This document shows positions 1 to 49,186 of a DNA stretch of 49,186 nt, one piece after another. Position numbers and translations under genes: made by a program. Position 1 is the first letter of the stretch; every line of letters begins with the position of its first letter. The notes below the pieces were generated by a model that was given only the letters and a program-made list of their open reading frames with translations, did not search any database and was not told the DNA's origin. Source of the DNA: a virus. Where the stretch lies: positions 1 through 49,186 of IMG/VR virus record IMGVR_UViG_3300027043_000011. One strand, 5' to 3'.

Positions 1-89
1 TGAGCCCAAAGCTTCGGGGCATGGTCGATGGCAAGCAGGGTTCCGAAGAACCCTGCCAGCAGTGCAACAACAAAGAGAAGCTTACGCAC
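1..89 (-). CDS. Small membrane or secreted protein, runs off the left end
   Basis: A GTG start at 87-89 follows an AAGGAGG Shine-Dalgarno by five bases. The visible 29 residues begin with two basic residues, then a hydrophobic stretch (LLFVVALLAGFFGTLLAI) that would form one membrane helix or signal anchor. The frame is open at base 1. If the window is circular it continues two codons (His, Val) and stops at TAA, giving 31 residues, and its end overlaps the start of the gene at the right edge. It lies just downstream of the cement gene in the late transcript. The function is unknown; a small lysis or membrane peptide is possible. Confidence 0.5.
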   Translation of the reverse strand, partial: MRKLLFVVALLAGFFGTLLAIDHAPKLWA

Positions 90-99
90 TGAACCCTCC

Positions 100-648
100 T
101 TAGTTGGCGATGGTAATGCCCGGCGGATAGCCCGATGCCACACCGGCTGCGCCGTAGATTTGGTCCCAACGATCCAGGACGATGTAACCCTTCATCTTTC
201 CAGCCGACATATTACCCGCGGCCACATACTGAAGTTGAAGATAACGAGGTAGCGCCGCACCCGCTGGAGGACGTGGAACATCAATATCGAGTAGATGAGC
301 TCCCGCCGGAGAATTCGCAGCAGTGATAACAGGACCAGTTACCATGGTATAGAACGTGCTCGGCTGGCCTGTGCCATCATCTGGGGCGCCCTGGAGATTC
401 ACCTGAATCGACGTGCCTGCGCCCGCGACGAGGACTTCAACGAGGACCTTCAACGCTGGATCATCACCAATGCCGAGGTCTCTTGCGCCACCACCCGCAG
501 CTACGCCAGGAATGGCAAGACCCGATGGATTGGTGACAAGCTCTAGGCCCACGCCAATATCGATGATATTGCCACTCGTCGACGTAGTAGCGTTAGGCAT
601 AGCATCACCCGCAGCTATAGTGAAGGTGAGCAGATTATCGAGGATCAT
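100..648 (-). CDS. Bbp16-like capsid cement protein
   Basis: This 182-residue protein follows the major capsid gene, the usual place for a head decoration protein. The opening MILDNLLTFTIAAGDA followed by a segment ending in NIIDIGVG is the pattern I know from the Bbp16 family of capsid cement proteins of Bordetella phage BPP-1 and relatives. The middle (VEVLVAGAGTSIQVNLQGA) and the end (RYLQLQYVAAGNMSAGKMKG) also fit that beta-rich family. Such proteins sit on the outside of the capsid and stabilise it after expansion. The family call rests on recalled sequence pattern, not on an alignment. Confidence 0.75.
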   Translation of the reverse strand: MILDNLLTFTIAAGDAMPNATTSTSGNIIDIGVGLELVTNPSGLAIPGVAAGGGARDLGIGDDPALKVLVEVLVAGAGTSIQVNLQGAPDDGTGQPSTFYTMVTGPVITAANSPAGAHLLDIDVPRPPAGAALPRYLQLQYVAAGNMSAGKMKGYIVLDRWDQIYGAAGVASGYPPGITIAN

Positions 649-690
649 ATCAAGCTCCTTTAAACTTGGAAGTGATTGGAACCAAAGCCA

Positions 691-1737
691 TTACACAACC
701 CTCGCTTCGTTGTTCAGGATTGCGTCGCAAGTCCTGACGGGAAGGCCACGGAACGTCGTGATCGGCTTGCCATCGAACTCTTCAATACGAAGCAAGACGT
801 TAGTCTTGTTCATCGCCTGAAGGTCGAGGTAGGTCCGAATCACGCGGTTGCAGTAAAGAACCGTGCGCCCCATATTCGCTCGGATTTGAGGCGTGTCGGA
901 GCTCTGGATCGTGGTCGCCGAGGCAGGAGCGGTAGGCAGGCGGTACAGAGCACGGACAAGGAAGTTGATAAGATTCGCCGCCGAGACACCAGTGAGTAGA
1001 GTGATGTCGATGTTGGCGATGCGAGCAACATAGCGCCAGTCCCTTAGGACATAGCCGATCTCCCACTTGAAGTGGTCACGATAGGCTTGGTAGGTGTTGC
1101 CGGCTGAGTCGAGAACTGGCCACTCGCCCATGTCCCGATGCTGAAGGCCAGTGATCTTGCCCTTCGGGAAAGTGACATGGGCCGTGTCGTTGCCCCAGCA
1201 ATGAATCCAGATCGAGGTGTTCGTCGATGCGGTTCCCTGGGCGTCAAGCACGTTGAACGCGGTCTGCGAGTTCGCAGTGTTGACGGTCGAGTAGCGCGGA
1301 GCGAGGCCAGTGAAACGCTCAGGGTTCAGGCCTTGATTGCCATAAATCAGCGTCGCCGCAACCTGTTGTGACATGCCCTCAAGAAAGGCCATAACCTCCG
1401 AGAGGCGGAATTCTTGGGTGTTGCCATTAAGATCCGCGATGTCCTTGTCAATGACCGAGTAGGTCTCAAGATTGCCGCAAGTATCGACAATCTGCGCGGT
1501 GGTTGACTTGGCATTGGGGACGCCTTGATTGAGGAGTCGCCATGTGGCCTGAGGCAGGCCGGTCCGAACGGTCGTCTTATGACCGGTCGGGAGATTGCCC
1601 TCGATGACGTACATGTCTTCGAGGATTTCATTCGTCTGTGATAGAAGCTCGATGATCGTGGCGATCTTGTAGCCATCATCGAGACGCTTGGCCCAATCCG
1701 CGTAGGTGATCGCGAGGGCGCCGCCTGTAACTGCCAT
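691..1737 (-). CDS. Major capsid protein (Bbp17-like)
   Basis: A 348-residue protein between the scaffold and the cement gene, the expected position of the major capsid protein. It begins MAVTGGALAITYADWAKRLD and has an early helix (ATIIELLSQTNEILEDMYVIEGN) followed by a segment resembling the N-arm and E-loop of BPP-1-type HK97-fold capsid proteins (GHKTTVRTGLPQATWRLLN). Later parts are typical of this group, for example LATLIYGNQ-like and HFKWEIGYVLRDWRYVARI regions. It would assemble the icosahedral head on the scaffold encoded upstream. Its length is usual for the group. Confidence 0.85.
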   Translation of the reverse strand: MAVTGGALAITYADWAKRLDDGYKIATIIELLSQTNEILEDMYVIEGNLPTGHKTTVRTGLPQATWRLLNQGVPNAKSTTAQIVDTCGNLETYSVIDKDIADLNGNTQEFRLSEVMAFLEGMSQQVAATLIYGNQGLNPERFTGLAPRYSTVNTANSQTAFNVLDAQGTASTNTSIWIHCWGNDTAHVTFPKGKITGLQHRDMGEWPVLDSAGNTYQAYRDHFKWEIGYVLRDWRYVARIANIDITLLTGVSAANLINFLVRALYRLPTAPASATTIQSSDTPQIRANMGRTVLYCNRVIRTYLDLQAMNKTNVLLRIEEFDGKPITTFRGLPVRTCDAILNNEARVV

Positions 1738-1740
1738 GGT

Positions 1741-2511
1741 TTATCCACTTTGCGATGGTAGGTGTGGGAAGATCGCAGCAGCGGCAGACGTCGGACGCTT
1801 ACTTTGATCCAACGGTTTACCGCCTCCCGCGTACGAATCACCCTCCGTCACCTGCTTGGCCAAGGCGTGCAGGACCTTAACAAAGGCCGGGTTGTCGCCC
1901 GCGCCAGTAAGTTCCATAGCTGCCTTGAAGTCAGTCACGAGCTTTGGGTTCTGCAAGCCGTCTAAGGCTTTGGAGATTGTTGAGATCAGCGGCGAGTCGG
2001 GGCCATGCTTCCCGTCCTTACCGGTTAGTTTCCCCGTCTCTGGGTCTTTGAGTAGCGAGTCGCGCCATTCGCGCCTCAACGCCCAAAACGCCTCATTGCC
2101 GGCTTTCTGCATGTCTTCAGCCGACTTGATGGAATGTTTAGAATAGAAATCAACGAGTTTCTGGGCTTGCTCTTGGGTAAGGCCAAGCTCTTTAAAGATC
2201 GGATTGACCTCCTCTGAAAGGCCAGTGTCAAGCTCATAACCTTCCGGTACTTTCCAGGCCTCGTATTTCTCGGGCGCGCCAGAAGGTTTAGGCGCATCTT
2301 TCGGTGGAGTTTCACCAGGCTTAGGCTGATCCCCTTCGGCAGATGGAGCCGGCTTGGCGGCGTCCCCAGCTGCGGTAAGAGCGGCTGCGATCGAAGTGTC
2401 ATTCGTCGAATCCTTCGGGTTCGTCCCCGTCCCCGGCCCATCGCCCGGCGGAGTCCCAGTTCCGTTCGTCGTCTGGGTTACGTCGGTCGAGGAATTGTTC
2501 GCTCCTGGCAT
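1741..2511 (-). CDS. Head scaffolding protein
   Basis: A 256-residue protein directly upstream of the capsid gene. The first 90 residues are low complexity, rich in Thr, Gly, Pro, Asp and Lys. The middle and C-terminal parts are helical and charged (EEVNPIFKELGLTQEQAQKLVDFYSKH, then a region ending in LAKQVTEGDSYAGG). This composition, with an EQAQKLVDF helix, is characteristic of podovirus scaffolds that are expelled when the head matures. Its start lies 113 bases inside the end of the Bbp19-like gene, a large overlap for this compact genome. The assignment uses composition plus position. Confidence 0.75.
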   Translation of the reverse strand: MPGANNSSTDVTQTTNGTGTPPGDGPGTGTNPKDSTNDTSIAAALTAAGDAAKPAPSAEGDQPKPGETPPKDAPKPSGAPEKYEAWKVPEGYELDTGLSEEVNPIFKELGLTQEQAQKLVDFYSKHSIKSAEDMQKAGNEAFWALRREWRDSLLKDPETGKLTGKDGKHGPDSPLISTISKALDGLQNPKLVTDFKAAMELTGAGDNPAFVKVLHALAKQVTEGDSYAGGGKPLDQSKRPTSAAAAIFPHLPSQSG

Positions 2512-2815
2512 TGCCTTGTTCCTTCATCATTTGGATGTATGCTTCAGGTGCGGCGTGCATGATCGCTTGAAGCAATATCAATCCTATATTGCGTTCGCCT
2601 TCCTTAAAGGCCGTTCCCATCGCGTCGCCTGTGTAAGACGGCGCAAACACGTGGCATCGTTCAAGCAGTTCACGAGTCCAAGCTCGACCACCAGGAGTGC
2701 GAAGTAGATCCTGGATAACCGCATCATCACGCGCCTCGATTTGGCGTTCAAGCTTACGCGCTCGGCGACGCGCTCGCTTTTCTTCAGGCGTTTCGTATGG
2801 ATCATGCAATGGCAT
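2399..2815 (-). CDS. Bbp19-like small head-module protein
   Basis: I start this gene at the ATG at 2813-2815 (MPLHDPYETPEEKRARR), giving 138 residues. Upstream ATGs exist but would extend the overlap with the muralytic gene. The segment ARDDAVIQDLLRTPGGRAW, then LLERCHVFAPSYTG and AFKEGERNIGLILLQA, matches my memory of the Bbp19 family: a short helical protein next to scaffold and portal in BPP-1-like phages. Its exact role is not known to me. The C-terminal 37 residues are read from DNA that also encodes the start of the scaffold in another frame. Confidence 0.7.
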   Translation of the reverse strand: MPLHDPYETPEEKRARRRARKLERQIEARDDAVIQDLLRTPGGRAWTRELLERCHVFAPSYTGDAMGTAFKEGERNIGLILLQAIMHAAPEAYIQMMKEQGNARSEQFLDRRNPDDERNWDSAGRWAGDGDEPEGFDE

Positions 2816-3413
2816 CAAGCATTCCAATGCTCTCATTAAGGATTCGGGCGGTTCGTGAAGTCCAATCCTTGCCGAATCGCTTAAATCCTTGGGTCTCTTG
2901 GTAAACCTCCTGCCGACGTTTAGCAAATCTTACGTTAACGCCGGCGACCGTGGAGGGAGTGATAGCTGCCACGGCCGCCGACGTCCTCGGGCCCCATTGG
3001 CCATCATTTACCAAGCTCAGGCTGACTTGGAGAATGCGGGTGGCTTCCGTCGATCCCTCGTTGACCGCCGAATCAAAGAAGGAGAGGTCAAGGCCCGAAG
3101 GGAGTGAACCGCAATGTGGTTCCCAATACCAGTGATAGTAAATCCAACGGCCTTCTGATTCGGAGATCAAACTCACAGGCCGAGTGGCAAGGCCATGGCT
3201 CTTCCGATAATGATCGTATTCTCGCTGGATGATCCCGCACATGGTCTTGCCGCCTGGATCGCCCGCGTCATCAGAAAAGTTGTGCTTGATATCGCTCCAA
3301 ACGAAATTGCCCCATCCTCCAGGCGGCTCGACGCATTCCTCGTGAAGAATGAAGGGTAGACAGCGGATGAAGCGAACTGGCTCCGAAACATTTTGGTATC
3401 CCTCGAGGGTCAT
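2802..3413 (-). CDS. Glycoside hydrolase 108-like muralytic enzyme (endolysin or virion lysozyme)
   Basis: This 203-residue protein carries a motif resembling the GH108 (secretion-activator-type N-acetylmuramidase) signature: an N-terminal acidic residue region (FILHEE), then SDDAGDPGGKTMCGI, followed by aromatic-rich helices (EGRWIYYHWYWEP) and a C-terminal region with NDGQWGPRTSAAV that resembles the family's peptidoglycan-binding helix. It should cleave the murein glycan chain. It has no signal peptide or membrane segment, so release would need a holin. Unusually, it sits inside the head module between the portal (ATGA overlap) and the Bbp19-like gene, so a virion-associated role is an alternative to host lysis. 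Confidence 0.75.
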   Translation of the reverse strand: MTLEGYQNVSEPVRFIRCLPFILHEECVEPPGGWGNFVWSDIKHNFSDDAGDPGGKTMCGIIQREYDHYRKSHGLATRPVSLISESEGRWIYYHWYWEPHCGSLPSGLDLSFFDSAVNEGSTEATRILQVSLSLVNDGQWGPRTSAAVAAITPSTVAGVNVRFAKRRQEVYQETQGFKRFGKDWTSRTARILNESIGMLDAIA

Positions 3414-5242
3414 ATCGCGCCTCCTTGCGGCCCAACTGGCCTCGCTCCACCGCCAACTCCAAGGCGGTTCATCGCAAGTTCAAGCGCTGACTGTCCACCA
3501 CCCACATCGGTCTGCGATAGCGTTTGCGCCCCAACCGCGAGCTTCTGCGCGGAGTCTGCTTGCTGTGCAGCTTCCTGTTGAGCCTGCGCTTGCTGACGGC
3601 GCTTGCGGATTTCGGCGACGACCCTCGGATCACGGATGATCTTGGGGTCGTTGTTCATGAGGTAGTTGTAGCGCTCGAAGTAGTAGTCGATATCAAGGTT
3701 GTCCATAACCGCTGGGTCGACACCGGCAAGGTTGCCGGCGATTTGGATGATACGATCCATGCCTGAAGTCTTCGCTGCTTGTTGAGCGATTTGGAGCATC
3801 GAGACGTACTCAATAGTCATATCCTGGCCTTGAAGGGCGGAAGGGGCTTGTGGAAAGAGTCCGGCTCGTTGGCAGATGGCAAAAGTTCGTTCGATTGCAG
3901 GTGCCAATAGCTCAAGCTGGAGACGCTCCAACACCGGTCCAAGCATAATAAGAGATTCGGCTCGACGGGCGTTGATTTCCTCAGCAGTGACATTCGAACG
4001 CGTCTGAAACTGGGAGATAGTCTGGAAAAGATCATTGAAGAATATCCGCCCGATGCGCTGTCGAATCAACTCCAGGTTCTCGGTCATGGCCTGAAGGTCA
4101 GGCCGCCAATTCCCGTAGATCGACTGCATTGCTGGTGAAGGCGAAGACATAAGCCCTGCGACGTGCGTAACGCCGCCAGGAATCATACTCGCTGGCTGGT
4201 TCTTTAACTGGATATCGGCAACGAGAGGAGGATTGACGTGCTTGTCAATCCCTTGCGCTTGTCGTCGAACTTCAAGTTGCAGTTGCTTACAGTCTGGGAG
4301 AGCATCCATCGCAGGCGATCGACCATAAGCGTCATTCGCGACAGTGTCCCAACGCGGTGTAATATGAGGAGCTTCGTGGAAACCTCGCTTTTCAAGAAGG
4401 CCGGGGGCAAAGGAGCTTCCACCCTGAGGACTAGCACTTCCTCCCCATTCCCAATAGACCTCTCGATACTTAAAGTGGCTAGGGACCCCGAACATTCGTG
4501 CTTGAGTATTAGGCTCGATGGCGTGGGCGATAATGACTTCTCGGGTCTTTCCCGAGCCGGTTCCGTCCTTGTATTGAGCGGCGACGCTGGGGGAGCAAGC
4601 CTCAAATCCCCACCGTTCAACGACCTGAGCGGTGGTATAAGTGAACTCACGATAGAAAACATCCACCCGATTGAGTTGATGGTTGACGTCAGCGTAGTAT
4701 TCGCCGAAGCATGGATTGACGCAGTTGATGACATTCTCATTGTCCTCATAGATGATCATCGAGCCTGTACCGAAGATCACCAAATCGAAGTAGAGGATCG
4801 CAAGGGATTGATAGAAGTTCGAGGCCTGGAACACGGCCATCAGGATTTGCTCGACTTGGTTTAACCAAATCGCAACAGCGTCAGTGCCAGTGGAATCGAA
4901 ACGACCAAGCTTTAGGCGAAACCAAGGCGCGGTGGGATTTGTGATCCCATACATCATTCCCGCGGCGAGGTTGCGAGCAGCCAGAGTAGGAGTGCTATCA
5001 AGAATATGCTGATTGATTGGAGAGCCACGGCCCATTTGATTAGGGGTAATAAGCCACTTGTAGCGGCGAGGAAGGAAGAAATCAGCAAGTTCACGAGCGT
5101 GAACCCACCAGGAATAGCGATTAATCCTAAGCCCAAGAAGACGACCCTCCACATGCCGACGGAGAGCAAGCTCTGTATCGGTTGGAATGCGGGTGCCAAA
5201 GGCTCCCGCTAGTTCAGCTTGTCCGCCCTGAATCGCTACCAT
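3410..5242 (-). CDS. Portal protein (podovirus head-tail connector)
   Basis: A 610-residue protein of the size and composition of T7-type portal proteins. It sits between terminase and scaffold. The N-terminal region RRHVEGRLLGLRINRYSWWV and the segment STPTLAARNLAAGMMYGITN are typical of the podovirus connector family, as is the late region FQTRSNVTAEEINARRAE. The C terminus is Gln- and Ala-rich (RKRRQQAQAQQEAAQQA), a common feature of the portal barrel. It forms the dodecameric ring through which DNA is packaged and ejected. Its start lies 29 bases inside the preceding small gene. Confidence 0.88.
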   Translation of the reverse strand: MVAIQGGQAELAGAFGTRIPTDTELALRRHVEGRLLGLRINRYSWWVHARELADFFLPRRYKWLITPNQMGRGSPINQHILDSTPTLAARNLAAGMMYGITNPTAPWFRLKLGRFDSTGTDAVAIWLNQVEQILMAVFQASNFYQSLAILYFDLVIFGTGSMIIYEDNENVINCVNPCFGEYYADVNHQLNRVDVFYREFTYTTAQVVERWGFEACSPSVAAQYKDGTGSGKTREVIIAHAIEPNTQARMFGVPSHFKYREVYWEWGGSASPQGGSSFAPGLLEKRGFHEAPHITPRWDTVANDAYGRSPAMDALPDCKQLQLEVRRQAQGIDKHVNPPLVADIQLKNQPASMIPGGVTHVAGLMSSPSPAMQSIYGNWRPDLQAMTENLELIRQRIGRIFFNDLFQTISQFQTRSNVTAEEINARRAESLIMLGPVLERLQLELLAPAIERTFAICQRAGLFPQAPSALQGQDMTIEYVSMLQIAQQAAKTSGMDRIIQIAGNLAGVDPAVMDNLDIDYYFERYNYLMNNDPKIIRDPRVVAEIRKRRQQAQAQQEAAQQADSAQKLAVGAQTLSQTDVGGGQSALELAMNRLGVGGGARPVGPQGGAI

Positions 5243-5420
5243 AACGTTCTAGCTCATAGAGATGACAGATATGGGGGCAGGCTCGACTATTTGGTTGTCC
5301 CCAATTCACCCAAGCCCAATTTACATTGTCGACGTGTTCGAGCACTCCAATAGCTGCCTCACGTCCACGAAGCCTGCACTGATCCCCTACAGATGGCAGA
5401 TTTGGTGGTTGCTTCTTCAT
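5214..5420 (-). CDS. Small hypothetical protein upstream of portal
   Basis: A 68-residue protein starting in an ATGA overlap with the preceding small gene and ending 29 bases inside the portal gene. It begins MKKQPPNLPSVGDQCRL and is rich in Trp and Asn (NVNWAWVNWGQPN). The segment around GDQCRLRGREAAIGVLEHVD could be a small beta-barrel (SH3 or KOW-like), but I cannot place it in a family. The tight overlaps support it being translated. Confidence 0.55.
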   Translation of the reverse strand: MKKQPPNLPSVGDQCRLRGREAAIGVLEHVDNVNWAWVNWGQPNSRACPHICHLYELERYGSDSGRTS

Positions 5421-5560
5421 GAGCTTCCGTCACCATTTTCAGGGAACGCCGTTTTGGCAGGGGAAGCTTCCGCCGCCGCCACCTGATCCGGGGTTAAAGT
5501 CGTTGATTCATTCTGCCGATCGAAACGCCCATCGCCCATCATGAGCGCGAGCGCCATCAT
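5417..5560 (-). CDS. Small hypothetical protein
   Basis: A 47-residue reading frame starting with two ATG codons at 5555-5560. Its first ATG overlaps the previous gene's stop as ATGA, and its own stop overlaps the next start in the same way. That chain of couplings is the main evidence that it is real. The N terminus is Met- and Leu-rich (MMALALMMGD) and the rest is acidic and Ala-rich. No family is recognised. Confidence 0.5.
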   Translation of the reverse strand: MMALALMMGDGRFDRQNESTTLTPDQVAAAEASPAKTAFPENGDGSS

Positions 5561-5766
5561 GAAGAACTGATCCGGGGGTCTTTCCACCAGCCATCTCCTC
5601 CAAGCGGCGATGACGCGCCACGTTTGTGGTCATCGGCTTCGCCCTTCTTGAGAGCGATCACACGTTGGTCCTCCCGCATCCGCTTATGCCACGCATCGGT
5701 CACGGGCTGCCCTGCGCGGTAGACCTCAAGCGCCCGCTTCTCCATCTTGAAATCAGACTCTGCCAT
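5557..5766 (-). CDS. Small hypothetical protein
   Basis: I start this at the ATG at 5764-5766, which has GGAG six bases upstream, giving 69 residues. A longer frame would need a TTG start. The protein is charged and probably helical (KMEKRALEVYRAGQPVTDAW, then KRMREDQRVIALKKGEADD). It ends in an ATGA overlap with the next gene, so it belongs to the terminase-portal transcript. No function can be assigned. Confidence 0.5.
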   Translation of the reverse strand: MAESDFKMEKRALEVYRAGQPVTDAWHKRMREDQRVIALKKGEADDHKRGASSPLGGDGWWKDPRISSS

Positions 5767-5862
5767 GTGAATCTCCAACCCATCGTTCGAAGGCTCCACC
5801 AGATGAAACGCCAAGTAAGTGGGGTGGCTTTGACATCCGGCATCAGTCCTGCATTGGCCATG

Positions 5863-6123
5863 TCATTGACCTAAAAGTGTTTTCTGACCCATCTGACCCT
5901 GAGGCGTGGTGACCGCACCGGCGATGCCTGGGTTGACTGCTGGAGAGCCGACGTTAGTTGGTGTGCTTGAGCCGAGGATCGTTCCGCCGAATCCGCCAGT
6001 TCCAGGGTTCAGCGTTCGTTGCATTCCGCCTGCGGCCTGCTGCGCTTGGTTCCCATACATCGGGGGATTAGGTGGTGGGCCCGGGGCTGGCGGTAGCGGT
6101 GGGGGGGAGGGAGAGGAGGTCAT
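5863..6123 (-). CDS. Proline/glycine-rich small protein after TerL
   Basis: The ATG at 6121-6123 shares a base with the TerL stop (TGATG), giving 86 residues. The first 20 residues are nearly all Ser and Pro, and the rest is rich in Gly, Asn, Gln and Thr. Such a chain is probably disordered. Its DNA includes a run of seven G on the plus strand near 6100, a possible slippage site. The coupling to TerL supports translation. The role is unknown; scaffold-like or head-completion helper functions are guesses. Confidence 0.5.
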   Translation of the reverse strand: MTSSPSPPPLPPAPGPPPNPPMYGNQAQQAAGGMQRTLNPGTGGFGGTILGSSTPTNVGSPAVNPGIAGAVTTPQGQMGQKTLLGQ

Positions 6124-7646
6124 CAGTTCAGGCTCGCATAAGGGTTGTAGTCGGCAGGGATTGACTTCGTCAACGCATCGTAGGGATGGTACTCCCCGTG
6201 ATCCGCTGGGTCCTCGATGTGATAGCCGCCATGCCGAATCTCCTTCGGATCGCAAGGAAACGCGAAGGTGCAGGCCAAAGCGTCGATGTCGTCAGGGGAG
6301 GGCTTGCCCTCCCGCATCATCACTTCCTTACTCGTCAGAATAATCGCATCTTTGTTGTTGAATGTGTAAGTGATCGAGAGGAGCTGGGCTTTGAGGTCGG
6401 GATCAGGCGGCAGGCATCCGGTTTTAATCCAAGAGCGCAAGGAACCATACATCTCTGCTCGCTTATTGGCGTAGACCTCGCCTTGCGTATCAGTGTCTCC
6501 ACCCACTCCAGCAGCCCTAGCTCCGAACTGGACCTCGAAACAATGCATTTGCATGTGTCGCACCTGATCCACCACACCTCCACCAACGCCACCTCCGTCG
6601 ATCATGATTCCATCTGCTCGAAGCTCCCGATTGGCGATTTGGACTTGGGTGGCGAGTTCGACCGTCGAAATCCCCTGATGCCGCCGGCGAGGAATAGAAG
6701 CAGCGTCGCGACCACGGCGAGGATAGATAACGCTAAAATTCGAACCAAACCTTGCCACATCAACACCAAGCACCAGAGCACCAAAAGGATAGTCAGGCTC
6801 CCTGGCCATTGCCTCGTCAATCTCCGTACCATTGAAGAACTCCATCTCACCAACGCGAGGGAACTCGCCCTTGACTCTGATACGGAAGAAGTCGGAGTCC
6901 TCGCCGCCGAACTCCTTGACCCATTTTTCGATTTGCTTTTTGTTGGTGAAGCTGACTTGTCGCGAATCCACACGAGTTTGGAACCACTCGGATGATGCGT
7001 CAAAACACTTCTTGAAATGCCCTGTGTTACGTGTTGGGTTACCAAACACGGCCCAGATGATCTGCGTATCGGCATCGGTCATGGCTCCTTCAGCCACTTC
7101 CCAGATGATGTCCGGAATGGCCGAGGCCTCGTCAAAGACCAGGATCAGGCGACGCCCATGGTTGTGTAGTCCTTGAAAGGCCTCGGTGTTGCGCTCGGAC
7201 CATGGCACCATATCGATCCGCCAAGTCCGTTCGCGATCTTTGTCGACGGAATAGATCGCCGTTGGGGTCAGTTTGAAGAGATGGCGGGCAATGAATAGGT
7301 TATACCACCGACCGAGCTCGGCCCAAGTCTTCGTGCGAAGCTGGGACTCAGTGTTGGCGGTGACCACGCCACGTGTATCGACCATGGTCGAAAGAGCCCA
7401 AAGAATGAGGATCGAACACAACGCCGACTTCCCAACACCGTGACCGGAAGCGGTTGCGAGCCGAATGGCTGTGTTGATATCGATCAGGCCATCTCGAACA
7501 GCCTCAAGGAGTCGAAGCTGCCACTCTTCTGGGCCAAAGGAATTCGCGAGCACGCCCTCACCCCACGGAAAAGCCGAGTACGCGAACGAGACTGGATCGT
7601 CCGAGACTGAGGCCAACCAGGAGATGAGGGCGTCATCGTTCATCAT
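6123..7646 (-). CDS. terL: Terminase large subunit
   Basis: A 507-residue packaging motor with both expected halves. The ATPase shows a Walker A motif in ATASGHGVGKSALCS (about residues 66-76) and a Walker B in RRLILVFDEASAIPD. The RNase-H-like nuclease half contains LGVDVARFGSN, an IDGGGVGGGVVD strand and a final SPDDIDALACTFA, which supply the acidic metal ligands. It would cut concatemeric DNA and pump it through the portal. The start is an ATGA overlap with the TerS stop; a second ATG follows immediately. The type of DNA ends cannot be decided from sequence alone. Confidence 0.92.
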   Translation of the reverse strand: MMNDDALISWLASVSDDPVSFAYSAFPWGEGVLANSFGPEEWQLRLLEAVRDGLIDINTAIRLATASGHGVGKSALCSILILWALSTMVDTRGVVTANTESQLRTKTWAELGRWYNLFIARHLFKLTPTAIYSVDKDRERTWRIDMVPWSERNTEAFQGLHNHGRRLILVFDEASAIPDIIWEVAEGAMTDADTQIIWAVFGNPTRNTGHFKKCFDASSEWFQTRVDSRQVSFTNKKQIEKWVKEFGGEDSDFFRIRVKGEFPRVGEMEFFNGTEIDEAMAREPDYPFGALVLGVDVARFGSNFSVIYPRRGRDAASIPRRRHQGISTVELATQVQIANRELRADGIMIDGGGVGGGVVDQVRHMQMHCFEVQFGARAAGVGGDTDTQGEVYANKRAEMYGSLRSWIKTGCLPPDPDLKAQLLSITYTFNNKDAIILTSKEVMMREGKPSPDDIDALACTFAFPCDPKEIRHGGYHIEDPADHGEYHPYDALTKSIPADYNPYASLN

Positions 7647-8173
7647 GCCCTCCGAATCATCTTCACGACGTTGTCATGCCCACCCACGGCTCTAGCTTCC
7701 TTCACGGCCTTGACTCGCTCGCTTGCCCTCTCAAGCTTGTCGCCGAGGTTCATGTTGAGGTTGACCTTGGTTTCTTGTCGGGCGAGGCCGGTGCGGTCAG
7801 ACGCGTCAGCTGAAATCTTCACGAGATCGCGGAGTGGGATATCCTGTGGAGCCTCGGCTAGCCTTCGAGCGATTTCCTCATCTGCGGCCGTGCGATTGTG
7901 GCGTTTGAGGTTGGTGTTGTAGTCGACCTCGCTCACAAGCTCGATGTTGAATTCACCAGCGTATTGAGCGACAAGCTCGGCCATAGCAGGCGTCGCCAGC
8001 CAATTCCGAATGGTCTGGCCGGTTCGGTTGATCATGGCGCCGATTTCTGTCGGCTTGGCCCCACGAGCATAGAGTTGCGCCACCGTGTGGTGGACTTCCC
8101 TAATGCTCGCGACCGATCCCTTAGGACGACCTCGCGGCGCCTTTTCGATCGGGTCGACGCTGAAGATTTCCAT
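7643..8173 (-). CDS. terS: Terminase small subunit (probable)
   Basis: Starting at the ATG at 8171-8173 (MEIFSVDPIEK), preceded by GAGG, the protein has 176 residues. An N-terminal helix-turn-helix is visible (LYARGAKPTEIGAMINRTGQ, then TIRNWLATPAM), as expected for the DNA-recognition subunit of terminase. The rest is helical and charged, suitable for oligomerisation. It is immediately upstream of and coupled to the large subunit. The name rests on the helix-turn-helix plus position. Frames extending upstream overlap the preceding gene and look less likely. Confidence 0.75.
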   Translation of the reverse strand: MEIFSVDPIEKAPRGRPKGSVASIREVHHTVAQLYARGAKPTEIGAMINRTGQTIRNWLATPAMAELVAQYAGEFNIELVSEVDYNTNLKRHNRTAADEEIARRLAEAPQDIPLRDLVKISADASDRTGLARQETKVNLNMNLGDKLERASERVKAVKEARAVGGHDNVVKMIRRA

Positions 8174-8384
8174 ACTTCGCCTCATACGCGCGCTCGAACT
8201 CAACGCTTCGATCGAGCCAAGCCACCTTCGCGAGAGTGATCGGCCGAGACGCAAGGGTCGTCGATGCCGCTCCGATTCTCAACGCCGTTTCAATCGCATG
8301 CCGCTCCTCGGCCTTGCCGCGCGCATGCTTATCCCGCAAAGCCTTGGCGTTGATGTTGTGGCCGATGGTTCCCCAATTGCTCAT
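8121..8384 (-). CDS. First gene of the leftward late operon, unknown
   Basis: The ATG at 8382-8384 follows GGAG and is about 14 bases downstream of the predicted transcription start of the minus-strand promoter at 8405-8433. The 87-residue product is basic and helical (NAKALRDKHARGKAEERHA), with a second part ending in RRPDRKGAARSS. It overlaps the start of the TerS gene by 53 bases. It may be a DNA-binding or packaging accessory protein, but this is inference from charge and position. Confidence 0.6.
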   Translation of the reverse strand: MSNWGTIGHNINAKALRDKHARGKAEERHAIETALRIGAASTTLASRPITLAKVAWLDRSVEFERAYEAKYGNLQRRPDRKGAARSS

Positions 8385-8404
8385 ACAATTCTCCATTCTC
8401 TTCA

Positions 8405-8433
8405 ATTGTCCCATGGATCAAGGCGAATGTCAA
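8405..8433 (-). promoter_or_regulatory. Sigma70-type promoter for the leftward packaging/head operon
   Basis: Read on the minus strand: TTGACA (8428-8433), a 17-base spacer, then GACAAT (8405-8410). This is close to the host consensus and points at the first leftward gene. The spacer contains a copy of the ATCAAGG heptamer (8417-8423 on the plus strand) that is repeated in the nearby control region, so a repeat-binding protein could compete with RNA polymerase here. Confidence 0.75.
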
Positions 8434-8743
8434 GCGAAATCGTTCCGCTTGGCGTGGGTGTGGCAATTTGCCACACAATCAGGAGTTGTATCTGCAACCC
8501 AGGGTTGAAGTGATTTTGGCGAAATATTTTGTCGGTGAGTCCTCCGGGACCCGGCGAACGCCGGCTTTTGGCCCCCCGGGGTGGGTCGAGGCCACTCGCG
8601 GAGCGGGAATCCTTGCGAAAGTTCGCGCTCCGAGTGCAATCGAAACCTCCCAAGGCCGCGCCAAAGGCAATCAAGGCCAAAGGCTTGCAGGAATCGGCGA
8701 ATCCTTCGGGGCGAGTCCTTCCTCGCGTGTGCTTCCGCCCCTG
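8434..8743. other. Non-coding spacer with stem-loops
   Basis: I see no convincing gene here; the open frames lack ribosome sites and protein-like composition. It holds a perfect hairpin with arms CCGGCG (8551-8556) and CGCCGG (8559-8564) followed by CTTTTGG, which could act as a weak terminator for rightward transcripts. It also has a larger imperfect stem between 8593-8605 and 8626-8636, and one more ATCAAGG copy at 8670-8676. The rest is GC-rich and unremarkable. Confidence 0.45.
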
Positions 8744-8920
8744 GTTGCCCTTGATGCCCTTTGATAGCCTTGATATCTGTCGGATTCCAGCGGGAAGGGG
8801 GGGGGTCCCTATATGTAGAAAAAAAAAAATCTCTCTTACACACTCTCTCCCCCTATCCCGCCACCAAAGAGAGCGGCTACAATCAAGGCAATCGAGGGGT
8901 AATCAAGGGTAATCAGGGGC
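8744..8920. repeat. Head-to-head phased ATCAAGG heptamer arrays, candidate origin or control site
   Basis: Three copies on the minus strand (seen as CCTTGAT, CTTTGAT, CCTTGAT at 8749, 8759 and 8768) face four copies on the plus strand (ATCAAGG, ATCGAGG, ATCAAGG, ATCAGGG at 8882, 8891, 8902 and 8912). Spacing within each array is 9-11 bases, one helical turn, so a bound protein would line up on one DNA face. Between the arrays lie runs of nine G and eleven A and a pyrimidine-rich tract. Such iterons are seen at replication origins and at multi-operator control regions. Confidence 0.55.
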
Positions 8921-8940
8921 TGATCACGAAAGCGTGATCA
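8921..8940. promoter_or_regulatory. Perfect palindrome before the first early promoter
   Basis: Arms TGATCACG (8921-8928) and CGTGATCA (8933-8940) are perfectly complementary around AAAG. It follows directly on the last ATCAGGG repeat and ends 19 bases before the -35 box at 8960. It could be an operator, or a cruciform/hairpin part of an origin. Confidence 0.5.
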
Positions 8941-8959
8941 CTTTGTGATCGATCGTGAG

Positions 8960-8988
8960 TTGACGGCTGCGCCAATCGGCCCTATATT
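8960..8988 (+). promoter_or_regulatory. Early promoter P1
   Basis: TTGACG (8960-8965), 17-base spacer, TATATT (8983-8988). The same architecture recurs at five further sites up to 13950. Host sigma70-type polymerase should use it, as expected for immediate-early genes in a phage without its own RNA polymerase. Confidence 0.75.
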
Positions 8989-9016
8989 AGTGAGGTAGAA
9001 GCAAGGAGGCGAGAGC

Positions 9017-9190
9017 ATGGAGCACGCATTGCATTGGGCCGCAGAAATGGCCTGGAGTTTTTCAGACCACATCTGGACGGGATCGGCCACGTTCGCGGGA
9101 GGCTATGCGTTCAATGCGAGCAAGCACATTTATGTGATAGTGAAGGCAAGGCGTGACGCACGCAAGGTCAAGACGCTCACGAAAGAGTGA
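9017..9190 (+). CDS. First early gene, 57-residue protein
   Basis: The ATG at 9017 lies eight bases after AAGGAGG (9003-9009) and about 20 bases downstream of the likely P1 start site. The N-terminal part is rich in aromatic residues and His (MEHALHWAAEMAWSFSDHIW). A mildly hydrophobic stretch follows (SATFAGGYAFNASKHIYVIV), and the tail is basic (KARRDARKVKTLTKE). It could be a small membrane-anchored or nucleic-acid-binding peptide. As the first gene after the control region it is a good host-takeover candidate; no family is recognised. Confidence 0.65.
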   Translation: MEHALHWAAEMAWSFSDHIWTGSATFAGGYAFNASKHIYVIVKARRDARKVKTLTKE

Positions 9191-9202
9191 TCGAGCGAGG
9201 GC

Positions 9203-9231
9203 TTGACGAACGGCTCGCCAAGCCCTATATT
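9203..9231 (+). promoter_or_regulatory. Early promoter P2
   Basis: TTGACG (9203-9208), 17-base spacer, TATATT (9226-9231). Both boxes are identical to those of P1 and the spacers share GCC-rich segments, so the pair may come from duplication. It lies between two short genes and rules out the longer upstream start for the next frame. Confidence 0.7.
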
Positions 9232-9255
9232 CAGGAAGTCAACGGAGTGAAGATC

Positions 9256-9615
9256 ATGGGACGTTTGATCAAGCAGGTTGCGGCAGAGAAGAAGGCAAAG
9301 AACGAAACGCTTCGGGAGTTGCGCGCCGCGTTCAAGGCCGCAGAACGCAAGATCAAGGCTGAGATCGAGGCTTTGAACGAAGAAGCCAACGAAATTCGCG
9401 CAGGGAAGGCGCAAGCCAAGGTTGACGCGAAGGCGGCAAAGATTAAAGCCGCTGAGGCGAGGGCAGAGAAGAAGGCAGCCAAGGCCGCAGAGGCAGAGGC
9501 GAAGCTCGCCGCGCGCAAGCTGAAAGAGCAAGCCAAGGTTGCCAAGCGCACGCCGCTCACGACTACGGCGCTCGTTCGACGGAATGGAACGCAGAGTGTG
9601 GAGTTGGGCGCGTAA
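9256..9615 (+). CDS. Lys/Ala-rich coiled-coil early protein
   Basis: I choose the ATG at 9256, preceded by GGAGTGA, because the longer frame would begin upstream of promoter P2. The 119 residues are almost entirely Lys, Ala, Glu and Arg in long predicted helices, such as RAAFKAAERKIKAEIEALNE and a later stretch of repeated KAA/EA units. The protein would be a highly basic, extended coiled coil, reminiscent of histone H1-like tails. It may bind DNA or RNA non-specifically. Low complexity prevents a family call. Confidence 0.65.
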   Translation: MGRLIKQVAAEKKAKNETLRELRAAFKAAERKIKAEIEALNEEANEIRAGKAQAKVDAKAAKIKAAEARAEKKAAKAAEAEAKLAARKLKEQAKVAKRTPLTTTALVRRNGTQSVELGA

Positions 9616-9629
9616 GCGCCCTTCTCTCT
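9606..9629 (+). terminator. Hairpin terminator after the K/A-rich gene
   Basis: Arms GGGCGC (9606-9611) and GCGCCC (9616-9621) surround GTAA and are followed by a pyrimidine run, TTCTCTCTC. The gene's TAA stop lies in the loop. It is a plausible weak intrinsic terminator or a 3'-end stabiliser before the next gene. Confidence 0.5.
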
Positions 9630-9649
9630 CAAACTAAGGAGTAAAGACA

Positions 9650-9877
9650 ATGGCAGGTTATCACTTTCACAAATGCGCTCATGGTCACGAATGGGGTCAT
9701 GAGCAGAGCGTTTTCGAGAAGAGCGAGGAGGAGTACAACGCCGCGCATGACTGCCCAAAGTGTGGAGAGAATGTCCGCAATGTGAGCCGATTTCCCGATC
9801 AGGAGGCCGAAAGGGAGTTCATGGATATCCAAATGGAGCAAATGATGAGGGCAATGTTTGGGGAGGAGTACAAATGA
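9650..9877 (+). CDS. Small zinc-ribbon-like protein
   Basis: A 75-residue protein with a His/Cys-rich N terminus (GYHFHKCAHGHEW) and a second pair in CPKCGEN (Cys35 and Cys38), which could together hold a zinc ion. The C-terminal half is acidic and helical, ending with MEQMMRAMFGEEYK. AAGGAG stands before the ATG, and the stop overlaps the next start as ATGA. It is probably a small nucleic-acid- or protein-binding early factor. Confidence 0.65.
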   Translation: MAGYHFHKCAHGHEWGHEQSVFEKSEEEYNAAHDCPKCGENVRNVSRFPDQEAEREFMDIQMEQMMRAMFGEEYK

Positions 9878-10092
9878 AATATACCCTTAGTCTATCAAAT
9901 GCTGGCATAGGCACAGCATGGGAGACCACGTTCGAGATGGCCAATGAGACAATGGCCATCGACTACTGTAAGCGTCTCCTCACGCGTGACGCATGGCGCT
10001 GGCAGAACTCGGAGTGGCAACTGTGGACGGCAGCAGGTGATCGTCTCGTTTCCTCGTTCATGGTCACTTCCGCCATCACCGTAGTCGAGTGA
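9874..10092 (+). CDS. Small early protein, unknown
   Basis: The ATG at 9874 overlaps the previous stop (ATGA) and follows GGGAGGAG. The 72-residue product reads MKYTLSLSNAGIGTAWETTF and continues through an alpha-beta-looking chain (DYCKRLLTRDAWRWQNSEW). It has the length and feel of small ferredoxin-like host-takeover proteins, but there is no recognised motif. It precedes a strong hairpin, so it is the last gene of its transcript block. Confidence 0.6.
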   Translation: MKYTLSLSNAGIGTAWETTFEMANETMAIDYCKRLLTRDAWRWQNSEWQLWTAAGDRLVSSFMVTSAITVVE

Positions 10093-10099
10093 TCGTCGT

Positions 10100-10126
10100 A
10101 GGGGTGCGACAAATCGTCGCACCCCT
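10100..10126 (+). terminator. Strong hairpin directly abutting promoter P3
   Basis: Arms AGGGGTGCGAC (10100-10110) and GTCGCACCCCT (10116-10126) are perfectly complementary around AAATC, an 11-bp stem. There is no U tract; the last base of the stem is the first base of the P3 -35 box. The 15-base sequence GACAAATCGTCGCAC occurs twice, at 10108 and 10128, so one copy overlaps the promoter itself. It may end upstream transcription, bind a regulator, or both. Confidence 0.6.
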
Positions 10127-10154
10127 TGACAAATCGTCGCACAATCCCCATATG
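10126..10154 (+). promoter_or_regulatory. Early promoter P3
   Basis: TTGACA (10126-10131), 17-base spacer, CATATG (10149-10154). The -10 box departs from consensus at its first base. An inverted repeat, CCCCA (10146-10150) and TGGGG (10162-10166), brackets the -10 region, as in three other promoters of this series. Confidence 0.6.
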
Positions 10155-10182
10155 TATAAGGTGGGGGCAAGGAGTGACCAAA

Positions 10183-10434
10183 ATGACTGTTATGGTAACG
10201 ATGACGGTTCGATACGAACTCAAGAGCACTAACGCCGACGATGGCACGCACCGCAACGCGGTCCTTACCCAAGAGATCAGCGATTGGGTACAGAACCGCA
10301 GGGCGCTCAACAACGCCATTGCAGATGGAGCAGAGGTTATCTTCGAGACGGCGGAAATGGAAAGCCGGACTTCGCACTATTCGAAGCGTTCCCTCGACAA
10401 GCACACTATTTCCTCTCGTCGTGACGAGGATTGA
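10183..10434 (+). CDS. Small early protein, unknown
   Basis: The ATG at 10183 follows AAGGAGTGA and P3; a longer frame would start inside the promoter. The 83-residue product begins with a beta-like segment (MTVMVTMTVRYELKS) and continues with charged helical sequence (REAL-like ALNNAIADGAEVIFETAEM). It ends in Ser, Arg and Asp residues. No family is recognised. It is followed by the first of four double-hairpin elements. Confidence 0.55.
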   Translation: MTVMVTMTVRYELKSTNADDGTHRNAVLTQEISDWVQNRRALNNAIADGAEVIFETAEMESRTSHYSKRSLDKHTISSRRDED

Positions 10435-10445
10435 GCACATAAGCG

Positions 10446-10502
10446 TTGAGTGAGCAGACGCGGGGAGTGCCGAAGCACTCCCCCAGCCTGCCCATTGGCA
10501 GG
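10446..10502 (+). promoter_or_regulatory. Double-hairpin leader element, copy 1
   Basis: TTGAGTG (10446-10452) is followed by stem 1 with arms GGGGAGTGC (10462-10470) and GCACTCCCC (10475-10483) around CGAA, then stem 2 with arms CCTGCC (10487-10492) and GGCAGG (10497-10502) around CATT. A GTGGAGG ribosome site and the next ATG (10524) follow. Three further copies keep the structure with different stem sequences. Confidence 0.75.
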
Positions 10503-10523
10503 ACAAAAGGAGTGGAGGCAACT

Positions 10524-10868
10524 ATGGAAGACTGGGATGAAGTGTTCGGCCTTGGAGATGCAATAAACACAACTGACGCGAGGATTTCAGATGGAAACAT
10601 CAGGAAGATAAAAGATCACATCATAAATCAGCTAGAACAGCAAGACTGCTCTGCATCTTCCCGATGGGTCCACGAGGTGTCCGAATATCAACACACATCA
10701 GGAAAGGGCAACTACTTTCCACCTTTCATGGTAAATCAAGAGCGTTGGAATGAACTTGTGAAAAATCTTCGCAAGTTTACGCTAAAAGTGTCCACTAACG
10801 GGCGCGTTACCGTGGATTGGGATCACGCCCCAGCATTACCTCGCGAATGGTATTGCATTGGTCTATGA
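10524..10868 (+). CDS. Early protein, unknown
   Basis: The ATG at 10524, after GTGGAGG, fits the conserved leader; upstream starts would lie inside the hairpin element. The 114-residue product is acidic at the N terminus (MEDWDEVFGLGDAINTTDAR), has a central helix (GNIRKIKDHIINQLEQQD) and ends with a basic and aromatic segment (NELVKNLRKFTLKVSTNGR). It lacks a recognisable domain. The stop falls just before the second double hairpin. Confidence 0.6.
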   Translation: MEDWDEVFGLGDAINTTDARISDGNIRKIKDHIINQLEQQDCSASSRWVHEVSEYQHTSGKGNYFPPFMVNQERWNELVKNLRKFTLKVSTNGRVTVDWDHAPALPREWYCIGL

Positions 10869-10869
10869 G

Positions 10870-10917
10870 TTGAGTGATGGGGCCGTAACTGGCCCCATTG
10901 CCCAGCCCTCTGGCTGG
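10870..10917 (+). promoter_or_regulatory. Double-hairpin leader element, copy 2
   Basis: TTGAGTG (10870-10876), stem 1 arms ATGGGGCC (10877-10884) and GGCCCCAT (10891-10898) around GTAACT, spacer TGC after one T, stem 2 arms CCAGCC (10902-10907) and GGCTGG (10912-10917) around CTCT. A GGAGG site and the ATG at 10930 follow. Both stems differ from copy 1 by compensating changes. Confidence 0.8.
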
Positions 10918-10929
10918 ATGGAGGCAAAC

Positions 10930-11340
10930 ATGGAGTTTCAAGAACCTAAAACCAAACTCGCCGAACAACTCGCAAAGGCACAGAATGTCAATGATAAAAT
11001 CCATGCGTTGGTAATCTTCGCTCGAAGCGCAATCGAAGCGATCGAAGAACTTCAACGCCGAGTGACTGCACAAGAACAAGCTCTCGGCGATTTGCGTGAA
11101 CAACTCGCGAAGACACCACGTCGGGCCAAGACCGGGCCTGATTTGGTGTCAACGCAGAGTCTTGCGCAAATGGCTGGAACCACAGCCAACATCGAGCAAA
11201 CCTACGTTGTCAAACACATCGCACGGAAATACAGCGAGGAACACAAGCTCGAAGTGAAGCGAGGCGAAGGCAAGTCGGGACAGGATTGGTTCACACGTGA
11301 AGCAGCCGAGTACGCTGTGAACCAATTCAAGAAGCTTTGA
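10930..11340 (+). CDS. Early coiled-coil protein with C-terminal basic domain
   Basis: Starting at the ATG at 10930 after GGAGG, the protein has 136 residues. Residues 1-65 form a likely coiled coil (AEQLAKAQNVNDKIHALV, then EAIEELQRRVTAQEQALGDL). The second half is a compact charged domain (TYVVKHIARKYSEEHKLEVK, then GQDWFTREAAEYAVNQFKK) that could be a winged-helix-like DNA-binding fold. A regulator or host-takeover protein is plausible; no family is recognised. Confidence 0.6.
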   Translation: MEFQEPKTKLAEQLAKAQNVNDKIHALVIFARSAIEAIEELQRRVTAQEQALGDLREQLAKTPRRAKTGPDLVSTQSLAQMAGTTANIEQTYVVKHIARKYSEEHKLEVKRGEGKSGQDWFTREAAEYAVNQFKKL

Positions 11341-11343
11341 CGA

Positions 11344-11392
11344 TTGAGTGGTGGGGTGATTACTCACCCCACTGCCCAGGCGTTACGCTTGG
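11344..11392 (+). promoter_or_regulatory. Double-hairpin leader element, copy 3
   Basis: TTGAGTG (11344-11350), stem 1 arms GTGGGGTGA (11351-11359) and TCACCCCAC (11364-11372) around TTAC, spacer TGC, stem 2 arms CCAGGCG (11376-11382) and CGCTTGG (11386-11392) around TTA with one G-U pair. A GAGGAG site and the ATG at 11410 follow. Confidence 0.8.
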
Positions 11393-11409
11393 AAGAGGAG
11401 ACAACGCAA

Positions 11410-11706
11410 ATGAAATACGTCGTCAAGATCGAAACCCATTACAAGGAGCATCCACGTAGCAGACTCATGCAAACCATCGACGCGTACGATGGCGAGGACG
11501 CGCAACGCCTCTCGGAACTTCTTGGCGTTGACGAAATGGATCATTTACCTTTCACGCGCAAGGCAACTCCGTGCATTCGCGTGCGAACCTTCGGCCCTCT
11601 CGGTGACTTGACCATTCCAATGGACAAGATCGAAGCTGTCGGGGAGGAAATTCACAGAGCGCTAATCGAGATGGCGCAGGATCAAAAGGTCACCAAAATC
11701 CGATGA
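11410..11706 (+). CDS. Early protein, unknown
   Basis: The ATG at 11410 follows GAGGAG after hairpin copy 3, giving 98 residues. The chain looks alpha-beta (MKYVVKIETHYKEHPRSRLM, later TPCIRVRTFGPLGDLTIPMD). It contains an acidic helix (DGEDAQRLSELLGVDEMD) and ends in a Lys-rich tail. It begins much like the protein at 9874 (MKYTLSL versus MKYVVKI) but I see no further similarity. The stop overlaps the next start as ATGA. Confidence 0.6.
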   Translation: MKYVVKIETHYKEHPRSRLMQTIDAYDGEDAQRLSELLGVDEMDHLPFTRKATPCIRVRTFGPLGDLTIPMDKIEAVGEEIHRALIEMAQDQKVTKIR

Positions 11707-11795
11707 ACAAGAGCAATCTTATATGTGGCATTCTCGCGGCAATCTGTTGGATAGCCGTTTGGCTTTTCCAACAAAGAAAGCCTGATCGCCGATAA
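11703..11795 (+). CDS. 30-residue single-span membrane peptide
   Basis: The ATG overlaps the preceding stop (ATGA). The product is a short N terminus, one hydrophobic span (LICGILAAICWIAVWLF) and a basic tail (QQRKPDRR), a typical inner-membrane micropeptide with a cytoplasmic positive end. Such peptides in phage early regions often act on host membrane processes or superinfection, but nothing here fixes the role. Confidence 0.55.
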   Translation: MNKSNLICGILAAICWIAVWLFQQRKPDRR

Positions 11796-11843
11796 AACTC
11801 TAGGTTGTAGGGTACAACCCAGAGACGTGTGACAATTTGCGCA

Positions 11844-11884
11844 TTGACAAACCGCTCCCTACCCGCTATATTGAGTGGGTAGGG
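11844..11884 (+). promoter_or_regulatory. Early promoter P4 with dyad across the -10 box
   Basis: TTGACA (11844-11849), 17-base spacer, TATATT (11867-11872), a near-ideal sigma70 promoter. CCCTACCC (11857-11864) and GGGTAGGG (11877-11884) form a perfect inverted repeat bracketing the -10 box. A separate small hairpin, GGTTGT/ACAACC, lies upstream at 11804-11820. Confidence 0.75.
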
Positions 11885-11899
11885 ACAAAGGAACGACCA

Positions 11900-12046
11900 A
11901 TGAAACCCCGAACTCTAGAGCAGGCAAAAGCAGCTATCAGGAACATACTTAAAAGAAAAGGTATCAAATCGAGCATGATCTCAAGACATGAGTTCGAACG
12001 CGCGGCAAGAGCAGTTCTTGCTGCACAAAAAGAGAAGAAAGCATGA
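11900..12046 (+). CDS. 48-residue basic protein
   Basis: The ATG at 11900 is the only start downstream of P4; longer versions begin inside the promoter. The product is strongly basic and helical (TLEQAKAAIRNILKRKGIKS, then MISRHEFERAARAVLAAQ). It could be a small helix-turn-helix or ribbon-helix-helix-type DNA-binding protein, perhaps acting on one of the promoter dyads. The stop overlaps the next start (ATGA). Confidence 0.55.
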   Translation: MKPRTLEQAKAAIRNILKRKGIKSSMISRHEFERAARAVLAAQKEKKA

Positions 12047-12249
12047 ATGAGTTCTTCTTCGAAGGCAACCGCTCCGGGGCCTTGCCTCCCTGTGGCCAAA
12101 TCGTTCCTCATGGAACCGACGACCACATGGCGCGTGCGCCCTACACCGGCGATCCAGACAAACTCCTGTCAGGCACCGCCGCTTGGCTTGACAAAATCCG
12201 AGGCGTTTACGCCAGCGGGCGAGAGTGCCCAAATCAAAGGTGGTACTAA
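12043..12249 (+). CDS. Small early protein, unknown
   Basis: A 68-residue frame beginning in an ATGA overlap and ending by sharing a base with the next start (TAATG). It starts MNEFFFEGNRSGALPPCG and has few secondary-structure cues. Another frame is open over the same DNA, but the two couplings favour this one. No family is recognised. Confidence 0.5.
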   Translation: MNEFFFEGNRSGALPPCGQIVPHGTDDHMARAPYTGDPDKLLSGTAAWLDKIRGVYASGRECPNQRWY

Positions 12250-12392
12250 TGGGTGATCCAGAAAACGACCCACACAAATCCCCTGACCTACCGTTTCCAA
12301 TCCTTCCAACGAGGCCGGAGGACTTTCCACCACAACCAGAGCCAAAGCCCGAACCCGAACTTCCTGCTACCCGCCCACCCGGCGAAAGCTGA
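12249..12392 (+). CDS. 47-residue proline-rich peptide
   Basis: The ATG shares a base with the previous stop (TAATG). About one third of residues are Pro, with Glu, Asp and Lys (DFPPQPEPKPEPELP), so the chain should be an extended, disordered peptide. It might be a decoy ligand for a host proline-binding module, but this is speculation. The stop precedes the fourth double hairpin. Confidence 0.45.
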   Translation: MGDPENDPHKSPDLPFPILPTRPEDFPPQPEPKPEPELPATRPPGES

Positions 12393-12395
12393 TTG

Positions 12396-12443
12396 TTGAG
12401 TGGTGAGGGCGTTCGCGCCCTCACTGCCCAGCAATCCCGCTGG
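12396..12443 (+). promoter_or_regulatory. Double-hairpin leader element, copy 4
   Basis: TTGAGTG (12396-12402), stem 1 arms GTGAGGGCG (12403-12411) and CGCCCTCAC (12416-12424) around TTCG, spacer TGC, stem 2 arms CCAGC (12428-12432) and GCTGG (12439-12443). Unlike the other copies, about 60 further bases separate it from the CGGAG site and ATG at 12506. Confidence 0.8.
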
Positions 12444-12505
12444 CGGTCCGGTGCACAGGGCTGTAGTCCCAGGCAAGACCTTAAACTGCCTAAACGGAGT
12501 AAAAC

Positions 12506-13180
12506 ATGCCTGAATACCGAATCCCGATAGCGAAAGCGAAGGGAAAGTTTGTAACCATCTCAACGGACGAAGGTTCACTCCCCGACGAGGTCTACACGTA
12601 CGCGATGTACCTTGGCCTCAAGGCGTTGATGAACCGTGGAATGACTACCATCAAGCGGGAGACGTTCGCCAGCGCCGCCGCTTACGAAACCGCCATCATG
12701 GAGGCTGCTGAGAAGCAGAAGACGATGGCGCTTGAAGGCAAGACCCGCATCGTCGGCATGGGCAAGTCGGCTTCCGCCAAGAAGTCTGACCCGATCCATA
12801 CCGAGGCCGTTCGTCTGGCAAAGAAGTACGCTCGCGAACAGGTCAAGGCTCAGAACGAACTGATCGAAGATCGTGCGGCACGCACCAAGCTTTCCACGAT
12901 CTCGGCGGCGGAATGGACGCGTACCGCCGAAGCGTACATCTCCAACGATCAGGATACGTGGTATGCGGCCGCTCGCGACAGTCTGGCCAAGGCTGCCGTG
13001 AACCCAACCAAGGGCATCGACTTCATGCCGCAGCCCGACGCCAAGCTGGTGAAAAAGGCAGAAACCGCCAGGGCCGAAAAGTCCAAGGTGGCCAAGGCCA
13101 AGGCCGAAGGCAAGACCGCGCCCAAGGCACCACCGGTCAAGGCCAAGCCTCGCAACCCCGCCCATGGAGTCAACAGCTAA
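12506..13180 (+). CDS. Abundant-looking early protein with histone-like basic tail
   Basis: A 224-residue protein preceded by CGGAG and a long leader. The N-terminal 40 residues look beta-rich (YRIPIAKAKGKFVTISTD). The middle is helical (LAKKYAREQVKAQNELIED), and the last 45 residues are rich in Lys, Ala and Pro (EKSKVAKAKAEGKTAPKAPP), like a histone H1 or TolA-type tail. A DNA-binding or polymer-coating function is likely but inferred. A hairpin and a new promoter follow directly. Confidence 0.65.
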   Translation: MPEYRIPIAKAKGKFVTISTDEGSLPDEVYTYAMYLGLKALMNRGMTTIKRETFASAAAYETAIMEAAEKQKTMALEGKTRIVGMGKSASAKKSDPIHTEAVRLAKKYAREQVKAQNELIEDRAARTKLSTISAAEWTRTAEAYISNDQDTWYAAARDSLAKAAVNPTKGIDFMPQPDAKLVKKAETARAEKSKVAKAKAEGKTAPKAPPVKAKPRNPAHGVNS

Positions 13181-13186
13181 GTCTTT

Positions 13187-13200
13187 GGGCGTAAGCGCCC
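13187..13200 (+). terminator. Hairpin abutting promoter P5
   Basis: Arms GGGCG (13187-13191) and CGCCC (13196-13200) surround TAAG, immediately before the P5 -35 box at 13202. This repeats the arrangement at 10100-10126: a hairpin fused to a TTGACA box with no U tract. Confidence 0.45.
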
Positions 13201-13201
13201 C

Positions 13202-13261
13202 TTGACAAACGGGATTGGGATCACCATATCAGGTCTAGCTAGCTAGGTGATACCCAATCCC
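13202..13261 (+). promoter_or_regulatory. Early promoter P5 with a long inverted repeat
   Basis: TTGACA (13202-13207), 17-base spacer, CATATC (13225-13230). GGGATTGGGATCACC (13211-13225) is repeated in inverted form at 13246-13261 with a single extra base. The left arm fills the promoter spacer, so the repeat is more likely a DNA operator than an RNA hairpin. Confidence 0.6.
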
Positions 13262-13278
13262 ACACAATGGAGTGAACC

Positions 13279-13776
13279 ATGTCTTTCGATATCAAGCTCA
13301 CGATCAACACCGACAATCTTGAGGTTGCTATGCTTATGGAACGCGTTCTTGGCCCTGTTGCCAACGCTCTCGCCGAAGCCATCAAACCAGCAATTGAAGA
13401 ACTTCGCTCGGAGGTGACCACGGCCAACGCGATCCTTGAAGCGTCACGTCGAGACTACGAGAACGTCAACAACCAGCGCATCAATGCGTTGAACGAGAAC
13501 GCGAACCTGATCGTCGAGAACGCCGCCCTTAAGAGTAAGCAGGAGGCCGACGTGGCGGAAAACCTCCGGCTTATTGGCGAGGTCGCAACTCTCAACGAGA
13601 AGATTGGGGAGTATAAGGTCGAAATCGAGAAGCTTGTCACGGATGGCAACGCTATCGCGGCCAAACTGCGGAAGGAACGAGACGACGTTAAGAAGGAACT
13701 GGAAGAGGCACAGGCCAAGCTGCGAAACTTCGCTACCCGTGTCCACGACATCCAGCTTCTGCTCGGCAATATGTAA
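13279..13776 (+). CDS. Coiled-coil early protein
   Basis: A 165-residue protein starting after GGAGTGA. The first 45 residues may form a small domain (MSFDIKLTINTDNLEVAMLM). Residues about 50-155 are a continuous heptad-rich coiled coil (INALNENANLIVENAALKS, then KKELEEAQAKLRNFATRV). It has no enzyme motifs. It could be a structural organiser or an inhibitor of a host coiled-coil protein. It is alone between P5 and a good terminator, so it is an independent unit. Confidence 0.65.
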   Translation: MSFDIKLTINTDNLEVAMLMERVLGPVANALAEAIKPAIEELRSEVTTANAILEASRRDYENVNNQRINALNENANLIVENAALKSKQEADVAENLRLIGEVATLNEKIGEYKVEIEKLVTDGNAIAAKLRKERDDVKKELEEAQAKLRNFATRVHDIQLLLGNM

Positions 13777-13844
13777 CATCACGTGGTTGAGGCAACATAA
13801 GAGCAAAACCAGCTAAAGTCCAACCAAACAGTTTTGTGTTACCT

Positions 13845-13878
13845 AAGGGGTCGCCCGATCAGCGACCCCTTTCGTTTG
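13845..13878 (+). terminator. Intrinsic terminator after the coiled-coil gene
   Basis: Arms AAGGGGTCGC (13845-13854) and GCGACCCCTT (13862-13871) form a perfect 10-bp stem, followed by TCGTTTG. This is the most terminator-like structure in the early region. A CCTTGAT heptamer (13889-13895) lies between it and the next promoter. Confidence 0.65.
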
Positions 13879-13921
13879 CCCTAATTGCCCTTGATTTGGC
13901 GAAAATCGGTGAACTTTTCAC

Positions 13922-13956
13922 TTGACTTTCGGACCAAAGTGTGCTATACTACTTTG
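13922..13956 (+). promoter_or_regulatory. Promoter P6 with dyad, for the middle operon
   Basis: TTGACT (13922-13927), 17-base spacer, TATACT (13945-13950). CAAAGT (13935-13940) and ACTTTG (13951-13956) form an inverted repeat around the -10 box. No further promoter of this quality is seen before 26295, so it probably drives the whole replication region. Confidence 0.7.
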
Positions 13957-13988
13957 TTACGCTGAGAAAGGGGGCAGAAAGGTGTGTT

Positions 13989-14315
13989 ATGGACCGTTTA
14001 CCACTTCCGATAGAAATCGATGCCAAGCCGTTTGGAGCACCTCTACGTCGCTCGGCGGTAGTAGAGCTACCCCCACCGCCCACCGAGGTCGAAACCGAAC
14101 CCAGCCCCGATCTAATCGCGGCCTTAGAGGTGTCTCTCGGCGACCCGCTCCACGAACTAGCCGCCTTGCTCCGCAAGATGAACATTGAACAAATGTGGGC
14201 GTTCTGCACCGGTATCGGGCAACCCAATCTTGAACGGCCGTTGATCCAGTGGGCGAAAGCCTACATGGGCGAGAAAGTTGAGGAAAGAGTGGCCACAATG
14301 AAAAGGCGCGCATGA
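13989..14315 (+). CDS. First gene of the replication-side operon, unknown
   Basis: The ATG at 13989 is the first start downstream of P6; the longer frame would overlap the promoter. The 108-residue product has a Pro-rich N-terminal third (VVELPPPPTEVETEPSPD) and a helical C-terminal part (LIAALEVSLGDPLHELAALL, then MNIEQMWAFCTGIGQP). It may be an adaptor that binds a partner protein. The stop overlaps the next start (ATGA). Confidence 0.6.
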   Translation: MDRLPLPIEIDAKPFGAPLRRSAVVELPPPPTEVETEPSPDLIAALEVSLGDPLHELAALLRKMNIEQMWAFCTGIGQPNLERPLIQWAKAYMGEKVEERVATMKRRA

Positions 14316-14482
14316 TGGGATGGGATTTTTCAGAACCGATCGTGTGGAATGTCGAGGCTATTGTTAAAGGCAAGCTTCGAGACGATGTTTTGGCCATGCC
14401 TTGGGAAAGTTATGTTGTTTATCCTGTAGGTGTTCAAGGGTGGCACGCTGAACAGGAATATGATGCGTCTTTGGAGGAATGA
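14312..14482 (+). CDS. 56-residue small protein
   Basis: The ATG overlaps the previous stop. The product is acidic with several Trp residues (MMGWDFSEPIVWNVEAIVKG, then AMPWESYVVYPVGVQGWHAE). A small beta-rich fold is possible. It ends one base before the next ATG. No family is recognised, and its main support is the tight gene spacing. Confidence 0.5.
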   Translation: MMGWDFSEPIVWNVEAIVKGKLRDDVLAMPWESYVVYPVGVQGWHAEQEYDASLEE

Positions 14483-14483
14483 C

Positions 14484-14753
14484 ATGGAACTTCCTGACCT
14501 TCCAGACGAATGGCGGTTAAAGTCCCTCATTGAGAAGGAGGGTCTGTGGCTCGCCTATGTCTACACCGATGATTACTGGATACAGGCCACAGGCTCAACC
14601 CCACGTTTCGCTATGCTCGACGCGATACAGCGGATTGAAAACGAGGCATGGCATGAAACCCTACGCTATGTCCATCGCGAGGCTGCGTCTGGCCCCAACC
14701 TCATCAAAATTCTCAACATTCAACCCGTCTCAAAGGAGCGTAGAAGGGCATGA
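14484..14753 (+). CDS. Small protein, unknown
   Basis: The ATG at 14484 follows TTGGAGGAA inside the end of the previous gene, giving 89 residues. The middle has a beta-like stretch (GLWLAYVYTDDYWIQATGST) followed by a helix (RFAMLDAIQRIENEAW). The layout, two strands then a helix over DAIQRIE, resembles small phage proteins of unknown role. The stop overlaps the next start (ATGA). Confidence 0.55.
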   Translation: MELPDLPDEWRLKSLIEKEGLWLAYVYTDDYWIQATGSTPRFAMLDAIQRIENEAWHETLRYVHREAASGPNLIKILNIQPVSKERRRA

Positions 14754-14992
14754 CCCGCCTCAAATACGAAACCAAAGCCGGACAATTCAGCGAGGGTGAG
14801 ACTTACTCCCAACTCGTTGAATACCTTCGGCTTGCCTCTGAAGCGGCCTACGCCATAGGCCACAACTCGAAAGCTAACGATGACTGGACGCGGGGACAGG
14901 GCTTCCTTGCTGTAGGCCAGATGCTTGAGAAGACCACCAACATGGTTACAAAGCTAGCAACCCAGAAACGAGGAAAGATCATAGTGTCATGA
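14750..14992 (+). CDS. Small helical protein, unknown
   Basis: An 80-residue protein starting in an ATGA overlap. It is mostly helical (QLVEYLRLASEAAYAIGHNS, then FLAVGQMLEKTTNMVTKLAT) with a Lys-rich end. It could be a four-helix-type binding protein. The stop overlaps the next start, continuing the coupled chain. No family is recognised. Confidence 0.55.
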   Translation: MTRLKYETKAGQFSEGETYSQLVEYLRLASEAAYAIGHNSKANDDWTRGQGFLAVGQMLEKTTNMVTKLATQKRGKIIVS

Positions 14993-15210
14993 GCCACATG
15001 TTTGAAACAGGTCCGCACGACCCAGAACGACACCCACCGAGGGCAACCCGTTCGCTCCGTATGTTCTGTGGTCACTGCTCAAATATGCACATCATCTGGT
15101 ATGACGGCGACAAGGTCATATGCGAGGTAACGGTGTCTCAGGAACAACTCGCGGAGTGGGCTTGTGATCCACGCTTCGCGGCCGCAAGGAGTAGCCATGG
15201 AACCAACTGA
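14989..15210 (+). CDS. Small protein with CxxC pair
   Basis: A 73-residue frame starting in an ATGA overlap. It has His/Pro-rich N-terminal sequence and the segment MFCGHCSNMHIIWYDGD with one CxxC pair, which may bind metal with nearby His residues. The last third (EQLAEWACDPRFAAARSS) is helical. Its end overlaps the start of the helicase gene by 14 bases. Confidence 0.5.
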   Translation: MSHMFETGPHDPERHPPRATRSLRMFCGHCSNMHIIWYDGDKVICEVTVSQEQLAEWACDPRFAAARSSHGTN

Positions 15211-16630
15211 AGAACAAGTCTCAATCGTTGATCGGGCGAAGGAAAATGGCAACCTGCAAATCACGGCCTATGCCGGGACCGGGAAGTCTGCAACCCTGTC
15301 CATGATCGACTACGCCTTGCCAGTCAAGCAACGCCTCTACATTGCGTTCAATAAGCGTGTTGTAGAGGAGATGCAGAAGGTTGACCAGAAAACCGGCAAG
15401 CCGAAGGTTCGCACCACAACCGACTGCCGAACCATCAACTCAATCGGCCATCGGGTTTGGGCCAACACGATAAGTGCCAAGATCACGCTTGACCCCAAGA
15501 AAACCCTCAGCCTTTTCAAAGCCTATGCCGATACTCGTTCAAAGGACACTCAGGCCCTCCTTTGGGAGTATTACGATGACGTGAAAACCGCCGTTGATCT
15601 CGCGAAAGCCTTTGGTTTCATCCCCGAAGGTGTGAGGTCATGGGAGAAACGTTTAATGGACGAGGACGAGTTCTTCGATTGTCTCGAAGACGGCCTTTCC
15701 CCTGTCACTGCCGCCGCAGTTGATACTATCCTTCGCGCCTCGATCGACCAAGCGTATAAGGGCAACCTGGACTTCAACGATCAACTCTACATGCCCACGC
15801 TGTTTGGTGGTGCCTTCCCCCGCTACCCCCTCGTTATGGTTGACGAAGACCAAGACCTTTCCCCAATCAATCACGAAATGGTGCGGAAGCTCGTCAAAGG
15901 CAACCGTCTGATCGCGGTTGGCGATCCTTACCAATCAATCTATGGTTTCAGAGGAGCGATGCGTGACGGCATGGCACGACAACTCATGGCCCACGAAATG
16001 GACACACGAAGACTTTCAGTGTCCTTCCGATGTCCCTCCGCCATCGTGGAAAACGCTCGCTGGCGAGCCCCAGGCTTTCAGGCACTTAACTCAGGAGGTG
16101 TCGTTCGAACGCTTACGTCTTTGGGAACAGGAGAGATTGCTGAAAATAGCGCGATCATATGCCGAAACAATGCGCCTCTCTTTCGATGCGCTATACGTCT
16201 CCTGTCTGCTGGACGGTCTGTGTCAATGGCAGGAACAGATATTGGGCCAAAACTACTTGGAATCCTTAAGCGTTTTGGGGACGAGAGTATGGAGCGACCC
16301 TCAGTTCTCAGCGCCATTGAAAGCTGGGAAGTTAAACGAAGCGATTCTAAAACGTCGGCTGACACTGCGGACTGCCTCCGCGTCTTCGCGAACCTCGGAT
16401 CGACCCTTGGTGCGGCTATTGCTCATGTTGAGCATCTGTTTCGACAGAATGGCCGCATTCACCTCACGACAGGCCATAAGGCTAAGGGCCTTGAATGGGA
16501 ACACGTATACCATCTCGACCCATGGAGATTGGGTGGAGAAGAACAGGATTTGAATTTGCGGTACGTTATCCAGACACGTAGCGCGAATGAGTACACTGAA
16601 ATTGATCTGGACGGAGTTTATATATCATGA
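15197..16630 (+). CDS. UvrD/Rep-like superfamily 1 DNA helicase
   Basis: The ATG at 15197 follows AAGGA; 477 residues. Helicase motifs are visible in order: Q-like region (MEPTEEQVSIVDRAK), motif I AYAGTGKSA (residues 24-32), motif II MVDEDQDLSP (about residue 216), motif III VGDPYQSIYGFRGA, motif V LTTGHKAKGLEWEHVYHL and motif VI RYVIQTRSANEY. It should unwind DNA 3' to 5' using ATP, acting in replication or recombination. It is shorter than UvrD because the inserted subdomains are small. In motif VI the usual VAxTRA reads VIQTRSA. Confidence 0.88.
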   Translation: MEPTEEQVSIVDRAKENGNLQITAYAGTGKSATLSMIDYALPVKQRLYIAFNKRVVEEMQKVDQKTGKPKVRTTTDCRTINSIGHRVWANTISAKITLDPKKTLSLFKAYADTRSKDTQALLWEYYDDVKTAVDLAKAFGFIPEGVRSWEKRLMDEDEFFDCLEDGLSPVTAAAVDTILRASIDQAYKGNLDFNDQLYMPTLFGGAFPRYPLVMVDEDQDLSPINHEMVRKLVKGNRLIAVGDPYQSIYGFRGAMRDGMARQLMAHEMDTRRLSVSFRCPSAIVENARWRAPGFQALNSGGVVRTLTSLGTGEIAENSAIICRNNAPLFRCAIRLLSAGRSVSMAGTDIGPKLLGILKRFGDESMERPSVLSAIESWEVKRSDSKTSADTADCLRVFANLGSTLGAAIAHVEHLFRQNGRIHLTTGHKAKGLEWEHVYHLDPWRLGGEEQDLNLRYVIQTRSANEYTEIDLDGVYIS

Positions 16631-16752
16631 TCAATGACGACCCCGAAGACGACTACATGGACGTGGAAGGTGTTGACCCATGCGTGAGCTTATCAAGAAA
16701 ATCATCGCTTGGTGGAACTCTGGTTGGGAGAAAGGACTCTGGCCATGACTGA
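16627..16752 (+). CDS. 41-residue acidic/basic peptide, uncertain
   Basis: The ATG overlaps the helicase stop (ATGA), the typical coupling here. The first half is very acidic (MINDDPEDDYMDVEGVDP) and the second half Ser- and Gly-rich. It overlaps a 22-residue frame in another phase that starts at 16680, so only one may be functional. Confidence 0.35.
   Translation: MINDDPEDDYMDVEGVDPCVSLSRKSSLGGTLVGRKDSGHD
16680..16748 (+). CDS. 22-residue basic amphipathic peptide, uncertain
   Basis: This ATG frame follows GGAAGG and reads MRELIKKIIAWWNSGWEKGL before its stop. It is a strikingly amphipathic, Trp-rich peptide. Its TGA overlaps the next ATG at 16745 in the common ATGA style. It lies within another possible frame, so confidence is low. 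Confidence 0.35.
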   Translation: MRELIKKIIAWWNSGWEKGLWP

Positions 16753-17026
16753 TGAGCCTCCTTCACAGATGTTCCTCGGCTACCAGAACCGCGAGGAACT
16801 TGCGCAGCGCGCCTTGGACTCTGGTATGAGTCAAGTCGAAGCGGGCGAGTACGCTGAACTGGCAACCACCCGATGCATAGATGCAACACCAACCGACTTC
16901 GCTCAACTCCTCTTCCGCGCCGGCTACTTTGATCCCAACGACTTCCTGCGCGATCTGGTGCCCGGTCAGCAAGATGCAATGCCCGCACAAGAGGGGCCCC
17001 GAAATGAAACCAGAGTGGAAAGCTGA
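16745..17026 (+). CDS. Small protein, unknown
   Basis: The ATG at 16745 follows AAAGGA and is coupled to the 22-residue frame. The 93-residue product is acidic and helical, with Tyr and Phe residues (YQNREELAQRALDSGMSQVE, then FAQLLFRAGYFDPNDFLRD). The first part could be a small UBA- or SAP-like helical bundle, but no firm family. It overlaps the MazG-like gene by 23 bases. Confidence 0.5.
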   Translation: MTDEPPSQMFLGYQNREELAQRALDSGMSQVEAGEYAELATTRCIDATPTDFAQLLFRAGYFDPNDFLRDLVPGQQDAMPAQEGPRNETRVES

Positions 17027-17333
17027 AATCCTGCGTATCCACGAGCAGGCCATCAAAAAGACCGGTATTCGTCCGTGGACATACGAGGATATCCGTTTCC
17101 TTGCGTTGGCGCTGTGCGGCGAAGCCGGCGAACTGGCCAACATGCTCAAGAAGCACTGGCGCGGCGATGCTGTGCCGTTGCCTGAAGTCGATCCGGCAGT
17201 GCATGCCGAGCTGGCCGACATTCGGGTCTATCTGGAGCTGCTGGCCACAGCGTTGCACTGTGATCTGGACGAAGCTGTACAGACCAAGTTGCCGCACATC
17301 CGGCGCAAGTTTCTTCTTTCGGAGCCGAAATGA
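17004..17333 (+). CDS. MazG-like nucleotide pyrophosphohydrolase
   Basis: The ATG at 17004 gives 109 residues (MKPEWKAEILRIHEQ). The all-alpha NTP-PPase core is recognisable: LALALCGEAGELANMLKKH supplies the first acidic motif (Glu-x-x-Glu type), and HAELADIRVYLELLA supplies the second (Glu-x-x-Asp). These residues bind magnesium and cleave nucleoside triphosphates to monophosphates and pyrophosphate. In phages such enzymes clean the dNTP pool or lower alarmones. The single-domain size fits dimeric MazG-like or dCTPase-type enzymes. Its DNA is noticeably GC-rich compared with neighbours. Confidence 0.8.
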   Translation: MKPEWKAEILRIHEQAIKKTGIRPWTYEDIRFLALALCGEAGELANMLKKHWRGDAVPLPEVDPAVHAELADIRVYLELLATALHCDLDEAVQTKLPHIRRKFLLSEPK

Positions 17334-17386
17334 ACAGCTCCGACCAGCAGGCGCAGTATGTCCTGCGCTGGGTTAAATCCAACTAG
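17330..17386 (+). CDS. 18-residue leader-like peptide, uncertain
   Basis: The ATG overlaps the MazG-like stop and the frame ends at a TAG lying on the edge of the palindrome at 17385. It reads MNSSDQQAQYVLRWVKSN. It may be a tiny gene or a chance frame; position before a hairpin and a new ribosome site could make it a leader peptide. Confidence 0.3.
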   Translation: MNSSDQQAQYVLRWVKSN

Positions 17387-17400
17387 GGATCGCGATCCCT
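17385..17400. other. 16-base perfect palindrome between genes
   Basis: AGGGATCGCGATCCCT is a perfect self-complementary site. It lies between the MazG-like gene and the ribosome site (GGAGTGATAAGG) of the next gene. Without a loop it is more like a protein-binding site or a weak 3'-end hairpin than a terminator. Confidence 0.5.
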
Positions 17401-17421
17401 CATACAACTGGAGTGATAAGG

Positions 17422-17772
17422 ATGATTTTCTCCTGGATACGACGAAACCTCGATCTCGACGGTGATAGGGAGTTTCTCGATGAGCAGATCGTAGCGCTTT
17501 GGGGTGAGGTCCATGAGCTCAACAAACGGCTTGCGATCCAGAACCAGGCAATGGGTCGCATTATTGCCAAGCTCGATCCAATGTTCGTCAAGCCCGAGGT
17601 TCCACCGACCTCCGTAGAGTATCGAACATCAGAGGAGTTGAAGCAAGCGCAGGCAGACTATGCCAAGCGCTTGGAGGAATCTAACCGTCTCGGTGAGGAG
17701 GCCATCAATCGCATCGTCGCAGAACATGACGCAAGGAGCAAACATGGTTCCGGTTCGCAAGGAACTTACTGA
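17422..17772 (+). CDS. Coiled-coil protein with amphipathic N terminus
   Basis: I use the ATG at 17422 (MIFSWIRRNLDLDGDREFLD), 116 residues; a GTG lies nine bases upstream. A basic amphipathic start may touch the membrane. Residues 20-50 and 70-105 are heptad-like (EVHELNKRLAIQNQAMGRII, and EELKQAQADYAKRLEESNRL). It probably oligomerises through these helices. The gene overlaps the next by 29 bases. Confidence 0.55.
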   Translation: MIFSWIRRNLDLDGDREFLDEQIVALWGEVHELNKRLAIQNQAMGRIIAKLDPMFVKPEVPPTSVEYRTSEELKQAQADYAKRLEESNRLGEEAINRIVAEHDARSKHGSGSQGTY

Positions 17773-17926
17773 TATCGAAGCGACCGTCTGTGGACAAACC
17801 GAAAAGGCCATCCGGCTCTTCGACGGTAAGGTAACGGAATGGGTGCCTAAGCAGTTCGTTGAAGACAACGGCGATGGCACCTTCACAATACCTGTTTGGC
17901 TAGCCCAAGAGAAAGGATTCATTTAA
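17744..17926 (+). CDS. 60-residue small protein
   Basis: The ATG at 17744 follows CAAGGAG. The product begins MVPVRKELTDIEATVCGQT and appears to be a small beta-rich domain (KAIRLFDGKVTEWVPKQFVE, then DGTFTIPVWLAQEKGFI). This strand pattern resembles short phage proteins that bind nucleic acid or nucleotides, but no family is certain. Its stop and the next start share a base (TAATG). Confidence 0.6.
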   Translation: MVPVRKELTDIEATVCGQTEKAIRLFDGKVTEWVPKQFVEDNGDGTFTIPVWLAQEKGFI

Positions 17927-18297
17927 TGGCAGTCTCGATCGATCGCGCCGCATACGCGACTGAGTATGAAATCTTCGATCGAGCCCTTGCTTCAGAGCGC
18001 GGCATACTGGTCTATCGCGAGTCGGAGGCAAAGTGTTTCGATCTTCGCTTCCGACTCAACAAGGCCCGCCAGCTAGATCGCGAGCTTAACCGCCGCATTT
18101 ACCGAGACGATCCGTTGCACCCAATGTACGGGCGGTCTGAATACTCAGCGATCGTTATTAGGATCGAGTACAACGTGGCGGGTGATAGATGGTACTGTCG
18201 GCTGGAGAAGGCAATCATCGAAGACGTTGAGATAGAGGACATCCCACCTCCAGGCACGGAGGAAGAACCTGATGAAATGGACCAGACAGCAGATTGA
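17926..18297 (+). CDS. Small acidic-tailed protein, unknown
   Basis: The ATG at 17926 shares a base with the previous stop, giving 123 residues. An N-terminal helical part is rich in Arg and Glu (DRALASERGILVYRESEAK, then RLNKARQLDRELNRRIYRDD). A beta part follows (YSAIVIRIEYNVAGDRWYCR), and an acidic C-terminal tail (EDVEIEDIPPPGTEEEPDE). An acidic tail is common among phage single-strand DNA or partner-binding proteins. It overlaps the next gene by 26 bases. Confidence 0.55.
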   Translation: MAVSIDRAAYATEYEIFDRALASERGILVYRESEAKCFDLRFRLNKARQLDRELNRRIYRDDPLHPMYGRSEYSAIVIRIEYNVAGDRWYCRLEKAIIEDVEIEDIPPPGTEEEPDEMDQTAD

Positions 18298-18511
18298 GGA
18301 CATTTGGAAAGAAGCCGAGGGCCAGTCGGTTGGTGTAGCCGTTCAAACCGACTCTCCCGTCCAAGTCCTCAACGATCTAGTCGAGGTACGCCTCGACCTT
18401 AACCGTCCGGAGTTGTACCAATTCACCATCCACGTCTCGCTCGATAGGGTTTGGGTGCTTCGGGGCCGAGCGGTTAAGACGGATGGTGAGTATGAACCAA
18501 TGGAGGAGTGA
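18272..18511 (+). CDS. Small protein, unknown
   Basis: A 79-residue protein that starts MKWTRQQIEDIWKEAEGQSV inside the end of the previous gene. A helix is followed by beta-like sequence (LNDLVEVRLDLNRPELYQFT, then DRVWVLRGRAVKTDG). No family is recognised. It ends three bases before the next small membrane peptide. Confidence 0.5.
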   Translation: MKWTRQQIEDIWKEAEGQSVGVAVQTDSPVQVLNDLVEVRLDLNRPELYQFTIHVSLDRVWVLRGRAVKTDGEYEPMEE

Positions 18512-18513
18512 AT

Positions 18514-18606
18514 ATGTTTTGGATTATTATTGGTGTGTGTGTGTGTGTGTTATTCTTGTACTGGTGGGGCTTAGTGAAATTGACAATGTACGAGGATGAC
18601 GTATGA
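18514..18606 (+). CDS. 30-residue membrane peptide built on a TG repeat
   Basis: The ATG at 18514 follows GGAGG. The product is a single hydrophobic span (MFWIIIGVCVCVLFLYWWGL) and a short acidic tail. The VCVCV part is encoded by a (GT)n tract of about eight repeats at 18533-18549, a slippage-prone sequence. Its stop overlaps the next start (ATGA). It resembles small phage inner-membrane peptides; the role is unknown. Confidence 0.55.
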   Translation: MFWIIIGVCVCVLFLYWWGLVKLTMYEDDV

Positions 18607-18809
18607 AAGAAGACCCCGTTATCGAAGCGCTGAACCGTGCGCCACAGGACGTAACCGAAGACGATATGGTGAAGATCATCACGTTCCTTCGGCAGTCTCG
18701 CGCTAGCATCCAATCCGGCGTTAAGCCCAAGAAAGAGGGCTCTGACGTCGATCTCGTCAAGGTTCTTGGGATCAAACCCGAAACCGGCAAGATAACACGA
18801 AGAGGCTAA
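18603..18809 (+). CDS. Small protein, unknown
   Basis: A 68-residue protein coupled to the membrane peptide by ATGA. It begins MKEDPVIEALNRAPQDVTED and contains a helix (DDMVKIITFLRQSRASIQSG) and a Lys-rich middle. The pattern of a short helical start followed by KPKKEG is common in small phage proteins found beside recombination genes. No function can be assigned. Confidence 0.55.
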   Translation: MKEDPVIEALNRAPQDVTEDDMVKIITFLRQSRASIQSGVKPKKEGSDVDLVKVLGIKPETGKITRRG

Positions 18810-18810
18810 A

Positions 18811-19050
18811 ATGGAAGATACTGTGCTTGAGGGATCAAAGATCGAAGTGCTCGTTCAAATGGCTATAACCATGAGCAAAACTCCACTTGAGGGGTTTTGC
18901 TTAATCACAATGGCGGCTAAGATGTTTGCTGAACGTTATAAAAGGGACCAAGCTGACATGGAAAAATTAACCCTGGTAATGAAGGAGATAATGGAAAATT
19001 ACGAGGCCGTCTTTGTTTCGAGGTCAAGTGAGAGCAATGAAAAGCACTGA
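18811..19050 (+). CDS. Small helical protein, unknown
   Basis: A 79-residue, mostly helical protein (KIEVLVQMAITMSKTPLEGF, then KMFAERYKRDQADMEKLTLV). Its codon use is more AT-rich than the genes on either side, which may indicate separate acquisition. The end overlaps the nuclease gene by 14 bases. No family is recognised. Confidence 0.5.
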   Translation: MEDTVLEGSKIEVLVQMAITMSKTPLEGFCLITMAAKMFAERYKRDQADMEKLTLVMKEIMENYEAVFVSRSSESNEKH

Positions 19051-19981
19051 AGGCTTCATTGAAGGTACTCAAATCCGCTGGGCTTGGGATGCAACCTGCA
19101 TCTCAGCCTTCAAACGATGCCCTCGATACTATCAATATCGGTATATCTTGGGCTGGACTGGTGACAGTGGTATCCACATTCGCTGGGGCAACGAGTTTCA
19201 CAAGGGGCTGGAGGATTACGACCGTCACCTCGCAAGAGGTCACTCTCATGTCCAAGCTTTACACTTCACCCTTCGAAGCACTTTGGAACGTATCAAGAAT
19301 TGGGAACCAGAGCCCCAGACAAAGAGCGAGGAGGTCAAGAGCAAGCCTAATCTTATTAAGTGTATCGAGTGGTATATCGATCATTACCACCCGGACCCGG
19401 CGCAGACGTACATCCTACAAAATGGCGATCCTGCGGTTGAACTCAACTTCAACTTCCCTTTGAGTTTCGGGCCAAACTTAGGACTGCACAATGAGGAACC
19501 AGGGCAGCCTTACCATCTTTGTGGTTATCTGGATAGGGTCGTTAACTATAATGACGATCTCTATGTCATGGACCGGAAAACTACAAGCTCTACTCCTGGG
19601 TCGTACTATTTCGACAAGTTCGACCTCGATGACCAAATGTCAGCTTACAACTTGGCCGCCAAGGTCCTGCTCAAGAGCCCGATCCGTGGAGTAATCGTCG
19701 ATGCAATGCAGGTTTCGACCCAGGCACCGAAACCTGTTCGGTCTTTCACCTATCGCACCGAAGAGCAACTCGAAGAGTGGCTTGAAGAGCTTCAAATCTG
19801 GCTTCGTCAGGCCGAGGTCTACGCCCTCGAAGACTATTGGCCTATGAACCTAACTTCGTGTGACAAGTATGGAGGATGTGAATTCAGGAAGATTTGCTCG
19901 AAATCCCCAAGCGTTCGCAATCGCTTCCTTCATGGAGAGATGAAAAGGGAGGAACTATGGAACCCATTGAATCCCCGTTAG
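19037..19981 (+). CDS. PD-(D/E)XK nuclease, Cas4/RecB-like
   Basis: The ATG at 19037 (MKSTEGFIEGTQIRWAWD) gives 314 residues. The fold signature is complete: an N-terminal CISAFKRCPRYYQYRY segment typical of the family, a helix ending in WGNEFHKGLEDYDRHL, the catalytic LYVMDRKTTSS strand, and a following Gln motif (DDQMSAYNLAAKVLL). The C-terminal cysteines (CDKYGGCEFRKIC), with the first N-terminal Cys, suggest an iron-sulfur cluster as in Cas4 and AddB. It should degrade DNA ends and act with the ATPase and SSB-like protein downstream in recombination. Confidence 0.83.
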   Translation: MKSTEGFIEGTQIRWAWDATCISAFKRCPRYYQYRYILGWTGDSGIHIRWGNEFHKGLEDYDRHLARGHSHVQALHFTLRSTLERIKNWEPEPQTKSEEVKSKPNLIKCIEWYIDHYHPDPAQTYILQNGDPAVELNFNFPLSFGPNLGLHNEEPGQPYHLCGYLDRVVNYNDDLYVMDRKTTSSTPGSYYFDKFDLDDQMSAYNLAAKVLLKSPIRGVIVDAMQVSTQAPKPVRSFTYRTEEQLEEWLEELQIWLRQAEVYALEDYWPMNLTSCDKYGGCEFRKICSKSPSVRNRFLHGEMKREELWNPLNPR

Positions 19982-20151
19982 GAATAAGTCTACTATATGT
20001 GGTAAAAAAGGCAACATATGCCTTTGATGGCAGTTTGGTGGTTGATCTTGGTAGCGGTAGCATTAGCTTCGAGATTCCAGATGGCTTCTATGTGGAACCT
20101 AATGCTAAAGTTCGCTTGATATTGGAGATAACGAATAATGCCAAGCCTTGA
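19957..20151 (+). CDS. Small protein between nuclease and recombinase
   Basis: The ATG at 19957 follows GGGAGGAA within the end of the nuclease gene; 64 residues. The chain is beta-like (LLYVVKKATYAFDGSLVVD, then SISFEIPDGFYVEPNAKVRL). It may be a small barrel. It overlaps the ATPase gene by 14 bases. No family is recognised. Confidence 0.5.
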   Translation: MEPIESPLGISLLYVVKKATYAFDGSLVVDLGSGSISFEIPDGFYVEPNAKVRLILEITNNAKP

Positions 20152-20944
20152 AGACCACCAATCCCGCGACTTCACCAAGCTCCTCGTCATCGGAGACAGC
20201 AAAACCGGCAAAACCGGAAGCCTAGCCAGTCTAGCTCTTGCTGGCTACAAACTCCGCATCCTCGACTACGACAACGGACTCGACATTCTACGTCAAGCCA
20301 TCAGTCGAGTCGATAAGTCTAAGCTTGCGAACGTCGACTACCGCACCCTACGCGATAAGCGCGTTTGGATCAACAACGAGTCCGTGATCAAAGGCACGCC
20401 GACTGCCTTCGCCAATGGGCTCAAGATGCTCGATCGATGGAAGTATAAGAAAGATGACAAAGAAATCGACCTTGGAGTCCCAGCTGAGTGGGGGCCAGAT
20501 ACAATCTGCGTCATCGACTCTCTCACCTTCATGTCCGACGCCGCCTTCGATCATCGCGAGCCGCTTACGCCACGCGGCAAATCTGGCGATTACGACATGC
20601 GAGCCGTCTATGGCGACTCGCAAGACGCGATTGAGAACATGCTGGCACTTCTGACAGGCGAGACGTTCCGCACGAACCTGATCGTGATCGCTCACGTCAA
20701 TTATCAAGACAACATGGATGGCACGAAGAAAGGCTATCCAGTTTCTGTAGGGCAGAAGCTATCGCCGAAGATTCCGACCTACTTCAACAACTACGTCCGG
20801 TTCACAAGAAAAGGAGGTGTACCAAAGATCGAGACCAAATCATCGCCAATGTTTGATCTCGCCAATGCCAAGCCGTTCGATCTCGACAAGGACTTCAACA
20901 TCGAAGATGGCATGGCCAAGATATTCGAGGCACTACGCACATGA
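20138..20944 (+). CDS. RecA-fold ATPase, Sak4-like recombinase
   Basis: A 268-residue AAA/RecA-type ATPase. Walker A is GDSKTGKT (residues 19-26), Walker B is TICVIDSLTF (about residues 123-132), and a later strand reads NLIVIAHVNYQ with a sensor-like His. Size, motifs and the neighbouring nuclease and SSB-like genes match the phage Sak4 group of single-strand annealing or RecA-like recombinases. It would bind single-stranded DNA and promote annealing or strand exchange. It differs from RecA in being core-only. Confidence 0.78.
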   Translation: MPSLEDHQSRDFTKLLVIGDSKTGKTGSLASLALAGYKLRILDYDNGLDILRQAISRVDKSKLANVDYRTLRDKRVWINNESVIKGTPTAFANGLKMLDRWKYKKDDKEIDLGVPAEWGPDTICVIDSLTFMSDAAFDHREPLTPRGKSGDYDMRAVYGDSQDAIENMLALLTGETFRTNLIVIAHVNYQDNMDGTKKGYPVSVGQKLSPKIPTYFNNYVRFTRKGGVPKIETKSSPMFDLANAKPFDLDKDFNIEDGMAKIFEALRT

Positions 20945-21114
20945 AGGTAACCGTCACCCAATGGATGCAGGTAACTATGATCAAGACCGTCGAAATTCCA
21001 GAAGGAGTTACTTCTGAGATACAAGCAAAAGACTATGCATATGAGCATGGTCAATGGTCAATCGCCAAAATCCACGACACTGAATGTGCAGAATGCGAGG
21101 TAGATTACACGTGA
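20941..21114 (+). CDS. 57-residue small protein
   Basis: The ATG overlaps the recombinase stop (ATGA). The product is beta-rich at the start (MKVTVTQWMQVTMIKTVEIP), then helical, and ends with a Cys pair (ECAECEVDYT-like). The two Cys residues might bind metal in a dimer. It ends in a GTGA overlap with the next gene. Function unknown. Confidence 0.55.
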   Translation: MKVTVTQWMQVTMIKTVEIPEGVTSEIQAKDYAYEHGQWSIAKIHDTECAECEVDYT

Positions 21115-21341
21115 GAGACCTTCCCGAAGTCTACGAGTTGATCAAGCAACTCGAATATTACTACAACATCGCCCTCAATATCAAGAGCAACCTTGAGAAC
21201 GTCGCGGGCGCCGTCGGGGAACCATCACCACATCCAGCGACGGAACGCCGGTTCCTTAAGTTTAAGGAACAGGTCGATCAGCACATCGCCGAGCTGATCG
21301 ATGAACTTCAACACGCGAAGAATGGAGCACTGAACTCATGA
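21111..21341 (+). CDS. Small helical protein with GTG start
   Basis: I start this at the GTG at 21111, which overlaps the preceding stop as GTGA; other starts upstream would overlap more. The 76-residue product is helical (EVYELIKQLEYYYNIALNIK, then FKEQVDQHIAELIDELQHAK). It ends in an ATGA overlap with the SSB-like gene. It may be a recombination accessory protein by position only. Confidence 0.55.
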   Translation: MRDLPEVYELIKQLEYYYNIALNIKSNLENVAGAVGEPSPHPATERRFLKFKEQVDQHIAELIDELQHAKNGALNS

Positions 21342-21805
21342 ACTCACCCTCCTTTTCAAACATTATGAACAAATCCTGGGACGACGTCGAGGCACCAAAG
21401 GCTATGCCGGTCGGTTCCTACCTCTTCGTTGTCAAAGGCCTACCGCGCCATGACAAGTCCACAAAGAAGGGCACGGAATATTATGAATTCACCCTCCAAC
21501 CGATCCAGGCGTTGGAGGACGTGGATGAGGAGGCCCTTGAGGAGTATGGTGGCCTTCGTGACAAGGATGGCAACCCCCGAGTCATGCGGACGACATTCTA
21601 CCTCACCGAAGACGCGATCTATCGGCTCAAGGAGTTCACCGAAGCCTGCGGTGTCGACCCAACCGGGAAGACTCCAGCCCAGACCATCAACGAGCTACCG
21701 AACTGCCAAGTCATCGGTCACGTCAAGCACAGCGCCGGGCGCAACGATCGTATCTACGCGAACGTCGAGAGCTTCACGAGATTCGGCAGCGATGATGATG
21801 AATAA
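21338..21805 (+). CDS. SSB-like single-stranded DNA-binding protein (DUF669-type)
   Basis: A 155-residue protein with an OB-like strand pattern (PVGSYLFVVKGLPRHDKSTK, then GTEYYEFTLQPIQALEDVD). It includes a middle acidic insertion, the strand RVMRTTFYLTEDAIYRLKEF and the end FTRFGSDDDE. The Asp/Glu tip is the usual partner-binding tail of phage SSB proteins. It follows a Sak4-like ATPase, the common arrangement for this group. It should coat single-stranded DNA during replication and recombination. Family membership is recalled from pattern. Confidence 0.72.
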   Translation: MNSPSFSNIMNKSWDDVEAPKAMPVGSYLFVVKGLPRHDKSTKKGTEYYEFTLQPIQALEDVDEEALEEYGGLRDKDGNPRVMRTTFYLTEDAIYRLKEFTEACGVDPTGKTPAQTINELPNCQVIGHVKHSAGRNDRIYANVESFTRFGSDDDE

Positions 21806-21813
21806 TTAAACCT

Positions 21814-21839
21814 ATGGGGCGGGCTTCGGCTCGCCCCAT
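21814..21839 (+). terminator. Strong UUCG hairpin after the SSB-like gene
   Basis: Arms ATGGGGCGGGC (21814-21824) and GCTCGCCCCAT (21829-21839) form an 11-bp stem with one G-U pair around a TTCG loop closed by C-G, a very stable tetraloop. Only TTCTAA follows. It may protect the abundant SSB-like message or partly end transcription. It stands just before a TGGAGGCAAAT ribosome site like those after the double hairpins. Confidence 0.6.
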
Positions 21840-21855
21840 TCTAATGGAGGCAAAT

Positions 21856-21999
21856 ATGCCGGAAGATTTACAAATGGTCATCGACTTTTGGCACGAGAGA
21901 GATAAGAAACAGCTCAAGTTGCAGCTAATTAGATGGTTAATCGACTGTCACGACCATGAGCTTGAGTTTGTAATTAACCAACTGGAGCGAAAGGAATGA
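21856..21999 (+). CDS. 47-residue small protein
   Basis: The ATG at 21856 follows ATGGAGG. The product is helical and charged (MPEDLQMVIDFWHERDKKQL, then LIRWLIDCHDHELEFVINQL). It is AT-rich relative to its neighbours. It ends in an ATGA overlap. No family is recognised. Confidence 0.5.
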   Translation: MPEDLQMVIDFWHERDKKQLKLQLIRWLIDCHDHELEFVINQLERKE

Positions 22000-22145
22000 A
22001 AATGCCATGGGAGAGGCCAGAAACACAGAAAGCACTGCGCGACGAAATGTCATGCTTGATAGGACGAGCGAAACGTCCTTTTCTAGATATATTTCGTGAA
22101 GTCATGGGCATGCCATACGTCGTAATCCCGCCACGTGGGGACTAG
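21996..22145 (+). CDS. 49-residue small protein
   Basis: The ATG overlaps the previous stop. The product reads MKMPWERPETQKALRDEMSC and ends with a Pro-rich segment (MPYVVIPPRGD). It is basic. It lies six bases before the glycosylase-exonuclease gene. Its role is unknown; support comes only from coupling and spacing. Confidence 0.45.
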   Translation: MKMPWERPETQKALRDEMSCLIGRAKRPFLDIFREVMGMPYVVIPPRGD

Positions 22146-22151
22146 AAGGAA

Positions 22152-23168
22152 ATGAAAAATGCCATCTTCATTCTCGGAGAGGCCTGGGGCGCGGAGGAGG
22201 CTCGCGAACGTGTTCCCTTTGTGGGTGCGTCGGGATACTTCCTCACGAAAGCCCTGGAGTCGGTGGGGCTTCATCGTGCTGAGTGCTATCTTTCTAACGT
22301 ACTCAATCTTCACCCTCCAGGGAACGATATCGAAAGTCTATGTGGCGGAAAACCTGGTGGCGTTGTGGGCTACCCTGCTATACGTCCTGGTAAGTACCTC
22401 GACAGGCAATTCCAATCGGAGCTAGATCGTCTTGCCGAAGAGCTTTTGGACATTGATCCCAACGTGGTTATTGCGTTGGGCAATACGGCGTTGTGGGCTA
22501 TGGTTGGCAAGACTGCTATATCGCGCTTCCGGGGAGCCACCGTTGAGAGCACACATACCGCTCATGGTTTTAAGGTGCTGCCAACATATCATCCGGCAGC
22601 AGTGCTAAGGCAGTGGTCGCTACGGCCAATCCTCCTAATCGATTTAGAGAAAGCCAAACGTGAATCGGAGTTCCCTGATGTCAAACACACCTACCGCGAA
22701 GTTTGGATCGAGCCGACTATCGAAGACATACAAGAGTTCTTCGCTCGCTTTCTCCCGACATGCCGCCTCCTGTCTGTTGACATTGAAACAGCTGGAAGGG
22801 AGGTTACATGCATTGGTTTCGCACCCAGCCCTACGAGAGCCATCGTCATTCCCTTCCGAGACCCTCGTCGTCTTAGAGGAAATTACTGGCCGTCTAGGGA
22901 GGCTGAATGCGATGTATGGGATACTCTCCGCAGGATCCTCGAATGCCCAACTCCCCCAAAACTTTTCCAAAACGGGCTCTACGATATTGCCTTCCTCTTC
23001 CGAGCCCTCGGAGTGAAAGTGGCCGGCGCTGAAGAGGATACGATGTTGTTGCACCATGCGCTTCAACCAGAAAGCACGAAGGATTTGGGCTTCTTGGGCG
23101 CGACTTATGCGAATGAGGGCGCCTGGAAACAGATGCGCGGGAAGAAGGGAACTAAGAGGGATGATTAG
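22152..23168 (+). CDS. Uracil-DNA glycosylase-like domain fused to a 3'-5' exonuclease half
   Basis: This 338-residue protein joins two enzymes. Residues 1-170 carry glycosylase motifs of the family 4/5 type: GEAWGAEEARERVPFVGASG, then YLSNVLNLHPPGND and LPTYHPAAVLR. The usual N-terminal Fe-S cysteines are absent. Residues about 200-330 are a DnaQ-like proofreading fold: Exo I as SVDIETAG (Asp210, Glu212), Exo II as LFQNGLYDIAFL (Asn274, Asp278), and EDTMLLHHAL. The chain stops after GKKGTKRDD, before motif Exo III, which is found at the start of the polymerase gene 500 bases downstream. The two proteins probably assemble into one proofreading polymerase. Confidence 0.82.
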   Translation: MKNAIFILGEAWGAEEARERVPFVGASGYFLTKALESVGLHRAECYLSNVLNLHPPGNDIESLCGGKPGGVVGYPAIRPGKYLDRQFQSELDRLAEELLDIDPNVVIALGNTALWAMVGKTAISRFRGATVESTHTAHGFKVLPTYHPAAVLRQWSLRPILLIDLEKAKRESEFPDVKHTYREVWIEPTIEDIQEFFARFLPTCRLLSVDIETAGREVTCIGFAPSPTRAIVIPFRDPRRLRGNYWPSREAECDVWDTLRRILECPTPPKLFQNGLYDIAFLFRALGVKVAGAEEDTMLLHHALQPESTKDLGFLGATYANEGAWKQMRGKKGTKRDD

Positions 23169-23492
23169 ATGCCTGATATTGGAGACTACGTGGTTGCCAC
23201 AAAATACAGTGATGGTGATCCAGGAGATCATTTCGCTATCGGCCGGCTTAGTCAGATATATAACCATCATGGACAGACACGTTATGTGGTAGTTGATAAT
23301 AAAGATCAGCCATTTCGAGCGAATGGCTTTCGTCGTTGTGAGAATATAACCCTAAAGCAAGGTAGCTGGCTCATAGCACACTTCCCAATAATAGAAAAGC
23401 ATCCACTTCAGCTTCTAAGCTGTGGCTCTATCGAACGCATAGTTGGTAAAAGCGTTTGGGATTGGGTTAGACAAGCAAGGAATGAATGCTGA
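23169..23492 (+). CDS. Unknown protein inserted between exonuclease and polymerase genes
   Basis: The ATG directly follows the previous TAG. The 107-residue product begins MPDIGDYVVATKYSDGDPGD, a beta-rich start with Asp and Gly residues (FAIGRLSQIYNHHGQTRYVV), and ends with a Trp-containing helix (KSVWDWVRQARNEC). Its DNA is more AT-rich than the flanking glycosylase and polymerase genes, suggesting separate origin. It separates two halves of what is one gene in related phages. A DNA-metabolism role is possible. The stop shares a base with the next start (TGATG). Confidence 0.6.
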   Translation: MPDIGDYVVATKYSDGDPGDHFAIGRLSQIYNHHGQTRYVVVDNKDQPFRANGFRRCENITLKQGSWLIAHFPIIEKHPLQLLSCGSIERIVGKSVWDWVRQARNEC

Positions 23493-23632
23493 TGTCCTGG
23501 GCACCACGTAAGAACTCCCCGCAACCAACCAAAATCTGTGAGGAATGCGGGGAGGAATACAAGCCTTCCCGCTCCGATCAGCGGTTTTGCTCGAACAATT
23601 GCCGGAGAAATTGGGAGGCCAAGAATAAATGA
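23492..23632 (+). CDS. 46-residue zinc-ribbon protein
   Basis: Cys17 and Cys20 (KICEECGEEYKPSRSD) and Cys33 and Cys38 (QRFCSNNCRRNWE) form a classic four-Cys zinc ribbon, with a basic tail. This ribbon is common in small phage and mobile-element proteins and in endonuclease accessory domains. It lies in the interval that splits exonuclease from polymerase. A role in DNA binding is likely, and a remnant of a mobile element is possible. Confidence 0.6.
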   Translation: MSWAPRKNSPQPTKICEECGEEYKPSRSDQRFCSNNCRRNWEAKNK

Positions 23633-23669
23633 GAGACCGGGGCCTTGAAGAAGCAACGCTGAGGTTGCA

Positions 23670-25160
23670 ATGGCTAAGATCATCCAAACATCCAAGATCA
23701 AACCCACTGACGTCAACGCCGTCGAACGAGAGTGGATATACAATGGCCTCGACGCCGCAGTCACCCACGAAGTGCACGGAGTCTTGCAAACACAGTTGGA
23801 TAATCACACGGCTGGGACCTACACCTTTTCTAAAGACCTTCAAGGTCCAGTGCTCGAAATGCGGCTACGCGGAGTGCTGGTCGACAAAGAACGGCGTGCA
23901 ATGGTTCTTGACGAGTACATATCTATTCTGGACGGCCTGGAAACCCAACTCGAACGCATTGTCCGAGAAGGCGTTGGAATGATCGGCTTTAACTGGCGCA
24001 GCAACGACCAACTCAAGGAGCTCTTCTATGATCGTCTTGGAATTCCACCCATGCGAAAGCAAGGCCGTGTTACGGTTGACCGAGGCGCTCTTGAGCGGAT
24101 GGAAGGATATCTCATTGCCCGGCCTATTATCGCTCACCTTGAAGCAATGCGAGACATTGGAAAGAAGATTGGTGTCCTTAACACTGACATTGACAAGGAC
24201 GGGCGGATACGATCATCTTACAATATCGGGGGTACAAACACTGGTCGATTATCTTCATCACTGTCAGAATTCGGAACCGGTGGAAATCTTCAGAATATCG
24301 AAGATTTACTTCGTTCCGTCCTCATCGCCGATCCAGGAATGAAAATGGGGTATTTCGATGCAGAACAAGGAGAAAGTCGAGTGGTTGGGGCTATCGAGTT
24401 CAGCCTATTTGACGATCCACGTTACCTCGACGCCTGCGAATCCGGAGACCTACATACAACTGTGGCAAGGTTGGTGTGGCCCAACCTCCCCTGGACTGGC
24501 AATCTTCAACACGATAAGGAGTTGGCCGAACAGCCATATTATCGTCACTATTCGCGACGGTTCATGTGTAAGAAAATTGGTCATGGAACCAATTACAACG
24601 GAACACCACAAACCTTAGCTACACAGGCTAAAGTCGATGTTGACCTGATTGAAGAGTTCCAGCCGATCTACTTCACAAACTTCGGACACAAGGAGTGGCA
24701 TGCTTATGTTGAAAGAGAACTTCGAACGACAGGAACTTTGGTTTCACTTATGGCTCGCAAACGACAATTTTGGGGCCGCCGAGATGACCCTGCCACTCTA
24801 CGCGAAGCAATTGCGTACGATCCTCAGGGGAGCTTGGCTGATATCGTTAATAGGGGTGGTCTTCAATTATGGTGGGCGAACATATGCCAGTTCCTCATGC
24901 AGGTACATGACGCTTGGGTTGTACAATATCCAGAGGAACAGGAGGATGAACTTATCCCTAAGATTCTTGCCCTCCTCAGATATCCTGTTCATCTTCGCGG
25001 CGGCGAACGATCTTTAATAATACCTTACGGCGTAAAGACCGGCTGGAACTTCGGGGAGTTCAATGGCAAAACAAACCCGTTCGGGCTCAAAAGTTACAAA
25101 GGGAATGACAAACGGAGACGCCCGGCGCCGACTTCCATCGTGGATCGAGTCTTTCGTTAA
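23670..25160 (+). CDS. Family A DNA polymerase, with the last exonuclease motif at its N terminus
   Basis: A 496-residue polymerase. Motif A is GYFDAEQGESR (Asp230), motif B runs from Arg297 and Lys301 to Tyr309 (RRFMCKKIGHGTNYNG), and motif C is QVHDAWVVQY (His413, Asp414). In motif C the usual Glu after Asp is Ala. Residues 21-34 (EWIYNGLDAAVTHE) hold the YxxxD Exo III motif (Tyr24, Asp28) of a proofreading domain whose other motifs lie in the gene at 22152. The ATG follows GAGG. The gene overlaps the downstream helicase by 98 bases. Confidence 0.88.
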   Translation: MAKIIQTSKIKPTDVNAVEREWIYNGLDAAVTHEVHGVLQTQLDNHTAGTYTFSKDLQGPVLEMRLRGVLVDKERRAMVLDEYISILDGLETQLERIVREGVGMIGFNWRSNDQLKELFYDRLGIPPMRKQGRVTVDRGALERMEGYLIARPIIAHLEAMRDIGKKIGVLNTDIDKDGRIRSSYNIGGTNTGRLSSSLSEFGTGGNLQNIEDLLRSVLIADPGMKMGYFDAEQGESRVVGAIEFSLFDDPRYLDACESGDLHTTVARLVWPNLPWTGNLQHDKELAEQPYYRHYSRRFMCKKIGHGTNYNGTPQTLATQAKVDVDLIEEFQPIYFTNFGHKEWHAYVERELRTTGTLVSLMARKRQFWGRRDDPATLREAIAYDPQGSLADIVNRGGLQLWWANICQFLMQVHDAWVVQYPEEQEDELIPKILALLRYPVHLRGGERSLIIPYGVKTGWNFGEFNGKTNPFGLKSYKGNDKRRRPAPTSIVDRVFR

Positions 25161-26295
25161 GCACAATGAAGCCTTGAATGTTCCGAAGAACTTCCTTCTA
25201 TGGGCAGCGATCGCTACGGTGGGCGCCGCGATGGAGCAGAAGGTATTCATATCGACATCTCGCCGCCAGCTGTATCCTAATACCTACACTATGCTGGTGG
25301 GTCCTCCTACTGTGGGGAAATCAGTCACCATTGGTGCTATTGCTCCTTTCATACGCGGCCTGGAAGGTCTACACATCGGTCCGATCTCTCTAACAGGCGC
25401 GTCACTCGTCGATGCAATGGCTCAAGCCAAACGCAACATCCCGGTGTATCAGGGTTTCGAAAAAAACACGCTTGAGTTCAACTCCCTATTCCTAATCCCT
25501 GACGATCTTCAAGCCCTACTCCATGAATACTCCGCCGAACTTGTTGGGAACATGACCGTCTTCTTCAACACCACACCCTACTCCCAAGCCCGTCGTGTGA
25601 ATAAGATCGAGATCGAAATCCAATCTCCTCAACTCTCCATCCTTGCCGGAACCACACCATCCCAACTCCTCAAGCTCCTACCGCCAGGGGCTTGGGAGGA
25701 AGGATTTATGTCGCGGGTGATCATGGTCTACTCAGGAAAGGTTCCACCACCAGATGACGTGTTTGCGGAGGTGGCAACCGAGGGAAATGAAGACCTGGAG
25801 CATGACCTCAACGCGATCTTCGACCTGAACGGTCAGATGGCGCTAAGCGATGAGTATCGCGAGGTTTTTAATACATGGCACAGAGGAGGGTACGAACCCA
25901 GACCGACTCATCCCAAGCTCGAACATTACTGTGGCCGACGAAGAGAACAGATGTGGAAGCTGTCGATGATTTCGTGCGCTGACCGATCGGACCTACTGCG
26001 GGTAGAACCACAAGACTTCAATCGAGCATTGGAATGGCTCACCGCAGCGGAAAAGACTATGCCATATATCTTTGACACCGCAATCTCAGCCGACGCCAAG
26101 GTCATGCAAGACCTCTGCCATGCGTTTGGAGTAGGGGAAATCTTTGAGAAGAAGATGATGCGCATAACCAGCCAACACGTATCGGCTCATATGGTCAAAC
26201 GCATCATTGAACTAATGCTCGATACTGGAATGATCCAGGTCACGAGTGATGATGGTAAAGGTGTGCGATATTTTAGGGTCGTACCTCATTCTTAG
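25063..26295 (+). CDS. Replicative helicase-like ATPase (DUF3987-type)
   Basis: A 410-residue protein with Walker A GPPTVGKS (residues 80-87) and a Walker B-like SLFLIPDDLQALL (about residue 140). These are followed by a helicase/primase-associated C-terminal region ending in a winged-helix-like segment (HMVKRIIELMLDTGMIQVTS). This pattern is typical of phage DnaB-like or DUF3987 helicases acting at the fork. No primase motifs are seen, so the phage may use host primase or an unrecognised one. It overlaps the polymerase by 98 bases, and its end overlaps the convergent minus-strand gene by 23 bases. Confidence 0.7.
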   Translation: MAKQTRSGSKVTKGMTNGDARRRLPSWIESFVKHNEALNVPKNFLLWAAIATVGAAMEQKVFISTSRRQLYPNTYTMLVGPPTVGKSVTIGAIAPFIRGLEGLHIGPISLTGASLVDAMAQAKRNIPVYQGFEKNTLEFNSLFLIPDDLQALLHEYSAELVGNMTVFFNTTPYSQARRVNKIEIEIQSPQLSILAGTTPSQLLKLLPPGAWEEGFMSRVIMVYSGKVPPPDDVFAEVATEGNEDLEHDLNAIFDLNGQMALSDEYREVFNTWHRGGYEPRPTHPKLEHYCGRRREQMWKLSMISCADRSDLLRVEPQDFNRALEWLTAAEKTMPYIFDTAISADAKVMQDLCHAFGVGEIFEKKMMRITSQHVSAHMVKRIIELMLDTGMIQVTSDDGKGVRYFRVVPHS

Positions 26296-26578
26296 GAGGC
26301 ACGTTCTGATGTAGCCAACCCTCTAGCCTACCAACAGCACCCTGAAGCGTCGTCAACTTCTCGTTGATTACGGCGATCTGTGCCGCTTGAGGTTGCGTTA
26401 CCTTCATATATTCCTCAACGGCACTTAGGCGAGTGCTGACTCCAGCAGCCCAATACATAACAGCCATGATTTGTCCAAGGCCGAATGTGGCTATGGCTAG
26501 GATTAGCGATAGGGGTATCCCTTTTGTCACATGCCATCGCGTAGCGGCATCATCAAGTTCTCTATTCACATCACTCAT
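26273..26578 (-). CDS. Membrane-anchored coiled-coil protein, possible lysis accessory
   Basis: I use the ATG at 26576-26578 (MSDVNRELDDAATRWHVTKG), 101 residues. One hydrophobic span (IPLSLILAIATFGLGQIMAV) is followed by a coiled coil (NEKLTTLQGAVGRLEGWL) and a Pro/Lys-rich end. The topology of a cytoplasmic start and an outer coiled coil is compatible with a holin, spanin-like or lysis-inhibition protein. Its 3' end overlaps the plus-strand helicase tail-to-tail, marking the boundary of the late region. Confidence 0.6.
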   Translation of the reverse strand: MSDVNRELDDAATRWHVTKGIPLSLILAIATFGLGQIMAVMYWAAGVSTRLSAVEEYMKVTQPQAAQIAVINEKLTTLQGAVGRLEGWLHQNVPPKNEVRP

Positions 26579-26595
26579 TGATTCCCCCAAAGAGA

Positions 26596-26653
26596 CCGAG
26601 GAAGGGGGTTGGTTACTTCCTCGGCCAGTCAGGCGTCCTTCCCCGAAGGGAAG
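26596..26653 (-). terminator. Two hairpins after the beta-barrel gene
   Basis: Read on the minus strand, a C(UUCG)G-looped hairpin with arms CTTCCC and GGGAAG (26638-26653) lies just after the barrel gene stop. A second, with arms CCGAGGAAG and CTTCCTCGG (26596-26624), follows. There are no clear U runs. They probably act as a late terminator or 3'-end protector before the small membrane gene. Confidence 0.5.
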
Positions 26654-26656
26654 CTC

Positions 26657-27313
26657 TTAGAACATCTTGTTTAATTGAATACGGACCACTTGTTCGTTGC
26701 CAATTGGGAGGTTGTTTACTGTCGTGCTATAGTTGATGTGAAGGTATTCCACATCGATGTTAAATCCGTTCCCAATTGCATATTCGAGCCCAGCGCCCGA
26801 GACGAATCCCGTACCAAACTCCCTCGTCCTTCCGCCAACGATAGCGTATGGTGAGAGTAGGTTCGCGTTGAGGTTCGCGAATAGACCCTGTGACGGCGCC
26901 GTGGTTGAACCTGTGTTGAGCAGCCCCTGCAAGCCATAACCGGCTTTTGCAAGGTAGGTTGCTGACCAACTACCTGGGGAGACTGGGCCAGTTGCGGCTG
27001 ACTGGGAAGTTGCGGCTGACTGGAAGGTAGTCTGACCGACGTAGCCAGAAGCTCCCACTTCGAAGGCAGCGAACCAACTTCCATTCCAGAACTGATACCC
27101 AACGTGAGCGCCCAGTCCGGCGCCGTTGGTGATATCAGCCTGTCCTGTAGCGAGAGGGCCGGCTCCTTCGATGTCACCCCCAAAGTACCAGCCAGAACAG
27201 GTCGTTGGAGTGCAAGTGATGGCTGGAATGGCCAGGGCTTTTGCTGGAATGTCAGCCCCCCAAGCAGAAGAACCGAGAAACGAGAGCGCCAGTGCGGCGA
27301 AGATCCTTTTCAT
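26657..27313 (-). CDS. Secreted outer-membrane beta-barrel protein (Omp25/31-like)
   Basis: The ATG at 27311-27313 gives 218 residues and overlaps the Tad2-like stop (ATGA). The N terminus is a classic Sec signal peptide (MKRIFAALALSFLGSSAWGA) with an Ala-x-Ala-type cleavage region. The mature part alternates polar and hydrophobic residues in beta strands with Gly and aromatic residues (GAGLGAHVGYQFWNGSWFAA, later NGFNIDVEYLHINYS). It ends in Phe (VRIQLNKMF), the signal recognised by the BAM complex. Two Cys (TCTPTTC) near the start may form a disulfide. It resembles porin-family proteins of Hyphomicrobiales. It could change the host surface during infection. Confidence 0.78.
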   Translation of the reverse strand: MKRIFAALALSFLGSSAWGADIPAKALAIPAITCTPTTCSGWYFGGDIEGAGPLATGQADITNGAGLGAHVGYQFWNGSWFAAFEVGASGYVGQTTFQSAATSQSAATGPVSPGSWSATYLAKAGYGLQGLLNTGSTTAPSQGLFANLNANLLSPYAIVGGRTREFGTGFVSGAGLEYAIGNGFNIDVEYLHINYSTTVNNLPIGNEQVVRIQLNKMF

Positions 27314-27537
27314 TCTGCGATCTCCCAATCGGTTGCGAGGGCATCGGTCTGGTTACAAAGCCAAGGGACCAAATCACCCTGTACGGTTGACATATAGATA
27401 TATGGAAGGGTCATTTTGGAATGCTCATCTGGAACCTGAATCGCAATCCACATGCCCTTGCCATTCCATCCTGTCCGACGTGCCCTCTTGCCATTCTGCA
27501 TCTGCTTGATGGCCCAGCCGTATGTTTCACCACTCAT
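27310..27537 (-). CDS. tad2: Tad2-like anti-Thoeris protein (DUF2829)
   Basis: This 75-residue protein has the full DUF2829 pattern: YGWAIKQMQNGKRARRTGWN, then GKGMWIAIQVP, then LPYIYMSTVQGDLVPWLCNQ and TDALATDWEIAE. DUF2829 proteins include Thoeris anti-defence 2, which sequesters the cyclic-ADP-ribose-type signal made by Thoeris TIR proteins. It is coupled by ATGA to the Acb2-like gene before it and to the barrel gene after it. Family assignment is strong; activity against Thoeris in this host is inferred. Confidence 0.82.
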   Translation of the reverse strand: MSGETYGWAIKQMQNGKRARRTGWNGKGMWIAIQVPDEHSKMTLPYIYMSTVQGDLVPWLCNQTDALATDWEIAE

Positions 27538-27767
27538 GTCATTGGCTCCTTGGTTATGGCCTTGACGGCCTGCATTGCGGCGTCATCGATGGTGTCGATG
27601 GCTCTTCCAGCCAAACGATCGGCTTCAAAGTTGCCCTCACCACTGTTGGACATACTCCAATCATGGATATAGTCGATCAAATCTGCCGCCCGGCGCTTGA
27701 TCTCATTGACGTGCTCGTTGGCCGCTGGATTGAAGCTAATCCCGACGCGATATTCTCCGTATGTCAT
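27534..27767 (-). CDS. acb2: Acb2-like anti-CBASS cyclic-nucleotide sponge
   Basis: The ATG at 27765-27767 overlaps the previous stop; 77 residues. The sequence is two helices in a hairpin with the pattern I recall for the Acb2/Tad1 hairpin family: FNPAANEHVNEIKRRAADLI, then EADRLAGRAIDTIDDAAMQ and AVKAITKE. Acb2 forms hexamers that bind cyclic di- and trinucleotides and so blocks CBASS immunity. Position beside a Tad2-like gene supports a counter-defence role. Ligand-binding residues were not checked by alignment. Confidence 0.72.
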   Translation of the reverse strand: MTYGEYRVGISFNPAANEHVNEIKRRAADLIDYIHDWSMSNSGEGNFEADRLAGRAIDTIDDAAMQAVKAITKEPMT

Positions 27768-28045
27768 TTCGGGTCCTCCGCATGTTTCTTCGCCTGACCG
27801 ATCTGATAAGGCATCCATTCGCAGTACATCTCATTAAAGGCCGGCGGATCGCTGCCTTCTTGCTGTAAGCGAACACTGGTCTTGGAGAAGTGATGCCCAT
27901 TGTGGTCGATAACAGATAGATTGACCATTATGTCGCTATGTACATAGGCAACAATGGCCGCCATTGGCTGTGCATCATCCACCACGTCAGGCTGATATGA
28001 TCGCCAGAACCATACGATCCTTCCAACTGTCGGTTTAATGACCAT
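27764..28045 (-). CDS. Conserved small phage protein upstream of Acb2/Tad2
   Basis: The ATG at 28043-28045 (MVIKPTVGRIVWFWRSYQPD) gives 93 residues. The start overlaps the holin-like gene by 11 bases and the stop overlaps the Acb2-like start (ATGA). The pattern PTVGRIVWFW, then AAIVAYVHSDIMVNLSVID and CEWMPYQIGQA is a small beta-barrel-like protein that I recall as widespread and uncharacterised in phages and prophages, often near small counter-defence genes. Its function is unknown; a role in counter-defence is a guess from context. Confidence 0.65.
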   Translation of the reverse strand: MVIKPTVGRIVWFWRSYQPDVVDDAQPMAAIVAYVHSDIMVNLSVIDHNGHHFSKTSVRLQQEGSDPPAFNEMYCEWMPYQIGQAKKHAEDPK

Positions 28046-28232
28046 TGCTGCCTCCATTCTTCGACGCCGCATTGTGAAGATAGATACCGGTGGCCGCTGC
28101 GCCAAGGCCAACGACATCTGTAGTGATTGCTGCTACCTGATCACCAGTAAGGTGATATCGACTGGCGAGCCATGCCATTCCTGCGGTTACGGCGTATGCC
28201 CCAGCCGATTGAGCAAGTACCTTGAAGTCCAT
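28035..28232 (-). CDS. Holin-like small membrane protein
   Basis: A 65-residue protein with two hydrophobic segments (SAGAYAVTAGMAWLAS and VAAITTDVVGLGAAATGIYL) separated by a short polar turn (RYHLTGDQ), and a polar C terminus (NAASKNGGSNGH). Size and topology resemble the Pam3-gp28 type of putative holin. It would make membrane lesions that release the muralytic enzyme encoded at 2802-3413. It opens the coupled cassette that contains the counter-defence genes. Confidence 0.6.
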   Translation of the reverse strand: MDFKVLAQSAGAYAVTAGMAWLASRYHLTGDQVAAITTDVVGLGAAATGIYLHNAASKNGGSNGH

Positions 28233-28241
28233 TCCTGCCTC

Positions 28242-31200
28242 CTATCTATAAGGTTTGTCTTTACCGATTGCTCTCAGGAACCGTTCCACCATATCCGGGC
28301 GATCCTCTCTTGGGCGTTCCTCGCCCTTCGTCATGCCCCTCCACCAATCGCCCTCGTTCTGTGGATGGGCATTTCCATGTTCGAGATCGTAGACATACCT
28401 CATCATGTTCCCGATCTCGGCGTTGCTTAATCCAGTAGCAACTCCAATCGCTGTATTGGCATGCTTAATGATCTTACCAGCGGATTTTGGATCGTAACTC
28501 TTGTGATCAGCGATGTCACGATAGAGATCACGCCCAGCACTGATTGGTGTTCCAAGCAGTCCGAGGTTTGGATCACCGCCGCCAAGCACAGAATGGACGA
28601 AATCGCGGACTCCAACCCACGAAGCTGACAGCGATAGGGCCAAGTCCGCTGTGGCATCCCAGGCCTTCTCGGCCCAAGAGTCTTGCTTATACTGGTGCTC
28701 TCCTTTTCGTGGCGTGACCCAGGCCTCGACCATTGCCAAAAAGATAACGTAGAAGAAAATCCCAGCAATAAAGCTAGTTCCTTTTCGTACGCCATCGATC
28801 GCTTCCTGAGAAGTACTCTTTCCAGACGCGACTCGGGCACGCCAGGCAAGCTCGTATTGTCGTTGTGCAATGTGATTGAAGAAAACATAGAAGCTCGTAA
28901 TCCACTGCTGAAGTGCACCACCTTGCATGATTGGCGGACGATTCGTAACCGCAGTAGAGCCATGAGCACGGCGCACTGCGCGATCAGCGAAGTAGATCGC
29001 ATCACCTGGGCGTGGTACAACACCACTCATATTAATGATCTGTTCCCATGATCTATTCTCGCCAGCAATCTTTGCCATCTGTTTGGCTCGATATTCATTA
29101 TACTCAATATTTCTCCCCTCCATCACTTGAGTATACGCGGCGAGCCATACCGGAACTGCTGTCGCTAGATCGGATCCCGAAACCGGCAGGGTCCCAGCAT
29201 GGAGAATAAACTTCCGCATCGCATCGAGCTTTGCTGGGAGTAGGCTCCTTATCGGTAGGCGTGTTTCGAATGCGCCTGAGACTGTCTCCATAAAATGTTG
29301 ATGTCTGCGCTGAAGTTCGAGCGATGAGTTCATCGCAAAGCGCCAGTTGCTTAGGCCGGAGACAGGATTCAAGTAGAGACTCGCCATCGCCCGAAGGAAA
29401 TCCTTCCCTCCCACTTCCATGATTGAATTGCCTGCCGCTGTGGTTGCGTGCTTCTGGACCGTTCGTGGGTTGAACCCGATCAAGGTACCCATGATGTTTT
29501 GACGCGCGAAGTCTGCCCATACCATAAACGTCCTCTGTGCGGCGTCGTTCATTACGGCGCCGTTCGCCACGTACTTAAGCCAAGGCATTAGGTTGTCGGC
29601 GTACTCTCGACCGTATTTAAGCGCGACGGCGTTCTTGAACCTTGCGTTACCAAAGACCTTTGCAGTATGAAGCACTGCCTCTCGAAAAGCGATATCGTGA
29701 ATCTCTTGGCGCAATCTCCCCGGGATCGCATCCAGTTCGAGTTCGAGTGGGCCTCGATAGTTCGTACGATCTTTGGTATATGCGTTTGCTGTACCAGCGC
29801 GGACGTATTCCTTCGCAAATAGGCCTTCTTCGGAAAGATTCTCGCGGAAGTCGCCAAAGAAAAGGCTATCGTGAACTATAGGATGATACCATCCCTTATA
29901 CACTCCCCATGGTGTTTGAATCGGAAATAGTGGAACGGACTCCGGTGCGATGTCGTTTAGCCTACGATACATTTTATCAGAGAGGCCCTTGAGCTTTGCG
30001 AAGATGTCGCCATGCTTCTGCGCCCAATCCCAATCCCGCTTATTCGTGACGCGGAACAACCAGTTGATAACCTGTTGCGGTTGCAACCCAAATCCGGTCG
30101 CGAGCCGTTCCAGATTATCTGGATTCCCAGCGTTAAGTAGGACCGCCAAGACATTTCGCTTGTACATTGGGATAGGAGTCGTGGCCTTGGTCCAATCCCA
30201 AGTTCCAGCAGGATGACCTGACGTCGGCGTCCAGGCTTCTCTTGGGTCCTTGAAAAGATTGTTCTGAACCCTTTGGTTCAACTGTGAAGTGGAATACGCT
30301 GGGAGCTTCCGATAGGCATTCCCAATCTCAGCGTCGAGAGAGGACTCATAGTTGGCGGCCTCGATCATATCGCGAAGGAAGAGATTAAAGTCCCCAAACG
30401 CCTTGCCATAAGCCCATCGATTAAATAAACTCTCCATTTGAAGATGTACAGCGAGATAGGTTCGTGATAGCTGCTTCACTGATCGCCGACGATAGTCTGG
30501 TGCAAAGTCTTCTCGAAGTGTGTTGATTTGATCGATGAAATTATCAATCGTTTCGTTGAGATCGCGTTTATCACCAGAGACTACGATCTTCTTGACCTCA
30601 CGGCCTGACTTCGCAAGACTTCGCACGGCGTTGAGTAGCTGCCGCGCTTCGAGCACAGTCATATCATCATAATTCCTAAAGTAGCTTGGATCAAGCAACT
30701 CTGGCGCTATCATGATCGGAATGCCTTCGGCCTGCTTCTTTAACACAAATCTATTCAAATCCTGTTCATCATGTGACCTAATCTCTGTCCATACATCCAT
30801 TGGATCGCGAACATGGAAGCCAGAGTAATTTAACAGGAAGTGAATCCAATTCGTGAACTCTTGCTGTACACCAGTGACCTCACGCTTCGAGAAGGTCTTT
30901 ACCAGCTTCTGCAACCGCTTGACATCCTTCTCGATCTCCGTCGCTAGTTTGGCCTTAAGCAGCGCCACATACTGGCCCTGCGCATGGATAAAGGCGTTTC
31001 GTAAATCGCCATTAAGATGAAACTGCTCCATTTGACGTGCCTCGCGGCCAGACTCGCGGAGATATCTTGTGGCCTTAGTTCGACGAAAGTTCTCCCGATC
31101 AACGAGTGCCTTTACCCCCCAAGCGACTGCCTCCTTTGACATTGGTAGACCGGCGCCGATCTCCTGGCCGAGTTGGAGGATACGTTCATGAATCAATTCC

Positions 31201-34200
31201 ATCTGTGTTAAACTAAGGGCATGATCCGTAGCTTCATCAAGACGATCAGCTTGCGTTGGACCGAGCGCTTCTAACGCGTTCTGATAAACCGTGGCCTTCG
31301 TCAACCGCGTGATGATATTCCCCTGGAATCCCTCCGTTATCCTTCGCATGGTCGTCAGGACAGCAAGAAGTTCATCACCATTGTCGTAGCCATAGAAATG
31401 GGCGACGTCGTCAGCGGCGATACCGTTTGCCGAGAACCAATGCGCAGGAAGTTGAGCCCGCGTAGCTTCGTCGACCGATGCTATTCCGATCTTAAACTTC
31501 CGCTTCACCAAGTCATCGTATATCCCAACCTCTGGACGTGACCTAACCTCGGCCTCGACCTCAGGCGTATGTGCAATGACGTAATCCTCCCACTCCCTTG
31601 AATTCATCCGCTCAATGATCTTCTGAGCCTTCTCCCGTCTCCATTGAACGTCCTCGATATCTCGTTGATGAATCATCCGCATGTACTGACGGTACATGCG
31701 CTGGGTACGACCGAACGCCGCACCTTCAGTAAAGGGTAGCGCAGGAGTAGGGGTTGGAGGCTGCCCCTCTCCTGCGCCGTCCGCCGGTGGGGTTGGTGGA
31801 CCCGGCGGAAGTGGTGGTTGTTGAAAACGACGAGGTTCCCCTCTACCATATCTGAAATATTCAAACTCATCCTGCGCAGATGCTACTTCGCCAGCCGCTC
31901 TTAAGAAGTCACCAGAAGGATTAGCTGGTAAGTCAGTATTAGACCGTCGTATATAGTCCCACGCCCGCCTTGGGCTCATTCGAGAACCTATTGCCCTTAC
32001 ACTAGTAGCAATAAAGTCAATAGTTTTATCATCTAACTGTGGAGCCTCATTCTTTAATATAGTTCTAAAAGCCTCTTCTGCTTCCTGAGCCTTACGAAAT
32101 AGATTATCCTGGCGGAACCTTCGCCCTACGCTCGGCGCTTGAGGGGCTTGGCCTTCTTGTCCTCGCTCGGCGCCAGTTTCTGGAAGAAGTCCTGATACAT
32201 CCTCGCTTGCAAGGCTTCCGCTTCCTGATCTGATGATATCGGCGAGAGTGGTGTCTGCTCCGTCTGTGATGGTGGGTGGGAATTGAGTAGTATCGATGGC
32301 GGCAGCTTCGTTGGCATAGACTTTTAACCTTTCATAAGTTTCGGGCGTTGTCGCCGTAGCTTCAGCAACATACTCCGGCTGAACAATACGGCCTGTTTCA
32401 ACGAACCGTGAGATGACACGACGTACGGCGGTGTTCGCGTCAGTCCCCACATGAAGAACCTTGAGTGTATAGCCCATCGAGTCCAGGCGCTGCTTAATGC
32501 CTTGAACCACTTGCGCTGGATTGGCCCCAATTATCGGATGGATAATATTGTCACCGTTCCGCACTGCCATGAGCATAACTTCCTGAGTCAGCCCTTGGCC
32601 TTCGGCTAGCGTTGCGAACAAGCCAGCACCACCAGCATACTCCGGGATTACTGAGCGCATGTCGTCTACATCGATAACCCTCGCGCCCAGCGCTTGTGCT
32701 AGGCCGTAACCGCCAAGTTCCCTTGGCTTCACAACAGTTGTCTTTCCAGCGCCTGGGGGGCCGACCACCACCGTAAGGATTTTCTCCTGACGAATCTGAC
32801 CTTTTGCGAATTCGGCTGTCTTTTCATACAGTTTTGGGATTGCCTCGTTTCCTCGATAGGCCTTTCCGTCGATTACGTACCTGCGCCCTGCTCGCCATGC
32901 TGGATTTCTCGCCTGTTCTTCAGTTGAGGTAGGAGCTAGCGCTGAACGAAGATCAAGGAACTCTTGAACCAATGGGTCCTGGGCGAGTATCTCCCAACGC
33001 AACGCTGGGTTCTTGAGCTTGGCCTCAAGCTGTTGACCTAGCCGATACGGGATATCCGGAAGTGGTGGCGGATTAAGGCCAGCATTCTGTCGGATGAAGT
33101 CGACGTTGTCGACATCTACCTCCGTCATCCGACGCATTTCCTCATCCGTCGCGATGATCTTAGCAAAGACGTTGCGGACGGAGTCAGGAATAGGAAGACC
33201 AAGAGCCGACGCATCACGATACGTATCGACTAGACGCTCCTTGAAATTCTCGAAGACCTTCATCAAGGCAAGGCTTGGAGCTTTGCCTTCCATAAGATAG
33301 ATCAAGCCGGCATCGGCTGCCTTTTCATTATCATCATACGTTAACTGTTGAGGATCAGTGAACTGTCCTCTCTTATATCCAAGCCATTCAAGTATATCGT
33401 CGCGGAGATCGATAGATTTAACACTTGCCCCAGGGCGGATTGCGTCGTGAAATATGTTATGGCTCCAGAGATGAAAGAACTCGTGAGCAAGAGTGTCGGT
33501 GGTATACTCACCTTCGAACAGCCTGATCAGGTTATCACCAACTTTAAGCAGGATATCACCGCGAACACCAGCTGGATTTGAGGGTTGAAGTAGCCGCATG
33601 CCACGTTGCCGTGCCATCTCAACCCGAGCGGCTTGCGGCGTCATGTTTGCTGGCTCGCCCATGCGAGAGAACATCTCGTTCGCAATCACCGAAAATGCAT
33701 CAGCTTGCGGAATGCCAAGCTTCTCCGCCGCCTCCGCACTCGATCCCCAAAGTGTCTCGCTTTCAAGGAACTCTTGCCGAGTCATGTACTGCGCGTAGTT
33801 GTACCAAATCTTATCATAAGCGCCGAGTGGCTGCATCGCGATTTGAAGGATGCGGTCGAGTTCCTCCTGCCGCGCATCAAGGCGATTAATGTTATCACTA
33901 ATCTGCTTTCGAAATGGACTGGCATAAAAGGCATCACGATCCTTGCTACTCTCTAGAAGATCGCTAAGCATTGTGTAGAGGAAGTCCTTGCGATCTTGAA
34001 GTTCCTTCCAAATCGCGTCGTAGTGACCTTGAGGATCAAAGCCGGCCTGCTTGAGTAGATCACCAAAGAATGTAGTCGGCGTACGCGGGCGGTCGCCTTG
34101 TCCAGGCTGACGCTGCCTACGCGAGATCGTCTTTACCATACTCGGCGAAAGCCCAGCATCCCAAAGGTCATTCTTGATCGCATAGCCTCGTCTCTCATAG

Positions 34201-37025
34201 AAGGGAATCAGGCGGTCATTCTCGATGTTTTCGAGGTGAATCTCGTCGATTCCCTTCTCTCTCGCAAGCTCCTCGATGTGCTGGAAGTAGGCCGTGAATG
34301 CTCCAGCCCCACGCATTGCCTCGTCGAAGTTGACATTGGCGATCGTGAGTCGACTCGGCATTCGAAGCGTGCCCTGGCGCGACTGCATTGATGGCATATA
34401 CCGCCAGTACAGCCCCATTCCGCCTTCACCCTTTTCTGGAACTTGGACCCATTCACTTCCACCCATGCTTCTCGCCATAAGCTTTTCAAGACTCTGGGTA
34501 AGCATGGCCTTACCAACACGGAAGTTATCCTGTCGAAACGGCTGTCCAATAATTGGAGCATCGTCCTCGCCCCAACCAAACCTCAGTCCATCTGAAACGT
34601 AGAGATACTCTGGGCTCATACCAGTGTCAATGGCCCGACGGTAATAGTACGCTCCAATAAGGGTTCCGTAGTCTTTCGCTAACTTCTCGTCCATTCCATA
34701 GGTATGAATAAGTCTATCTCGAATCTCCCTTCCGAGTTGTGCAGATTGCGCCTTTGCTCCTATTGGATGGAGATCTTCGGCTTGGAGTCCTGTGACTGAG
34801 GTCGCGTTAGCTCGAAGCTGGCCCATTTGCTTCGCGATGGCGAGGGCTTCGCTTGGATCAACGAAACGGCCGTGTGTAGTAGTGTACCCCTCTTGGACGC
34901 TCTCCGGAGTAACTTCCTGGCCTTGCATCGCCTGGATTGCTTGATCGTACGCTTCGCCATGATCATTCCCTTCAAAAACCTGGCCTCCAACCTGAATCGC
35001 AGGGAGAAATACGTGTTCCTGTGGCTCGCGTTTGATCCCTTCAAGCTCCTTGACATCATTCGGCGACATGTCATCGCCGAGCGCAATGTCATCGGAGAGA
35101 TTCTTGTGAATATCCTGGGGGATGTTGGCGATATATCGAGCAGATGGCGTTGATATAACCCCATAGCCACCGGAGTACCTAAGCTTATCAATCAAGCCCA
35201 TGATGTAGTCATTCGGATTCTTGACGAGTTCGTTGTAGAGCTTAGCTAGCGCCTCAGTACGAATGTGTAAGTCTTGGCTTGGCAGCTTGGCCATAAGCTC
35301 GTTGAACTTCTCAGGTGCTATCGCCTTAATCTGTGTCTTCTCGCCTTCCTTAACCGCGGAGTCGATGATCTGCTTGTTCTCATCGGCCTGTTGGGCTTCG
35401 GCCTTGACTTGAAGCTCCTGTTGAGGATTCCAAAGCTCTATTGGAGATTTAGTCCTATTCCAACGGTCAAGCGCACGGGCCTGCGCTTGCAATCCATCAA
35501 AGCCGCGATCGATCAATGTGCCCGCATCCTTATATGCCTTGATCAAATCCTCTCTAGTAAGCCCATTCATCTCCCAATAGCCAGCCCTACTCTCCCATTC
35601 ATCAGGAGTCATATTGCTATACCATGTAGCCATATTCCTTCTGTCTTGAACGGCCATGGCTTTATCGTAAATAGGCTTATAAAGCTCTCCGCGATAATTA
35701 GTGAAATACTCCTCTGCGAAATTGATCGCGTCGGGATGGAGCCCCTCGGTGATATCGACCGGCTTCGGGAGTCGAGGCAATGCGGCCCGGGCGGTCACAG
35801 CCCCGGCTCCCTGCAGGAAGCCCCGCCGAGTCATATCGGTCGGGCCTTCTTCCTCGCCGAGAACCAATCCTTCAGAGGCAGGACGTTCTAGCCTACCAGC
35901 TGGCGATGGTGTTGGGGGTTCGCCCTCTGGAGGAATAACCTCAAATCCAGGGCCGCCTTCGCGGTAAGGCCGAAATGGAGTACCAGGACGTAGCGCGTAC
36001 CTTCCTCGCCCAACACCCTCCATCAACAGTAGTGGAATCGCGGAACCGATCACGTCTTCGACGTATCCCGGACCGAGGTTCATATCCTGGCTGAGTCGCA
36101 TTCCCTCTAAAATGCGATGAATGCCACCAACTGCTGGTTGCACACCGAAAATCTGAAATAAGATCGACTTGACTGGGCCATTGAGGAAGCGGAACGGGAA
36201 TAGTCCCCAACCAATTCCAGAGAAAGCGCCACCGATCTCGGCTGTCCTCACCGCCCGATTATACGCTCCTTCCGGGTCCTCAGGAGTTGAGGCGATCTCT
36301 TTCTGGAACTGCTCGCCAAGGGTTTGAAGCCCAGAGAACGCGCCAATTGACAATCCACCAGCAACTACGCCAGCAAGCGGATTCTCAGTTGCGGCAGTGA
36401 CACCAGCACCAACTAGGAAGCTTGGCAGTGCAGATGGAAAGGCGTTCGAGAGGCGATAGGCAGTTTTTGCAAAAGCGGAACCAAGATTAAGATTCAGAAC
36501 ATCTTGCCCCAATCCTTCCTCATAGCGAGATGGAGTAATTTGTTCTGCTGATCTACCACCAGCCGCCGTTGATACACCTCTTTGAATTGCCATCCTTGCT
36601 CGAAAGAAGCCCTCTAAAATAGCATCCCAAGAATCTTCCCAGCCAGGATTCTTGGCCTTAAAGTCAGCAGCAAAGTTCCTGGCTCGATCATCAGTAGTCT
36701 GACGTTCTGCAATTGATCTAGCTACCGAAGTCACGCGATCAAGCGCTGGCAAATCGTCTTTGATTAACTGTGCATGAAGCGGATGGGCGTTGACAAAGTC
36801 GGTTAAATCAGGATTCCCAGCAACCACCTGCTGACGCAATTGGCTCTGATACTCATCGTCGAACTTCTGTGGATCACCGCCAATAGTCTCGGCCGGCTTT
36901 CCAGAGAACTTCTCAAGCTGGAAACTCCGCGCAGCATTGTCCGGCTTCATCGACGGGTCCATCGTCGAGAAGCGCGCCTGCGCATTGCTCATATCCTGAA
37001 TAAGCGAATCGTAATAGTTCGTCAT
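28242..37025 (-). CDS. Giant multi-domain ejection (polyvalent) protein
   Basis: At 2927 residues this takes 18 percent of the window. It occupies the place of T7 gp16, the last ejection gene. Visible regions in order: hydrophobic stretches near 200-340; a twin-arginine-like TRRGFLQGAGA at 399-409; a GNAT-like acetyltransferase at about 892-953 (IHLENIENDRLIPFYERRGY); a zinc peptidase HEFFH at 1181-1185 with a downstream NEKAADAG helix; a zeta-toxin-like kinase with Walker A GPPGAGKTT (1422-1430) followed by VIDVDDMRSVIPEY; Pro-rich linkers near 1736-1765; helical regions; and a clear membrane span (SFIAGIFFYVIFLAMVEAWV, 2751-2770). It resembles the polyvalent proteins injected with phage DNA. 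It probably helps form the ejection channel and delivers enzymes into the host. Confidence 0.82.
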   Translation of the reverse strand: MTNYYDSLIQDMSNAQARFSTMDPSMKPDNAARSFQLEKFSGKPAETIGGDPQKFDDEYQSQLRQQVVAGNPDLTDFVNAHPLHAQLIKDDLPALDRVTSVARSIAERQTTDDRARNFAADFKAKNPGWEDSWDAILEGFFRARMAIQRGVSTAAGGRSAEQITPSRYEEGLGQDVLNLNLGSAFAKTAYRLSNAFPSALPSFLVGAGVTAATENPLAGVVAGGLSIGAFSGLQTLGEQFQKEIASTPEDPEGAYNRAVRTAEIGGAFSGIGWGLFPFRFLNGPVKSILFQIFGVQPAVGGIHRILEGMRLSQDMNLGPGYVEDVIGSAIPLLLMEGVGRGRYALRPGTPFRPYREGGPGFEVIPPEGEPPTPSPAGRLERPASEGLVLGEEEGPTDMTRRGFLQGAGAVTARAALPRLPKPVDITEGLHPDAINFAEEYFTNYRGELYKPIYDKAMAVQDRRNMATWYSNMTPDEWESRAGYWEMNGLTREDLIKAYKDAGTLIDRGFDGLQAQARALDRWNRTKSPIELWNPQQELQVKAEAQQADENKQIIDSAVKEGEKTQIKAIAPEKFNELMAKLPSQDLHIRTEALAKLYNELVKNPNDYIMGLIDKLRYSGGYGVISTPSARYIANIPQDIHKNLSDDIALGDDMSPNDVKELEGIKREPQEHVFLPAIQVGGQVFEGNDHGEAYDQAIQAMQGQEVTPESVQEGYTTTHGRFVDPSEALAIAKQMGQLRANATSVTGLQAEDLHPIGAKAQSAQLGREIRDRLIHTYGMDEKLAKDYGTLIGAYYYRRAIDTGMSPEYLYVSDGLRFGWGEDDAPIIGQPFRQDNFRVGKAMLTQSLEKLMARSMGGSEWVQVPEKGEGGMGLYWRYMPSMQSRQGTLRMPSRLTIANVNFDEAMRGAGAFTAYFQHIEELAREKGIDEIHLENIENDRLIPFYERRGYAIKNDLWDAGLSPSMVKTISRRQRQPGQGDRPRTPTTFFGDLLKQAGFDPQGHYDAIWKELQDRKDFLYTMLSDLLESSKDRDAFYASPFRKQISDNINRLDARQEELDRILQIAMQPLGAYDKIWYNYAQYMTRQEFLESETLWGSSAEAAEKLGIPQADAFSVIANEMFSRMGEPANMTPQAARVEMARQRGMRLLQPSNPAGVRGDILLKVGDNLIRLFEGEYTTDTLAHEFFHLWSHNIFHDAIRPGASVKSIDLRDDILEWLGYKRGQFTDPQQLTYDDNEKAADAGLIYLMEGKAPSLALMKVFENFKERLVDTYRDASALGLPIPDSVRNVFAKIIATDEEMRRMTEVDVDNVDFIRQNAGLNPPPLPDIPYRLGQQLEAKLKNPALRWEILAQDPLVQEFLDLRSALAPTSTEEQARNPAWRAGRRYVIDGKAYRGNEAIPKLYEKTAEFAKGQIRQEKILTVVVGPPGAGKTTVVKPRELGGYGLAQALGARVIDVDDMRSVIPEYAGGAGLFATLAEGQGLTQEVMLMAVRNGDNIIHPIIGANPAQVVQGIKQRLDSMGYTLKVLHVGTDANTAVRRVISRFVETGRIVQPEYVAEATATTPETYERLKVYANEAAAIDTTQFPPTITDGADTTLADIIRSGSGSLASEDVSGLLPETGAERGQEGQAPQAPSVGRRFRQDNLFRKAQEAEEAFRTILKNEAPQLDDKTIDFIATSVRAIGSRMSPRRAWDYIRRSNTDLPANPSGDFLRAAGEVASAQDEFEYFRYGRGEPRRFQQPPLPPGPPTPPADGAGEGQPPTPTPALPFTEGAAFGRTQRMYRQYMRMIHQRDIEDVQWRREKAQKIIERMNSREWEDYVIAHTPEVEAEVRSRPEVGIYDDLVKRKFKIGIASVDEATRAQLPAHWFSANGIAADDVAHFYGYDNGDELLAVLTTMRRITEGFQGNIITRLTKATVYQNALEALGPTQADRLDEATDHALSLTQMELIHERILQLGQEIGAGLPMSKEAVAWGVKALVDRENFRRTKATRYLRESGREARQMEQFHLNGDLRNAFIHAQGQYVALLKAKLATEIEKDVKRLQKLVKTFSKREVTGVQQEFTNWIHFLLNYSGFHVRDPMDVWTEIRSHDEQDLNRFVLKKQAEGIPIMIAPELLDPSYFRNYDDMTVLEARQLLNAVRSLAKSGREVKKIVVSGDKRDLNETIDNFIDQINTLREDFAPDYRRRSVKQLSRTYLAVHLQMESLFNRWAYGKAFGDFNLFLRDMIEAANYESSLDAEIGNAYRKLPAYSTSQLNQRVQNNLFKDPREAWTPTSGHPAGTWDWTKATTPIPMYKRNVLAVLLNAGNPDNLERLATGFGLQPQQVINWLFRVTNKRDWDWAQKHGDIFAKLKGLSDKMYRRLNDIAPESVPLFPIQTPWGVYKGWYHPIVHDSLFFGDFRENLSEEGLFAKEYVRAGTANAYTKDRTNYRGPLELELDAIPGRLRQEIHDIAFREAVLHTAKVFGNARFKNAVALKYGREYADNLMPWLKYVANGAVMNDAAQRTFMVWADFARQNIMGTLIGFNPRTVQKHATTAAGNSIMEVGGKDFLRAMASLYLNPVSGLSNWRFAMNSSLELQRRHQHFMETVSGAFETRLPIRSLLPAKLDAMRKFILHAGTLPVSGSDLATAVPVWLAAYTQVMEGRNIEYNEYRAKQMAKIAGENRSWEQIINMSGVVPRPGDAIYFADRAVRRAHGSTAVTNRPPIMQGGALQQWITSFYVFFNHIAQRQYELAWRARVASGKSTSQEAIDGVRKGTSFIAGIFFYVIFLAMVEAWVTPRKGEHQYKQDSWAEKAWDATADLALSLSASWVGVRDFVHSVLGGGDPNLGLLGTPISAGRDLYRDIADHKSYDPKSAGKIIKHANTAIGVATGLSNAEIGNMMRYVYDLEHGNAHPQNEGDWWRGMTKGEERPREDRPDMVERFLRAIGKDKPYR

Positions 37026-39310
37026 GGTGACGGTGGTCCTGACGGAGATGAACCGGCTGGTTTCTTGTGAAGCATGTCAAGCTGTTTAGCGATCCAAAGA
37101 CGTTTGATGTTCTCTTCAGTAGCCGGCAACCCACGTTTGTTCAAGTCCTCACTGATATCATCAGAGTCCTCACTTGGGATGCTACGGCTACGTTCGAGGA
37201 TCGATTTCTGACCACCCTCACCAAGTAGCTCGCCTACCCGGCCTCTAAACCAACCCAACGCGGTGGAACCAAACTGATAGAGGTCACCTGGATTGTACCC
37301 AAGTTGCCCGCGCTTCTTAACAGTTTCCTCATACGTCTGAGGCTTTGTTGGCACCATTGGAGCCGGCGGTGGGTTGATGAGATCGCTCGCCATCCCCTTA
37401 AGCTCGTCATCAGTCGGATACTTACCTTGATTTCCAGGCAATCGCTGCCAATGTTGAATTTGCTCCATCAGCGCACCACGAAAAATCAGGAACTGCTGCT
37501 CGTCCTTCTGCAAAGATAACGGCAAAAATGGTCGAACCGCGCGCATGGCGTGAGTGTATCGTGGATCGGCCTCGTACGTCTTGTTCATTAGGTTGATTTG
37601 TCGATCACGAAGCTTGTGCTTATCCGCGTCGGTCAACGACCCAGCCGGCATGGCGTCGAGATCGGTTTCCAGGAATTGTGGGATATATCGCTCATCTCTC
37701 CCCATCTCGTCAAGGCGGTAGAAGTTGTTCTTCTGATCGGTTGTTGGAACATTGTTTCGGGTCCTAATCTCGCGCTCGATCGTCATCCGCACGCGCGGGT
37801 CGAGATCGTCGATCGCTTGGCGTAGATTGGGATTATTTGCATAGAGTTCATCGATCGAATTCGGCCGTTGATTGATGATCTCAGTGTCAATTGCCTGACG
37901 ATTGAATAGCTGTTGGTTCAGGTATTCGCTGCGCTGTTGCCGATAATCGCTTTGCGTTCTCTGACGAGTCAAGTCAACAAATGGCTGCGGCGCATTGGGC
38001 ACCGCAGTCCGCGCCATACGCTCAGCGTTATCAATATAGGTTCGCTCTGGGACGTTGTATCGTGGTGGCTCCGAGTCCCCTGCTCCACGAGCCATCTGGA
38101 TGTGTACAGGATCACGCGAAAACGCAGTGGAAGTTTCCCCAGCACGCCAGCCTGGAAGGAACTCCAGCCCAAACCGCCCAGCGTTTTGATGGAGCCAATC
38201 AAGCAGAGGACCTCGCGCGATATCCACGGCCTGCCCTCCCTCATGACGACTGCGCCCTGGAGGAGCCGCAAGAAAACCTTCCCTTTGTGATCGCTCGTAG
38301 ATTTCTGCCTGTTCTTCATTCGTTCGAAATCCAGAGCTCCGAAGTGAATTAGCAACGCCGATATCACGGCCAGTTTCATTTTGATATGTACTGAACGCAT
38401 CGAAGAGTCGAAGCCCAAAGTCGCGGTGAAGGCCATTGAGATTGGCATTAGGGAAGTATTGACGGAAGTAAGCCTCAAGATCGTTTGATTCCTCAAGGCT
38501 TTTTCGAGCCATAACTCTCGACCCAGTCGTATTTAGGTCAGTATTGATTCGATTTTCAAGACGGTCCCTGTCATTTGAATGCAGCTGGCGATTAGCGATT
38601 GCATTCGCAAGCATTTGTGCACCAAGCGTCGAGTCCTTCTTTCCAACCTCTTGGATTCGGTTTGCATATGCCGTACTCTGTGCCTTGAAGATCTGATCTT
38701 GAACAGTTGGCTCATCAAGTATGCCCTGATCCGTAGCACGATTTCGAACGCGGGTTTCAATTTGTTTCAGATAACCATTAAACTCATCTTCATTCGCTGA
38801 ATACGCCGCAGAAGTCTGAGCAGCATCAATAGCTGCCATATCATTCTGTTGGCCTACCTTTCGAAGTTCTTGCGCCTTATGCGACGCTCCAGCGATGCTC
38901 GCGCGATTGACAACGCCGAGAGATGTCCTATCGAACATCTTCCTCTGCATGTCATTTGCTAGACCGGCCCGAATGTCTTCTCTATCTTTATTTTCAGCCG
39001 CAATGAAGCCGTCATAACCATTAACAGCATTTTGCCCCAAAGAGCTAAAGTAATCTGCACGACGTTGAGCGCTATTCTTCTCTTGTGTTGCTAGTGCTCC
39101 AGTTACTGCTGTCTCATTTTGGAATTCTTGCAACGCAACCGCGCGATTCCAAAGCTCATCACCAACCTTTCCGATCTGTCCACCAAGCGCCGAGACCGCG
39201 CGCCCAATGTTCTCCCCAAACATATTCGGGTCGATATTGAAATGAAGTAGCGGTGCAGGATGGTCCTGCGAAACCTTATCCGTATACGGCTGGTAAGGTA
39301 CTTGCGGCAT
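37022..39310 (-). CDS. Ejection protein with M15-type zinc peptidase domain
   Basis: A 762-residue protein in the position of T7 gp15. The ends are long helical, Gln-rich regions typical of ejection proteins. Inside, at about residues 300-405, is a VanY/M15-like DD- or LD-peptidase: SSGFRTNEEQAEIYERS, then SRHEGGQAVDIA giving ligands His356 and Asp363, and DPVHIQMA giving His403. This domain would cut peptide cross-links of the host murein so that the channel can cross the wall. It begins directly after the preceding stop and overlaps the giant gene by ATGA. Confidence 0.8.
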   Translation of the reverse strand: MPQVPYQPYTDKVSQDHPAPLLHFNIDPNMFGENIGRAVSALGGQIGKVGDELWNRAVALQEFQNETAVTGALATQEKNSAQRRADYFSSLGQNAVNGYDGFIAAENKDREDIRAGLANDMQRKMFDRTSLGVVNRASIAGASHKAQELRKVGQQNDMAAIDAAQTSAAYSANEDEFNGYLKQIETRVRNRATDQGILDEPTVQDQIFKAQSTAYANRIQEVGKKDSTLGAQMLANAIANRQLHSNDRDRLENRINTDLNTTGSRVMARKSLEESNDLEAYFRQYFPNANLNGLHRDFGLRLFDAFSTYQNETGRDIGVANSLRSSGFRTNEEQAEIYERSQREGFLAAPPGRSRHEGGQAVDIARGPLLDWLHQNAGRFGLEFLPGWRAGETSTAFSRDPVHIQMARGAGDSEPPRYNVPERTYIDNAERMARTAVPNAPQPFVDLTRQRTQSDYRQQRSEYLNQQLFNRQAIDTEIINQRPNSIDELYANNPNLRQAIDDLDPRVRMTIEREIRTRNNVPTTDQKNNFYRLDEMGRDERYIPQFLETDLDAMPAGSLTDADKHKLRDRQINLMNKTYEADPRYTHAMRAVRPFLPLSLQKDEQQFLIFRGALMEQIQHWQRLPGNQGKYPTDDELKGMASDLINPPPAPMVPTKPQTYEETVKKRGQLGYNPGDLYQFGSTALGWFRGRVGELLGEGGQKSILERSRSIPSEDSDDISEDLNKRGLPATEENIKRLWIAKQLDMLHKKPAGSSPSGPPSP

Positions 39311-39850
39311 TTATGCTCCCCCAATTCCACCAAGGAAGCCGCCGGTGTTCATGCCGATCATTCCTGCTTGCTGGAACTTACCGAATGTGTTTCCAAATCC
39401 GCCAAGGAGTGAAGTGAAAGCTCCCAATGTACCAGCGGTAGTGGCGTTGGATGCAGCCATTTGATAGAGCCCCGCTTGTGCCGTAGCATTGTAAGCTTGA
39501 ATGTTCCAGTTGTAAGCCCTACGCTGTGCGTCGCTTCGGTTGACTTCCATGTCATAAAGCCCAAGCTCGCGCTCAGAAACCTGCACGTCCATGTTCGTGC
39601 CAGAGTTAACATCAAGGCCCCCTGCTCCCTGCACTGCGCGCGTCTGTCCGATCTGCGCCCGAGTCTTCATGCCCGTCTGTTGGGCCTGCTGCTCACCAAG
39701 CGTCAGTTCATAGGTCGAGTTCTGCCGCGCGATCTCAGCGTTGCGCGTTGCGATCTCGGCCTGATACTGATACATCGCTGACTGCGATTGGCCCTGCGAT
39801 ATTGAGCCAATAGCACCAACGACGCCGCCAATGAGACCCATTGCCATCAT
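39311..39850 (-). CDS. Small ejection protein (T7 gp14-like)
   Basis: A 179-residue protein with a hydrophobic Gly-rich start (MGLIGGVVGAIGSISQGQSQ), a long Gln/Ala-rich helix (YQAEIATRNAEIARQNSTYE) and a Gly/Phe-rich end. This composition and its place before the two large ejection genes match T7 gp14, which crosses the outer membrane during DNA entry. The segment TRAVQGAGGLDVNSGTNMDV is common in such proteins. The start overlaps the GNAT-like gene by ATGA. Confidence 0.72.
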   Translation of the reverse strand: MMAMGLIGGVVGAIGSISQGQSQSAMYQYQAEIATRNAEIARQNSTYELTLGEQQAQQTGMKTRAQIGQTRAVQGAGGLDVNSGTNMDVQVSERELGLYDMEVNRSDAQRRAYNWNIQAYNATAQAGLYQMAASNATTAGTLGAFTSLLGGFGNTFGKFQQAGMIGMNTGGFLGGIGGA

Positions 39851-40263
39851 GGCCGTGAAATCCTAAAGCTGATATGGTTGGGGTACTTCCCTCCAATGTT
39901 GAAGTCTGCCCCAAGCCATTTCATCCACTTCTGCGCTGCTGCATTATCGATGTGGCACCACCCGACAATATGTGGGTAAAGGGCATGCATCTCTTTTAGC
40001 ACCAACTGCGACCAGAGTATAAGAAGGACACCATTGCGTTTGCTGATATTCGTTCCTAACATCCAGACATACGCTTGATCCGCAAAGAGCGAAGTGGAGA
40101 TAAGCCCGGCAGCAGCCACATCAATTCCGTCCAGCTTCCCAACCCAAATCGCAGTGCTATTACTGATATGTTCCTGATAGCTATTGATCACATCTTCAGG
40201 TGTGCTCCAATCAAGAAACGTTCTCACATCAATATACTCAACTCTACTATATTCAATTCTCAT
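39847..40263 (-). CDS. GNAT-fold protein (T7 gp13-like)
   Basis: This 138-residue protein has an acetyltransferase-like layout: an N-terminal beta-alpha part, a central strand (DVAAAGLISTSLFADQAYVW), then LVLKEMHALYPHIVGWCHID and NAAAQKWMKWLGADF, typical of GNAT C-terminal halves. It is in the position of T7 gp13, which also has a GNAT-like fold. It could be an assembly factor for ejection proteins, and whether it is an active enzyme is unclear because the acetyl-CoA pyrophosphate loop is not obvious. Confidence 0.62.
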   Translation of the reverse strand: MRIEYSRVEYIDVRTFLDWSTPEDVINSYQEHISNSTAIWVGKLDGIDVAAAGLISTSLFADQAYVWMLGTNISKRNGVLLILWSQLVLKEMHALYPHIVGWCHIDNAAAQKWMKWLGADFNIGGKYPNHISFRISRP

Positions 40264-42917
40264 TTCGGCGTGTCTCCAATAATATACTCTGGAATCACAC
40301 CGAGAACCGACGCCGGAAGTGGATCATCGATTTGGATACAAATCTGCCCTGGCACGTCCCAAAGCGCGTCCACTATTACGCGAGCATCGCCAGAGATGAG
40401 TGGGATTTGAGTACCTGGAGGGATATTCGTGAACTGATCCTTCATCTGCACGAGAGTGTTAAATGTTCGACCAACCTTGAGCCCGCGCGAGTTCGCAAGC
40501 TTGAGGTTCAATGCCCCAATCTTCTTCCGCTTTCCTTGAACCGTCGGTTCACCGAGATCGAGTGGCATCGTCTGCATTTGTGCCTGAAAGCCAAGGCCGC
40601 CAGTGACCTTCGTCGCTGCATTTGGAAGGGTGATGGACCCATCAGATGCAACTGAGAGACCATTATAGACTGACCCATCAGCTAAGACGTTGATAGAAAA
40701 GCCAATCAAGTGAGAAAAACCAAAGAACTTAGTGGCTGGAGTAGCAATATTCCACACACCAGGATTATACGATTGGGCTGATGCTCCAGGTGGCAATATC
40801 AATGGCTGTATAATAACGCCAGAGACCTGTGTTGGACTTGCATAAGAGGTAACGCGAATAATACCACCAACAACACGGATGATTTGCCCTGGAGTTGTAG
40901 AGAACGGTGATGCTCCTGGACCAGAGATTTGGATGGTACATGCAGAGCCATTAACATTGCTATTATTACCTAAAAATACCCCTAAGCCAAGATTAGTTGG
41001 AGTAAACAAAGTTGAACCAACACCAGCATCAACACAGAAAGCATCTTCGGCACCATAAGTAAAGGTTCGTTCCATCTGGCGCTCGACCCATTGCATATAT
41101 ACACCAGTGCCTCCAATCTGGCGTTGAACAATGAAGTATGTAGCATCGACAGTTCCCTCTTGAACTGTCGTTACGGCTTTGTATGAACCTTGTGTGTCAT
41201 GGCGTGCCCATCCAACAATCTGCTGCTCCTTAATATAGGTGAAGCTTAAAAGAACTCCATCGTCCCGAATGGACCAGATTATTTTGAAGGGCTCTTCGGC
41301 ATAAGCCCAGTAATTTATGAGATGATTGAAGAAGAGATGGTTGGACTTAATCGAGACGTCCGTTCCAGTGTAGATCGCGGCGTAGATGTTATAAGCAAGG
41401 TCTCGGATGATCGAGCCCTTCGCCTGAATGTACATAATATCTTCATTAACGACGATCGGCGCAACGTCACTCGACCCATTGTAGGCTTGTGGCGTGATTG
41501 TGGCATTCAGTGGGGTTACAGCTAATGTGGCATTGGCTCCCTGCCCCGATGATAGTGTAAACGCGCTGCGACCTGTCAGCATAATCAAACCGCCAGGCAT
41601 CGGTAACATATGCTTGATCTGATTCAGCTGTGTAGAGACAATAGTTCCCTGGATAAAGTCCGAAGCTTGGACCGGGTTGCTCTCGTTCATGTTTAGGAAC
41701 GCGCCAGGCTGTGAGGCCCAGAAAGTAGCAGGCGCTGAAGCCGACGACGCCCAATATGAGCGCTGCTGAAAGAACGTGACGCATGATGGATTATTCCCGT
41801 TGGCGAATGGGTTATTGTTGGTCTGCGGCGGTTGGATCGTGAAGTCGGGGATTATGTTCGAGTCGATAAAACTAGGATTGACAAGACTAGTAGTACTACC
41901 AGCAAATCCAAATCCGACGCCTGTGGGAATTGTACCACCTGCGGGTCCATTATTCACCTGAGCTTTATAGATATTAAATCCAATCGCCCCAGGTACAGCG
42001 TTCCATGTCAAGGTCGCAGTGCCCTGTACAATCGAGATATCACCTGAGCCGGTTGTGAAGGCAGTCGTAAATTGATTCGAGAACCCGGGCAAGCTCTCTT
42101 GCCCGGATTGGTCAACCGAGGTAACGCAATAGGCATAAGTCGTATTCGACACTGGCGTTTGCTGACCTGGATTTGGAATATTGACACTCAAGACCACATT
42201 CGCAGGCGTCGCGAGTGTAGTAGCAAAACTCAACGACGTAAAGGTCCAGTTCGTTGGTGAGTTAAAGCTCAATGAGGTTGGCGGATAGCTTGGATGAGCT
42301 AGATATAGCTGACTAACACTCTGCACAAACTTTAGCAGTTGCAAATCACTTGCAGCATAAGGCGAGATGATTGTGTAGACGCGAGAGGCTGTACCACCTG
42401 ATAAGTATGTTCCCCAAGTCGTGGAATCGACAAGATTCCCATTCACATCAGTCAGCGTTAAGTCATTACCGCTGATTGCCTGGACAATAAAGTATCGCCC
42501 GTTGATTCCAGGTACACCAACGACATTGTTGGTGAATATCCAATCACCTATGATGAAGTTGTTTCCGGGCACCCTCACGATTAATGGCGCGGCGTTGTTC
42601 GTGAGAGTAATCGGGAATGCCGCTTCAAGAACCACCGCACCGTTATTATAAAAGCGGCAGTAATGATCCCCAAACTCGATCACGTACGTGATGGTGGTCG
42701 ACACCGAGAATGGAATCAACCTCACCGGAGTGTTTGACGCTTTACATTGAATGATAAACTTCGTCCCAGAACGCGTGCTCACGCCCGAGCGGTAGTCAAC
42801 GAAGAAGTTACGGCAGATCGCAAGGCCGCTATGATAAGCAGCCAAGTCGGTCCGAGCATAGAGCGAAGGCGCAAGCTCACCAGTCGCGAATGAGTTTATG
42901 AGAACGTTGTCACTCAT
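40260..42917 (-). CDS. Tail nozzle protein (T7 gp12-like)
   Basis: An 885-residue, beta-rich protein beginning MSDNVLINSFATGELAPSLY, then RTDLAAYHSGLAICRNFFVD and the GVSTRSGTKFI pattern I know from podovirus tubular tail protein B and related stabilisation proteins. It follows the gp11-like gene and precedes the ejection genes, in T7 order. It forms the lower tail tube. The start shares a base with the gp11-like stop. Confidence 0.83.
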   Translation of the reverse strand: MSDNVLINSFATGELAPSLYARTDLAAYHSGLAICRNFFVDYRSGVSTRSGTKFIIQCKASNTPVRLIPFSVSTTITYVIEFGDHYCRFYNNGAVVLEAAFPITLTNNAAPLIVRVPGNNFIIGDWIFTNNVVGVPGINGRYFIVQAISGNDLTLTDVNGNLVDSTTWGTYLSGGTASRVYTIISPYAASDLQLLKFVQSVSQLYLAHPSYPPTSLSFNSPTNWTFTSLSFATTLATPANVVLSVNIPNPGQQTPVSNTTYAYCVTSVDQSGQESLPGFSNQFTTAFTTGSGDISIVQGTATLTWNAVPGAIGFNIYKAQVNNGPAGGTIPTGVGFGFAGSTTSLVNPSFIDSNIIPDFTIQPPQTNNNPFANGNNPSCVTFFQQRSYWASSASAPATFWASQPGAFLNMNESNPVQASDFIQGTIVSTQLNQIKHMLPMPGGLIMLTGRSAFTLSSGQGANATLAVTPLNATITPQAYNGSSDVAPIVVNEDIMYIQAKGSIIRDLAYNIYAAIYTGTDVSIKSNHLFFNHLINYWAYAEEPFKIIWSIRDDGVLLSFTYIKEQQIVGWARHDTQGSYKAVTTVQEGTVDATYFIVQRQIGGTGVYMQWVERQMERTFTYGAEDAFCVDAGVGSTLFTPTNLGLGVFLGNNSNVNGSACTIQISGPGASPFSTTPGQIIRVVGGIIRVTSYASPTQVSGVIIQPLILPPGASAQSYNPGVWNIATPATKFFGFSHLIGFSINVLADGSVYNGLSVASDGSITLPNAATKVTGGLGFQAQMQTMPLDLGEPTVQGKRKKIGALNLKLANSRGLKVGRTFNTLVQMKDQFTNIPPGTQIPLISGDARVIVDALWDVPGQICIQIDDPLPASVLGVIPEYIIGDTPK

Positions 42918-43729
42918 CAGTACGTGGGCAATAGCCCCCCATAGTCAAAAGCGCCCCAACCAGGGCTCCAGGCCCAATCCCAAGCGAAATCGACGCCGCG
43001 GGTTCGAATGAAATCAGGCGTGACGTCATTGATAATCAAACCCTCGTTCGCATCGCTAGTCCTCGCAATCTGAATCATATCGTTGGCGTCTTTGATACGA
43101 AAGTTCGCCAGCTGCTTATCGCCGGTGAGGTCTATCGCGAGTTTGCTCGCGAGGAACTGGACCCAACCCTCGACCAGTTGATCGTCCATAACATCGGGGT
43201 TTGTTAGGTCCTTGATATATGCGAGTACAGCAAATTCCTGATTCGTCCAGATAACCTTTGTGTCTGCGCCGCCAACAGCAGGCTTGCCATTAATGAGTTG
43301 GTCGAGACCCACTGCGTACTTAACGGGTGGCCCATTCCAAAACTGTGCTGCACCCCCTGTAATTGCTGTAGTGATAGGAATTCCTGGTCCAAACCCTGTT
43401 GAGAACGAAGGGACGATGAAGATAGGGCGAAGACAGTCCGATGGGTATGCGTACTCGTAGTTCCATGGCGGCGGAGGCTGGCCTTTCTGCCATTGGGCCG
43501 TGCCAGCCGTTGGGTTCTCGGGAGTGCCAGGCGCTGCACAGACCAGCGCCATGGTGTTGAAGTTCCGCGTCGAATTCCAAGGCGCCATACGGAGCACCTG
43601 CTTTCGACAGGTGTCGATCCACATACTGGCCTTGATCGACTCGTTAGAACCTTCTTGCAATGAAGCAATAGTTGATCGCGTACCGAGCGCCGACAACGCT
43701 CGGTTGGCGACGTCGGTAAAGGTTGTCAT
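42917..43729 (-). CDS. Tail tubular protein A, gatekeeper (T7 gp11-like)
   Basis: A 270-residue protein beginning with the typical helical repeat (FTDVANRALSALGTRSTIAS, then CRKQVLRMAPWNSTRN). The centre is beta-rich and the end region is QLVEGWVQFLASKLAIDLTG. This is the gp11 family pattern: the ring that joins portal to nozzle and anchors the fibres. It precedes the nozzle gene, as in T7. Confidence 0.85.
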   Translation of the reverse strand: MTTFTDVANRALSALGTRSTIASLQEGSNESIKASMWIDTCRKQVLRMAPWNSTRNFNTMALVCAAPGTPENPTAGTAQWQKGQPPPPWNYEYAYPSDCLRPIFIVPSFSTGFGPGIPITTAITGGAAQFWNGPPVKYAVGLDQLINGKPAVGGADTKVIWTNQEFAVLAYIKDLTNPDVMDDQLVEGWVQFLASKLAIDLTGDKQLANFRIKDANDMIQIARTSDANEGLIINDVTPDFIRTRGVDFAWDWAWSPGWGAFDYGGLLPTY

Positions 43730-44007
43730 CTACGCCCCTGACTCCCGGCCGAACGGATCTCATCGCCCCCGAGCCCCGGACCGCCGGAGGTTTGCTTCCG
43801 CTCGTATCCGTAGCCTTGAGAACCTTGTGTTCCACAGTTGTCCCCATGAAGGCCGACGCCCTTCGGATCGTAGGGAGTCTTCACGCGAGTGGGTGGGCGA
43901 TAGTTCATCACGTCGCCCTCGTTGGCCCTCACAGTGCCTGATAGTCGTTTCGAGCCCATCGAGCGATCCGGGCCGTATTCGCTTAGTATGTCGCGTCCTT
44001 TTGCCAT
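43726..44007 (-). CDS. Small Gly/Arg-rich protein
   Basis: The ATG at 44005-44007 shares a base with the preceding stop (TGATG), giving 93 residues. The chain is basic and Gly-rich, probably disordered (MAKGRDILSEYGPDRSMGSK, later ERKQTSGGPGLGGDE). Its end overlaps the gp11-like start by ATGA. Unknown role in tail assembly by position. Confidence 0.55.
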   Translation of the reverse strand: MAKGRDILSEYGPDRSMGSKRLSGTVRANEGDVMNYRPPTRVKTPYDPKGVGLHGDNCGTQGSQGYGYERKQTSGGPGLGGDEIRSAGSQGRR

Positions 44008-44174
44008 CACTCTTCCTCCGGCTCTATCTCGGCCTCATCTGCGAAATGCAGAGTGGCTGGGTCGAGGTCGTGCAGCTTCTGCGCTGCAACCTGATGAATT
44101 TTCTGCATCCGTGGGTCTGTGCCAACGGTCTCGTTCAGTACGCGGATCAGCGTTAGTGCCTTGTCCCAAGTCAT
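44007..44174 (-). CDS. 55-residue acidic-tailed protein
   Basis: The ATG at 44172-44174 overlaps the previous stop (ATGA) and the stop shares a base with the next start. The product is a helix (MTWDKALTLIRVLNETVGTD, then QKIHQVAAQKLHDL) with an acidic C terminus. The two couplings are good evidence for translation. No family is recognised. Confidence 0.55.
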   Translation of the reverse strand: MTWDKALTLIRVLNETVGTDPRMQKIHQVAAQKLHDLDPATLHFADEAEIEPEEE

Positions 44175-44365
44175 TTGTCGAACTCTCCCTGAACGCCCTT
44201 GTTGAAGATGGTATGGGTGGTCTTCACGGGATTGGTTACGATCTGTTGACCATTCCCAGGAAGGTGTTGATTAAGGGCCTCACGCCCATCGGGAGGTGAG
44301 GACCCCCCAAGCCGAGCCGCCAGCCACGCCGGCGCGCCCTGAGCCCCAGCGCCGAGCTTAATCAT
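44171..44365 (-). CDS. Small protein, unknown
   Basis: I start at the ATG at 44363-44365, which overlaps the previous stop as ATGA, giving 64 residues (MIKLGAGAQGAPAWLAARLG). A longer form would overlap by 25 bases. The chain is Gly- and Pro-containing and lacks strong structure cues. No function can be assigned. Confidence 0.5.
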   Translation of the reverse strand: MIKLGAGAQGAPAWLAARLGGSSPPDGREALNQHLPGNGQQIVTNPVKTTHTIFNKGVQGEFDK

Positions 44366-44622
44366 CGGCAACCCTGCGAGCCACACTTCGAGATCGGCGA
44401 TCCCGGGGTTCCACCATCACGATTGGCGCCCGGGCCTTGGCCCATGCCGTCAGTCACGCCGTAAGGTGGCTTAAGGGTGTTCCCCTCATGAAACCTCTCG
44501 GCCGCCATTGGATCGATTGCGGTGCCGATCTGTGATGGAAAGTTCTGGTTCACCGAATAGCTACGCGGTTCCCGCTTGCCACTCTCACGGACATCACGGT
44601 CCGCTCTACCCTGAATTTTCAT
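44362..44622 (-). CDS. Small Gly/Pro-rich protein
   Basis: An 86-residue protein starting after AGGAG. It is basic and poor in hydrophobic residues (MKIQGRADRDVRESGKREPR, then GTAIDPMAAERFHEGN), with a Gly-rich end. It is likely disordered and structural. It overlaps the preceding gene by 17 bases. Confidence 0.5.
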   Translation of the reverse strand: MKIQGRADRDVRESGKREPRSYSVNQNFPSQIGTAIDPMAAERFHEGNTLKPPYGVTDGMGQGPGANRDGGTPGSPISKCGSQGCR

Positions 44623-45031
44623 CTTTTGCTCCTGGATGTCTGGGCTGCTGAAAGGTCAGAGCCCTTGTATGATCCCAACGATTGTCTTTATCGGTCGCCA
44701 TTTCTGCCCTGATCTTACCGAATATTCCTTCAGCATGCTCGCGTTTGAGAAGCTGGCGCATACGGTCGTCGCAGCGTAGCATCTCTTCCTTGAGCCAGAT
44801 CGGGGGTTCCTGCCCTGTCTCTGAGTACATATACGAAATGTCATGCAGGTCATGCATGTAGTTCGCGAACCGCCGCATGTACTCAGGAACCTCGGCCTCC
44901 GCTTCGCGGTGGAACCGCACCAGTTCACTCATAAGCTTACGCGTCGTCCGCGTCTCTTGTGCGATGATCTTAAGGTAGTCGAGTGAGTTGAGCCCCATAA
45001 GACTCTGCTCATCCTCGTTGAACGCCTCCAT
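44606..45031 (-). CDS. Helical tail-module protein, unknown
   Basis: A 141-residue helical protein (EAFNEDEQSLMGLNSLDYLK, then TTRKLMSELVRFHREAEAEV and WLKEEMLRCDDRMRQLLKRE). It may be a chaperone or connector-associated factor. It overlaps the small gene before it by 23 bases. No family is recognised. Confidence 0.55.
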   Translation of the reverse strand: MEAFNEDEQSLMGLNSLDYLKIIAQETRTTRKLMSELVRFHREAEAEVPEYMRRFANYMHDLHDISYMYSETGQEPPIWLKEEMLRCDDRMRQLLKREHAEGIFGKIRAEMATDKDNRWDHTRALTFQQPRHPGAKDENSG

Positions 45032-45212
45032 CTCTTATGTCCTCCGTTCCTTCTTTCAACTTCTTCCGCTTCCTCCGAAGGATACCAGTCTTGACATCCG
45101 CCTTGTTGAAGTCACGCGCTACAGATTGGGCGATACCCATCTTGGCCGCATAGGCGGGATCATGTGCCGCTCCAGCCATGGTCTTCGCCATTTTGTAGGT
45201 CGTGCTTGGCAT
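45009..45212 (-). CDS. Small basic protein
   Basis: A 67-residue protein with a Lys/Arg-rich C-terminal half (DVKTGILRRKRKKLKEGTED). The start shares a base with the stop of the fibre-like gene. The N-terminal part (PSTTYKMAKTMAGAAHDPAY) is Ala- and Met-rich. A similar basic style appears in the gene at 47611. The role is unknown; binding to packaged DNA is possible. Confidence 0.5.
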   Translation of the reverse strand: MPSTTYKMAKTMAGAAHDPAYAAKMGIAQSVARDFNKADVKTGILRRKRKKLKEGTEDIRDGGVQRG

Positions 45213-47098
45213 TAGGTGAATATCTCCTTTGCCACCATCTGAGCGTTTGTATTAACAGTTAATGTTCCCGCAGAAGTCTTACCCTGCACAAAATAATTAA
45301 CTGTTGAGATAACGCCAGGCATATCATAACCAATAAGCGAGAATGGAGCCTGCGCAGCAGCGCCAGCTAATTGTATAGCCTCAGAGCCAATTAGATTTGT
45401 ATTTGCTACGTTGCCACGAGATAACCTTACACTAGACGTTGCCGCAACACCTACCCCAGATGAACCTGCTGCTTCCACTCGAATGATATTTGCAGCACTT
45501 TGCGGAACAATAGGAACAAGCTCCCCTGAAAGTGCCACGTAAGTCGCTGACGTAGTAGTAGGAGCACCTGCCAAAGGGCTAGATTGTTCTTGTACAATAT
45601 CTCCAGGCTTTCTATTACTCCCTGACCACAACTGCACCCACGATGGTGCTACTGCCCAATTTCCAGCAGTTGGAGTCGTAACCTCAACATAACCAAGTAT
45701 CCTTACAATAAATGATCCAGAAGAACCTCCAGTATACCAAGTTTGTGCACTAGTAGCCGCAGCAGAAATGCTAGTGACAGTACTAATTACACCCTCATTC
45801 CATGACACAACTGAAGATAGAACTCCAGCAGCTGACTGAGCCAGAGCATTATAGAACGCAAGGAAGCCAGTTGAAGTAATACCAACCCATATCCTCGCTG
45901 GAATAGCATTTTGCGTGCCTAAAGTAGCGCCCAACGGAGCCGTTATAGTTAGCGGCCCTGCAACAACTATCGGAGTATACGCACCCCCACCAGTACCCAA
46001 TCCCATTAACAAAGGGCTAGCAAAAGATGGAGCATTTCCATTAATGTCTTTAAGAGAGACCGTCAAAGCACCAGACGAAACCGACGCTGAAAGAGTATAG
46101 TTGGCCTTATCATCAACACTTGGTACCTTACCAACATAGTTTATAAACCATGTGCCAGCACCATTCGTGAAACAATTTACAGTAGTTCCTGGAGCTAGAA
46201 CAAATGCTTGACCAGTCGACATACCTTGAAATGAATCGGCGCCATTGATTGTTATAGACGCAGTAACATTGCCTTGATTAGTGAAGAAGAAGTTAAAGCC
46301 ATTATACAATGTTGAGCTTAAAGGGCATGCAGCAATAGTATTAAAAAAGCTCGTGATAAGCCGTTGCCCTTGAAATGCTTTCGTTATATTTTGTGTAAAT
46401 GAGTTAATGTTAACAACAACAACAGCAGTGTTTGTGGTTAACAGCCCAGTACCATCATCCTGAAGCCCTCCGCCGATCCCTTCAACTGCAACATTGCCGA
46501 GTCCAAGGTTCGTTCTGGCGATAGCTAGAGTCGCAGCATTACAAACCGGCGCCATTGCAGACGAAATCGACCCGCCTGTAGGAATCGAATTCGTTGCGAT
46601 TGGGTTACCAGAGGCATCAAATCCCATAATAAGATTTGCGCGCAGGGCAACCGGTGGAAGTACAGCCGGTGGTGGATCAGATATCGGAACTTGAATTGCT
46701 TGTGCAATCGGGCTCACAAACGCTTGCTGAACCAACATCGTAACATAATCTAATGCTAATTCAATGGTTTGTTGAAACAGTGATATTTGATTCGTCAACG
46801 ACGTGTTCTGTTGTAAGGGAAGCTGACGTAGAATCGTCAAGGTCGATCCAGTTGGAATCGGTATCCCACCTGGATTATACGTAACTGAACCTCCAACTGG
46901 TGTTGGATTCAACGTCGTTGCAGGATTGAACACAATAGTATAGACAGTTGAAGCAAGCGTTGTCGAATTTCCAGATGGATCAACATAGATGACCTGAATG
47001 TCACTCGCAACTGCGGGCGTCGAAAACGAAAATGGAAAGACTGTCGTAGCGCCATTACCTGAATAGGTAATCTTATTTGTAGTTGTTGAGACGGTCAT
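45212..47098 (-). CDS. Tail fibre or tailspike-like protein
   Basis: A 628-residue beta-rich protein. The first 130 residues show the common N-terminal virion-binding domain of podovirus fibres and spikes: NKITYSGNGATTVFPFSF, then GSTLTILRQLPLQQNTSLTN and IELALDYVTMLVQQ. The remainder is Ser/Thr/Gly/Ala-rich with beta repeats (SFTQNITKAFQGQRLITSFF). It likely binds the host receptor. The DNA is relatively AT-rich, a frequent property of exchanged host-range genes. Confidence 0.75.
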   Translation of the reverse strand: MTVSTTTNKITYSGNGATTVFPFSFSTPAVASDIQVIYVDPSGNSTTLASTVYTIVFNPATTLNPTPVGGSVTYNPGGIPIPTGSTLTILRQLPLQQNTSLTNQISLFQQTIELALDYVTMLVQQAFVSPIAQAIQVPISDPPPAVLPPVALRANLIMGFDASGNPIATNSIPTGGSISSAMAPVCNAATLAIARTNLGLGNVAVEGIGGGLQDDGTGLLTTNTAVVVVNINSFTQNITKAFQGQRLITSFFNTIAACPLSSTLYNGFNFFFTNQGNVTASITINGADSFQGMSTGQAFVLAPGTTVNCFTNGAGTWFINYVGKVPSVDDKANYTLSASVSSGALTVSLKDINGNAPSFASPLLMGLGTGGGAYTPIVVAGPLTITAPLGATLGTQNAIPARIWVGITSTGFLAFYNALAQSAAGVLSSVVSWNEGVISTVTSISAAATSAQTWYTGGSSGSFIVRILGYVEVTTPTAGNWAVAPSWVQLWSGSNRKPGDIVQEQSSPLAGAPTTTSATYVALSGELVPIVPQSAANIIRVEAAGSSGVGVAATSSVRLSRGNVANTNLIGSEAIQLAGAAAQAPFSLIGYDMPGVISTVNYFVQGKTSAGTLTVNTNAQMVAKEIFT

Positions 47099-47610
47099 CT
47101 CACCCTCCGAGCCTTAATTATCCCACCACCAGTCATCGTTGAAACACTAAAGAATACTTCGGTGACTAGATAGTACGTAGTTGGTGTCGTTATATTAACA
47201 CGACACGGAGCAATTGGTAAAAATATATCTAAGCCTGTTGTAAAGGAACAAAATAGAACCGTAAATCCTGACCCACCCTCAGCTGGAGTAAGTGCATTTG
47301 TCACGCTACTAATACAACCAAATAGACCAGCTACGGTCGTCGTACCAGCAGGAGCCAATTCGAGATTCGCTGAGATATCCCAATCACCTGCTGTTAACGT
47401 TATCGATGCGGCTGTGGCCGCAACTCCATTCGATAAGGCTACACCAGAGACCGGGCCTGATGTAATATATTCTCCAATAAACCCCGATGCGGCGTTGCTC
47501 CCATCAGTGACGCCAACAATCTGTTGTGAGGGGATGGGGTTTTGTATAACCCCATGCCCCAATCTCAACCGATACGCTGTCGGATTTACCCTTCCTGGCG
47601 TCAGTACCAT
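47095..47610 (-). CDS. Beta-rich virion-surface or fibre-associated protein
   Basis: A 171-residue beta-rich protein (GVAATAASITLTAGDWDISA, then GFTVLFCSFTTGLDIFLPIA) of the type often found as a jelly-roll-like fibre or decoration protein. It ends with basic residues (GIIKARRVR). The stop overlaps the fibre start by ATGA, so it may be a fibre accessory or second receptor-binding protein. No firm family. Confidence 0.55.
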   Translation of the reverse strand: MVLTPGRVNPTAYRLRLGHGVIQNPIPSQQIVGVTDGSNAASGFIGEYITSGPVSGVALSNGVAATAASITLTAGDWDISANLELAPAGTTTVAGLFGCISSVTNALTPAEGGSGFTVLFCSFTTGLDIFLPIAPCRVNITTPTTYYLVTEVFFSVSTMTGGGIIKARRVR

Positions 47611-47775
47611 TCAATAACCACCCTTCACCTTCTTAAGATTTGGGTTGGCCTTTTTGGCTGCGGGGCTAGCCTTTCTTGTGGAACTGGCCAGGATTGCCCC
47701 TGCATTCTTCATCGGCACCCCAGACTTGGCGGCGATCGATTTCTGTGCGGCCTTAAAGCCCATTCCTTTTGCCAT
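47611..47775 (-). CDS. 54-residue Lys/Ala-rich protein
   Basis: The ATG at 47773-47775 shares a base with the previous stop (TAATG), and the stop is directly followed by the next ATG. The product is strongly basic (MAKGMGFKAAQKSIAAKSGV, later KKANPNLKKVKGGY). It could bind DNA or an acidic partner. Perfect spacing on both sides supports it. Confidence 0.6.
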   Translation of the reverse strand: MAKGMGFKAAQKSIAAKSGVPMKNAGAILASSTRKASPAAKKANPNLKKVKGGY

Positions 47776-48356
47776 TACGCCCTCCCTCGTGCACCACCGC
47801 GATCAGGCGAGGTGAGTGCTCCTGCAATCATGGCAAGAGCCTGAGCTACTTGGCCTTGCATCTCCATCATCTGACGCTGCATATCCATCATCTCCTGATT
47901 TGGCTGATATGTCACTCCGCCAGGGCCCAAGTGCGTGAGTGCGGTGGCGACCTGTGACTGAAGGTCAATAATCAGCTTTTCGGAATAGGTCATCCCGATA
48001 TCGAACTCGTTGATCGGATCTTTCCAAGAGAACTGCGCTGAGATCTCGATCGCCTCGTCATCGATTGGCTCCATCCCAGGCGTTGGGTTGCCGACAAAGA
48101 CGATATCTCGACGCTCGCCCTTGCCTTCCCAACAAACAACGATCGCTCCCTCATCGAAGGAGTTACCTCCCGTCGTGATGTGACCCGAGCCATTCGGCTT
48201 GTAGTTCCAGTCAGATGGTGCCTTAGGATCAAGATGCATCGGTACTGGATGCTTCAAAGTCTTCGGCCGACCAGTCTCGCGGTCGACCGATTTCTCTTCC
48301 CAAAAGCAGTCGAGGACTTCGAGATAGTGAGGTTCAATTAGTCTCCATCTAGCCAT
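47775..48356 (-). CDS. Late protein with Met/Gln-rich coiled tail, unknown
   Basis: A 193-residue protein. The first two thirds are mixed alpha-beta with many Trp and His residues (RWRLIEPHYLEVLDCFWEEK, then EGAIVVCWEGKGERRDIVFV). The last third is a Met/Gln-rich helix (NQEMMDMQRQMMEMQGQVAQ). It may be a structural or assembly factor. It is coupled to the genes on both sides. No family is recognised. Confidence 0.6.
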   Translation of the reverse strand: MARWRLIEPHYLEVLDCFWEEKSVDRETGRPKTLKHPVPMHLDPKAPSDWNYKPNGSGHITTGGNSFDEGAIVVCWEGKGERRDIVFVGNPTPGMEPIDDEAIEISAQFSWKDPINEFDIGMTYSEKLIIDLQSQVATALTHLGPGGVTYQPNQEMMDMQRQMMEMQGQVAQALAMIAGALTSPDRGGARGRA

Positions 48357-48799
48357 TAGTAAGCCCCATAGAATAGAAGCCCGGTGACCGTAGTCACCGT
48401 GGCATTGACACAGAGTTCACCAGCCGGTGGGGTTGAGATACTGGCATACTCAATATGATCGGCCGATGGCGCCGTTGAGGTCACCGACAACGTAGGCGTT
48501 ATTGCCACATTGCCTGTGCCACAATTGGTGCCGGTGCCATAACTGATCGCGAAAGCCCCTGTAGCGGCAGTATTGGTGATATGCCACCCACAAAAGTACA
48601 AGCGCTGGGATGTACCAGCTGTCGCCACCGCTGCTTGAGCACCAGTCCCGGTAAAGGTTGCGGAGTTGTTGCAGAGAACAGAGTTTGGATTGCCGATCTG
48701 AGCAGTGGATTTGTCTTGGCCCCAAACCAACCAGCATAGAAGTAGTACCAGGGCAAGCTGGAATGCACGATACCACCAATTCCAAAGTCGATCGCGCAT
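48356..48799 (-). CDS. Signal-anchored beta-rich protein
   Basis: I choose the ATG at 48797-48799 with GGAGG upstream; 147 residues. A basic start and a hydrophobic stretch (AFQLALVLLLCWLVW) form a signal peptide or anchor, followed by a beta-rich, Ser/Thr/Ala-rich domain with several Cys. This could be a protein exported late in infection or a virion protein with an anchor; exported phage proteins with such domains may alter the cell surface. No family is recognised. Confidence 0.55.
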   Translation of the reverse strand: MRDRLWNWWYRAFQLALVLLLCWLVWGQDKSTAQIGNPNSVLCNNSATFTGTGAQAAVATAGTSQRLYFCGWHITNTAATGAFAISYGTGTNCGTGNVAITPTLSVTSTAPSADHIEYASISTPPAGELCVNATVTTVTGLLFYGAY

Positions 48800-48800
48800 A

Positions 48801-49186
48801 TCAGCCTCCAATCATGTAAAACCAAGTTGCTGCTGAACCATTCCAAACCCACTTATTACAGGTTGAAGCAGCAAGAGTCTGAAGCGCCGTGTTACCCGCA
48901 ACACCAACGATTGACTGGCTGGTGTTAGCCGCGACAGTCACAGCATTGGTAGCCCATGCCGAAGCAGTAACGTTACAGATTGCCATGATCTCACCATCGA
49001 TCAACTGCGTTGTCGGCGGCAAAGTAATGGTGATTACAGAGCCATTAGTGACGTTGAAGAGCAACGCCCCACCAGTCACCATATTGGCAGTCGAGACGGT
49101 GGTGCCAGTTGGAGGTGTGTTCGCCCCAATCGTGAACGACGCGGTCGGAAACGCCGTGAAGTATGCGTAGCTCCGGCCGTTAGACA
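48801..49186 (-). CDS. Beta-rich structural protein, start at or beyond the right edge
   Basis: The frame is open to the right end and stops at 48801. If the sequence is circular, an ATG spans the junction (base 1 with 49186 and 49185) and gives about 128 residues starting MSNGRSYAYFTAFPT. An internal ATG at 49080-49082 lacks a ribosome site. The chain is Thr/Ala/Val-rich with beta strands (GSVITITLPPTTQLIDGEIM, then NAVTVAANTSQSIVGVAG), typical of phage surface or fibre proteins. Confidence 0.55.
   Translation of the reverse strand, partial: SNGRSYAYFTAFPTASFTIGANTPPTGTTVSTANMVTGGALLFNVTNGSVITITLPPTTQLIDGEIMAICNVTASAWATNAVTVAANTSQSIVGVAGNTALQTLAASTCNKWVWNGSAATWFYMIGG

Follow-up and report, generated by a model that had tools for sequence, protein, structure and literature searches.

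Why should a phage place the same pair of adjacent hairpins, introduced by the motif TTGAGTG, at four gene junctions of its early region? The window considered here (the whole stretch of DNA analysed, 49,186 bases) is the entire IMG/VR virus record IMGVR_UViG_3300027043_000011, with a DNA polymerase gene (23670-25160) and many small genes upstream of it on the + strand, and head-tail connector and large terminase genes on the - strand. A DNA-level search of a phage collection with two stretches of the window returned no match. Among cultured phages its polymerase is closest to that of Caulobacter phage Kuura (35.6% identical), whose genome has the same general layout. The window's polymerase was also used to collect 80 related contigs, the best of them 70-74% identical. 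The - strand also encodes a single protein of 2927 aa (28242-37025), perhaps an internal virion or polyvalent protein, and a run of GT repeats (18530-18560) separates two early genes. The four elements are listed below, each with its score against a covariance model (CM) for which all four served as the training set, and with its folding z-score.

10446 to 10502, + strand: E1; TTGAGTG, a 9-nt insert, stem 1 (10462-10483, 9 bp, loop CGAA), CAG, stem 2 (10487-10502, 6 bp); CM 51 bits (training-set member), z -3.9.
10870 to 10917, + strand: E2; TTGA, stem 1 of 12 bp (10874-10901) with a tandem U-G/G-U wobble, abutting stem 2 (10902-10917, 6 bp); CM 61 bits (training set), z -5.0.
11344 to 11392, + strand: E3; TTGA, stem 1 of 12 bp (11348-11375), stem 2 (11376-11392, 7 bp including one G-U); CM 56.5 bits (training set), z -5.1.
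12396 to 12443, + strand: E4; TTGA, stem 1 of 12 bp (12400-12427, UUCG loop), stem 2 (12428-12443, 5 bp); CM 57.4 bits (training set), z -5.5.

The original prediction of two neighbouring hairpins at each of these places is borne out by the sequence, and so are the arms it gave for stem 1, which form 9 bp (in E2, eight Watson-Crick pairs plus one G-U), and a stem 2 of 5-7 bp. TTGAGTG is indeed common to all four, but E1 is divergent, with 9 extra bases before stem 1 and no tandem wobble. The motif occurs six times on the + strand of the 49 kb, four of these inside the elements. A 3-base spacer had also been proposed between the hairpins; the letters are there (TGC in E2-E4, CAG in E1), but in E2-E4 the TGC belongs to a stem 1 of 12 bp, in which GUG pairs with UGC through the tandem wobble.

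That the pairing itself has been maintained is supported by several measures. Across 14 pairs in four copies, 98.2% of the 56 cells are paired, a value that drops to 37-55% when the partner is slid by 1-3 columns. Both sides have changed in 8 of the 14 pairs, where shuffles average 3.0 and 1 of 500 reaches 8; the covariation score of 0.69 compares with a shuffle value of 0.23 (0 of 500 as high). These figures come from only four or five sequences, with E2-E4 clearly related, and are not to be read as probabilities. One pair appears as U-A, C-G and G-C, which is hard to explain other than by kept pairing. When the exact architecture was searched for (9 bp, a 4-nt loop, a 3-nt spacer and at least 5 bp), the window held four instances on the + strand and none on the - strand, compared with eight in 60 random windows, or about 0.13 per window. 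Together with the folding z-scores and the five-row alignment described below, these results uphold the earlier claim of selection on RNA structure. Matches of the covariance model on the - strand are far weaker, and the RNA is assigned to the + strand, since the tandem U-G/G-U and the G-U of E3 stem 2 pair only in + strand RNA. The wobble pairs likewise favour + strand RNA over a cruciform at the DNA level. We also rejected the element as coding sequence. The TTG at the start of TTGAGTG shares the reading frame of the following gene in E1-E3, though not in E4 or in the fifth copy introduced below; it lacks a ribosome site, and any peptide encoded there would be altered by the paired changes on both arms. 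The copies do separate small orphan genes, as would a repeated junction sequence that aids the swapping of small gene cassettes, but such a recombination linker depends on sequence identity, which the paired stem changes remove, and we regard this explanation as barely credible.

The covariance model built from the four copies was run over 1.2 Mb of related contigs, and one match outside the training set stood out, L209:4392-4440 in genome G001 (29.5 bits, E 0.007). This copy starts 1 nt after the stop codon of the upstream ORF (4388-4390) and ends just before GGAG sites and an ATG at 4460; its stem 1 is TTGGGGCCA/TGGCCCCAA and its stem 2 CCTGCG/CGCG(T)GG. Its probable homology rests on the score of the four-copy model. 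A plain alignment of E1 with L209 (TGAGCAGAC, GCCTGC-CATT) gives an identity no higher than that of shuffles, and a second model, R2, was trained on L209, making its E-value for L209 circular. The five-row alignment lengthens stem 1 to 12 bp. Its outer pair reads G-C three times and C-G twice, and just inside this pair four of the five copies, all except E1, have U-G followed by G-U. In E2-E4 and L209, then, no gap is left between stem 1 and stem 2.

Two further explanations of the elements deserve mention. TTGAGTG and TGCCCAG are kept in sequence while the upper stem is not, and the tandem U-G/G-U persists in four of five copies while the outer pair switches between G-C and C-G, as might be expected if an RNA-binding protein of the phage or its host read UUGA, the tandem wobble and the two hairpins, perhaps at an autoregulatory site. 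We consider such a binding site rather improbable, as there is no candidate protein, the elements do not overlap the ribosome sites, the loops are unconserved, and stem 2 varies in loop and length. A conformational switch receives even less credence from us. In this scheme TTGAGTG would pair with TGCCCAG (with one A-C mismatch) into one long hairpin that excludes stem 2, and a ribosome on the upstream gene, reaching TTGAG, would select the form. The long hairpin is the minimum-energy fold for L209 and, among E1-E4, for E4 only (folded with its flanks), and in E2 it would free CCUC to cover the ribosome site; against this, flank pairing in E1-E3 does not exceed that with shuffled flanks (p 0.2-0.7), the value for E4 being borderline (0.06), and masking of the ribosome site is found in E2 only.

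The family is narrow, comprising, among the matches listed, the window phage and one relative, G001. Neither 2.9 million viral contigs nor the genomes of some 85,000 species of bacteria and archaea yielded another copy to strict patterns, which fix TTGAGTG with TGCCCAG, or E1's version of them, and which diverged copies would escape. Looser patterns gave, among the matches listed in viral contigs, only stemless chance hits, and a model search of forty records including Kuura and the window found no further credible match. L317 reached 26.8 bits with R2, at a locus picked for its conserved heptamers, so that the E-value means little, and was unremarkable in the stem check. A double hairpin on the - strand of L211 (G004, 14251-14292) lies before ATGGAGG with an E2-like outline, and leader hairpins in L210 and L224 have a similar outline; none was scored by the model and we treat them as analogues. 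The UUCG hairpin at 21814, proposed earlier as a possible relative, is not one by these measures, being a single hairpin that lacks TTGAGTG and stem 2 and was not found by the model. It is an 11-bp hairpin (21814-21839) before ATGGAGGCAAATATG, with ribosome-site wording in common with E2. The original prediction could place the elements in no known family, in agreement with Rfam 15, where there is no match at gathering score or at a low E-value. The elements are a real, narrow RNA family without an Rfam match, of a kind that is already known, namely intercistronic RNA structures of phages.

Position provides the next line of evidence. The elements begin 1, 3, 3 and 11 nt behind a stop codon, the last value being that of E1, and their surroundings are as follows.

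10183 to 10434, + strand: small orphan ORF before E1, 11 nt from its stop to TTGAGTG.
10509 to 10526, + strand: ribosome site GGAGTGGAGG and ATG (10524) after E1, mostly unpaired in folding.
10524 to 10868, + strand: small orphan ORF in the E1-E2 interval.
10920 to 10932, + strand: ribosome site GGAGG and ATG (10930) after E2, about half unpaired.
10930 to 11340, + strand: small orphan ORF in the E2-E3 interval.
11394 to 11412, + strand: ribosome site AGAGGAG and ATG (11410) after E3, about 0.85 unpaired.
11410 to 11706, + strand: small orphan ORF after E3.
12249 to 12392, + strand: small ORF before E4.
12444 to 12508, + strand: 62-nt extra leader after E4 with GGAG at its end, then ATG (12506); ribosome site 0.25 unpaired with or without E4.
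12506 to 13180, + strand: gene after E4, with orthologs in at least 12 related contigs, one of which has a hammerhead in the leader.

A GGAG-type site and start codon close behind each element, as first described, are present at E1-E3 but not at E4, whose ATG lies 62 nt further on. The strongest rival to our reading is translation control. The hairpins would act as rigid insulators, shielding the next ribosome site from upstream sequence and from finishing ribosomes, so that each small gene is translated alone with no cleavage; the ribosome sites behind E1 and E3 start 2-7 nt after stem 2 and are 65-88% unpaired, in keeping with such a role. Deleting the element in silico, however, barely changes the accessibility of the ribosome site, E4 is 62 nt from its start codon, and a plain hairpin would suffice for insulation, without the conserved TTGAGTG and wobble pairs. 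We judge insulation to be unlikely, though it is a serious contender.

From their place in the genome and the promoter-like sites nearby, we infer that the transcript carrying the elements is early. Promoter-like + strand sites occur at 10126, 11844, 13202 and 13922 (recognised by consensus only, and no more numerous than in shuffles), and from their positions E1-E3 and E4 would sit inside two early transcripts. At 11856-11885 and 10146-10166 a promoter-like -10 box lies inside an inverted repeat (TCCCTACCC..GGGTAGGGA; CCCC..GGGG), and a similar one, GCCTATATTAGGC, surrounds the -10 box of the L209 site at 2491; these repeats are possibly a shared operator. A long inverted repeat, GGGATTGGGATCACC..GGTGATACCCAATCCC (13211-13261), surrounds the promoter-like site before the gene at 13279. 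There are no terminator-like sites at the elements and no U tract follows the hairpins, which does not fit intrinsic terminators.

Two adjacent hairpins in an early transcript had suggested a likeness to the put RNAs of phage HK022, two neighbouring stem-loops in the early transcript that cause RNA polymerase to read through terminators. Closer comparison does not support the analogy. The elements recur at successive gene junctions, not once after a promoter, so that both position and copy number differ, and no target of antitermination is seen for them, the only + strand terminator-like site in 9500-14500 being upstream of the elements. Model R2 found no credible match in HK022 1-40000. An element of this type acting on RNA polymerase is, in our view, very unlikely.

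Related phages offer a more informative comparison, through what they carry at comparable places. The early ORFs of the E1-E3 run have no relatives that we could find, making synteny unusable there. The gene at 12506-13180 encodes a conserved early protein with no significant Pfam, PHROG or cultured-phage match. Among the leaders of its orthologs, that in L210 has a long hairpin interrupted by an internal loop, those in L211, L213 and L214 have long hairpins, and that in L224 has a double hairpin. The leader in G025 (L225 ~2236-2300) holds GGCCGAAA-[stem III]-UC-[stem I]-CUGAUGAGGCC, which reads as a complete type II hammerhead core and is recognised by that core only. A type II hammerhead consists of a core, CUGAUGA ... 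GAAA, with cleavage at UH, in which stems I and III are closed by loops and an open stem II closes the three-way junction. A second G025 hammerhead (L225 645-705) scores 33.3 bits (E 0.00025) against RF02276, short of that family's gathering score, 37, and one in G012 (L359 10049-10114; 33.7 bits, also below gathering score) stands directly behind a stop codon and is followed by a second hairpin and then a ribosome site. These relatives are distant, with polymerases 57% and 64% identical. More generally, strong hairpins before ribosome sites and ATG codons number 48 against 25.5 expected over 22 early regions, the window being the only one that is significant singly. What is common to these phages is the slot, a structured RNA between a stop codon and the next ribosome site, and not the sequence.

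The likeness of E1-E4 to type II hammerheads (RF02276) extends to two hairpins with a short link, set between phage genes in places like those in G025 and G012, and might suggest a new small self-cleaving ribozyme that replaces the hammerheads of related phages. The elements lack the hammerhead core, with no CTGATGA at any of them and no RF02276 match in the window, and folds of E1-E4 lack a third helix closing both hairpins. Few bases are conserved outside the helices and nothing behind stem 2, and there is no match to any Rfam ribozyme; we give this proposal a very slim chance. A broader version of it, in our view a long shot, is that the elements represent a previously undescribed class of phage RNA through which the early transcript is cleaved where genes meet, whether by a small ribozyme of an uncharacterised type or by a nuclease dedicated to UUGA and the tandem-wobble stem, and that in evolution this class and hammerheads can replace each other. 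Perreault et al. (PMC3088659) described prophage hammerheads on either side of single genes or short blocks, and suggested that these cleave long phage transcripts into mRNAs the length of an operon or a gene.

We propose that E1-E4 serve as intercistronic punctuation of the early transcript, through mRNA processing or end protection, a reading to which we assign a probability of roughly 0.45. In this model a hairpin of 12 bp (9 bp in E1) would form right behind the stop codon and be followed directly by one of 5-7 bp, giving about 17 bp of probably stacked helix that would part the upstream gene from the next ribosome site, itself left single-stranded. The helix would set and protect the ends of single-gene mRNAs, serving as a processing site for a host double-strand RNase; if there is no cleavage, it would bar exonucleases from the 3' side as well as 5'-end-dependent decay. 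RNA processing and mRNA protection were among the other options first listed, alongside the translation control discussed above, and appear to fit best because in relatives slots of this kind are occupied by self-cleaving hammerheads and long hairpins. Similarity of placement as a basis for function is analogy, not homology, and the 62-nt extra leader behind E4 counts against punctuation.

A close precedent is phage T7, which cuts its early transcript into smaller mRNAs at RNase III hairpins (R0.3, R0.5, R1, R1.1 and R1.3). When we refolded the T7 early junctions, each gave one hairpin of 9-13 bp with varying inner pairs. As with E1-E4, each early junction has an intercistronic hairpin ahead of the following gene's ribosome site, and the copies share their outer sequence but differ in their inner pairs. 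In contrast, a T7-type site is a helix of about 20 bp with an internal loop, whereas the elements have 12 plus 5-7 bp, abutting and free of an internal loop, and are distinguished by two abutting hairpins and the tandem wobble (the latter not in E1). A model search of T7 1-8500 gave no match. The T7 R1.1 site has a 4/5-nt internal loop and is cut by RNase III of the alphaproteobacterium S. meliloti, an enzyme that wants longer duplexes than that of E. coli (PMC6121014). Because of this preference the helix of 12 plus 5-7 bp may be a poor RNase III substrate, and protection without cleavage is a real alternative within the punctuation reading. According to a review (PMC3997798), an mRNA can be stabilised by hairpins located at its 5' end or close to it; these resemble the elements in lying 5' of a coding region, whereas E1-E4 lie between genes and are both repeated and covarying. 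From these analogies we infer both that the RNA is cleaved or protected at the elements and which kind of enzyme would be responsible.

The hammerhead link in relatives is the most useful new point. If the punctuation reading is true, one phage group would use several unrelated RNA devices, hammerheads included, for one task at gene borders. These phages would then amount to a natural test of what hammerheads do between phage genes and why they are there, which PMC3088659 left open, and E1-E4 would themselves be four compact test pieces with compensatory variants already built in.
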